A stretch of 37,057 nt of DNA from the IMG/VR virus record IMGVR_UViG_3300026519_000547, positions 1 through 37,057 of that record; one strand, 5' to 3'. The translations under genes were made by a program, and so were the position numbers. Position 1 is the first letter of the stretch; every line of letters begins with the position of its first letter. The stretch is from a virus. Below the pieces are notes generated by a model. The model saw nothing but the letters and a program-made list of their open reading frames with translations, made no database searches and had not been told where the DNA came from. Shown here one piece after another: positions 1 through 37,057 of this stretch.

Positions 1-39
1 GTGGAGACCCAGATGTGGGGAGGTGGGAGATTTGGCACT

Positions 40-60
40 GGTGACAAAATGCGCGCTAAT
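40..60 (+). repeat. MuA-type end site, left copy 1
   Basis: This is one of four related copies of a ~21-bp element with consensus GGTGNCAAAANNGCGCTAA; the others are at 145-165, 36982-37002 and 37004-37024. Their confinement to the two ends of the window, outside all genes, fits transposase binding sites. This copy has the same orientation on the + strand as the two right-end copies, which is not expected for an outermost inverted end. It may be an inner or auxiliary site, or may lie outside the true left terminus. The exact terminal dinucleotide could not be fixed. Confidence 0.55.
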
Positions 61-144
61 TGAGTTATGTTATTGATTTGGTCGGTTTTTTTGTGTTTTT
101 GGCGGAAATTAAGTTTGACGCGAATTAGCGGTGAATCGGAAGGA

Positions 145-165
145 GTTAGCGGGCGTTTTGGCACT
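145..165 (-). repeat. MuA-type end site, left copy 2
   Basis: This copy of the end element is inverted relative to copy 1 and to the right-end copies (reads GTTAGCGGGCGTTTTGGCAC on the + strand). Only this copy, and a half-site GAATTAGCGG at 122-131, have the orientation expected for a left end that mirrors the right end. It lies 37 bp beyond the repressor stop codon, comparable to the position of left-end sites next to the repressor in Mu-like phages. Confidence 0.55.
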
Positions 166-201
166 CGTTGAACATGTGTAGTATTTGGCTGACATGGATT
201 G

Positions 202-927
202 TCAAACTCGTCTACCGAACCATACGACCTTTCCGACAATCTGCAGTCCCTTGATCCTCTCGCCTGGGACGTGGATTTCCTTGTAGGCGGGGTTGTCGCT
301 GCGGATGAACACGCCGCCTTGGAAGTCGTTTTGAAGACGCTTTACGATCAGTTCGCCGTCCATCCTTATTATATAGATGCCGTCGGCCAGTCTTGAGGGT
401 TGGATCTGGCGGCCATCGGGCGTGATCCAGGTGTCTATCAGGAGTACGTCGCCTTCCTTGATATTGGGCTCCATCGAGTCTCCGCGGGCGGTGACGATGG
501 TGAGATGGCGCCCCAGCAGCCCTTCCTCGGCCAGCCAGTCCTTGCGGAAGGCCAGTTTCCCGATAATGTTCTCCTCCCCAACCATCGCGCCGTAGCCGGC
601 GCTGACCTCCACATCGAACAGCGGCACCAGGGCGAATTCGTCTTCGTTGAATTCGGTCTCGGCCGTCTCGCCTGGGCGCATGGGGCCTTCGCCGGTAGCG
701 AGCCATTCAACTGTCACTCCTGTTGCCTTTGCCAAGGCAATGAGATGTGATCTGGATGGGTCTGACTGGCCACGAAGCCATTTCCTCACAACCGATTCTG
801 ATACACCTGCCATTCGTGCGAGTGCGGAAGCGCTGCCCGCCATGTCAACCAGCATTTTCATGCGGTCTTGGAATCGGTCAAAGTTATTTTCTTGAACTTT
901 GACCGTCGGAAAAAGTTTATTCTGCAT
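202..927 (-). CDS. c: phage repressor, HTH plus S24/LexA-like domain
   Basis: This 241-residue lysogeny repressor should bind operators in the control region and silence the rightward early promoter. The N-terminal third is an XRE-type helix-turn-helix (about residues 23-75, including SALARMAGVSESVVRKWL). The C-terminal part is a LexA/S24 peptidase-like domain: GDSMEP supplies the nucleophile serine and DGELIVKRL the lysine, so RecA-stimulated self-cleavage is possible. It is the only leftward gene and is divergent from ner. The ATG at 927 is the only ATG/GTG/TTG upstream of the HTH apart from the internal ATG at 861; neither has a clear Shine-Dalgarno. The 31-bp operator dyad at 875-905 lies inside codons ~8-18, so either the gene is autoregulated from within or translation starts at 861. 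Family assignment is secure; the start is not. Confidence 0.9.
   Translation of the reverse strand: MQNKLFPTVKVQENNFDRFQDRMKMLVDMAGSASALARMAGVSESVVRKWLRGQSDPSRSHLIALAKATGVTVEWLATGEGPMRPGETAETEFNEDEFALVPLFDVEVSAGYGAMVGEENIIGKLAFRKDWLAEEGLLGRHLTIVTARGDSMEPNIKEGDVLLIDTWITPDGRQIQPSRLADGIYIIRMDGELIVKRLQNDFQGGVFIRSDNPAYKEIHVPGERIKGLQIVGKVVWFGRRV
875..905. promoter_or_regulatory. operator dyad, two inverted 11-bp arms
   Basis: The arms CGGTCAAAGTT (875-885) and AACTTTGACCG (895-905) are perfect inverted copies separated by 9 bp. A third copy, AACTTTGACCG, is at 997-1007 in front of the early promoter. The repetition only in the repressor/ner control region marks these as probable repressor or Ner operators. 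Unusually, the dyad overlaps the 5' coding part of the repressor gene. Confidence 0.65.
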
Positions 928-953
928 TGGTAAAAGTTTTCAACCTACTGTTT

Positions 954-981
954 TTAATATGTTTACTTGTATCTTTATGAA
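954..981 (-). promoter_or_regulatory. candidate leftward repressor promoter
   Basis: On the minus strand TTCATA (976-981) and TATTAA (954-959) are separated by 16 bp and point to the repressor gene. The -35 match is weak. The call rests mostly on its position in the divergent control region. Confidence 0.3.
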
Positions 982-996
982 TGTGCGTTACGAACG

Positions 997-1007
997 AACT
1001 TTGACCG
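997..1007. promoter_or_regulatory. operator half-site upstream of early promoter
   Basis: This is the third exact copy of AACTTTGACCG, identical to the right arm of the dyad at 875-905. It lies 11 bp upstream of the TTGACA box of the rightward promoter, where a bound repressor could block RNA polymerase. Confidence 0.6.
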
Positions 1008-1018
1008 ATAATTTAGTG

Positions 1019-1048
1019 TTGACAATCCGTATGATCATGCGCTATGTT
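1019..1048 (+). promoter_or_regulatory. rightward early promoter
   Basis: A consensus TTGACA (1019-1024) and TATGTT (1043-1048) are separated by 18 bp. Transcription would start near 1055, almost on the ner ATG at 1056, so ner mRNA may be leaderless or nearly so. The promoter would drive ner, A, B and the small early genes. Confidence 0.6.
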
Positions 1049-1055
1049 TATCGCC

Positions 1056-1355
1056 ATGACGAAGATAAACAGCACAGACATCCCCACCGATCCGGTCGTT
1101 CGCCGGGAGTGGATCAAGTTCCAGCTCCGGCTGCGGGGCTGGACCCTGTCCAATCTCAGCCGTGCCTACGGCGCGAGCCGGCACTGCGCCATCCTGGCGA
1201 TGCGCAAGCCCTATCCGAAATGGGAGCGCATCATCGCCGCCCAGTTGGATCTTCCGCCTGAGGCGCTATGGCCGGAACGTTATGGGGAATCCGCCAAGGT
1301 CAACGGTAACCATAAAAGCGTTGCGGCGCAACGGAAAAAAACGCTGGCGGCTTAG
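1056..1355 (+). CDS. ner: Ner/Nlp-family early regulator
   Basis: This 99-residue DNA-binding protein resembles Mu Ner, which lowers transcription from the early and repressor promoters after infection. The helix-turn-helix covers about residues 20-65, with the family pattern of a WTLSNLSRAYG helix, a PKWERIIAAQL recognition region and the conserved ending ALWPERY. The tail is basic and low in complexity. It is the first rightward gene, exactly where ner sits in Mu. An ATG at 1044 is also possible, but it overlaps the predicted -10 box, so 1056 is preferred. No Shine-Dalgarno is visible. Confidence 0.9.
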   Translation: MTKINSTDIPTDPVVRREWIKFQLRLRGWTLSNLSRAYGASRHCAILAMRKPYPKWERIIAAQLDLPPEALWPERYGESAKVNGNHKSVAAQRKKTLAA

Positions 1356-1357
1356 AC

Positions 1358-1798
1358 ATGGCGCACAAACGTGACAACGCTACCTTTGATTTGTTCGAGA
1401 TTCCGGAGCAGCCGGCGCAAACGGCGGCCGGCATGGACTACAACCGCGAAGTGGCCCACCTGGTGGTCAAGGTATTGAAGGAGGCCGGCTGCGACCGCTA
1501 CGAGATCTCCGCCCGGATGAGCCGGCTGACGGGCAAGGAGGTTTCCAAGTTCATGCTCGACGCTTGGGCGGCGGAAAGCCGGGATCATCACAATATTCCC
1601 TTCTATCTGGTGCCGGTGCTGGAGGCGGCCTGCGAGACCCACGCCCTGTCGGCCTGGCTGGCGGAGAAACGGGGCGGGCGGCTGATGGTGGGCAAGGAGG
1701 TGCTGGCGGCCGAACTGGGCAAGCTGGAGCGGATCAAGGACGAGGCGGCGCAGAAGATCCGGGAGTTGAAGAAACTGATGGGGGAGCTTGAGTCTTGA
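1358..1798 (+). CDS. early protein of unknown function preceding transposase
   Basis: This 146-residue soluble protein lies between ner and the transposase, and its stop codon overlaps the transposase start. The middle segment (EISARMSRLTGKEVSKFMLDAW, about residues 49-70, quoted across two helices) looks like a helix-turn-helix. The C-terminal 35 residues form a charged coiled-coil-like helix ending in KKLMGELES. Position and coupling suggest a role in transposition or its control, but no family name can be given with confidence. Confidence 0.8.
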   Translation: MAHKRDNATFDLFEIPEQPAQTAAGMDYNREVAHLVVKVLKEAGCDRYEISARMSRLTGKEVSKFMLDAWAAESRDHHNIPFYLVPVLEAACETHALSAWLAEKRGGRLMVGKEVLAAELGKLERIKDEAAQKIRELKKLMGELES

Positions 1799-3837
1799 AG
1801 GAATGGTTCTCCGCAAAAGAACTTGCCGGGTTGCCGGGGATGCCGGTAACTGTTAGTGGTGTGATTCGGGTTGCCAAGCGCGAAAACTGGCGCTCCCGCA
1901 AGCGCCAGGGCCGCGGCGGCGGACGCGAATATCACCTCAATAGCCTGCCTCCAGAAACCCAGTCCCATCTTGGCGCCAGGAGGCTGATGGATCTGGCGAC
2001 GGATCTTCCTCTTCCAGGGCCGAAGCCCTTCGACCCCTTGGTGCATCTTGCTGCCGACGGGGATCTGACGGACCGGCAGCGGCGCGAGCGGGACGCGAGG
2101 GCTCAGGTGCTGGCGGCGGTGGAACGGATGCGGATGGAAGCCGAATGCACGCGAAAGGAGGCGCTGACGGCGTTGCTGACGACCGCGCGCGCAGGAGAAG
2201 CGCCGGCGGAACTGATCGCCGCGCTCAAGGTAGCGAAGGATCCGCGCGGGCGGCGGAGCGACAATCCGTTTCCATCCGTCAGAACCTTGAAACGCTGGCT
2301 TGGACAGGCAGATCTGGCTCCGAAGGTGCCGCAGAAAGACATGACGTTGCCGCCTTGGGCGGAGGCATTCCTGGAATGTTACCGGCGACCAGAAAAACCT
2401 TCGGTGGCGGCGGCCTATCGCCAGGCGTGCGCTGTCTGGCCGCCAGGTCAGCGGCCAAGCATCCATCAGGTGCGGCGGTTGCTGAAGAAGTTGGGTACGG
2501 CGGCGCGGGAGAGCGGCCGGCGTGGCCCGGTGGAGTTGAAGGCGGTGCTGCCGTTCGTTCGGCGCGGCTTCGAGGATCTGCTGCCGAACGACATCTGGAG
2601 CGCCGATGGCCATACTTTTGATGCCGAAGTCCAGCATCCCTTGCACGGACGGCCATTTCGGCCAGAGATCACCTCGGTGATCGACATTCGCACCCGGCGG
2701 GTGGTGGGTTGGAGCGTGGCCCTGGCTGAATCTGCCCAAGCGGTGGCCGATGCCTTGCGGCGGGGTATCGAGGTGTGCGGGGTGCCGGTGTGGTGGTATG
2801 TGGACAACGGCTCCGGTTACAAGAACCAGATGATCGCCGATCCCGCCACCGGGATTTGCGGCCGGCTGGGCATCCAGATCACCCACAGCCTGCCTTATAA
2901 CTCCCAGGCGCGCGGGGTGATCGAACGGCTGCATCAGACACTGTGGGTGACGGCGGCCAAGGATCTGCCCGGGTTCGTGGGCAAGGAGATGGATCGCCAG
3001 GCGCGTCTGGAACGGTTCAAGATCAGCCGGAAGGCATTGAAGCAAGGCGGCGCGATGCCGCTGATCCCGTGGGAGACGTTCCTGGATTTCTGCCGCGAGC
3101 GGGTGGACGCCTACAACGCCAGCCCTCATCGCAGTCTCGGCGGATTGTCCCCGGATGAGGCGTGGACGCGGCACGTGGAGCATGGCTGGCGCCAGCAAAC
3201 GATCCCTGACGAGGTGCTGACGACCCTGTTCCGCCCCCGGGTGACGCGGGCGCTGCGTCGGTGCGAAGTGCAATTGTTCGGAAACCTCTACTTCAACCTG
3301 GATCTGGTGGAGTTGCACGGCATGGAAGTCCAGGTGGCCTATGACATCCACGACCCGAACACGGTGTGGGTGTACGACCAGGACGGCCGTTACATCGCCG
3401 ATATGGCGTGGAACGGCAATCGTCAGACCTATCTGCCGGTTTCGGCTGAAGACCGGGAGAAACAAAAACGGGCGTTGGGAAGGTTGCAGCGTCTGGACAG
3501 CAAGAAGCAGGAGGTGCTCGAGGAGCTGAAGGGACAGCCGGTAATCGATTTGGAGGCGATGCGAGCGCGGCCCATGATCGGCGGGCGGCCGCTGGAGATC
3601 GGCAAGCAGGCGTCGGAGAAGGCGGACAAGCAACCGAAAAAACCGCGCTGCCGCAGCGAGATGAAGCCGGAGGAAGTGATGGCGGAATGGGACGCCATCG
3701 ACGCCCGGATCCGAGGCGGGGAAACGGTTTCGGAGGCGGACGCCCGCTGGCACGAGATGTTCCAGGGGCATCCGATATGGAAGGCCGAAATGAAGCGGCG
3801 CGGGAAGCCGCTGGATTTTAACGAGGCCGCCTGCTGA
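1795..3837 (+). CDS. A: Mu-type DDE transposase (MuA-like)
   Basis: This 680-residue transposase cuts and joins phage ends during integration and replicative transposition. The N-terminus (about residues 1-60, WFSAKELAGLPGMPVT) is the Mu end-binding winged-helix domain. The integrase core carries the catalytic triad D271 (WSADGH), D337 (YVDNGS) and E377 (VIERLH), close to D269/D336/E392 of MuA. The rest is the Mu-type C-terminal region, ending in a basic, proline- and lysine-rich segment that may contact the B protein. The length is near that of MuA (663). Translation starts at a TTG overlapping the previous stop (TTGA), with GGGGAG 8 bp upstream. No frame disruption or missing catalytic residue is seen. 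Confidence 0.97.
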   Translation: MKEWFSAKELAGLPGMPVTVSGVIRVAKRENWRSRKRQGRGGGREYHLNSLPPETQSHLGARRLMDLATDLPLPGPKPFDPLVHLAADGDLTDRQRRERDARAQVLAAVERMRMEAECTRKEALTALLTTARAGEAPAELIAALKVAKDPRGRRSDNPFPSVRTLKRWLGQADLAPKVPQKDMTLPPWAEAFLECYRRPEKPSVAAAYRQACAVWPPGQRPSIHQVRRLLKKLGTAARESGRRGPVELKAVLPFVRRGFEDLLPNDIWSADGHTFDAEVQHPLHGRPFRPEITSVIDIRTRRVVGWSVALAESAQAVADALRRGIEVCGVPVWWYVDNGSGYKNQMIADPATGICGRLGIQITHSLPYNSQARGVIERLHQTLWVTAAKDLPGFVGKEMDRQARLERFKISRKALKQGGAMPLIPWETFLDFCRERVDAYNASPHRSLGGLSPDEAWTRHVEHGWRQQTIPDEVLTTLFRPRVTRALRRCEVQLFGNLYFNLDLVELHGMEVQVAYDIHDPNTVWVYDQDGRYIADMAWNGNRQTYLPVSAEDREKQKRALGRLQRLDSKKQEVLEELKGQPVIDLEAMRARPMIGGRPLEIGKQASEKADKQPKKPRCRSEMKPEEVMAEWDAIDARIRGGETVSEADARWHEMFQGHPIWKAEMKRRGKPLDFNEAAC

Positions 3838-3885
3838 GACGGAGCCGGCGGCCCCAAGATGGTATGAACGAAGGAGGAAATGATA

Positions 3886-4626
3886 ATGCCAATCGCTGAA
3901 ATACACAACATGCAGCTGGCGCGTGCGGCGCTGGAGACGGTGCAATCGAGATCGCGCGGCCTGCCCGGGCTCGCGGTGATCTACGGACCCGCCGGATGGG
4001 GCAAGACGACGGCCCTGACCACGGTCGCGAATCAGACCCGGGCCTATTACATTCAGATGCGCAGCGCATGGGGACGAAAGAGCTTCCTGGAGCATTTGAT
4101 GGTGGCCATGGGGCTTGCGGACGGGCGCAGGGTGATGGCAGGTAAGAGCATCGGGACCATATCCCAAATGCTGGACCAGATCGCCGAGCAGCTGGCCTTG
4201 TCGGACCGCCCCTTGCTCATCGATGAGGCGGATTTCCTGATCAAATCGGACGGCATGGCTGAATTGCTGCGGGACGTATACGAGGCGTCCGGAGCCGCCA
4301 TCGTTCTGTCCGGAGAAGAGATGATGCCGGCGAAGATGGCGCGCTGGGAGCGGCTGCATTCGCGGGTGTTGGGCTGGATCCCGGCGCAACCGGTCAATCT
4401 GGAGGACGCCAAACTGTTGGCTCCGGTGTATTGCAGACTGCCGGTCGCAGACGACTTTCTGGCGTACCTGGTGAAAAACGCCGGCGGATCTGTGCGGCGT
4501 GTTTGCGTCAATCTGTCACAGGCTCAGGACGTGGCGATGCTGGAGGGATGGGAGCAGATCGATCGGAAGACTTGGGGCGAGCGGCCGATCTACACCGGCG
4601 AAGCGCCGGCAAGGGGGGCGCGATGA
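3886..4626 (+). CDS. B: MuB-like AAA+ ATPase, target-DNA activator
   Basis: This 246-residue AAA+ protein should bind target DNA, stimulate the A transposase and give target immunity. Walker A is GPAGWGKTT (about residues 34-42), Walker B is LLIDEAD, and a sensor-like IVLSGEE follows. The C-terminus matches the small helical MuB domain (GGSVRRVCVNLSQA). It is shorter than MuB (312) because the N-terminal HTH domain is absent. An ATG at 3880 is only 2 bp from the AAGGAGG at 3871-3877, whereas 3886 is 8 bp away, so 3886 is chosen. It follows A after a 48-bp gap. Confidence 0.95.
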   Translation: MPIAEIHNMQLARAALETVQSRSRGLPGLAVIYGPAGWGKTTALTTVANQTRAYYIQMRSAWGRKSFLEHLMVAMGLADGRRVMAGKSIGTISQMLDQIAEQLALSDRPLLIDEADFLIKSDGMAELLRDVYEASGAAIVLSGEEMMPAKMARWERLHSRVLGWIPAQPVNLEDAKLLAPVYCRLPVADDFLAYLVKNAGGSVRRVCVNLSQAQDVAMLEGWEQIDRKTWGERPIYTGEAPARGAR

Positions 4627-5252
4627 GACGGCCGGCGGAGCTGGAGATGGCAGGCGGCAAGGGGCCGCGGCAGCGCATCTGGGAGCGCATCCGGGCCTTC
4701 GGCGGCGAACCGTTCCGCCTGAAGCATCTGGTTGTCGGATGCGAATCGAAAAAGACCGCCAGATCGTACTTGCAGGGTCTGGAAAACGCGGGGTACATCA
4801 CGCGAATCGCTGGCGGTCTGGGGCGGGAGATCTCCTGGCGGCAGGTGATGGAAAACGATCCCGGCATCGAGGCGCCACGGGTACGCAAGGACGGCAGCCG
4901 CGTCACCCAGGGCCTGGCGCAGGAGGCGATGTGGCGGACGCTGAAGATTGTCGGGGATTGCAATGCCAGGGAGCTTGCTGCGATGGCTTCGACCACTGAA
5001 ATCCAGGTCTGCGAGGTCGCGGCCAAGGACTACCTGCAGCATCTATACCGGGCCGGTTATCTGACGCGCGTTAAAAAAGGCCGGGGGACCGGACGGGGCG
5101 GCGAGTTGGCGCGTTACCAGCTGACCCCTGGGAAATGGAGCGGCCCAAGGCCGCCGATGATCTGTCGCGCCAAGGCGGTGTTTGACCCGAACCTGGGGAA
5201 AATCGTGTGGAGCGCCATCCGCTCAGAAGAGGACATCCTCTATGGCATGTGA
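4623..5252 (+). CDS. early protein with two winged-helix-like segments
   Basis: This 209-residue protein starts at an ATG overlapping the B stop codon (ATGA). It has two similar helix-turn-helix/wing patterns: residues ~15-70 (FRLKHLVVGCESKKTARSYL, then GYITRI) and ~95-155 (ARELAAMASTTEIQVCEVA, then GYLTRVKKG), each ending in a basic wing. This suggests an internal duplication and DNA binding. The C-terminus is not recognised. Coupling to A and B points to a role in transposition or early regulation. Confidence 0.85.
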   Translation: MRRPAELEMAGGKGPRQRIWERIRAFGGEPFRLKHLVVGCESKKTARSYLQGLENAGYITRIAGGLGREISWRQVMENDPGIEAPRVRKDGSRVTQGLAQEAMWRTLKIVGDCNARELAAMASTTEIQVCEVAAKDYLQHLYRAGYLTRVKKGRGTGRGGELARYQLTPGKWSGPRPPMICRAKAVFDPNLGKIVWSAIRSEEDILYGM

Positions 5253-5586
5253 GAACGAAGAATGGCGGCGGCTGCTGGAGCGCGAGGTGGAAAACGACCC
5301 GCGCGGCAAGGCCGGGGTGGCGGAAAAGCTCAGCGTATCGCGGGCATACGTGTCACGCGTGTTGTCCCGGGGCGCATCGCGGATCGCGCCATCACGGCGC
5401 TTCCTGGCCAAGATCGAGGCGGTGTATGGACGTGTTGACTGCCCATGGCTCGGGCGCGGCATACCGCGCGGCCGCTGTTATCAGTCCTTGGGACCCGCGC
5501 CAGTGCACAATCCGGCGCAGGTGATGCAATGGCGGGCGTGCCAGAAGTGCCCGCTGAAACCTGATGGAGGTGAATCATGGCCTTAG
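5242..5586 (+). CDS. small HTH DNA-binding protein
   Basis: This 114-residue protein contains a helix-turn-helix (residues ~18-45, GKAGVAEKLSVSRAYVSRVL) like XRE or resolvase-type regulators. The tail contains several cysteines (CPWLG, RCYQS and a terminal CQKC), possibly a small metal site. It starts at the ATG at 5242, preceded by AGAGGA, and overlaps the previous gene by 11 bp; the next gene overlaps its end by 10 bp. A transcriptional role is likely but the target is unknown. Confidence 0.8.
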   Translation: MACENEEWRRLLEREVENDPRGKAGVAEKLSVSRAYVSRVLSRGASRIAPSRRFLAKIEAVYGRVDCPWLGRGIPRGRCYQSLGPAPVHNPAQVMQWRACQKCPLKPDGGESWP

Positions 5587-5843
5587 ACCAGGCGACGCTG
5601 TGCCGCGCCCATGAGCGGTTTCTGAAGAAGCAGCGGCTTTTGGATTGGAAAGATCTGATCGTCCTGCTGCGCAAGCTGGACGAAGACGAACTCGAAGCCA
5701 TGGCGGATTGCTACCGCCTGGGCGACGAGAAGAGGATGGGCGAATTCCTGATCGATTACATCGACCTTTGCCTTTGGGAATCCGCCCTGCTGGAAACCCG
5801 CGCCGAGGTGGCCGCCAAGGCGCGGGCAACGCAATCAACGTAA
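5577..5843 (+). CDS. small early protein, unknown
   Basis: This 88-residue, mostly helical acidic protein (for example LDWKDLIVLLRKLDEDELEAM) has a strong GGAGGTGA Shine-Dalgarno upstream of the ATG. It overlaps the preceding HTH gene by 10 bp. No family is recognised and no catalytic or membrane feature is seen. Confidence 0.75.
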   Translation: MALDQATLCRAHERFLKKQRLLDWKDLIVLLRKLDEDELEAMADCYRLGDEKRMGEFLIDYIDLCLWESALLETRAEVAAKARATQST

Positions 5844-5854
5844 GGAGTGTAGCA

Positions 5855-6100
5855 ATGTGCAGACAACAGTTCAAACAAGCCACCCAATGCGCCACGCAAT
5901 TGTACAAACGCGGGTTCGACGTGCTGGCCATCCGTCTGGACGGCCGCCGGCCACGCATCGAGATCGCCCACCAGCGCAAATGCGACCGGCTCGGCGGTGT
6001 CTGGTATCAGCGCCGCTCTGGCGGCGCCGGGGCGATCTACAGAATGGCCGTGCTGATGCACGGCTGCCAGGTTGAATGGGAAGAGAGGAGAGCATCATGA
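5855..6100 (+). CDS. small early protein, unknown
   Basis: This 81-residue protein has AAGGAG 7 bp before the ATG at 5855. It is basic, with the pattern GFDVLAIRLDGRRPRIEI followed by RLGGVWYQRR, suggesting a small beta-rich, nucleic-acid-associated fold. It has four cysteines (C2, C12, a CDR motif, C72 region). Its TGA overlaps the start of the membrane peptide gene at 6097. Confidence 0.7.
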   Translation: MCRQQFKQATQCATQLYKRGFDVLAIRLDGRRPRIEIAHQRKCDRLGGVWYQRRSGGAGAIYRMAVLMHGCQVEWEERRAS

Positions 6101-6207
6101 GCCCGATCGTAGCGTTTTTACTCGGAACCTGGGCCGGCGTCGTGGCCGGCATCGTCATCATGTGCCTGATCGTCATCAACCGGGAGGAAATCCATGAGCG
6201 TGACTGA
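6097..6207 (+). CDS. 36-residue single-pass membrane peptide
   Basis: A very short gene, easily missed: MSPIVAFLLGTWAGVVAGI is followed by a hydrophobic VIMCLIVI stretch, then a charged tail NREEIHERD. It forms one transmembrane helix of about 24 residues with small-residue spacing. AGAGGAG precedes the ATG, which overlaps the upstream stop, and its own end overlaps the next start by 14 bp. It could be a holin-like or superinfection/membrane modulator; no family is assigned. Confidence 0.6.
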   Translation: MSPIVAFLLGTWAGVVAGIVIMCLIVINREEIHERD

Positions 6208-6634
6208 ACTCAAACCCAAACCCACCGGCCGCCTGATTACCGGAAAGACCGAAACCCGCGCCCCGGCCCGGCTGGTGAAGCTGGCCCTGGACGCCTGGGA
6301 AGTGAAGAAGGAGATGGACCGGCTCAAGGACGAGCTGGCCGCCTGCAACGAAAAGTTGGCCCAGGCCATCGAGCCGGGCACGGCCCTGGAGATCGCCGGG
6401 GTGTGCCGGGTGACGGTGGCCGAGCGTCAGACCGTCAAGGTCACCGACGCCGACGCCCTGGAGCAGATCCTTGGGCCAAGGTTCGAGGACCTGATCGACA
6501 TCCGCGTCAATTACCGGCCGCTGCCCAAGCTGGTGCAGATGGCCACCGACGGCGACGACCCATTGGGCCAGGTCGTGGCCCAGGCGCTTTCGATCGAGCG
6601 CAGCGTGACCGTTTCCTACCGACCAGCGAAATAG
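6194..6634 (+). CDS. early phage protein with coiled coil, unknown
   Basis: This 146-residue protein has an N-terminal disordered, lysine/proline-rich start, a coiled-coil helix (residues ~34-58, VKKEMDRLKDELAACNEKLA) and a beta-rich C-terminal half (VCRVTVAERQTVKVTD). GGAGGA lies 6 bp before the ATG. The position is where Mu encodes the Gam end-binding protein, and the helical part is vaguely Gam-like, but the C-terminus does not match, so Gam is not claimed. Confidence 0.8.
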   Translation: MSVTELKPKPTGRLITGKTETRAPARLVKLALDAWEVKKEMDRLKDELAACNEKLAQAIEPGTALEIAGVCRVTVAERQTVKVTDADALEQILGPRFEDLIDIRVNYRPLPKLVQMATDGDDPLGQVVAQALSIERSVTVSYRPAK

Positions 6635-6646
6635 AGGAGAGATGTG

Positions 6647-6931
6647 ATGACCAAGAAAGAACTGATCGACGAACTGCACGCAGTCTATCCCGGCATGAAA
6701 AAGAGCGCCCTCGGCGACCTGCTCGACACCATCGGCCGAATGGTCGGGGAAGCCCTGGAACTCGACGGCGAAATCACTCTGCCGCGCATCGGCAAATTCA
6801 GCGTCGGCCGGCGCGCCGCCCGCACAGGACGCAACCCGCGCACCGGGGAGGCAATCGAAATCCCCGCCCGGCGGGTAGTCAGATTCAAGCCCGCCAAATG
6901 CCTGCGCGAGGCCGTGGAGGAGATGGAATGA
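6647..6931 (+). CDS. HU/IHF-family nucleoid protein
   Basis: This 94-residue histone-like DNA-bending protein has helices MTKKELIDELHAVYPGMKKS and the HU/IHF arm pattern GRNPRTGEAIEIPARRVVRFKPAK (quoted as adjacent motifs GRNPRTGE and EIPARRVVRF), with intact proline and arginine positions. HU and IHF assist Mu transpososome assembly, so a phage-borne copy may help bend its own ends or the early operator region. AGAGGAG is 7 bp from the ATG at 6647, favouring it over the GTG at 6644. Confidence 0.93.
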   Translation: MTKKELIDELHAVYPGMKKSALGDLLDTIGRMVGEALELDGEITLPRIGKFSVGRRAARTGRNPRTGEAIEIPARRVVRFKPAKCLREAVEEME

Positions 6932-7161
6932 CAAACTTCGGCCGCGTCCGCAAACTGCTCGACTCGATCGAGGCCGATCACAACGGCCTGCGTGAGGACC
7001 ACGACATCCTGACTGAGGACTGCCTGGCGTTCCAGCACGAGGTCGAGCGCCTTGGCCGCGAGGCGGAAACCCTGCGCCGGCGCTGCCGTCTGCACCGGGC
7101 CGCCGCCCTGCTCGGCTGGACCGTCGCCATCGTCGCCGTGGCCAACACCGTGGTGACCTGA
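6928..7161 (+). CDS. small coiled-coil protein with C-terminal membrane anchor
   Basis: This 77-residue protein is coupled to the HU-like gene through ATGA. Residues 1-55 are charged and helical (HEVERLGREAETLRRRC). Residues ~57-75 are a hydrophobic segment (AALLGWTVAIVAVANTVV) suitable for tail anchoring. The architecture recalls small phage membrane effectors or holin helpers; the gene's early position argues against a primary lysis role. Confidence 0.75.
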   Translation: MTNFGRVRKLLDSIEADHNGLREDHDILTEDCLAFQHEVERLGREAETLRRRCRLHRAAALLGWTVAIVAVANTVVT

Positions 7162-7331
7162 CATCCCCACCGGCCCGCAATGGGCCCGCCCAGCCGGCGG
7201 TGGCGCAAAACACCGGCAGCGGGAGTCTGGATCCCCTCGGATGATCCCGCCGCCCGCCCCACGTCACGGGGCCTCTTTCCAGGCCGCCCTCCTCGAGGGC
7301 GGCCTGGAAAGAGCGAAGAGGAAAACACGCA
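7162..7331. other. 170-bp non-coding gap in the early operon
   Basis: This is the only sizeable gap in an otherwise overlapping gene run. It is rich in C and G and ends with the long hairpin at 7273-7313, then AGAGGA before the next gene. No convincing promoter was found in it. Confidence 0.6.
7273..7313 (+). promoter_or_regulatory. perfect 19-bp inverted repeat with 3-nt loop
   Basis: Arms 7273-7291 and 7295-7313 are fully complementary (CTCTTTCCAGGCCGCCCTC and its reverse complement) around the loop CTC. No T-run follows, so it is not a canonical intrinsic terminator. It could be an RNA processing or stability element separating early from middle genes, a pausing site, or a cruciform-forming protein site. 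Confidence 0.7.
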
Positions 7332-7535
7332 ATGATCGACTGGGAACAGGCCGTGAAACTGGCCACCGAAACCGACCTGACCTGCGGCGAGATCGCCGAC
7401 CGCTGCGGCTGGCCGGAAAACCGCTCACTGGCGAAATTCGCCGAGATGCTGAAGTGCCGGCTGCCGAAAAAGCGCCGCCGGGCGCTGGTGACGCCTGGAC
7501 CGGCCTACCGGGTGCGCAACGTGGAGATAGCGTGA
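7332..7535 (+). CDS. small HTH-like protein
   Basis: This 67-residue protein starts right after the hairpin, with AGAGGA upstream of the ATG. Residues ~10-50 (ETDLTCGEIADRCGWPENRS) look like a helix-turn-helix and the rest is basic (KKRRRAL). Probable small DNA-binding regulator; its last base is shared with the gemA start. Confidence 0.7.
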   Translation: MIDWEQAVKLATETDLTCGEIADRCGWPENRSLAKFAEMLKCRLPKKRRRALVTPGPAYRVRNVEIA

Positions 7536-7927
7536 TGGACGCCTACCGCCGCCAGCTGGCCCGTATCCACTGCCTGAAGAAAGAACTCGGGCTGGACGAC
7601 GACGCCTACCGCCACATGCTCCGGGAAATCGGCGGGGCCGATTCCGCCCGCGATCTCACCCCAACCGGCCGCGCCAGGGTCATCCGCCACCTCGCCCGCC
7701 TGGCAGGCAGCCGCCGGCGATATCCAGGCCGCCCCCACAACGCCGACAAAAGCGCCCAGATCCGCAAGATCGAGGCGCTATTGGCCGAAGCCAAGCGCCC
7801 CTGGGGCTACGCCCTGGCCTTGTGCCGCCGGATCGCCAAGAAGGACCGGCTGGAATTCTGCTCTGTGGACGAGCTGCGCTGTCTCATCGCGGCGCTGGAA
7901 TATGACAAACGACGGAGGAATGGATGA
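7535..7927 (+). CDS. gemA: GemA/gp16-family regulatory protein (DUF1018)
   Basis: This 130-residue protein belongs to the Mu gp16/GemA family, early proteins reported to modulate host gene expression and DNA relaxation. Family marks are the start RRQLARIHCLKKELGLDDDAYR, the R-x-x-L-x-x-I pattern around HMLREIGG, and the C-terminal half IRKIEALLAE ... WGYALALCRRIAKKD. The ATG at 7535 overlaps the preceding stop. As in Mu-like genomes it lies just upstream of mor. Confidence 0.88.
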   Translation: MDAYRRQLARIHCLKKELGLDDDAYRHMLREIGGADSARDLTPTGRARVIRHLARLAGSRRRYPGRPHNADKSAQIRKIEALLAEAKRPWGYALALCRRIAKKDRLEFCSVDELRCLIAALEYDKRRRNG

Positions 7928-8133
7928 CACTGGAGGAACTGGAAAAAATGTGCGCCCTGGTGCTGAGCGAAGGTGGGGAACATATTACCCTCGTGCTGCC
8001 CAAAGGCGTCTCCAGCAGAATACGGGGATTTCCCCGTGGCAAGCTGTTATGCGAACATCACGACGGCAGCCGAGTGTTCCGGTACGACGCCAGGCGTGTC
8101 CTGAAATCGATCGAGGCCGCCCGTGCCGATTGA
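7924..8133 (+). CDS. small middle-region protein, unknown
   Basis: This 69-residue protein lies between gemA and a zinc-ribbon-like gene, overlapping both. GGAGGAA precedes the ATG. The N-terminus is helical (LEELEKMCALVLSEGG) and a beta-rich part follows (HITLVLPKG, DGSRVFRYDARRVL). Such small proteins are common beside gemA and mor in Mu-like phages, but no function is known to me. Confidence 0.75.
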   Translation: MTLEELEKMCALVLSEGGEHITLVLPKGVSSRIRGFPRGKLLCEHHDGSRVFRYDARRVLKSIEAARAD

Positions 8134-8650
8134 AGGTGTCTGCCCCACCTGCGGGGCCCGGTTCGACCTGGCCCACGCCCTCGCCGACGGCGAGGCCCGC
8201 CAGGCGCTGGCCGCCGCCCTGTCCCTGCCGGCCCCGTTGGCCCGCCTGGTGGTGCCGTACCTGTCCCTCCACGCCCCCGGCAAAAAGCGCCTCGCCTGGC
8301 GCAAGCTGGCCCGCCTCCTGCGCGAGCTGGTCGCCCTGATCGAGGCCGGTCAAGTCGCGAGCGGCGGTCAGTCCCACGCCGCCCCGCTGGATCTCTGGAA
8401 AGACGGCATCGAGCGCGTCCTCCAGGCCGCCGATGCCGGGCAACTGACCCTCCCCCTCGAGGGCCACGGCTATCTCACCAAAGTGGTCTGGACCGAGGCC
8501 AAACGCCGCGCCGGCAGACAGGCCGCCGCCCAAAAGCCCCTGCATCCCAGCCACGTTCTGAGGACGGAAGACAGAGGACAGAAGACGGATCGGCCCTCTG
8601 TCATCGCCGATCACCTGGAGCGGATGAAACGGAGCGTCGGCAAGCGATGA
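8123..8650 (+). CDS. zinc-ribbon-like middle-region protein
   Basis: This 175-residue protein begins at a GTG and opens with CPTCGARFD, a single CxxC knuckle typical of small phage proteins in this position. It continues with leucine/alanine-rich helices (residues ~25-75) and a basic C-terminus. Near the end, residues ~146-156 (RTEDRGQKTDR) are encoded by a purine-rich GGACAGAAGAC-type repeat (8560-8588) that looks foreign to the gene. The stop overlaps the mor start. Confidence 0.8.
   Translation: MPIEGVCPTCGARFDLAHALADGEARQALAAALSLPAPLARLVVPYLSLHAPGKKRLAWRKLARLLRELVALIEAGQVASGGQSHAAPLDLWKDGIERVLQAADAGQLTLPLEGHGYLTKVVWTEAKRRAGRQAAAQKPLHPSHVLRTEDRGQKTDRPSVIADHLERMKRSVGKR
8560..8588. repeat. 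purine-rich degenerate short repeat inside a gene
   Basis: The sequence is built from AGGACGGAAGAC, AGAGGACAGAAGAC-type units, contrasting with the GC-rich codons around it. Such GAGGACAGAAGAC strings occur as dispersed repeats in many bacterial genomes (general recollection). Here the repeat stays in frame. Confidence 0.45.
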
Positions 8651-9051
8651 TCGATCTGTCTCTGATTCCGCCGGGATTCCGCCAGGTCGTGGAACTCGTC
8701 GGCCCGGCCGCCGCCATGGCGCTGGTCGAGCGGTACGGCGGCCTCGAGCTCCATATCCCGGCCCGTTTCAGCGACGACATGCCCTTGTGCGCCCTGGTCG
8801 GCCCCGAGGCGGCCCGGAAACTGGTGCGGATGTACGGCCACACCAAACTCTACATCCCCCTGTGCCAGCGCGCCCTGGTCGCCGCCAGAAACACCGAGAT
8901 CCTGGCCCGCTACCAGGCCGGCGAGCCCCCGCGCTCGATCGCCCGGGACTGCCAGATGAGCGAGCGCTGGGTGTGGGAGATCATCCGCAAGACCCGGCGC
9001 GAACGGGACGGCGGCGATGGGGGACAGGGGGAGTTGTTTGGGGAGGGTTGA
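8647..9051 (+). CDS. mor: Mor/C-family transcription activator
   Basis: This 134-residue activator resembles Mu Mor, which binds as a dimer upstream of middle or late promoters and recruits RNA polymerase. The N-terminal dimerisation part has the family pattern VELVGPAAAMALVERYGGLELHIP, with an echo at PEAARKLVRMYGHTKLYIP. The C-terminal HTH is residues ~90-120 (ILARYQAGEPPRSIARDC, then MSERWVWEIIRKTRR). It is the last gene of the run, as in Mu. No separate C-type activator was found, so this single protein may serve middle and late control. Confidence 0.93.
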   Translation: MIDLSLIPPGFRQVVELVGPAAAMALVERYGGLELHIPARFSDDMPLCALVGPEAARKLVRMYGHTKLYIPLCQRALVAARNTEILARYQAGEPPRSIARDCQMSERWVWEIIRKTRRERDGGDGGQGELFGEG

Positions 9052-9078
9052 CTTTGCGCCCCGATTCCGGTTTATACT
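9048..9078 (+). promoter_or_regulatory. promoter for the c4-type RNA
   Basis: TTGACT (9048-9053) overlaps the mor stop codon; TTTATA (9071-9076) or TATACT (9073-9078) gives a spacer of 17 or 19 bp. Transcription would begin near 9084. The same TTTATACTT element precedes c4/ant-like regions of enterobacterial phages (recollection). Confidence 0.6.
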
Positions 9079-9083
9079 TACCC

Positions 9084-9157
9084 CGCCACGGCAAAATCCG
9101 TGGCCGGGTTTAGCATCCCGGGTCTAGGCGCAGGCGCGCCATCGTAGCGCGTTTTTT
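9084..9157 (+). ncRNA. c4: c4-type antisense RNA controlling the antirepressor
   Basis: This predicted ~74-nt RNA runs from the promoter at 9048-9078 to an intrinsic terminator at 9135-9157. It folds into CCACGG/CCGTGG (9086-9103), then CCGGG/CCCGG around TTTAGCAT (9104-9121). Its stretch 9106-9128 is complementary, with few mismatches, to 9207-9228 in the downstream leader. P1/P7 c4 RNA (about 77 nt, upstream of ant) works by pairing with such leader sequences and blocking translation to which ant is coupled. The small size, promoter-terminator layout, complementarity and Bro-N antirepressor downstream all fit. Not checked against a covariance model. Confidence 0.75.
9135..9157 (+). terminator. 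intrinsic terminator of the c4-type RNA
   Basis: The stem CGCGC (9135-9139) and GCGCG (9147-9151) is followed by six T residues (9152-9157). Leaky read-through would be needed to express the antirepressor. Confidence 0.6.
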
Positions 9158-9206
9158 ATGCCAGTTTTCTGGCGGGCTGTGCGCGGGGGGCCTCGGCCCC
9201 GCCTGA

Positions 9207-9228
9207 CCTAGGCCAGGTATGCTAACCC
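9207..9228 (+). promoter_or_regulatory. leader target complementary to c4-type RNA
   Basis: CCTAGGCCAGGTATGCTAAC (9207-9226) plus two C residues is the near-reverse complement of 9106-9128. The target covers the Shine-Dalgarno-like AGG and the ATG at 9219 of the short leader ORF, so pairing would hide that start, as in the P1 c4-icd-ant model. The GC-rich hairpin GGGGCCTCGGCCCC lies just upstream (9187-9200). Confidence 0.6.
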
Positions 9229-9254
9229 GTACAGTCCGCCTCCTTCTTGCGTAG
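9219..9254 (+). CDS. 11-codon icd-like leader peptide
   Basis: ATG at 9219 encodes MLTRTVRLLLA, then TAG. It starts inside the c4 target and ends 42 bp before the antirepressor ATG. Similar RTVR-type leader peptides precede antirepressor genes in phages with c4-like RNAs (recollection). It could couple translation to the antirepressor; it is too short for coding statistics. Confidence 0.4.
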   Translation: MLTRTVRLLLA

Positions 9255-9296
9255 CATCAAGAGTGGCGGTTCTCAATCCAGCCTAGGAGAACTGAC

Positions 9297-9920
9297 ATGT
9301 CAGAACTCATTCCTTTCTCATATGAATCCCACGTGCTTCGTGTTGAGCCGGACGTGGACGGAGAGCCAATCTTCCACGCCAATGACCTGTGCGCCCTTTT
9401 GGGATACAAGAACCCGCGTGATGCCGTGCGCCGACACGTCGAGGAGGATGACGTCGTGAAACGCGACGTCATCGATTCCCTGGGCCGCACCCAGATGGCC
9501 AACTGGGTACGCGAACCCGGCATGTGGTCGCTGATACTCGGCTCCGAGACAGAACAGGCCAAGCGGATCAAACGCTGGGTCACGTCCGAGGTCCTGCCAC
9601 AGATCCGCAAGACCGGCGGCTACCAGGTGGATCCGGACACCATCGCCATCCCCAAGGACGAATACATCGCCCTGCTGGAAACCCAGGTGGCGGCGCTCAA
9701 GGCAAAAACATCCTTCCAGCCAGGCCCCCGCGCCTGGACGGAAGAGGAGGACAGGCAGCTCATAGAGCTGCGCCGCCAGGGGCTTGGGTTCACCCGGATC
9801 GGCTACCGTCTGGGGCGCAGCGAGAGCAGTTGCAAGCATCGCTGGCAGCGACTCAGTCTGCGCCATGCCGCCGTCTTGGAGCAGCAGGGCGAAATGTTCA
9901 CCCAAGGAGGTGCGGCATGA
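9297..9920 (+). CDS. ant: Bro-N antirepressor with C-terminal SANT/HTH-like domain
   Basis: This 207-residue protein should counter repression. Residues ~8-105 form a Bro-N domain (IFHANDLCALLGYKNPRDAV ... GMWSLILGSETEQAKRIKRW, then VTSEVLPQIRKTGGY), the family used by P1/P22-type antirepressors. After a short coiled segment, residues ~144-188 (AWTEEEDRQLIELRRQG ... RIGYRLGRSESSCKHRW) resemble a Myb/SANT-like HTH. TAGGAG is 7 bp before the ATG. The c4-type RNA and its target immediately upstream predict post-transcriptional silencing in the lysogen. Confidence 0.88.
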   Translation: MSELIPFSYESHVLRVEPDVDGEPIFHANDLCALLGYKNPRDAVRRHVEEDDVVKRDVIDSLGRTQMANWVREPGMWSLILGSETEQAKRIKRWVTSEVLPQIRKTGGYQVDPDTIAIPKDEYIALLETQVAALKAKTSFQPGPRAWTEEEDRQLIELRRQGLGFTRIGYRLGRSESSCKHRWQRLSLRHAAVLEQQGEMFTQGGAA

Positions 9921-10120
9921 GCACCGTCGTCAAGCTGCCCCAGAACCGGTCCGACCGCCTCGACCGCCTGGACGAGATCGCCACATGTCTGGAGGCGGTG
10001 GAGAAGCTGCTGATTCCAGACCTGCCGCTCCAGGCCCACGACCGCGGCGACGTGGCCGTCCTGCTGGGCTTTCTGCGGCGCCAGTACCGTGAAACGCTGG
10101 AACGGCTTTACGCCGCCTGA
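9917..10120 (+). CDS. small protein downstream of antirepressor
   Basis: This 67-residue protein is coupled to the antirepressor by ATGA, with AAGGAGG upstream of the ATG. It is helical and charged (RLDRLDEIATCLEAVEKLL). No family is recognised. Co-translation with the antirepressor suggests a partner or regulator of that switch. Confidence 0.7.
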   Translation: MSTVVKLPQNRSDRLDRLDEIATCLEAVEKLLIPDLPLQAHDRGDVAVLLGFLRRQYRETLERLYAA

Positions 10121-10147
10121 AAACCGGGTTTCAACGCCCGTTTCAAG

Positions 10148-10170
10148 CCGCCCCTTCGGGGGCGGTTTTT
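10148..10170 (+). terminator. intrinsic terminator ending the early/middle block
   Basis: The stem CCGCCCC (10148-10154) with GGGGCGG (10159-10165) is closed by a UUCG tetraloop and followed by TTTTT (10166-10170). It is a textbook rho-independent terminator 27 bp after the last middle gene. Confidence 0.88.
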
Positions 10171-10231
10171 CAATGCCCGACTGAACCCAATCCCTATTCG
10201 ATCCCCCGTCTTCCGCCCCTAATCTCCCGGC

Positions 10232-10744
10232 ATGGACGCCGAAACCATCATCGACCAAATCATCCGCCGCGAGGGCGGCTTCGTCAACCACCCGGCAGAC
10301 CGGGGCGGACCGACCAAGTACGGTATCACCCAGGCCACGTTGAGCCGGTGGCGCCGGGGCGAACCGGTGTCCCCGTCGGACGTTGAGGCGCTGACCGAAG
10401 ACGAGGCCCGGCGCATCTACCGCACCCTCTACATCACCCGCCCCGGCTTCCACATGATCGAGCACGCCCCGCTGCGCGCCCTGGTGGTCGATTGCGGGGT
10501 CCACCACGGCGTCCGGCGGGCGGCCGAGTGGCTGCAGGAGGCCGCTGGCGCGCCGGTGGACGGCATCGTGGGGCCGGTGACCCTGAAGGCGGTCAATGGC
10601 GGCGATGGTCACAAGCTGTACCGCAAGGTGCTGGCCACGCGGGCCGGATTCTACGGCTGGATCATCGCCCGCGACCACGCCCAGGCGGTGTTCGCCAAGG
10701 GGTGGATGAAGCGTCTTGCCGAATTCATCGAAAACTGCCCATAA
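10232..10744 (+). CDS. endolysin, GH108 family N-acetylmuramidase
   Basis: This 170-residue glycosidase should cleave cell-wall glycan at lysis. The GH108 signature is REGGFVNHPADRGGPTKYGI, with E14 as the catalytic acid. The C-terminal part (DGIVGPVTLKAVN) is the family's peptidoglycan-binding-3 domain. It has no signal peptide, so it depends on a holin that is not obvious nearby. It is the first gene after the terminator and so probably the first of the late block. Confidence 0.93.
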   Translation: MDAETIIDQIIRREGGFVNHPADRGGPTKYGITQATLSRWRRGEPVSPSDVEALTEDEARRIYRTLYITRPGFHMIEHAPLRALVVDCGVHHGVRRAAEWLQEAAGAPVDGIVGPVTLKAVNGGDGHKLYRKVLATRAGFYGWIIARDHAQAVFAKGWMKRLAEFIENCP

Positions 10745-10752
10745 GGTGCCTC

Positions 10753-10974
10753 ATGAAGCGATTGATCCCGCTGATCGCCTTGATTCCCCTGGCCGGCTGT
10801 CAGCAGGCCCTGGTGGCCAAGAGGGCCGTCGATGCCGTGTTCGCCGAGGGCGTCAGCCTGTATTGCCGCCTCCCGGAGACGGCGCGGTTGATCAACCGGG
10901 GGCGGATCGCCGCCAAGATCGCCCCCAACGAAATCGAGATTCATTGCGCGAGCGACTTCGGGACCGGGGGCTGA
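10753..10974 (+). CDS. small lipoprotein in lysis cassette
   Basis: This 73-residue protein has a lipoprotein signal: MKRLIPLIALIPLAGC, with lipobox LAGC and acylated C16. AAGGTG lies upstream. Placement right after the endolysin suggests an Rz1-like outer-membrane spanin role, but there is no Rz partner and no proline-rich Rz1 body, so the call stays at lipoprotein. Confidence 0.78.
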   Translation: MKRLIPLIALIPLAGCQQALVAKRAVDAVFAEGVSLYCRLPETARLINRGRIAAKIAPNEIEIHCASDFGTGG

Positions 10975-10975
10975 C

Positions 10976-11338
10976 ATGCGGTTTCTCACTCGACTGGTGA
11001 CCGAATTCCTGCCCGAATCCGGCCGCCGGCGGCTGATACGGCCGCTGATCGCCCAGGACCCGGACAATCCCTGCCTGACCATCGCCGTCCCCTGCCGGTT
11101 CGAGACGGATTTCGCCAGCGTACCTAAACGGTTCCGCCGCTGGATCGACAACGACGAACACTGGCTGGTGCGTCCCGCCGTCCTTCACGACTGGCTCTAC
11201 AGCGAGGGCGTCGGCACCCGCGCCCAGGCTGACAAAATCCTCTACCGCGCCGCCCTTTCCGAGGGTGCGCCCCGGTGGGCCGCCTGGGTGGTGTGGGCGG
11301 CGGTGAGATTGTTTGGATCAACCTACTACAGGAGCTGA
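10976..11338 (+). CDS. DUF1353 family phage protein
   Basis: This 120-residue protein matches the DUF1353 pattern: FETDFASVPKRFRRWI followed by RPAVLHDWLYSEG and a closing hydrophobic WAAWVVWAAVRLFG. Conserved acidic, histidine and tryptophan residues suggest a catalytic or metal-binding fold, but the function is not established. These proteins lie near lysis or tail genes in many phages. Confidence 0.85.
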   Translation: MRFLTRLVTEFLPESGRRRLIRPLIAQDPDNPCLTIAVPCRFETDFASVPKRFRRWIDNDEHWLVRPAVLHDWLYSEGVGTRAQADKILYRAALSEGAPRWAAWVVWAAVRLFGSTYYRS

Positions 11339-11341
11339 AAC

Positions 11342-11788
11342 ATGGGAGCGAAGACCGATCATTTCGAGGGCTGGGCCATCAAGAAGGCGTTCGGTGACGC
11401 CAGGGCGGTGGATGCCCCGGCGACCTGGTACGTGGCGCTGTTCACCGTGGCCCCGGGTGAGACCGGCGGCGGGACGGAAGTGTCCGGCGGCGGGTACGCC
11501 AGGGTGGCGGTGCCGAACGACAGCGTCAACTGGGATCTGCTGCCGGCAGGCGCCACCGACGCCAATCTGGATGGGGTGGCGGACGACGCGATCATCAAGA
11601 ACAAGCTGGACATCGTGTTCCCGCAGGCGACCGTCGATTGGGGCACGGTCACCCACTGGGGGCTGTTCGACGCCGCCACCGGCGGCAATCTGTGGATCTA
11701 CGCCCCGCTGACGACGGCGGTGACGATCACGGCAAGTTCGACGCCGAAGTTCGCCGCCGGGGCGTTGTCGTATCAGGAGGACACCTGA
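11342..11788 (+). CDS. virion structural protein, tail-fibre/decoration-like
   Basis: This 148-residue protein follows a widespread phage structural pattern: an N-terminal WYVALFTVAPGETGGGTEVSG (residues ~29-49, adjacent motifs), GYARVAV, then a beta-rich C-terminus ending in ALSYQEDT. Proteins of this kind are annotated as fibre-associated or decoration. ATG is preceded by AGGAG. It opens a co-directional cluster of fibre-like genes. Confidence 0.78.
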   Translation: MGAKTDHFEGWAIKKAFGDARAVDAPATWYVALFTVAPGETGGGTEVSGGGYARVAVPNDSVNWDLLPAGATDANLDGVADDAIIKNKLDIVFPQATVDWGTVTHWGLFDAATGGNLWIYAPLTTAVTITASSTPKFAAGALSYQEDT

Positions 11789-12240
11789 TGGCGACGAAGT
11801 GGGAGGCGATCAAGCAAGAGCTCACGGCCGATCCTATCGGGGTCGGCTACGCCTCGATGACCGATCAGCAGGCAGCAGATGCGCTGGGCGCCAGGAACCG
11901 CGCGAGAAAACGTCCGCTGCCGACGCACGATATCAAGAAGTACATGGTACTGAACGATCTGTGGCTACAGATCAAGCAATCAACGACCGCCGAAGCGCAG
12001 GTTGCTCTGGACGCCCTGGCGACATTCGAGTTTTTCGATGTGACAGACGCGGCGACCGGGGCGCTGGTAGAGGCCAGGCTGGTCGCTATTTTGGACGGTC
12101 TTATCGCCAAGGGGCTGATCACCACTCAGAACAAAGCCGACATACTTGCGCTGACAAACGAGCCGATCAGCCGGGCCGAGGAGCTGGGGGTCTCCCCGGT
12201 CTCCCAGGTTGACGTCGCCAAAGCGCGGAGGTTGCCCTGA
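11788..12240 (+). CDS. tail-region structural/accessory protein
   Basis: This 150-residue protein contains the motif LTADPIGVGYASMTDQQAAD near the N-terminus, seen in proteins beside fibre genes of long-tailed phages. The remainder is helical. CAGGAGG precedes the ATG, which overlaps the upstream stop. Exact role unknown. Confidence 0.75.
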   Translation: MATKWEAIKQELTADPIGVGYASMTDQQAADALGARNRARKRPLPTHDIKKYMVLNDLWLQIKQSTTAEAQVALDALATFEFFDVTDAATGALVEARLVAILDGLIAKGLITTQNKADILALTNEPISRAEELGVSPVSQVDVAKARRLP

Positions 12241-12653
12241 TGCCTAGAACCATCACCACTGTTCAATGGGCCGCTGCCAACTCGACGACGCTCGCAGCCG
12301 GAGCCACGGCCACGTCCGATGCCGTCGCGCCGGCGGTCGGGACGTACGAAGCGTCGCTGTCGGTCTCTGCCACGCACTCGGCCACTCCCGCAGCCGGAGA
12401 CACCATCGACGTGTACCTGGCCGTCTCGTCGGACGGCACCGGGTACGACTCGGAGCAACCGGCGCAGCTCTACTATCTCGGCACCATCGACACGGCCGAT
12501 GCGCTCACCAGCGGTGCATCCCCGGGTGCCTCGTTCGTCGCGCGCAAGACGTTCACGCACCTGCCTCTTGCCCCGAGCAACTGGAAGCTGCACACGGTGT
12601 CCAACGCGGCCAGCTCTGTCACCATCGCCGCTGAGTACGCGGAGGTGTCGTAG
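12240..12653 (+). CDS. beta-rich virion structural protein
   Basis: This 137-residue protein is rich in Ala, Thr and Ser with alternating hydrophobic residues, suggesting an all-beta decoration or fibre-tip module. The pattern TIDVYLAVSSDGTGYDSE followed by SFVARKTFTHLPLAPSNW is typical of phage decoration-like domains. It overlaps the previous stop (TGATG). Confidence 0.75.
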   Translation: MPRTITTVQWAAANSTTLAAGATATSDAVAPAVGTYEASLSVSATHSATPAAGDTIDVYLAVSSDGTGYDSEQPAQLYYLGTIDTADALTSGASPGASFVARKTFTHLPLAPSNWKLHTVSNAASSVTIAAEYAEVS

Positions 12654-12656
12654 CCG

Positions 12657-14351
12657 GTGGCTCCACGTCCGCGACGAATCGCCCTGCCGCCGGGCGTCAA
12701 GCCCCGCACGCCTTTTGAGCTCGACATGGGCAACCCCCTTGCGCGCGAGCTACGGCTGTTCCTGCCGCTCGCGGAGCGCGCCGGAACGCCGAGGGACGCT
12801 GCGGCGAACGTCCAGGTCGATACTTACAACCCGGCGCTGTGCGATTGGAGGCCGGGAGACGCGCTGTTCATCGCGCAAGCCGCAAGCACGGCTGACCTGC
12901 CCGCGTTGTCGACTGCACTGGGCCGGACGTACACAGACTTAACCTCGTACTCGTTTACCGCGTGGCTTGCCTTGCACACCCTGGCGGTGAACTACAACCG
13001 CGCCGCGTATGTCGTGGAGTCCACGACTGGAGGGGACAGGTTCGGGTTCCAGCGTCTTAACGGCGCCTTGCAGCTTGACTCCAACGGCGCAGCGCCAGGC
13101 ATAGACGGGCCTACGGTCGTGCAAGACGAGTGGTATCTATGCACTGGAGTGCATGATGCTGACACCTCCACTGTGACGTTCTACGTCAACGGAGGGCTGG
13201 TGGGTAGCGGCTCGGTGACAAAGCCGTGGCTCCTGAACAACATCGGCGTGTTGATGTTGGCGACTTCCGAAACGGGGACCACGTACGGCATGCAGGACCA
13301 GAGCCACCGGCTGGTCATGCTGCACGACCGTGCGCTTTCTGCGGCCGAGGTCAAGCGGCTGCACGAAGATCCATACGCGCCGATCCGCAAGCGGCGGGTG
13401 TTTGTGCCGGTTGCTGCCGCCGCGCAGACCGATCTTTCCGGCGCGGCACAGTCATCCGCAACTGGCCAGGCATCGCTCACGGCCGACGTGCCCATCTCCG
13501 GCGCCGCGGTGTCCGTGGCGTCCGCATCCGGCGGGCTGGCTTCATCCGTTCCGTTGACGGGCGCCGGTTACGCTGCGTCCATCGGCTCGGCATCGCTTCA
13601 GGCAGGCGCCGATCTTTCCGGCGCAGCCCAGGCGCAGGCTTCAGGTTCCGGGTCGGTGGCGTTGTCCGTCCGTCTGGACGGGGCGGCCGTCGCCGCCGCA
13701 ATTGCCCAGGCGGCGCTGTCGGCCGGTGTCGATCTGTCGGGTCAGGCTGCGGCTGGCTCTGGTGGATCCGGGGCGCTTTCGACAGGCGCCGATCTTTCCG
13801 GTGACGCCCAGGCGCAGGCGGCAGGTTCAGGCAGTATCACGATCCAGGTGACGCTGGACGGCAGCGCGATTTCGGAGGCGCTGGCATCGGCTGGGCTCGA
13901 CTCCGGTTCCGGCGATCTTTCCGGCGCGGCTGCGGCGGGCGCTTCGGGTGCGGCGGCGATGATCATGGACGTGCCGGTCGCAGGATCGGCCGCCTCCGTT
14001 TCGTCCGCCGACGGCTCGCTGTCGGCGATTCTGCCGCTGCGTTCGGTCGCGGTATCCGGTTCCAGCGCGACCGGCGGCCTGACGGTACAGGCCGGGCTGG
14101 ACGGCCAAGCGGTCGCCAACGCCATGGCATCCGGAGTGTTGGCGGTGGATGCCGGGTCCACGCTCAGCGGTGATGCGGTCGCAGAATCGGCAGGGTCAGG
14201 CGTGTTGTCGCTGCGGTTGACGCTGAATGGGGGGGCGCTGGCAAATGCTGTGGCGTCTGCGATGCTGACCGGCACGTTGGATGCGCTGGTGGTGCGGCGC
14301 TGGACAGTTTCCGCCGTCCGACGCGACTTTACGGTGAGGGCGAGGGGATGA
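12657..14351 (+). CDS. fibre-like protein: LamG domain plus ~14 Ala/Gly/Ser repeats
   Basis: This 564-residue protein starts at a GTG. Residues ~75-235 fit a LamG/concanavalin-like domain: YSFTAWLALHTLAVNYN, EWYLCTGVHD, TFYVNGGLVGSGSV and the closing HDRALSAAEVKRLHEDPYAP. From ~258 to 535 there are about fourteen ~20-residue units of the form DLSGAAQAQASGSGSVALSV, a possible beta-solenoid or rod. The end is basic (VRRDFTVRARG). The domain pair suggests a glycan-binding head on an extended stalk, so adsorption is likely. Position between lysis and packaging genes is unusual for a fibre. Confidence 0.8.
   Translation: MAPRPRRIALPPGVKPRTPFELDMGNPLARELRLFLPLAERAGTPRDAAANVQVDTYNPALCDWRPGDALFIAQAASTADLPALSTALGRTYTDLTSYSFTAWLALHTLAVNYNRAAYVVESTTGGDRFGFQRLNGALQLDSNGAAPGIDGPTVVQDEWYLCTGVHDADTSTVTFYVNGGLVGSGSVTKPWLLNNIGVLMLATSETGTTYGMQDQSHRLVMLHDRALSAAEVKRLHEDPYAPIRKRRVFVPVAAAAQTDLSGAAQSSATGQASLTADVPISGAAVSVASASGGLASSVPLTGAGYAASIGSASLQAGADLSGAAQAQASGSGSVALSVRLDGAAVAAAIAQAALSAGVDLSGQAAAGSGGSGALSTGADLSGDAQAQAAGSGSITIQVTLDGSAISEALASAGLDSGSGDLSGAAAAGASGAAAMIMDVPVAGSAASVSSADGSLSAILPLRSVAVSGSSATGGLTVQAGLDGQAVANAMASGVLAVDAGSTLSGDAVAESAGSGVLSLRLTLNGGALANAVASAMLTGTLDALVVRRWTVSAVRRDFTVRARG
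13427..14265 (+). repeat. tandem ~60-bp coding repeats in the fibre stalk
   Basis: GATCTTTCCGGCG-type starts recur at 13430, 13610, 13790 and 13914, and ~60-bp units encode [D/L]xSGxAxAxAxGSGxLxxxV. Some paired units are nearly identical (13607-13650 and 13787-13830), so unit number could change by recombination. Confidence 0.75.
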
Positions 14352-14647
14352 GGTTGTTGCCTGCGAAGGACATCGAGGAGCTGGTGCCGGTGACATTCGA
14401 TTTCTCCCCGGCGCTGGCGGACGGGGCCACGGTCACGCCCCAGGCGGTGACCGTCGAGGTGTACCGCGGGACCGATGCTAATACGGCGGCGCTGTTGTAT
14501 GGCGCACCGATCGCGTCCGGCGCGTCCGTGGTGCAATGGATCTCTGGCGGGTTGGATGGTGTGCGTTACAAGCTGCGTTGCCGGGTGGCGACGTCCGGCG
14601 GCCAGGTGTTGGTTCTGGCGGCCAGATTGTCGGTTACAAGGTTTTGA
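14348..14647 (+). CDS. small Ig-like phage protein beside fibre
   Basis: This 99-residue protein reads like one beta-sandwich domain (VPVTFDFSPALADGATV, VTVEVYRGTD, VRYKLRCRVATSGG, LSVTRF). Small proteins of this pattern accompany fibre or tail genes in long-tailed phages, and an adaptor role is plausible. The ATG overlaps the fibre stop. Confidence 0.75.
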   Translation: MRLLPAKDIEELVPVTFDFSPALADGATVTPQAVTVEVYRGTDANTAALLYGAPIASGASVVQWISGGLDGVRYKLRCRVATSGGQVLVLAARLSVTRF

Positions 14648-14659
14648 CAAGGAGACTGT

Positions 14660-14965
14660 GTGAGCACGGTAGAAGAGCGTCTGGCGCGGATCGAGGCGAC
14701 TCAGAAGGCGCAGAACGAGCGGCTGGACAAGATCGTTGGTTTGATGGAGCGCACGGTGCGGTTGGAAGAGCGATATGACCGGTATTTCGACACGATCAAG
14801 CGGTTCGGCAAGCGGCTGGACGCTCTGGATGCGCGGCTGACGAAAATCGAGTTCGAAGATAACCGGACGAAATGTTCGCTTTCCTGGGTCGAGCGTCTGT
14901 TTTGGTTCTTTCTCGCGGCGGTGGCTGGATCTAACCAATTCTGGGCGAATATCATGGGAGGATGA
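14660..14965 (+). CDS. coiled-coil protein with C-terminal membrane segment, holin candidate
   Basis: This 101-residue protein starts at a GTG with AAGGAG 5 bp upstream. A long coiled coil (RIEATQKAQNERLDKIV ... RLEERYDRYFDTIKRFGKRL, about residues 8-65) is followed by a single hydrophobic segment (SWVERLFWFFLAAVAGSNQFW, residues ~75-94). The architecture recalls XhlA-type hemolysin/holin partners. It is the best holin candidate in the late region, although separated from the endolysin by five genes. Confidence 0.7.
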   Translation: MSTVEERLARIEATQKAQNERLDKIVGLMERTVRLEERYDRYFDTIKRFGKRLDALDARLTKIEFEDNRTKCSLSWVERLFWFFLAAVAGSNQFWANIMGG

Positions 14966-15463
14966 ATGGCGTTTTCAGAGGAAATCCGGGACAAGGTTCG
15001 CAACTACTACGTGCATCAGTGCCTGCCGATCGATGAGGCATCACGTCTGGCCGGGGTATCGGCGCATAGCGGCCGGCGCTGGAAGAAAGCGGCGAAGGAG
15101 CGCGGGGATGATTGGGACCGTAGCCGGGCGGCGTCGTTCATGGCTGGGCAGGGAGCTGAGGGGGTGATGCATGACGTGCTCTCCAAGCTTGTGGTGCTGA
15201 CCAATTCGACGCTCGAGGCGCTGCAAACCGCCGAGATCGATCCCGTGGTCCGTGTCGAGGCGATCTCGCGGCTGTCGGACGCTTACAACAAGACCGCCAA
15301 CGCGGTCACGAAGACCACGCCGAAACTGTCGGAACTGGCGGTGGCGATGAAGGTGCTGGATCGGTTGTCGAAATTCGTGGCGGTTGAGTATCCACATCAT
15401 CTGGAGGCATTCGCTGAGATTCTGGGCCCGTTCGGCAAGTACATTTCCAGAGAGTTGGGATGA
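14966..15463 (+). CDS. terminase small subunit (DUF1804)
   Basis: This 165-residue protein matches the DUF1804/Mu gp27-type terminase small subunit: an N-terminal helix-turn-helix (IRDKVRNYYVHQCLPIDEA, then RLAGVSAHSGRRWKKAAKERG) and a helical C-terminal multimerisation region (AISRLSDAYNKTANAVTK ... KVLDRLSKFVAVEYP). It recognises phage DNA for packaging with the large subunit, whose start overlaps its stop. Confidence 0.9.
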   Translation: MAFSEEIRDKVRNYYVHQCLPIDEASRLAGVSAHSGRRWKKAAKERGDDWDRSRAASFMAGQGAEGVMHDVLSKLVVLTNSTLEALQTAEIDPVVRVEAISRLSDAYNKTANAVTKTTPKLSELAVAMKVLDRLSKFVAVEYPHHLEAFAEILGPFGKYISRELG

Positions 15464-17043
15464 TCGATCGGCGCGAGTTTCTGCGCGATCTGGAGCGACT
15501 CAGCAAGCAGCTGCGGCGCAGGATCGAGGCGGAAGTGGACGGATTCGCTCCCGACCGAGAGAGCAAGGAAAAGCGGCGCGCTAAATCGACCAGCGACTTC
15601 CGCTACTTCGCCAGGACCTATTTCCCGCACTATCTGTCGCGCGGCGAAAGCCTTGTCCACCGATGGATATTTAACCAGCTGCCGAAGATCGTCGATGCGA
15701 AAGAGAGCCGGCAAATGGCGCTTGCGGCGCCGCGCGGCGAGGCGAAATCCACTTTGGTGTCGCTGATCTTCGTGATCTGGTGCGTGCTGACAGGGCGCAA
15801 GCGTTACATCATGATCGCCATGGATACTTTCGACCAGGCAGCGGTGATGCTGGAGTCGATCCGCGCCGAACTGGAGGTCAATCCACGCCTGTTGGCGGAT
15901 TTCGAGGCCGGAACGGGCGTCGGGGAGGTATGGAATGCAGGGGTAATGGTGACGCGCGGTAACGCGAAGATCGAGGCGGTGGGTTCCGGCAAACGCATAC
16001 GCGGCCGCCGACACGGTCCCTGGCGGCCCGACCTGTTCATCGGCGACGATCTGGAGAACGACGAGAATGTCCGTACGCCGGCGCAGCGCGACAAATTGCA
16101 GGGTTGGATATCGAAGGCGGTGCTGAAGCTCGGCGGAGCCGGGGAGAAGTTCGACGTGATCATCGTCGGAACGGTACTGCATTACGATTCCGTTCTGGCT
16201 CGGCTGCTGAAAAACCCCTTGTGGCGCGGCAACCGCTTCCGCGCGCTGATCCGTCCGCCGGACAGAATGGACTTGTGGGACCGCTGGGAGGCGGTGCTGA
16301 AAAGCGAGGGCGAGGCGGCCGCCAGGGCGTTTTATCAGGCACGGAAAAAGAAGATGGAGGCTGGCGCGAAGGTGTCGTGGCCGGAGGCCCGACCCCTATA
16401 CGAACTGATGACGATCCGCGCCCGGGACGGACACGCAGCCTTCGATTCGGAGCTGCAGAACGAGCCGGTCAGTCTCGAGGATGCGCCATTCGCGCGTTGT
16501 CTGCATTATTGGACCGAGCTCCCGGAGGGGATGATTTCTTATGGCGCGGTCGATCCTTCGTTGGGCATCAAGGGTGCCGGACGGGATCCGTCGGCGATCC
16601 TGGTGGGTGGTTTCGATCCCCTTTCCGGCGTTTTGTACGTTCTGGCCGCGGACATCCGCAGGCGGACGCCGGACCGGATCATCGAGGACGTGATCGCGCT
16701 GCAGATACGGCACGGCTGCCTGTTGTGGGCGGTGGAAGCGGTGCAGTTTCAGGAATTCCTGCGCACTGAGCTGATGAAGCGAGGCGCGGCGCGTGGAGTT
16801 CCGGTGCCGGCGCGGGCGGTTAAGCCGATCGCAGACAAGCAACTGCGCATCGAGGCGCTGCAGCCGCACATGGAGGCGGGCCAGATCCTGCTGCATCCTT
16901 CCCAGACGACGCTTATAGAGCAGTTGCTGCATTTTCCCAAGGCCGATCACGACGACGGCCCGGATGCCCTGCAGATGCTCTGGATGCTGGCGGTTTCCGG
17001 CAACCGAAGAACCCATGAGGGAGTCAGGCTGAAATGGTTGTAA
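15460..17043 (+). CDS. terminase large subunit
   Basis: This 527-residue packaging motor and nuclease has an adenine/Walker A region ALAAPRGEAKSTLVSLIF, Walker B PDLFIGDDLEND, a coupling region around VIIVGTVLHYDSVLARLL, and a C-terminal RNase-H-like nuclease starting at YGAVDPSLGI, with acidic residues in WAVEAVQ and DDGPDALQM. It is a headful-type large terminase like Mu gp28. It overlaps the small subunit upstream and the portal downstream. Confidence 0.95.
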   Translation: MIDRREFLRDLERLSKQLRRRIEAEVDGFAPDRESKEKRRAKSTSDFRYFARTYFPHYLSRGESLVHRWIFNQLPKIVDAKESRQMALAAPRGEAKSTLVSLIFVIWCVLTGRKRYIMIAMDTFDQAAVMLESIRAELEVNPRLLADFEAGTGVGEVWNAGVMVTRGNAKIEAVGSGKRIRGRRHGPWRPDLFIGDDLENDENVRTPAQRDKLQGWISKAVLKLGGAGEKFDVIIVGTVLHYDSVLARLLKNPLWRGNRFRALIRPPDRMDLWDRWEAVLKSEGEAAARAFYQARKKKMEAGAKVSWPEARPLYELMTIRARDGHAAFDSELQNEPVSLEDAPFARCLHYWTELPEGMISYGAVDPSLGIKGAGRDPSAILVGGFDPLSGVLYVLAADIRRRTPDRIIEDVIALQIRHGCLLWAVEAVQFQEFLRTELMKRGAARGVPVPARAVKPIADKQLRIEALQPHMEAGQILLHPSQTTLIEQLLHFPKADHDDGPDALQMLWMLAVSGNRRTHEGVRLKWL

Positions 17044-18353
17044 ATACGCATTCCGACACCTTTTTGCTGGATGCCTATTCCGGCGCGGGCGGATTCGCCA
17101 ACGGTGGTTATTTGGTCAGACACCCCAGGGAAAGCGAGGAAAAGCTGGCGCGGCGGAAAGCCTTGGCGATCTATCCTAATTTTGTCCGCAAGAGCGTGAA
17201 CACGTATCTGGGCTTTCTGTGGCGGCGGCCGCCGGTGCGGGAAACGGACGATCTCTACGCGAGGTTCTCGGAGAACGCGGATGGCGCGGGACACGACATC
17301 GATCACGCGATGATGTCCTATCAGCGTCTGGCGATGTTGCTGGGGACGGTCTATGTCATCGTGGACAAGCCTGCCGCCCTGGCCAGAACTAGGGCGGAAG
17401 AGCCGTTGCCTTATCTGTCCGTGAGGCTGCCAGGGCAGCTGATACAGTATCAGTTGGACGAGTTCGGACGTTTCGTATCGGTTGTATTCCAGGAGCAGGA
17501 TGTGGATGCCGGAATGCGTTTCAGGCGCTTTGATCTGTACGGCTGGCAGCTGGCCCTGGACCCGGAAGGCCGGAACGTGATCGATCGTGGCGAATATTCT
17601 CTTGGCAGGCCGCCGGTGGTGCGCTTGCACGCCAATCACCCCATCAATCCAGCGGATGTGAGGGCCGTTTCCTGGGCGCAGGATCTGGCGCGGCTGAATT
17701 TCGATCTATACAACCTGCGCTCGGAGCTGCGCGAACTGCTGCGGTCGCAGACTTTCGCCATCCTCGCCCTGCCCGTTTCGGATCCGGCCGAGCGCGAACG
17801 GCTTACGGATTTGACTGTCTCGACCGAGAACGCCCTGCTCTACGATCCCGCCGGCGGCGGACAGCCGGGCTTCATCGCGCCGCCGGACGGTCCGGTGCGC
17901 ATGTATATGGATCAGATCGCTGCCACAGTGGGGGACATCTACCGGGTGGCCAACCTGGAGTTCGTCGGCGGGGTGCAGCAATCCGGCGTGGCGCTGTCGT
18001 TTCACTTCCAGGAGGCCAACGCGGCGTTGATGACTCTGGCGGATCTGAGCGAACGGGCGGAGATTGAAATCGCCGACCTGGTATATGCTTGGATGGGAAT
18101 GAAGTGGGCCGGGAATATTTCCTATCCGCGCGACTTCAATCTGACTGATCTGGCGCAGGCGTTGGGGCAGGCTCTGGACGCCGTGTCGTTGGATATCTCC
18201 CCAGGATTCGACGCGGCGCTGAAGAAACGCGTGGCGCGGCAGATTCTCGGCGACGACGTGGCGCCGTCTGAAATGGAATCGATCCTGAAGGAGATCGAGG
18301 CGGGTGGCGACTCCGGGCGGCGCCGGATCCAGAGCGCGGCCGGAAATGGTTGA
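17034..18353 (+). CDS. portal protein (DUF4055-like)
   Basis: This 439-residue protein is called the portal from its fold pattern and position directly after terminase. The N-terminal pattern KALAIYPNFVRKSVNTYLGF followed by LWRRPPVRE is that of DUF4055 portals. Further motifs are GTVYVIVDKP, SYNL-type LYNLRSELRELLRSQTF and the late VALSFHFQEANAALMTLADL. It forms the dodecameric DNA channel at the head vertex. Starts at ATG 17034, overlapping terminase by 10 bp. Confidence 0.88.
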   Translation: MVVNTHSDTFLLDAYSGAGGFANGGYLVRHPRESEEKLARRKALAIYPNFVRKSVNTYLGFLWRRPPVRETDDLYARFSENADGAGHDIDHAMMSYQRLAMLLGTVYVIVDKPAALARTRAEEPLPYLSVRLPGQLIQYQLDEFGRFVSVVFQEQDVDAGMRFRRFDLYGWQLALDPEGRNVIDRGEYSLGRPPVVRLHANHPINPADVRAVSWAQDLARLNFDLYNLRSELRELLRSQTFAILALPVSDPAERERLTDLTVSTENALLYDPAGGGQPGFIAPPDGPVRMYMDQIAATVGDIYRVANLEFVGGVQQSGVALSFHFQEANAALMTLADLSERAEIEIADLVYAWMGMKWAGNISYPRDFNLTDLAQALGQALDAVSLDISPGFDAALKKRVARQILGDDVAPSEMESILKEIEAGGDSGRRRIQSAAGNG

Positions 18354-18555
18354 GATTGTCCGCATCGACCGGGACTATCTGGCAGACGCTCGCGCCTTGC
18401 TGGAGGAGGCGGCGAGGATGGAGTTCGAGAACGTCATCGTGTTGGGATTCAAGGATGGGAAGATGCATATTCAGGCCAGCGCCCACCCGGATACGCTGCG
18501 CCTGATGGGCGCGTTGGAGGCGGCCAAGCTGGAGATGTGGTGCGGTGGCGGTTGA
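18346..18555 (+). CDS. small protein between portal and head protein
   Basis: This 69-residue protein is overlapped at both ends by head genes. The pattern NVIVLGFKDGKMHIQASAHPD followed by LRLMGALEAAKLEM is a compact alpha/beta fold often found in small phage head-region proteins. No function is known. It ends CGGG just after the next gene's GTG/ATG region. Confidence 0.7.
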   Translation: MVEIVRIDRDYLADARALLEEAARMEFENVIVLGFKDGKMHIQASAHPDTLRLMGALEAAKLEMWCGGG

Positions 18556-20173
18556 CTGGGCGGCGCTGGAGCGGGACAAATGGCGCATCGTCCGTGAATT
18601 GGAGTCGGATTGGGATCTGGGCGCGGCGGCATTCGCTCGGGAAGTCGTGTCGAGACTCAAGGACAAGGGATGGCGGCTGGATGAGGAGGCAGAGGCCCGT
18701 ATCGATCGGCAATTGGCGGATCTCGAGCAGGGTTTGAGAGACGCCATCGAGACAGCCATAGGCATCGTTGCCGGCAAGGTGGTTGCCGAAGCGATGCGGC
18801 CGCAATTTGTCGCCGAGCAGGTTCGCGACGCGTTCGAGCGGCGCTGGGAAGATGGTGTTCCGCTGTCGAAGCGGCTGTGGAAGTGGCGCGGCGAGATGCT
18901 CGACGGGGTACGGAAAACCATGTCGCGGGGTGCCGCGCTGGGGCGGTCCGCAAACGCCTTGGTTTATGGCCTGCAACGCGCCATCGAGGCGGAAGGCGGG
19001 CGTTATGCCATTCCGGCGAATATCGGCGAGGACTTCTTCAATCCATTGGTCGAGGAAGCGAGGCGGGTCATAGCGACACCTCGCGCCCGCGCGCGGTGGC
19101 GCCGGGCATTGGACATCGCCAGAAACCATTTGGCGCGACTGAAGGAAGGCGGAACCCGGAGACAAGCGGAAGTGGCCGTCAACGCTGTGGCCAGGGCGGT
19201 AAACGAGGGTCGGAACGACCTCCTAGAGGCGGCGCTGCGGTGGTGGGTATACGACCGACATCTGTACAATCTGAGGCGGGTCGCCAGGACCGAGATCGCG
19301 ACCGCCTATCACCGCGCGACCATCGGCGCGACCCGGGACGACGATCTCGTCATCGGCTACCGCTGGCGGTTATCGGCATCCCATCCCGATCCGGACATCT
19401 GCGATTGGTTCGCCGGCATCGAGCTTGGGTTGGGCAAGGGGGTATGGCCCAAGGACCGGGCGCCGGAGGGGAAGGCCCATCCGCACTGCATGTGCGGTCT
19501 GACCCCGGTCACCCGGCCGAACCGGGAACAGGGCGCGCGCGATCCTGGCGAACTACTGGGCGTGCTGTCGGACCGGGAGAAAGCCCGCATCGCTCCGCGC
19601 TGGGCCCGGGACTTGAACGGTTTGGGAATCGATTGGAAGCGGATGATAGATCCCGCAACAGGTTGGTTCGCGCGGAGAAAGGATATCGCCGCCAGGATGG
19701 GCGAGGACAGGTTGCAAGCGATGCAGGCGCTTGGGCGGGCGCTGGATGTGCCTGAATGGGGACGTCCGCGCATTGGCCGCGGGCGCATGCGGCGGGAAAC
19801 GATGGATGTGCTTATGCAGCATCGCAGCGATCCCGTGGTTGCCAAGGCCCTGCGCCAGGCTGAACGTGATGGGCGGGTGGACGGTCTGGTGTTGCATTAT
19901 GTCCGCCGGCGTTACCAGGACGGCGAGCCATTATCCGGCCCAGAAGATTTGAATCGGCGCTTCGAGAGGCTGCTCCAGGGAAGCGGGCATCGGATTTACC
20001 GTCAAGCCCTGGGTGGCGGAACCCGTTTTGCCATATACTCGGAAGAGACCGGATGGGTAGCGGTGGTCGATGCCAGTGGCCGCCGGGTGACCGCATTTAT
20101 AATTGATCCGGATTCCAATCCAGGCGATCTTGGAGAACCGCTATGGCTGATCGGCGAGTTGAAGGCATTTTGA
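18545..20173 (+). CDS. Mu F-like head morphogenesis protein with toxin-like C-terminus
   Basis: This 542-residue protein has three parts. Residues 1-240 are helical. Residues ~245-320 are the Mu gpF-like domain, with RVARTEIATAYHRATI and the metal-binding-like HPHCMCGLTP at ~311-320. Residues ~345-542 are extra; the end contains GTRFAIYSEETGWVAVVDAS followed by GRRVTAFIID, resembling the closing strands of BECR-fold RNases (colicin E5/D, RelE-like) known in polyvalent phage proteins. A copy or two per virion could be injected with DNA. The next gene overlaps by 31 bp and looks like an immunity protein. Head role is well supported; nuclease role is inference. Confidence 0.85.
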   Translation: MAVDWAALERDKWRIVRELESDWDLGAAAFAREVVSRLKDKGWRLDEEAEARIDRQLADLEQGLRDAIETAIGIVAGKVVAEAMRPQFVAEQVRDAFERRWEDGVPLSKRLWKWRGEMLDGVRKTMSRGAALGRSANALVYGLQRAIEAEGGRYAIPANIGEDFFNPLVEEARRVIATPRARARWRRALDIARNHLARLKEGGTRRQAEVAVNAVARAVNEGRNDLLEAALRWWVYDRHLYNLRRVARTEIATAYHRATIGATRDDDLVIGYRWRLSASHPDPDICDWFAGIELGLGKGVWPKDRAPEGKAHPHCMCGLTPVTRPNREQGARDPGELLGVLSDREKARIAPRWARDLNGLGIDWKRMIDPATGWFARRKDIAARMGEDRLQAMQALGRALDVPEWGRPRIGRGRMRRETMDVLMQHRSDPVVAKALRQAERDGRVDGLVLHYVRRRYQDGEPLSGPEDLNRRFERLLQGSGHRIYRQALGGGTRFAIYSEETGWVAVVDASGRRVTAFIIDPDSNPGDLGEPLWLIGELKAF

Positions 20174-20487
20174 AAACCTTGCATGAATTGATTTGGTATA
20201 GCCTGGATTTTGGTCATGGCGCGGAATATCCAGCGATGCGGGATCGCCTGGTCGGTCTGGAATTGACTTCCGATCAGGCTGCCCGTTTGCAAAAACTGGA
20301 CGAATTGGCCATCGACTACATTCTCACCGCCGATTTGAACGACATCTGGCCTGGTCTGCTGGAAGACCGTCCCGACAAGCCGCTGGCGCGGTGGTGGTGG
20401 CATTTGGGGGCGATCCGTGGCGGAGAGTATCCATTGGAGCTGCTGGCGGAACCGCTACGCCGTGCGGTTCTCGACGCGGCCGCCTGA
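20143..20487 (+). CDS. immunity-like protein overlapping the toxin-like gene
   Basis: This 114-residue acidic helical protein starts inside the preceding gene. It is rich in D, E and W, with LDELAIDYILTADLNDIW and a striking RWWWHLGAIRGGEYPLELL near the end, a pattern I associate with contact-dependent or polymorphic-toxin immunity proteins. The overlap would ensure co-translation with the toxin-like C-terminus. Alternatively it is a small head accessory protein. Confidence 0.7.
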   Translation: MADRRVEGILKTLHELIWYSLDFGHGAEYPAMRDRLVGLELTSDQAARLQKLDELAIDYILTADLNDIWPGLLEDRPDKPLARWWWHLGAIRGGEYPLELLAEPLRRAVLDAAA

Positions 20488-20731
20488 GAGCCGATTTGAG
20501 CAGCGTTTTTCCTCATGCCGCTACCTACCCATTCATGCGGACCGTTTCGCGGCGCCACGGCGAAATTAACGCGGGTTTAACGCCATACACAGGCCATGCC
20601 CCGTCCCTGATATCGCCTCCATTCTGATCGCGTCCTGTCCGCCGCGATCGTTTCATACTGAATCCTATCCCGTTTCCACCAGTCCACCCGCCCGTTTAAG
20701 CTTCCATCATCGAGCAATCACGGGATAGACG
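20488..20731. other. 244-bp intergenic region before scaffold
   Basis: No gene over 30 codons with a Shine-Dalgarno was found here. A GCAGCGTTTTTCCTC tract near 20500-20514 may be a weak stop signal, and AT-richer stretches (20565-20580, 20690-20705) could hold a late promoter for scaffold and coat genes, but none is convincing. Confidence 0.5.
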
Positions 20732-21367
20732 ATGGCGGAAGAAAACGACGGAAATCAGCAGCCCAGCCAGGATTCCAACCAAAATTCCAGTCAACAACAG
20801 ACGGGCGGGTCGAATGGCGCAGATTCCGCCGATTCGAACCCGGGCGGTGGGCGTGAAACCCCTGACATTCAGGCCGAGATCCAAAGGGCGTTGCAGTCGC
20901 AACAAGCCGAATTCGTTAATCAGCTCAAGGAAATTACCGGGTTCGAGTCGCTGCAGGCGTTCAAGGAGCATCAGCTGAAGGAACAGGGCAAGCTTCAGGA
21001 GCTGCTTCAGGCCAAGGAGCAGGAGGCGGCCCAGTTTCGCCAGCGTTTCGAGCAAATGGCCGTGCGGGCGCAGGTTTTGCAGGCCGCTTCGGCCGCGGTC
21101 GATGCGGAAGTCGTCCTGGCGCTGCTGGCCCCCGCGGCAAAAGTGGATGGAGACGGAAATGTGACCATCGACGGTCAGCCTGCGGACAAGGCAGTGGAGC
21201 GGCTGCTCAAGGACAAACCCTATCTCGCCAGATCATCCGGCAACCAGGGCTCCGGAAGCCCACAGAACCCATCCGGCGGCAAGCAGATGCCGCGCTCGCA
21301 ATTTCTTGCTCTCAACCCAAAGGACCAATTGGCGTTCGTCCAGTCCGGCGGCGCCGTAACAGACTGA
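20732..21367 (+). CDS. scaffolding protein
   Basis: This 211-residue protein is highly charged and predicted disordered/helical: an N-terminal Asn/Gln/Ser-rich tail, a long coiled-coil segment (residues ~48-115, QLKEQGKLQELLQAKEQEAA) and a polar C-terminus. These are standard scaffold features, and the gene directly precedes the coat gene. No protease motif is seen, so maturation probably releases the scaffold uncleaved, as in P22. Confidence 0.85.
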   Translation: MAEENDGNQQPSQDSNQNSSQQQTGGSNGADSADSNPGGGRETPDIQAEIQRALQSQQAEFVNQLKEITGFESLQAFKEHQLKEQGKLQELLQAKEQEAAQFRQRFEQMAVRAQVLQAASAAVDAEVVLALLAPAAKVDGDGNVTIDGQPADKAVERLLKDKPYLARSSGNQGSGSPQNPSGGKQMPRSQFLALNPKDQLAFVQSGGAVTD

Positions 21368-21380
21368 CGGAGACTGACCC

Positions 21381-22517
21381 ATGGCCAATACCCTGACCAA
21401 TCTGATTCCCGATCTTTATATCGCGATGGACGTGGTGTCGCGCGAGCTGGTGGGATTGATCCCAGCGGTGACCATCGACGCTGATTCGGCCCGGGCGGCC
21501 GTCGGTCAGACGGTGCGCAGTCCGGTGACCCCGGTCGCAAGCGCCAGTGATATCACGCCCGGGGTCACGCCCCCGAACGATGGCGACCAGACCATCGGTA
21601 ACCGCACCATCACCATCACCAAGGCGCGGCGGGCGCCGGTGCGCTGGAACGGCGAGGAGCAGCGCGGCATCAATTCCGGACCCGGATATCTCAATCTGCG
21701 CCAGCAGCAATTCGCCCAGGCGATGCGCACGCTGGTGAACGAGATCGAAGCCGATCTGGCTCAGCTGTATCTGAACGCCTCGAGGGCGCACGGTACAGCA
21801 GGGACCACGCCGTTTGCAGCCGACCTGTCCGACACCGCGCAGGTGTTGAAGATCCTGCTGGACAACGGCGCGCCGATTTCCGACCTGAACCTGGTGATCG
21901 ACACCCAGGCCGGGGCCAATCTGCGCAGCCTGGCCCAACTCACCAAGGCAAACGAGGCGGGCACCGATTCGCTGGTGCGTCAGGGCGTGCTCCTGGACAT
22001 TCACGGATTCATGATCCGCGAATCGGCGCAGGTTAAGAGTCATACCAAGGGCAGCGGTTCTGGGTATCTGGTGAACAATCCAGCCGGATACGCCGTCGGG
22101 GATGTCAGCATCGCGGTGGACACCGGCGTCGGTACCATCCTGGCAGGAGACGTGGTGACCTTCGCCGGCGACCCGAATAAGTATATCGTGGCCCAGGATC
22201 TTGCCGGTGGCGTGTTGACCCTGGCCGGCCCCGGACTGCGCCAGCCTCTTGCGGATAACGCGGCGGTGACCATCGGCAATGGTTATCGGGGCAATATGGC
22301 GTTTTCCCGTTCCGCTCTGGTGTTGGCCGCCCGGGCCCCGGCGCTGCCAGAGGAAGGGGACATGGCCGATGATCGGATGGTGATCACCGATCCAAGATCT
22401 GGACTTTCATTCGAAGTATCGCTTTATCGCCAATACCGGCAGATCCAGTACGAGATTTCGATGGCATGGGGCGTGGCCTGTATGAAGCCGGAACATTCCG
22501 CGCTGCTTCTGGGGTAA
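21381..22517 (+). CDS. major capsid protein, P22 coat-like
   Basis: This 378-residue coat protein matches the P22 gp5-type family: an N-terminal ANTLTNLIPDLYIAMDVVSR, the strand pattern GQTVRSPVTPVASASDITPG, a helical core (IEADLAQLYLNASRAHGT), a telokin-like insert region (~240-310, YAVGDVSIAVDTGVGTILAG) and the ending YRQIQYEISMAWGVACM. It forms the icosahedral shell. GGAG lies 10 bp before the ATG. Confidence 0.92.
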   Translation: MANTLTNLIPDLYIAMDVVSRELVGLIPAVTIDADSARAAVGQTVRSPVTPVASASDITPGVTPPNDGDQTIGNRTITITKARRAPVRWNGEEQRGINSGPGYLNLRQQQFAQAMRTLVNEIEADLAQLYLNASRAHGTAGTTPFAADLSDTAQVLKILLDNGAPISDLNLVIDTQAGANLRSLAQLTKANEAGTDSLVRQGVLLDIHGFMIRESAQVKSHTKGSGSGYLVNNPAGYAVGDVSIAVDTGVGTILAGDVVTFAGDPNKYIVAQDLAGGVLTLAGPGLRQPLADNAAVTIGNGYRGNMAFSRSALVLAARAPALPEEGDMADDRMVITDPRSGLSFEVSLYRQYRQIQYEISMAWGVACMKPEHSALLLG

Positions 22518-22521
22518 GGCC

Positions 22522-22740
22522 ATGAATGATCTGATGAAGATGATCCGCGACGAGCCCGTCCATTCCGGCGGGCCTGTCGAGGCTATGGTACCGCACGAGG
22601 AAGTTGAGCATTGGTGTCGGCATGGCTGGCGCATTGCCGAGGAGCCTGCGGAAGAAATCGGGACAGAGTCTGAAAAGGCGGAAGCGCCGGACCCTTCGGC
22701 AAAACCGAAACGGCGGCATGGCAAGCGTTCTGACGATTGA
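22522..22740 (+). CDS. small head-region protein, disordered tail
   Basis: This 72-residue protein has a short structured N-terminal region (VPHEEVEHWCRHGWRIAEE) and a charged, lysine-rich C-terminus (KPKRRHGKRSDD). It lies between coat and connector genes, overlapping the latter by 23 bp. It may be a head-tail joining or decoration helper; no family assigned. Confidence 0.75.
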   Translation: MNDLMKMIRDEPVHSGGPVEAMVPHEEVEHWCRHGWRIAEEPAEEIGTESEKAEAPDPSAKPKRRHGKRSDD

Positions 22741-23182
22741 GGTCCGCGGGACCGCCTTCGATCGGCTTGAGCGGATACCCGGTGCGCTGGCGCGTGCCAG
22801 ACGGCTGGCTGCCTATCGGATGGCGGAAACCTGGGTCAACGATACGCTGGATTACATCGCCGCCAAAAAGCCGTTCACCCCCCGCAGCGGGCAACTCGAG
22901 CAGTCCATCGACTGGCGTCCCGACGGCGATGGCGCGGTGGCGTTCGCGGCGGCCGAATATGCCCCGTTCGTCGAGCACGGCACCCGGCCGCACGTGATCC
23001 GTCCCAGACCGGGGCGCCAAGCCTTGCGGTTCTTCAGCGACGGCCGGGCCGTCATCCGCCGCAAAGTGAACCACCCAGGCACCGAACCGCGGCCGTTCTT
23101 CTTCGCTGACTTTGAAGCCCGCAAGCGTTCGCTGCTACGGGCCGCGCGCGAAGCGGTGGCCCAAACCCTGGAGCGTGGTTAA
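22718..23182 (+). CDS. HK97 gp10-like head-tail connector
   Basis: This 154-residue protein has the HK97 gp10/virion-morphogenesis pattern: helical N-terminus, TPRSGQLEQSIDWRP, FVEHGTRPHVIRPRPG, then the closing HPGTEPRPFFFADFEAR. It joins head and tail or completes the tail end. Start at the ATG at 22718 gives the family's usual length; an upstream ATG at 22604 lacks support. Confidence 0.88.
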   Translation: MASVLTIEVRGTAFDRLERIPGALARARRLAAYRMAETWVNDTLDYIAAKKPFTPRSGQLEQSIDWRPDGDGAVAFAAAEYAPFVEHGTRPHVIRPRPGRQALRFFSDGRAVIRRKVNHPGTEPRPFFFADFEARKRSLLRAAREAVAQTLERG

Positions 23183-23544
23183 TGGCGGTCTATGCAGACC
23201 AAAGCGACAATCAGGATCCGGTGGTTCAGGTTTCGGAGCAGGATCTGGAGCAGGCGGACGCCTGGCTGGACAGCCAGCTTCGGGCGCGCGGCATCGATCC
23301 GGTTCTGGTCGACCCGGCCCTTGCAGGCGGCGTGGCGCATCCCGTGTTGAACAAGCTTGCGCTGCATTACGCCTTGGTTTTGGCGGCCACCCGCGGTCAG
23401 GGGGACGAGGGCGGCATTCTGGCGGAGAAGATCCGCCATTATCGCGAGTTGTTGGCCGGAGATCTGAAGGTTTTGGGGCGCGAGGCGCTCGGGCTGACGC
23501 CGTCCTCGGCTGGTTATGGATCCGCGACGTTGGGGAGGGCATGA
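23182..23544 (+). CDS. head-tail connector-type protein
   Basis: This 120-residue helical protein sits in the usual place of gp6-type connector or adaptor genes. It starts at an ATG sharing one base with the upstream stop. The pattern EQADAWLDSQLRARGIDP ... HPVLNKLALHYALVLAATR fits the helical adaptor family. Position supports the role; sequence alone is weak. Confidence 0.7.
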   Translation: MAVYADQSDNQDPVVQVSEQDLEQADAWLDSQLRARGIDPVLVDPALAGGVAHPVLNKLALHYALVLAATRGQGDEGGILAEKIRHYRELLAGDLKVLGREALGLTPSSAGYGSATLGRA

Positions 23545-23972
23545 TGCTGGAGCTGGTGCTGGCGGTGCGCGACAGATTATCTGGCGGCAAGGCGTTACAG
23601 GATTGGGCGGCACAGTGGCATCAAGGACTCCCGGGCATCATGATCGGTTACAGCAAGCCGCGAATCGCCGACGGATGGCCGTTTGTTGCTTTGGTGGCCG
23701 GAACCAGCGGTCTCCAATTCGCCAATCGGAACAGCGGGCGGGCGGCGGTGCATCTGATTTGCGGGGTGCGTTACGAGGGTATCGGGGAAGATGGCTATGT
23801 CGCGGCCGCCAGATTGGATATGGCGGCGCTCGAAGATATCCGTGCAGGCGGAGGGTTCGGCGGCTCGGACTGGAACGCAGTCGCCGTGGAAACCCGGTTG
23901 CTGGACATAAACTTGAGCCACCCGAATTTCGAAATAGAACGGGCGGTGATTTTTTCCGTTTCAATTCAATGA
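23541..23972 (+). CDS. tail-completion/terminator-like protein
   Basis: This 143-residue protein begins MMLELVLAVRDRLSGG, with GGGGAGGG before the ATG. A beta-rich body follows (WPFVALVAGTSGLQFANRNS, then AAVHLICGVRYEG) and ends FEIERAVIFSVSIQ. Length, fold pattern and place directly before the tail tube fit the gpU-like tail terminator that caps the tube. Confidence 0.75.
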   Translation: MMLELVLAVRDRLSGGKALQDWAAQWHQGLPGIMIGYSKPRIADGWPFVALVAGTSGLQFANRNSGRAAVHLICGVRYEGIGEDGYVAAARLDMAALEDIRAGGGFGGSDWNAVAVETRLLDINLSHPNFEIERAVIFSVSIQ

Positions 23973-23981
23973 GGTCTGACG

Positions 23982-24719
23982 ATGCCTACGTTCAATTATC
24001 TGGGTAAGGGTTCAGTATTCATGGGTCAGAAAGGCAGCGGCAAATATCTGCCGATCGGTAACGCGCCGCAATTGGTGTTCAATGCCGAAGAGGAAAAAAA
24101 TGAGCTGCCTGATTATGAAAATCCCGGTGGCGGAATCGTGGCGTCCGTCAGCCGCATCAGCAGGGTATCCGCCACGGTGACGTTCAACGATTTGCGTCCG
24201 GAAAATCTGGAATTTCTGCTGCGGGGAACGAAAACCGTGGTGACCGGCAGCGCGGTGACAGGTGAATCCCATACGGCCAGTCTGGATGGCTACGTCAGGC
24301 TGAACGGGATCATCGATCCGGCTCAACCGGTAACCGTCAAAGATAGCGTGGGCACCACGACGTTCGCGGAAGGCAGCGATTATGTGATTATGCGGGGAGG
24401 TTTGCACATTCCATCCACTTCAGCAATCCCCGACAACAGCACTATTCTGGTCGATTATACCTCGCTCTCCGGCAACAAAGTGGAAGCGCTGACTGCAGGC
24501 GGGAAAGAGTTCACCATGTATTTCGATGGTCTCAACGAGGGCAAGAACAATACGCCGGTGATCGTGACCGTGCATCGGGTTAAGCCGGCGCCATTCTCGA
24601 ACCTGCCGTTCATCGGCAACGATTTCGCAGCCGTGGATGTTCAGATCGACGTTCTCAAGGACGAAACGATCACAGGTTCCAATCTGTCGCAGTATTTCAA
24701 GGTCGAAGCGGCTATCTGA
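23982..24719 (+). CDS. major tail (tube) protein
   Basis: This 245-residue protein forms the tail tube. It has a long beta-rich body (TFNYLGKGSVFMGQKGSGKY, ASVSRISRVSATVTFNDLRP, GKEFTMYFDGLNEGKNN) and ends in a typical tube pattern (VDVQIDVLKDETITGSNLSQ, then YFKVEAA). Location between terminator and chaperone genes is diagnostic. Residues ~75-160 look like a domain inserted between strands. Confidence 0.85.
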   Translation: MPTFNYLGKGSVFMGQKGSGKYLPIGNAPQLVFNAEEEKNELPDYENPGGGIVASVSRISRVSATVTFNDLRPENLEFLLRGTKTVVTGSAVTGESHTASLDGYVRLNGIIDPAQPVTVKDSVGTTTFAEGSDYVIMRGGLHIPSTSAIPDNSTILVDYTSLSGNKVEALTAGGKEFTMYFDGLNEGKNNTPVIVTVHRVKPAPFSNLPFIGNDFAAVDVQIDVLKDETITGSNLSQYFKVEAAI

Positions 24720-24732
24720 CGGGGAGCGAATC

Positions 24733-25053
24733 ATGTCGAAATCTTTTCAATTTCAATTGCCATCCGGCGCCAATGTGATCATCAGAAATCCGACGGTCAA
24801 GGGCGTGCGCAAATTTATCCGCGCCTGCGCGCCTTTCATCGATCAGGACGGCGAGCCGTCCGATTCCGTGATGCTCGAATCGCTGTTCAATGATTTCATT
24901 CCCATGGTGGCCGAAGCGGTCGAACGGTCGGAGGCGCAGATAGAGGAAATGGATCCGATTGACTATCAAGTCCTGGCCCAGGAGGTTATCGGAGTCTACC
25001 AGGATTTTTTGGGACGTATGGGCGACCGGACGAACCGGAACTCTGCGCCCTGA
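24733..25053 (+). CDS. tail assembly chaperone, short form (G-like)
   Basis: This 106-residue protein lies between tail tube and tape measure, the standard place for tail assembly chaperones. The pattern FQFQLPSGANVIIRNPTVKG, then FIRACAPFIDQDGEP, is typical of such proteins. At codons 91-93 (GAT TTT TTG) it carries a slippery heptamer TTTTTTG at 25005-25011. A -1 shift there would append 74 residues of the overlapping frame, giving a ~167-residue fusion, as in the lambda G/GT system. Confidence 0.85.
   Translation: MSKSFQFQLPSGANVIIRNPTVKGVRKFIRACAPFIDQDGEPSDSVMLESLFNDFIPMVAEAVERSEAQIEEMDPIDYQVLAQEVIGVYQDFLGRMGDRTNRNSAP
25005..25011 (+). promoter_or_regulatory. -1 frameshift slippery site T TTT TTG
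   Basis: Reading frame of the chaperone gene gives gaT TTT TTG. Slipping back one base gives frame GGG ACG TAT ..., which is open from 25011 through to the TAG-less frame at 25235 and joins the downstream overlapping reading frame. The heptamer fits X XXY YYZ and the gene context is that of known programmed tail frameshifts. Confidence 0.75.
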
Positions 25054-25235
25054 TGTTGTGGGCCGGATTTCCGTTCGACCAATGGGAATCCATCCCCATC
25101 GATTTCGCCCTGAATGTGATTAGAAGCCGTCAGCGCATGGAAATGGAACGGCTGGTGATGTCGGCCAGAATCGCTGTCTGGGGTGATGATAAGACGATCG
25201 AAAAATGCCTGAGAACTCCATCGAAATCCGACTAG
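25011..25235 (+). CDS. frameshift extension of the tail chaperone (T-like)
   Basis: This -1 frame continues without stops from the slippery site, encoding GTYGRPDEPELCALMLWAGF ... WGDDKTIEKCLRTPSKSD. An ATG at 25053 could begin a separate 60-residue protein, but it has no good Shine-Dalgarno and the open frame upstream of it supports translation as a fusion. The T part should bring the chaperone to the tape measure during tail assembly. It overlaps the tape measure start by 31 bp. Confidence 0.75.
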   Translation, partial: GTYGRPDEPELCALMLWAGFPFDQWESIPIDFALNVIRSRQRMEMERLVMSARIAVWGDDKTIEKCLRTPSKSD

Positions 25236-27691
25236 GACTGGAACTGCGAGGCATTCGCGGCGACCTGCGGCGGATGCGTTCGGAATTCAATCAGGCGTTT
25301 TCCGGCATTCGCCGGTCGTCTCTATCCTTGGGCCGGGCTCTGGCCGGCGTGTTTTCCGGTCTGTCCGCCGCCGCGGGTATCCATTCAATCGTCAGGATCG
25401 GCGTGGAAATGGATTCCCTGCGCCGGCGTCTCAAGGCCGTCAGTCGGGATCAGCATGACTTTTCTTCTTCGCTTCGGTTCGTCCGATCGGAGGCAAACCG
25501 CCTGGGACAGGATTTCCAGCAGCTTCTTCGCAGCTATATCGATTTCAAAGCGGCGACAGATGCCGCAAACCTCGGAATAGACCAGTCCAGGGAGATTTTC
25601 AGCGCCTTCAGTGAGACTATTTCGGTGCTCGGTCTCAGCAGCGAGGAGGCGGGCAGGATCTTTTTGGCGCTGCGGCAAATGGTATCCGGCGGCGTTTTGC
25701 AGATGCAGGATCTGAATCAGATTGCCGAGTCGCTGCCCGGCGCGTTCGATGTCTTCGCAAAGGCCATGGGCGTTTCCGTTCAGGAGCTGCGGCAGTTGAC
25801 CAGCGAAGCCAGGATCAACGCCACGCCGGCTCTACTGAGGGTTTCCCGTGTGTTGCGCGAGCGATTCGGACGCAATGTCGCCGATTCCGCCAACAGCGCA
25901 CGGGCGGCCTTCAACCGCCTTTCCACCGCCTGGCAGCGATTCGCCGACGCCATCGCCACATCCGGCGCGCTCGATGCGCTGGTGGATAGCGTCAACAGAT
26001 TACGCGAGCTATTGAGCGATCAGGGCGTCATCAATAGCGTTAAAAAATTCACCCATACCCTGATCGATGGTTTTTCCGCCGCGGTCAAACACGGCACTAC
26101 GTTGGTCAAGGTGTTGGTTCTGCTGAAGGCGGCCGCCGCCGGATTGCGTATCGGGAGGAGTTTCGGTCCTCTGGGCGGATTGGTGGGCGGGCTGGCCGGA
26201 ACCGGGTCCGGGTTGGCGGCGCTGAAGGAGGTCGACGCGCTGTTGAAAAGCTGGCGCAAGGAAACTGCAGGGGCTGCAAACGATACCAGCGGCTATGTGG
26301 ATCAAGTGGCGAAGCTGCGGGACCAATACAAACTGGCTACGGAATACCTGAAACAGTGGGGAGCCGCCTATGCGGATGCGCGGAAAAAAGGCAATGAGGC
26401 TCTCCAAAACACGATCAAGAAGGAAATCGATCGCTGGGCATTCATCGCGCAGGAAGCCAGGAAACAATTGGATCTGCTGGCAAAAAGAAGCGCTCCGGAA
26501 GTTCTGCCTGCGGTTCCCAAAGGAAAACCAAAACCTCCGCATCCGGTCATCGTCGACAAGCCGGGAAAAGAGATCGATGTCGGGCGGATTCGCAAAGAAT
26601 TGAGACAAATCGACGCCGAGATTTTGCGGTTGCAAGGGAGAACAGTAGAGGCCACCCGGGCGGCGCTGGAGACGCAATTCGCAGGTCTAGTTGAGAAGCT
26701 GCGCAAAATCGGCGATCGGGCTGGCCTGGCGAAAGTCGAAAAACTCATAGACATGTCGGTTGCCAGAGCCCAATTGGCATCGCTGACGGAAGATTACTCG
26801 AAATTCCGTGATCGCGTCGGTCGGGCTCTGGATCAAGTCAATCAGAAGGTCCAGCTTGGCATTCTGTCGCAACGCGAAGGCCAGGCGCAGCTGACGCGGT
26901 TGTACGAGGATGCCATCGACAAGATGCGCCAATACCGGGTGCAGGCGGCGAAACTGCCGGGCAGCAAGGCATTCATAGGGGAATTGAGATCCGCCGTTTT
27001 GGAAACGCAGGTGCAATTGCGGCAGATCAAGAGTCAGTTCGGCCAGTTTTTCATGGGCATCACCGATGATGTGAGGAATGCGCTGTCATCGCTCTTCCAG
27101 GGACTGATAGACGGCAACAAATCCATCAAGCAAAGCTTGATCGATTTCGCCCGTGGCCTGGCCGAATCGATTCAAAGGCGTCTGTCGGAAAGAGCTGCGG
27201 ACGCGCTGACCAAGGCGCTGCTCGGGGACAGCACGAAAAAGGCGTTCGATCAATTATTGAATCAGGCGACTTCGACGTTCGAAAGAATGGGCCAGTCATT
27301 GACTTCCATCTTGAGCAGCGCCGTCAGCGGAATCGGGAGTATATTGCGCAATCTTTTCAGCAGTCTTGGCAATAGTCTGGGTAGTTCATACGTGAGCACT
27401 TATCACGATGGCAGGGGTTTCAGCGGGAAGCGGATTGGCGGGCCCGTTCTTGGGGCGCCAAGATTGCACCGTGGATTGATGCCGGACGAATTCCTTGCGG
27501 TCTTACAAAAGGGAGAGGTCGTGTTGCCGAAAAATCTGGTCAAAAACATGCCGAAGAAAGATGCGGGTGGAAACCATATCGTGGTGAACAACTCGTTTAT
27601 TATTTCGTCCCCGACCGACAGATCGAGCCAGGAGCAAATCGCTGCCAAGGCGGGGCTAGCGATAAGCCGCGCGATTAGGAGGATGGAGTAG
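25205..27691 (+). CDS. tape measure protein
   Basis: This 828-residue protein sets tail length and helps eject DNA. The N-terminal region holds the Phage-tail-TMP-like segment (LGLSSEEAGRIFLALRQMVS, LNQIAESLPGAFDVFAKAMG, residues ~145-200). Several long helices follow (~255-620), including a glycine-rich hydrophobic stretch SFGPLGGLVGGLAGTGSGLA, and the end is GEVVLPKNLVKNM ... NNSFIISSP. At ~1.5 angstroms per residue the tail would be roughly 120 nm (inference). No strong ribosome site precedes the ATG, so coupling to the chaperone fusion is likely. Confidence 0.95.
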   Translation: MPENSIEIRLGLELRGIRGDLRRMRSEFNQAFSGIRRSSLSLGRALAGVFSGLSAAAGIHSIVRIGVEMDSLRRRLKAVSRDQHDFSSSLRFVRSEANRLGQDFQQLLRSYIDFKAATDAANLGIDQSREIFSAFSETISVLGLSSEEAGRIFLALRQMVSGGVLQMQDLNQIAESLPGAFDVFAKAMGVSVQELRQLTSEARINATPALLRVSRVLRERFGRNVADSANSARAAFNRLSTAWQRFADAIATSGALDALVDSVNRLRELLSDQGVINSVKKFTHTLIDGFSAAVKHGTTLVKVLVLLKAAAAGLRIGRSFGPLGGLVGGLAGTGSGLAALKEVDALLKSWRKETAGAANDTSGYVDQVAKLRDQYKLATEYLKQWGAAYADARKKGNEALQNTIKKEIDRWAFIAQEARKQLDLLAKRSAPEVLPAVPKGKPKPPHPVIVDKPGKEIDVGRIRKELRQIDAEILRLQGRTVEATRAALETQFAGLVEKLRKIGDRAGLAKVEKLIDMSVARAQLASLTEDYSKFRDRVGRALDQVNQKVQLGILSQREGQAQLTRLYEDAIDKMRQYRVQAAKLPGSKAFIGELRSAVLETQVQLRQIKSQFGQFFMGITDDVRNALSSLFQGLIDGNKSIKQSLIDFARGLAESIQRRLSERAADALTKALLGDSTKKAFDQLLNQATSTFERMGQSLTSILSSAVSGIGSILRNLFSSLGNSLGSSYVSTYHDGRGFSGKRIGGPVLGAPRLHRGLMPDEFLAVLQKGEVVLPKNLVKNMPKKDAGGNHIVVNNSFIISSPTDRSSQEQIAAKAGLAISRAIRRME

Positions 27692-28320
27692 TGCCTTACC
27701 CGGTCTTGGATGTCGGGATCGATTACGGTACTGCGGGCGGACCAGGGTTTTCCACCGATATTGTCACTTCGGCGTCAGCGTTCGAAAAGCGTACCTCGCG
27801 CAATCTATATCCTCGAGGACGTTGGCAGCTTGGGGAGCGCCTGGTCGACGAGACCATGCTGCAGTATTTGCATTCGTTCTTCGTCGCGATGGAAGGCCGA
27901 TTCGGGACTTTCCGGTTCAAGGATTGGGGCGATTATACCGCAGACAAGTCGGGCGTCGTCTCGCGCGGGGCGGTTCAGCAGGGCATCGGTCAGTACGTGG
28001 ATGCCAACACCGCGATGCTGATGAAAAAATATACGGTTTCCGGGGTGGAAACCAAACGCCGGATTTTCTTCCCAATTGCATCCTCTGTGGTGGTGGAGGT
28101 CAACGGATCCCCAGCGTCCATCACCGTCAACGATGAAACCGGCCTGGTGACTTTCGGTTCGCCCATCGCCAATACGGACGTGATCACTGCTTCGTTCGAG
28201 TTTCACTGCCCGGCTAGATTCGATTCAGACGAATTCGTGGCATCGTTCGAAAACATGGAGAACGGGTACAAGGTGTTCTTTCTGCAATCATTACCGGTGA
28301 AGGAGGTTTTGCCCTACTGA
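27691..28320 (+). CDS. DUF2460 distal tail protein
   Basis: This 209-residue protein belongs to the DUF2460 family found in gene transfer agent and lambda-like tail tips. Marks are the start PVLDVGIDYGTAGGPGFSTD, the pattern YLHSFFVAMEGRFGTFRFKD, and the ending FHCPARFDSDEFVASFEN. It probably forms the Dit-like ring connecting tube and tail tip. GTG start overlaps the tape measure stop by one base. Confidence 0.92.
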   Translation: MPYPVLDVGIDYGTAGGPGFSTDIVTSASAFEKRTSRNLYPRGRWQLGERLVDETMLQYLHSFFVAMEGRFGTFRFKDWGDYTADKSGVVSRGAVQQGIGQYVDANTAMLMKKYTVSGVETKRRIFFPIASSVVVEVNGSPASITVNDETGLVTFGSPIANTDVITASFEFHCPARFDSDEFVASFENMENGYKVFFLQSLPVKEVLPY

Positions 28321-29174
28321 TGAAAACAGTCAATCAGTGGTTGAAAGACAAGCTAGCGACTCAGTCGGTGAAACTGGCGCACATCGCCCGGATCCGGCGC
28401 AAGGATGGCCAGCTGTTCGGTTTCATAGAATCGGACGTCCCTGTGACTATCGAAGGAGTGGAGTACAAGCCCCAGGAAGGAATGAAGCAGTCCACGACAA
28501 AATGGAGCAGCAAGGGCACTCCGAATCACCAAACATTCGTCGGATATCTGTCGTCCCCGGACATTGTGGAAGAAGAATTGGAAGCAGGGCTGTTCGACGA
28601 TGCGCGCGTGGATATCGCGTTGATCGATCTCGACAATCCCCCTGCCGTGTTTGCCGCCGGCGACATGATATGGCTGGGATCCTTTTTCATCGGAGAGGTG
28701 AAGTTGATCGATGGGATATTCCAGGCGGAGATCGTTTCGCTGTCGGACAAGCTGCGCACACCGATCGTAGAGCTGACTTCTCCAACCTGCCGCGCGAGCT
28801 TCGGGGACGCCCGGTGCAAGTTCGATCTCAGCACCGTCAGGGTGGCCACCACCATTGTTTCCGCCACTGCGACACAAATCGTGGTGGCGGATTCAATCGC
28901 GTCTCTGAACATGGCCTATGGAAAGATCACCATCAATACAGGTAGGCTTAAGGGACAGACTTTCGATGTGCTGTCAGCCGCCGATGCCACGACACTGGAC
29001 TTGTTCATCCCGTTGGAATTGCAGCCCGCGGTTGGGGACTCGGTTTCCGTTTACGGCGGTTGCGACAAAACAATCGCCGCATGCCGTGGCTATAACAATG
29101 CGGTCAACTTTCAAGGGGAGCCGAACATTCCGGGGGCGGATAAGTGGAAGGCCGGGTTTCGAGAAGTGCTCTGA
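28320..29174 (+). CDS. DUF2163/BR0599 tail-tip hub with Fe-S cysteine pattern
   Basis: This 284-residue protein has an N-terminal DUF2163 half (KLAHIARIRRKDGQLFGFIE, then GVEYKPQEGM) and a C-terminal BR0599-like half. The four cysteines C157/C166 and C248/C255 have CX8C and CX6C spacings, matching the 4Fe-4S ligand arrangement of lambda gpL-type tail-tip proteins. A hub subunit that may close the tail tube. No other cysteine pattern occurs in it. Confidence 0.92.
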   Translation: MKTVNQWLKDKLATQSVKLAHIARIRRKDGQLFGFIESDVPVTIEGVEYKPQEGMKQSTTKWSSKGTPNHQTFVGYLSSPDIVEEELEAGLFDDARVDIALIDLDNPPAVFAAGDMIWLGSFFIGEVKLIDGIFQAEIVSLSDKLRTPIVELTSPTCRASFGDARCKFDLSTVRVATTIVSATATQIVVADSIASLNMAYGKITINTGRLKGQTFDVLSAADATTLDLFIPLELQPAVGDSVSVYGGCDKTIAACRGYNNAVNFQGEPNIPGADKWKAGFREVL

Positions 29175-29587
29175 TCGCAGAATCCCGGGAATGGATCGGC
29201 ACGCCCTACAGGCATGGCGTATGCGCGAAAGGCCACGGCAGCGATTGCGTCGGCTTCGCGCTGACGGTTTTCCAGAAATTCGGCCTGGTGCCTGACGATA
29301 TCAAATTGCCAAGGATCTATCCGATGGAACCGGAATCGTATCTGCTGCAACGTTATCTGGATAAATATCTGGTGCGCGCAGAGACAATCGAACCAGGGTT
29401 CGTCGGGCTCTTCAAGTTCAAGACATATCCGCAGCACCTTTGTATTTTCTCGACCATAGACAAAACCGGGCTGCCGGGCATGATTCACGCCAGTCTCTTG
29501 TTCAAACGGATCGTTGAACACCATTATTCCGACGAGTGGCAGCACTGGTTCGTCGGCGCCTATAAGCCGCACCAGGTGTTTTACTGA
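29144..29587 (+). CDS. NlpC/P60-family tail-tip peptidase
   Basis: This 147-residue cysteine peptidase should cleave peptidoglycan peptides at entry. C35 in GSDCVGF is the nucleophile and H98 (QHLCIF) or H115 (IHAS) the histidine partners. The pattern WIGTPYRHGVCAKGHGSDCV is characteristic. GTG at 29144 overlaps the hub gene by 31 bp. It lies, as usual, between the hub and host-specificity genes. Confidence 0.92.
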   Translation: MEGRVSRSALIAESREWIGTPYRHGVCAKGHGSDCVGFALTVFQKFGLVPDDIKLPRIYPMEPESYLLQRYLDKYLVRAETIEPGFVGLFKFKTYPQHLCIFSTIDKTGLPGMIHASLLFKRIVEHHYSDEWQHWFVGAYKPHQVFY

Positions 29588-30516
29588 TGGCCTCGTTGGT
29601 TCTGTCTGCCGCTGGATCCGGCATTGCTTCGTACGCGGCGGGTGGGTCGTCGACCGTTGTCTTCGCGGGGCTCACGGCGTCGCAGCTGGGCGCGGTCGTG
29701 GGCGCGGCGGTAGGTTCCGTGATCGATCAGTTGGTCATCTTTCCGGCCCTGTTCGGCGATTCCGGCGACAACCTGTCGCAGAATGTAACGATCGGCGCGA
29801 TGGCGGGAAACATCACGATGCCATCAGCGAATTACAGCACTCCGATTCCGATAATAGGGGGTATCGACAGGGTTCGCCTGGCCGGGAGTTTGATCTACGC
29901 CAGCAGCATCCGGGAAGAAGTATTGCAGGCGGCGCAGACTTCCGTTTCGAAACGCAGTGGCGGAAAGGGAGGTGGCGGTTCGTCAAAGGTGAAAACCACC
30001 ACCTATGTCAAGAAATACGAATATTTCGGGTCGTTTTCATTCATGTATTGCGAGGGCGAGGTGATATACGCGGAAATATACGCGAACGGAAAGCTGCTCA
30101 GCGCAGACTACGTGAACGAAGCGATCACCGAACATACGGGAACAGACGCCCAGATTCCGGACAGCATCATCGAAGGAGAATATGGCGCCGGTAACGCCCC
30201 GGCTTACCGAGGACGGGCCTATGTGACGTTCCGGGACGTTAATCTGGATCCTTTCGGAAACAGGATTCCGGAAGTGTCCGTAGTGCTTTATCCATCCGTC
30301 ACATCACTGAGCACGTTCATCACCAATATCCTGACCCGAGTCGGATTCGACGCGTCAGAAATTTACGTGGATGCCGCCATCGATTCGATCGTGTTTCACT
30401 CCGTCGTATTATCCGACACATTGAGTGTAAGAAATATCTTACAACAACTGGCGACGACATTTGATCTGTATTTCACAGAATCGGATGGCAAAATCAAGGT
30501 TGGGAAGCTGCAATGA
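29587..30516 (+). CDS. host-specificity tail protein, N-terminal module (truncated paralogue)
   Basis: This 309-residue protein corresponds to the N-terminal third of gene transfer agent-type host-specificity proteins. The glycine-rich membrane-like start (GAVVGAAVGSVIDQLV), a tail-typical STPIPIIGGIDRVRLAGSLI and the pattern AYRGRAYVTFRDVNLDPFGN are diagnostic. It ends at FTESDGKIKVGKL, the same point at which the next, larger gene is interrupted. The normal middle and C-terminal parts are missing here and are found in the following two genes. The stop overlaps the next start by 4 bp. Confidence 0.82.
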   Translation: MASLVLSAAGSGIASYAAGGSSTVVFAGLTASQLGAVVGAAVGSVIDQLVIFPALFGDSGDNLSQNVTIGAMAGNITMPSANYSTPIPIIGGIDRVRLAGSLIYASSIREEVLQAAQTSVSKRSGGKGGGGSSKVKTTTYVKKYEYFGSFSFMYCEGEVIYAEIYANGKLLSADYVNEAITEHTGTDAQIPDSIIEGEYGAGNAPAYRGRAYVTFRDVNLDPFGNRIPEVSVVLYPSVTSLSTFITNILTRVGFDASEIYVDAAIDSIVFHSVVLSDTLSVRNILQQLATTFDLYFTESDGKIKVGKLQ

Positions 30517-33500
30517 GTAGCGGAACGATGGAGACGATACATTTCGTCGCCACGAGGATCATCGCGCCCCTGGCTGGAACGGTGCTCGGCATCTACGGCG
30601 GCCCAATAACGGGATTGCTCGCCAGCATCACCACGCAGCTGCAATCCGATCTCATCATGCGGGAATGGTACAACCCGCCCGGACCGAAACAAAAGGATGG
30701 TCCGAGCACAAACCCAATTTCCCCGCCGGAAGCGACATATCTTGCCCCAGGCACGGATTATGGAAACCCGATCCAGCGCATATTCGGTGTCGTGAGCGTC
30801 AATACCAACTTGCTGGCCGTCAAGCAGAAAGGAATTTACGACGACAGCGTGCTTGTGTGGAACGATTTCGAAGGCCGGGTGCGGATCTCCAAGAAACGGA
30901 AAGTAGGCGGTTCATACATCTTGGCCAAGATGGAGACGCCCATTTACACTTTCGCGGTTATGGTTGGCGGCCCGATCACGGCGGTGCACCGGATTTGGTT
31001 CAATGGCGCAATTGTCTATGACCGAAGGGTTTTCGGGGATGCACGGGTTCAGTACCGCACCACCTCAGCCTATTTCACCGTTTACCTGGGGACCGACGAC
31101 CAGATGCCGGACCCGGATCTTGGATCGGATGTCGCCTATCGCGGTCGCTCGTATGTCGTGTTTCACAATGTTTCTCTCAAGGAATTCAATGACAGGATTC
31201 CGGATGTCAGGGTGGAAGTGAGCGGTCAGGATGTCGGCATCCAGGCTTTCAACTCCACGGATTATTACAGCGGTTATATGTCGTTCCAGGAGTTGCGGGC
31301 GGTGTACACCAATAAAGACAAAACCGGAACTCGCCAAACAGTCGACAGCTATACCATAGAATACGACAACAACGGTGACACAGTGATTCTGGACAGCCAA
31401 GGAGGGGAGGTTGATCCGGACGCTCTTGGGGAAGTCATGCCGTGGAGCATTCTTCCATTGCCTGGGCGCTTGGATACAGACTACGACGGAACCGTCTACG
31501 AGCGCAGTCGGAATGCCAAATATGCCATGTCGATCCCAAAGCTGATATGGCGTTATTACGACAGGAGCGGGAACAATCTAAGTCAAGAAAGATATTGGCT
31601 GCCTGGTCCGGGCGAGATTCCTGGCAGGTTCTATGGTTCCGGTTTCAACATCCATAAGGAAAACAAGCGTCAATATTACGGTGATTTGTTCGAGCAGGTG
31701 GACACGTGGTTTATGCGTGACCAGCTGACAAACAAGGATATGATTTCCGTTGATGATAACGTTCAGGGGTTCGTCTTCGGCAACAAAGCCGTGGTGGATT
31801 TCAAGAAGGATAATACGGTGCCCAGAGGCGCAGAATATCCGTATTACGCGGACATTCAGCCGGTCAATCTCTGGGCGATCGGCGACAGGATCCCGCTGTC
31901 GCTGGTGCTCTCCCATATCCTGGAACAGTGCGGTTTTTCCAAGGACGAATACGACGTGTCAGAATTCGCGACTTTGGAAATTCCAGGATTTGTACTGTCC
32001 CGGTACGAAACGGCCATAGAGACTTTGGCCAAGCTCAGCCGGGCGTATTTTTTCACCGTATCCGAAACAGATGGGAAACTGCGCATACGGCCGGAAGCAC
32101 AGCCAATATGGAATATTGACCACAGAAACTGCATGATCAACGAGGACGGACTGGTCGTCAATTCGTTGCACGACGTGGCAGGGCGCGACGGCTATTTTAG
32201 CAGCTCGAGCGGGACGTCAGAAGGACAGTTCACATTGTGCCTGGCGGCGGCAAAAGCCTACCAGGCAACTGGAGAGGGCGGCTGGTTGGATTACGCGGTC
32301 AGGCTCGGAGAAGCATCATTAACGCTTTATGCCGCCAACCCAGGCTCTGGAAGTGTCTGGGCGCCGCATTGGCTGTTCAATGTGAAGCGGCCGATCAAGC
32401 TGGATTCCGCGTTCATGTACGCCAATTTCGGTTTCGACGGATCGGGATCATTATCGATTCCTCATGGGGCGCCGTTCTACGGTGAGAACGTTAAAGATGT
32501 CACTAAGCTGAGCAGCGGCTGGGGCGTCTATTTGTGGCGAAACGTGTTCGCAGACATGGTTTATACCGGATATGTCCCCACGCTGAGTGTGTTCTGGGGG
32601 CGAGGACACGGAGATTGGTGGTATTGGGGGCGGGAAGAAGTTCCGCCGCCAGACCCACCGCCAGACCCACCGCCAGACCCTCCACCCCCGACGACCTATC
32701 AGTGGGAAGCGAATCCGTCCGGGCACGGTAAATGGACGTATTCCTATTCGTTCACCTATCACACATATGAAGGTATGGGAGTCGTCACGCCACCGGCACA
32801 TCCATTGCAAGCGCCGACAATTACCGACAGGCCGATGACGCTCGAAATCACCAGCGTCGATATTTCTACCGGGACGGTCAGCTATAACATTCCGGCTGAT
32901 TATTCACACAACGGTCGCGTGGCCGTCACGTATATCATGAGCGAGATCGGCGAGTACCTTGACGTTGGTGAAATGTATGAGGCTTGGCCGTTTTGGCGTC
33001 GGATGAAAGAGGGGGAAGTGGCCGGCGCTGGCGACAGCCTGTATTGGGCGCACGACGCCTATTCAGCCCTGTTCTCAATCACTGGGGAATCGCGTTGGTT
33101 GGACTGTAAATCCGCAAATGAGAACACTCTCCTCTCCGTCTCCAATCTGGACGATGGCAGATTGTGGATGTTCGAGTTTCCGGGCGTTAAGGAAGCGTTC
33201 GTCGATAACAGCATGTTCTTCCGGTCGGATAGGGACGGTGTAACGATCAAAAACGTGTCCCGGGATGAATTCTCCGGGCGGGTGGTCCTGGCCGTTCCAC
33301 GAGGCACAGGGGAAGTGCAGATCGGCCGCGGATTTTATGACGATAACACAATAACAGAAATCTACTGGGAAGTGGAACTTGTAGACGGCGACCCGCAGAG
33401 GCTGTCAGACTTCATATACGACTCCGGAAAAGGCGTCCAGAAAACGGGGGTCACTTTGGCGTTCGACGATAGGCAGACGTTTGACCCTCGCCACCGGTAC

Positions 33501-34733
33501 ATTTACGACTTGACACACCACCTGCGAAACGGAGAAACGAGCGGCACGGTCTCGGTAAAAGCGTTCAGAACATTGTTATGGGCCGGAGACCCAAACCTAC
33601 AATGGACCGGAGACCCAATATATTCGCTCATGGTTTCTGTGTGGGGCACAGGCACGCCCGTGAAGCTCAAGATAGGGACAATACGCCCTTATCCAGAAGC
33701 GCCAATGCAGTATGTGCCCGGCGCACCTGTGTTCACGGTTAACACGTTTCTAAACAACAAGATGCCGTGGTCTGGCGCACCTGGCATTGGGTACGCGTAC
33801 CCTCACGTGTGGCACAGCATGGGGGCGACGACAGAGTTCAACAACACCGTGCAGTTTTTGGACGACGCAGCCACACAATACACCGCAAGAACCGGAGAAA
33901 CCGGGTGGATGGTGCCGGCCTATTACTGGCCCAGATTCGACAATCTTGAATACGGAACGCCGGGTACGTGGGGATGGAAATGGGTGGACCCTAACAGCCA
34001 GTGGGGCGGATACTTCTACAGAAACTTGTATTCGATGGCAAAAAGCGCGCACGTGTCCAACATCCTGAAAAACAGAGCGTATGAGAGAATCGAGAGAATT
34101 GATACAGACTGGCCCGGATGGCCGCAATTTCCGATCACGGATGTCAAGGGCGAAACTTTGGATGTATGGGCGCCGAACACCAAATTTGTGTGGGGCGGAT
34201 ATAATGGTAACTCCAACATTATCCGCCCGACGATAGTCAACGGGTTTGTTTACAAGCCTTTGGCGACGGGCACAAGCGGATCCTCGGAACCGGTCTGGCC
34301 GACGACCATAGGTGCAACTGTGAACGACGGCGGGATCACATGGGAGTGTACCGGCTATCAGTATGGTGTAGGCGCATACGGCAACTATCACGAGCCGCAC
34401 TTCTGCGCTTTGATATTGAGAGCGTGCTATTACCTGGAAACCGGCGGCGCAATTCTGACGCCCGCCCAATTGGCTGTTGTTGATTCGGCCGCGCAAAAAT
34501 GTTGGGCATACTTGCGAGACCTGTACCGTGACGATGCTTCCCCTTTCGATGGCAGTTGGGCGGATCCGGCAAATAACAATTGGTGGGCATTCTGGCATGG
34601 AGAGATTGTACTGACGCTGGCTGAGATCAAATCCGGTGGATGGAGCAAGCCGTGGTTGAATCTTTCTGAAGTGGATTATCAGTTGAACGGGAGCCTTGAT
34701 TTCTGGAAGCGCTGGGACAGGAAATATGCCTGA
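30513..34733 (+). CDS. host-specificity protein interrupted by a large carbohydrate-active-like module
   Basis: This 1406-residue protein has two unrelated parts. Residues 1-545 repeat the host-specificity N-terminal module (GNPIQRIFGVVSVNTNLLAV, AYRGRSYVVFHNVSLKEFND, FTVSETDGKLRIRPE), paralogous to the previous gene. From ~550 on it is different: helical repeats AAAKAYQATGEGGWLDYAVR and AHDAYSALFSITGESRWLD look like an (alpha/alpha) toroid; a proline hinge sits at ~711-726; and TSGSSEPVWPTTIGATVNDG (~1255) matches a carbohydrate-binding-like tail-fibre motif. The normal downstream part continues in the next gene. Likely a receptor-binding protein or polysaccharide depolymerase; enzymatic residues could not be assigned. 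Confidence 0.82.
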   Translation: MSSGTMETIHFVATRIIAPLAGTVLGIYGGPITGLLASITTQLQSDLIMREWYNPPGPKQKDGPSTNPISPPEATYLAPGTDYGNPIQRIFGVVSVNTNLLAVKQKGIYDDSVLVWNDFEGRVRISKKRKVGGSYILAKMETPIYTFAVMVGGPITAVHRIWFNGAIVYDRRVFGDARVQYRTTSAYFTVYLGTDDQMPDPDLGSDVAYRGRSYVVFHNVSLKEFNDRIPDVRVEVSGQDVGIQAFNSTDYYSGYMSFQELRAVYTNKDKTGTRQTVDSYTIEYDNNGDTVILDSQGGEVDPDALGEVMPWSILPLPGRLDTDYDGTVYERSRNAKYAMSIPKLIWRYYDRSGNNLSQERYWLPGPGEIPGRFYGSGFNIHKENKRQYYGDLFEQVDTWFMRDQLTNKDMISVDDNVQGFVFGNKAVVDFKKDNTVPRGAEYPYYADIQPVNLWAIGDRIPLSLVLSHILEQCGFSKDEYDVSEFATLEIPGFVLSRYETAIETLAKLSRAYFFTVSETDGKLRIRPEAQPIWNIDHRNCMINEDGLVVNSLHDVAGRDGYFSSSSGTSEGQFTLCLAAAKAYQATGEGGWLDYAVRLGEASLTLYAANPGSGSVWAPHWLFNVKRPIKLDSAFMYANFGFDGSGSLSIPHGAPFYGENVKDVTKLSSGWGVYLWRNVFADMVYTGYVPTLSVFWGRGHGDWWYWGREEVPPPDPPPDPPPDPPPPTTYQWEANPSGHGKWTYSYSFTYHTYEGMGVVTPPAHPLQAPTITDRPMTLEITSVDISTGTVSYNIPADYSHNGRVAVTYIMSEIGEYLDVGEMYEAWPFWRRMKEGEVAGAGDSLYWAHDAYSALFSITGESRWLDCKSANENTLLSVSNLDDGRLWMFEFPGVKEAFVDNSMFFRSDRDGVTIKNVSRDEFSGRVVLAVPRGTGEVQIGRGFYDDNTITEIYWEVELVDGDPQRLSDFIYDSGKGVQKTGVTLAFDDRQTFDPRHRYIYDLTHHLRNGETSGTVSVKAFRTLLWAGDPNLQWTGDPIYSLMVSVWGTGTPVKLKIGTIRPYPEAPMQYVPGAPVFTVNTFLNNKMPWSGAPGIGYAYPHVWHSMGATTEFNNTVQFLDDAATQYTARTGETGWMVPAYYWPRFDNLEYGTPGTWGWKWVDPNSQWGGYFYRNLYSMAKSAHVSNILKNRAYERIERIDTDWPGWPQFPITDVKGETLDVWAPNTKFVWGGYNGNSNIIRPTIVNGFVYKPLATGTSGSSEPVWPTTIGATVNDGGITWECTGYQYGVGAYGNYHEPHFCALILRACYYLETGGAILTPAQLAVVDSAAQKCWAYLRDLYRDDASPFDGSWADPANNNWWAFWHGEIVLTLAEIKSGGWSKPWLNLSEVDYQLNGSLDFWKRWDRKYA
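32643..32690 (+). repeat. proline-rich hinge encoded by 12-bp repeats
   Basis: About three copies of GCCAGACCCACC-type units encode PPDPPPDPPPDPPPP, a rigid linker between two parts of the large tail protein. Confidence 0.8.
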
Positions 34734-36162
34734 TAACATTACACATGCTCTTGGAATCACGTCCGGCGCACCTGTCGCCCGCATTATCAAGACCGTTCGT
34801 GATGCCAACGAATTGCCCTATCGCATCGCTCTGACCTATTTCGATGTGGACTTAAACGGCGCTGTAAGCGTGGTTCATTCAAGCACAACCAGAAAAGGCG
34901 GCCGGGAGGTTGCGCTTTCACTGCCGGTTTTTCTCAAACGGTCAGACGCGAAAGAATTAGCTGACAAGATCATGCTGAAAGCCTGGTCAGAGCGGGTTCA
35001 ATATCAGTTCAGTCTGCCCATAACATATGTCATCTACGATCCGGGGGATGTTTTGGAGCTCCAGGACGATGAGACTGGGCAAGCCATTTCTTGTAGGATT
35101 GTCGAATCGGTCTATGATCCAACTGGTATTATTCATATCACGGCTGTACGGCACGATCCATCTGTTTATACATTTCAAACCAATTACTCGGATAATTCCG
35201 GCATAACACCTGCTTCCCCAACTTATGCAACCGCGTCGTTCTACGTGGCCGAATGCAACATGCCGCTATATGACATGGAACCGCCCGCGTTTTGGGTGTT
35301 TCCGGTCGCAAAACAGGATTTCCGCCAAGCGGAGCTGTACGTGTCGAAAGATGGGGGCGCATCGTGGAATGGGGAAGGACCTATAACAGGTGGAACGTTC
35401 GTCGGAACTGTTCAGGCATATGTTCCTGCAGGCAAAGCCGCCATTCGGGATTATAAAAACAAGCTCGTTATTACCCCGGATATCGACTGTAATTACACCT
35501 TACAATCTCGCTCGATGATGGAGGTCGTGGACGGTAAAAATCAGCTTCTTGTCAATGGAGAAATCATACGGTTTGAAACCGCGACTCTGCTCGGGAACGG
35601 AGACTGGGAGCTGAGCGGTTTATACCGAGGATCGCGCGGTACGGAAGATAAGGCCGGGCTACCCATCGACAGCGGCGCGAAAGCGATGCTGCTGGATAAT
35701 GCCATCCCAGTTTACGACTATAGGCCCGGGCAAACCGTAGAAGTCAGGATGCCGGTTACCGCATTGGGCGAGGCGGTAGACTCTGTGCCAGGCCAGCTTC
35801 TTAACATCGAAGGGGTTTCTTGGAAGGCGCTGCCTCTCTGCAGGATTCGCGCGGAATGGTTGAGCTCTACACAGGTCAAAATATCGTGGGCTCATCGCAA
35901 CCGCTATCTGCGCGACTGGAATGGGTACAATGATGAGCCGGAGGACGCTGATTTCGAAAGTTATGAGTTGCGCGTTTCTGGATATAACGGTACTCCTAGT
36001 ACAAGGAGTGATCATCATATGATTCTTAACGTCGGAAATGAGCTGCCGTCCGGCCCCTCCACCTGGACGATCACGCTCTTCCAATCCACCCACAAAATCA
36101 AAACAGGCCGTCAGAGATACTTCACACTCACATTGGGTGAGAACCTCTTTATCAAGGATTAA
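34726..36162 (+). CDS. host-specificity protein, C-terminal module
   Basis: This 478-residue protein supplies the middle and C-terminal part of the gene transfer agent-type host-specificity protein: ELPYRIALTYFDVDLNGAVS (domain that normally follows the DGKLRIRPE segment), ELSGLYRGSRGTEDKAG (the conserved RGxRGTE motif) and an Fn3-like end (ISWAHRNRYLRDW ... FESYELRVSG). AGGAAA precedes the ATG at 34726, overlapping the previous gene by 8 bp. It therefore looks like the split-off second half of one ancestral gene. Confidence 0.85.
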   Translation: MPDNITHALGITSGAPVARIIKTVRDANELPYRIALTYFDVDLNGAVSVVHSSTTRKGGREVALSLPVFLKRSDAKELADKIMLKAWSERVQYQFSLPITYVIYDPGDVLELQDDETGQAISCRIVESVYDPTGIIHITAVRHDPSVYTFQTNYSDNSGITPASPTYATASFYVAECNMPLYDMEPPAFWVFPVAKQDFRQAELYVSKDGGASWNGEGPITGGTFVGTVQAYVPAGKAAIRDYKNKLVITPDIDCNYTLQSRSMMEVVDGKNQLLVNGEIIRFETATLLGNGDWELSGLYRGSRGTEDKAGLPIDSGAKAMLLDNAIPVYDYRPGQTVEVRMPVTALGEAVDSVPGQLLNIEGVSWKALPLCRIRAEWLSSTQVKISWAHRNRYLRDWNGYNDEPEDADFESYELRVSGYNGTPSTRSDHHMILNVGNELPSGPSTWTITLFQSTHKIKTGRQRYFTLTLGENLFIKD

Positions 36163-36172
36163 GGAGAATGCC

Positions 36173-36979
36173 GTGGCAACACCACTGATCGCCCTAAGCG
36201 ATTTGCTTTCCGGACAGTCAAATGCCTATTTCACCATCAACGAGAACAACCGGGGGTTGGAGATCTTCGCGTGTGGAGTTCTCGAATCCGTTACCCAAAC
36301 AACTCCGCCGACAAATCCAGCTGACGGTCTCGGGTATTATGTTCCGGCTGGAGCTGGGGGTGACTGGGCAAGTCTGGTTGGATCTATTGTCGTCTCTCAA
36401 GGAGGGTCCTGGTTTCAATATAACGCTCCTATGCATGCGCGATTCTGGATCAAGGACGAAGCGGCGCTCAAGCGGTTTGACGGCTCCACCTGGCATGACA
36501 TGGGAACTGGAGGCGCGCCGAGGGGTAAGACTTATATCAATCCAACAACGGCTACTTATACGCTGTCTGGTGCCGAGTCTGGAAACGCAACGATTATGCT
36601 TGACGGCGTGAACGTCACGACAGTCGAGTTTCCTATCATGGATGGAGGGTATTGGGAAATCGTTAATAACGCTTCCAATGATGTTTCTGTGAAAACCATT
36701 GGCGGAACTGGCTCTGTCACCGTGTTTTCTGGGAAACGGGCATTTGTCGTATGCGATGGTACCAATCTGATTACAGCCCAGGATTCGTTCCCGTACGGTT
36801 TCAAAATGGGAGGGACGCTGGATTTACCAGTTTACTCCGTTGCGTCCGCTCCGGCCAGTGGCTCATTCGGCGCTTTGATCTTTGTAAGTGATGGCAACGC
36901 TGGGTCGCCATGCTTGGCATCATGGGATGGTGCTTCATGGAAAAGAATAGCTCTTGGAGCAACAATTAGTGCTATTTAG
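36173..36979 (+). CDS. DUF2793 tail-fibre protein
   Basis: This 268-residue protein begins at a GTG 6 bp after AAGGAG. Residues ~40-115 match DUF2793 (GYYVPAGAGGDWASLVGSIV, SWFQYNAPMHARFWIKDEAA), a fibre domain of unknown role that often follows host-specificity genes. The C-terminal half is beta-rich (KTYINPTTATYTLSGAESG, TGSVTVFSGKRAFVVCDG). As the last gene before the right end it is the most likely variable receptor-contact fibre. Confidence 0.88.
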   Translation: MATPLIALSDLLSGQSNAYFTINENNRGLEIFACGVLESVTQTTPPTNPADGLGYYVPAGAGGDWASLVGSIVVSQGGSWFQYNAPMHARFWIKDEAALKRFDGSTWHDMGTGGAPRGKTYINPTTATYTLSGAESGNATIMLDGVNVTTVEFPIMDGGYWEIVNNASNDVSVKTIGGTGSVTVFSGKRAFVVCDGTNLITAQDSFPYGFKMGGTLDLPVYSVASAPASGSFGALIFVSDGNAGSPCLASWDGASWKRIALGATISAI

Positions 36980-36981
36980 CA

Positions 36982-37002
36982 GGTGTCAAAAATTGCGCTA
37001 AT
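36982..37002 (+). repeat. MuA-type end site, right inner copy
   Basis: GGTGTCAAAAATTGCGCTAAT is one of the four end elements, 1 bp away from the outer copy and in the same orientation. It follows the last stop codon by only 2 bp. Tandem same-strand sites at one end are usual for Mu-like right ends. Confidence 0.6.
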
Positions 37003-37003
37003 C

Positions 37004-37024
37004 GGTGCCAAAACGCGCGCTAAC
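37004..37024 (+). repeat. MuA-type end site, right outer copy
   Basis: GGTGCCAAAACGCGCGCTAAC is the best match to the consensus and nearest the right edge. A CA dinucleotide at 37028-37029 is a candidate right terminus; sequence beyond is then host DNA. No matching 5-bp target duplication could be found at the left. Confidence 0.6.
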
Positions 37025-37057
37025 TTACAAAACGGTTGTCGAGGCTCGTCGCCTCCC

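Follow-up and report, generated by a model that had tools for sequence, protein, structure and literature searches.

A predicted RcGTA-type megatron encoded across three overlapping genes of a Mu-like phage

Megatrons are baseplate proteins of gene transfer agents (GTAs), and their central domain is homologous to a hub domain of T4 gp27. In the viral DNA analysed here (37,057 nt in full, hereafter the window), three consecutive genes, ORF1, ORF2 and ORF3, resemble successive and partly repeated portions of such a protein, which raises the question of how a megatron came to be divided between genes and what each product would contribute to the baseplate. An initial reading of the DNA (the original prediction) proposed that the 5' half of a GTA-like host-specificity gene had been duplicated in tandem and that a foreign receptor-binding or depolymerase module had then entered the second copy and split the gene.

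Genome context and domain composition of the three genes

The source record is that of a virus, a Mu-like transposable phage encoding MuA, an AAA ATPase, GemA, a large terminase, a portal, a P22-type coat, a major tail protein and a tape measure protein. Elsewhere in the window, a fusion of a Bro-N antirepressor with a Myb-like DNA-binding domain is encoded at 9297-9920, and a 564-aa protein with a Laminin_G_3/concanavalin-like domain (12657-14351), for which the phage collection gave no match, lies directly 5' of the terminase genes. A 928-aa open frame at 1603-4389 on the minus strand, antisense to the MuA transposase gene, is probably a composition effect.

On the 3' side of the tape measure gene, Pfam matches give the order DUF2460, DUF2163, NlpC/P60, ORF1-ORF2-ORF3 and DUF2793. 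This is the context in which RcGTA-type megatrons are found (DUF2460, DUF2163, NlpC/P60, megatron, DUF2793); a matching gene order is described for RcGTA-type baseplates (PMC7296036; PMC8265664) and a DUF2793 fibre for RcGTA and R7M (PMC8265664). The features of the region are as follows:

27691..28320, + strand: DUF2460 distal tail protein, RcGTA g12 equivalent (Pfam PF09343)
28320..29174, + strand: DUF2163 baseplate hub, RcGTA g13 equivalent (Pfam PF09931, PF09356)
29144..29587, + strand: NlpC/P60 peptidase, RcGTA g14 equivalent (Pfam PF00877)
29587..30516, + strand: ORF1, 309 aa, predicted stand-alone megatron N-terminal half with iris/penetration-like N-terminus, adhesin-like domain and N-half of the central domain (NF048004, phrog_4271, PDB profiles, Foldseek)
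29818..30282, + strand: ORF1 adhesin-like domain, residues 78-232 (106 bits, profile of non-toroid hubs)
30304..30501, + strand: ORF1 N-half of the central domain, residues 240-305 (23 bits, E 2e-8, non-toroid hub profile)
30513..30516, + strand: ATGA, overlap of ORF1 stop and ORF2 start (sequence)
30513..34733, + strand: ORF2, 1406 aa, second predicted megatron N-terminal half followed by a toroid module (alignments, phrog and NF048004 matches)
30756..31220, + strand: ORF2 adhesin-like domain, residues 82-236 (74 bits, non-toroid profile)
31221..31886, + strand: ORF2 extra insert of ~220 aa, residues ~237-458, between adhesin and central parts (alignments)
31890..32090, + strand: ORF2 N-half of the central domain, residues 460-526 (42 bits, non-toroid profile; Pfam Phage-tail_3 positions 4-52, below cut-off)
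32124..34682, + strand: toroid module phrog_2871, ORF2 residues ~538-1390 (phrog_2871 8e-97; AF2; Foldseek)
34726..34733, + strand: ATGCCTGA, 8-nt overlap of ORF2 stop and ORF3 start, AGGA upstream (sequence)
34726..36162, + strand: ORF3, 478 aa, predicted C-half of the central domain and fibre-binding domain (PDB profiles, Pfam, NF048004)
36038..36979, + strand: DUF2793 fibre-type protein (Pfam PF10983)

The ATG at 34726, which is preceded by AGGA and opens the 8-nt overlap with the end of ORF2, is the best start for ORF3 and is preferred over an upstream TTG at 34696. In three further contigs with the same genes (L016, L017 and L029), the ORF1/ORF2 junction is TGATG and the ORF2/ORF3 overlap is ATGCTTGA, so that the overlap pattern ATGCYTGA is kept in the window and in all three contigs. 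The DUF2793 protein probably starts downstream of 36162 and is expected to be the partner of the ORF3 fibre-binding domain.

The claim that the three genes jointly hold one GTA-like hub protein was borne out, as all of them match the GTA_megatron family (NCBIfam NF048004, length 1299) at different places: ORF1 at 1-198 (E 1.4e-40), ORF2 at 64-201 and ORF3 at 850-1245. Each ORF scores 63-139 bits and does not reach the equivalog cut-off of 800 bits, which applies to a single chain; each is therefore a homologue rather than an equivalog. ORF1 additionally matches phrog_4271 at positions 1-203, and its family profile aligns with 6tba_8A at 1-210 and with 8gtc_M at 1-212. The ORF3-family profile aligns with 6tba_8A at 836-1296 (E 1.7e-30) and with 8gtc_M at 1000-1437, and ORF3 has Pfam matches to Phage-tail_3 (58-160) and Rcc01698_C. 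RcGTA-type megatron features are thus found as an N-terminal iris/adhesin region in ORF1 and ORF2 and as central and fibre-binding domains in ORF3, which, as predicted, continues the hub with the remaining part of the central domain. A TIM-barrel (GTA_TIM) Pfam domain is absent from all three ORFs. Judged by these profile matches, the three ORFs together cover the RcGTA megatron.

The domains of 6tba_8A are iris (1-46), adhesin-like (47-229), peripheral (230-744), central (745-984) and fibre-binding (985-1304) (PMC7296036). A profile that includes ORF1 extends over 1-829 of this chain, and the ORF1-side and ORF3-side profiles meet at 829/836, which places the break inside the central domain. 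An AF2 model of ORF1 (pTM 0.63) retrieved 6tba_8A first in Foldseek (E 1.2e-9), followed by the R4C megatron and the T5 tail tip. A weak structural match was obtained to JBD30, a Casadabanvirus whose hub is described as trimeric and whose upper baseplate proteins are separate (PMC11445458). The term “iris” serves here as a label for the N-terminal segment only: a 2026 preprint attributes the iris helices of RcGTA to the tape measure protein instead (PMC13420450), so an iris role of the megatron N-terminus itself is uncertain. In domain order, N- and C-terminal profile matches and neighbouring genes, the locus resembles the megatrons of RcGTA (Rcc01698, g15; PDB 6tba/6teh) and R4C (PDB 8gtc). 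These are, however, single chains without a duplicated N-half, and where the window has a toroid within the central domain, they carry a TIM-type peripheral domain.

The paralogous N-terminal halves and the toroid module

That the N-termini of ORF1 and ORF2 are paralogous and can be aligned was confirmed: the motifs quoted in the original prediction are present, BLASTP aligns the two at 1e-9 (47 bits, against a best score of 26 bits in a shuffled control, n=400), and hhalign matches ORF1 family 1-305 to ORF2 family 1-527 at 99.9% (E 1.9e-35). ORF2 is indeed interrupted at the point where ORF1 ends, the N-half of its central domain being followed by ~850 aa of unrelated sequence. The second insert in ORF2, of ~220 aa at residues ~237-458, had been missed. 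It is much shorter in L016, L017 and L029, and its position is taken in RcGTA by the peripheral (TIM) domain (borders from PMC7296036). In contig L010, an insert that looks unrelated occupies this site.

The larger insert matches phrog_2871 in two stretches (8e-97). In an alignment of 35 sequences, T33, E35, G36, W85, D306, W310, W629 and R635 (numbered within the insert) are invariant, and an AF2 model based on this alignment (mean pLDDT 79.9, pTM 0.82) predicts an (alpha/alpha)-toroid and a beta-sandwich. The top Foldseek matches of this model in the PDB are GH48 cellulases and D-glucuronyl C5-epimerase, together with beta-sandwiches that bind carbohydrate, with TM at most 0.41; the match to the GH48 (alpha/alpha)-barrel has E 1.6e-4, probability 1.0 and TM 0.40 on the target. 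Membership of GH48 was considered and is unsupported by sequence, as PF02011 was not matched and hhalign gave a probability of 18.5%. From the model we infer a glycan-active-like toroid, and a depolymerase role is only suggested.

The view of the module as foreign and portable was substantiated by the presence of the same toroid on other tail proteins. It lies unsplit at the same central-domain site in the single-gene megatrons of R7M, R9Y1, L009, L019, L020, L024 and L052. In L060 (7994-11047) the toroid is inside the DUF2163 hub and the megatron is without one, which indicates movement of the module from one baseplate protein to another. Its neighbours are weak DUF2460 matches below the cut-off in L071 and L030, a Calx-beta domain in L068 and L074, and a T7-type fibre N-terminus in Alteromonas phage H4/4. 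The carriers comprise at least three kinds of tail protein (megatron central domain, DUF2163 hub and T7-type fibre), and probably also DUF2460 and Calx-beta proteins. The phrog_2871-type tail proteins of H4/4 and of Klebsiella phage N133 thus share a homologous toroid with ORF2, but mount it on other anchors, such as the T7-type tail-fibre N-terminus. A 698-aa toroid relative with 20% identity is encoded on a Sarcina ventriculi chromosome contig (L041:9884-11980).

Conservation of the three-gene layout

In L016, L017 and L029 the three genes (~300, 1182-1187 and 471 aa) have the same domain borders as in the window, at about 30-37% identity. L016 and L029 hardly differ, and L017 shares about 90% identity with both, so that only two independent lineages are represented, the window included. 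The dN/dS values between L016 and L017 are 0.18 for ORF1, 0.24 for ORF2 and 0.27 for ORF3, which indicates purifying selection on all three genes. On this comparative evidence, the three-gene arrangement is judged to be old and maintained, and the notion of a recent local rearrangement is contradicted by the recurrence of the whole layout at 31-36% identity. The scenario set against the original prediction, in which the layout is ancestral in all close relatives, holds in part: the layout is ancestral for this lineage, but not for the wider family. All other hubs inspected, including six from a last scan, are encoded by a single gene or are split elsewhere. The megatrons of RcGTA, R4C and R7M have been published as one chain (PMC7296036; PMC8265664), and the open-licence literature on split megatrons gave no description of this three-gene arrangement, which is weak evidence. 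Searches with ORF1 alone against viral contigs and with an ORF2 profile against genome contigs were both unproductive.

The proposal that insertion of the toroid split the gene found no support, since the same module occupies the same site uninterrupted in the seven single-gene hubs named above and ORF2 has lost no hub residues. ORF2 and ORF3 are collinear with single-chain toroid hubs without missing residues; the terminal helix of the toroid closes ORF2 and the linker after it opens ORF3, so a single-chain toroid megatron appears to be represented completely.

Several known systems share part of the arrangement. The Alteromonas phages vB_AcoS-R7M and vB_AmaS-R9Y1/2/3 and contigs L009, L019, L020, L024 and L052 have the same toroid at the same central-domain site, but their megatrons are one chain with one N-half and without the iris-type N-terminus. 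Two megatron paralogues lie close together in Caulobacter/Brevundimonas jumbo phages (CcrColossus gp122/gp123, Kabachok) and in Erythrobacter phage XM05; unlike in the window, both copies are full length and unsplit, and the duplication is separate on the tree. Paired full-length megatrons of Caulobacter, Brevundimonas and Erythrobacter phages are located at L012:2331-9519, L011:5929-12618 and L050:1533-9471. In Xanthomonas phage Langgrundblatt2 and Stenotrophomonas phage Sonora, the megatron is likewise split into separate genes, with the adhesin domain in a gene of its own, but the split follows the adhesin domain, the N-half is single and there is no toroid. An unrelated gene lies between the two megatron parts of these phages (L045:2249-6299, L046:2119-6344), and their three-gene cluster was ruled out as an instance of the same arrangement on account of its unrelated middle gene and the different position of the split.

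Division of labour and competing explanations

Against profiles built from toroid-free hubs only, and in three genomes that represent two lineages, the central half scores 42-48 bits in ORF2 and 22-28 bits in ORF1 (window, L016, L017), whereas the adhesin domain scores higher in ORF1 than in ORF2 (106/74 in the window, 132/116 in L016 and 130/109 in L017). These scores indicate complementary divergence, with the more canonical adhesin domain kept in ORF1 and the more canonical central half in ORF2. Mainly on this ground, it is proposed that ORF2 and ORF3 rebuild the central domain and that ORF1 supplies the ring; drawn from the same scores, this division of labour is a hypothesis and not a test. 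A three-polypeptide RcGTA-type megatron, in which ORF2 and ORF3 would rebuild the central domain in trans and ORF1 would act as an iris/adhesin ring, is regarded as the moderately probable reading of the locus.

In such an assembly, the N-half of ORF2 and ORF3 would form the central domain in trans, collinear with the single-chain relatives R7M and L052, where the toroid is a loop of the central domain. The distal-tail ring would serve as the docking site for three ORF2-ORF3 pairs and three DUF2163 hubs, with the toroid held outwards toward host surface glycan and the DUF2793 fibre held via ORF3. ORF1, as a subfunctionalised extra copy, would supply the iris/adhesin ring that closes the tube, and the overlapping start and stop codons would couple translation, so that the pieces are made together. 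ORF1 retains half of a central domain, which would be needless for a pure ring protein, and may therefore also pair with ORF3. An arrangement in which the central domain is assembled in trans and either N-half, the plain one of ORF1 or the toroid-bearing one of ORF2, can join one common C-half, giving a variable number of glycan-active modules per hub, is considered unlikely. Similarly unlikely is full interchangeability of ORF1 and ORF2, both pairing with ORF3 in mixed-trimer hubs with zero to three toroids: both N-halves stop at one point, and both central halves are recognisable and under purifying selection, but the two are unequally conserved.

A different core would follow if ORF1 and ORF3 were the original continuous megatron and a cassette of N-half and toroid from an L052/R7M-like hub had landed in its central domain, giving rise to ORF2 and to the split in a single event; in that case the core would be formed anew by ORF1 with ORF3, and ORF2 would be an extra decorated subunit. 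ORF1 ends at the toroid start point in ORF2, and an adhesin-loop expansion common to ORF2 and the toroid hubs, also seen in a few canonical hubs, is not found in ORF1. In the N-module tree, in which the N-module branches are not starred, the ORF1s group together (83/91) and the ORF2s group apart from them with toroid-megatron N-termini (80/88); moreover, L016_1 and L016_3 both have good matches (3e-38 and 2e-52) to L038, a single-chain hub without a toroid. However, ORF1, ORF2 and the toroid hubs are jointly set apart from the canonical hubs (98/95; 100/95 after realignment), and the central half of ORF1 is the more diverged copy, which would be odd for a core formed with ORF3. This explanation is considered possible but doubtful. 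In the ORF3 tree, the ORF3s form one clade (95/93). AU tests did not reject a single clade of ORF1 and ORF2 (p 0.10 and 0.24) and were borderline for a duplication inside the window's own lineage (0.053); the two N-halves may have originated by tandem partial duplication or from two sources, both of which are compatible with these tests. Overlap of adjacent genes in different frames could also point to a recent accident or to an assembly or frameshift artefact splitting one gene, but three further contigs share these borders and overlaps at an identity of 31-36%, and all three genes are under purifying selection, which makes this exceedingly improbable; a recent frameshift or assembly error was ruled out by the layout conserved in L016, L017 and L029.

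Taken on sequence comparison, the layout is no recent accident but a conserved design, which this Mu-like phage shares with a few distant relatives. So far, the megatron has been regarded as a single multidomain chain; in this locus, the central domain that forms the tube is divided between genes and kept by selection, with the N-half duplicated. The split central domain would offer a natural experiment on the folding and pairing of baseplate domains in trans, and the occurrence of the toroid on several kinds of tail protein suggests a widespread host-surface module that is as yet uncharacterised.
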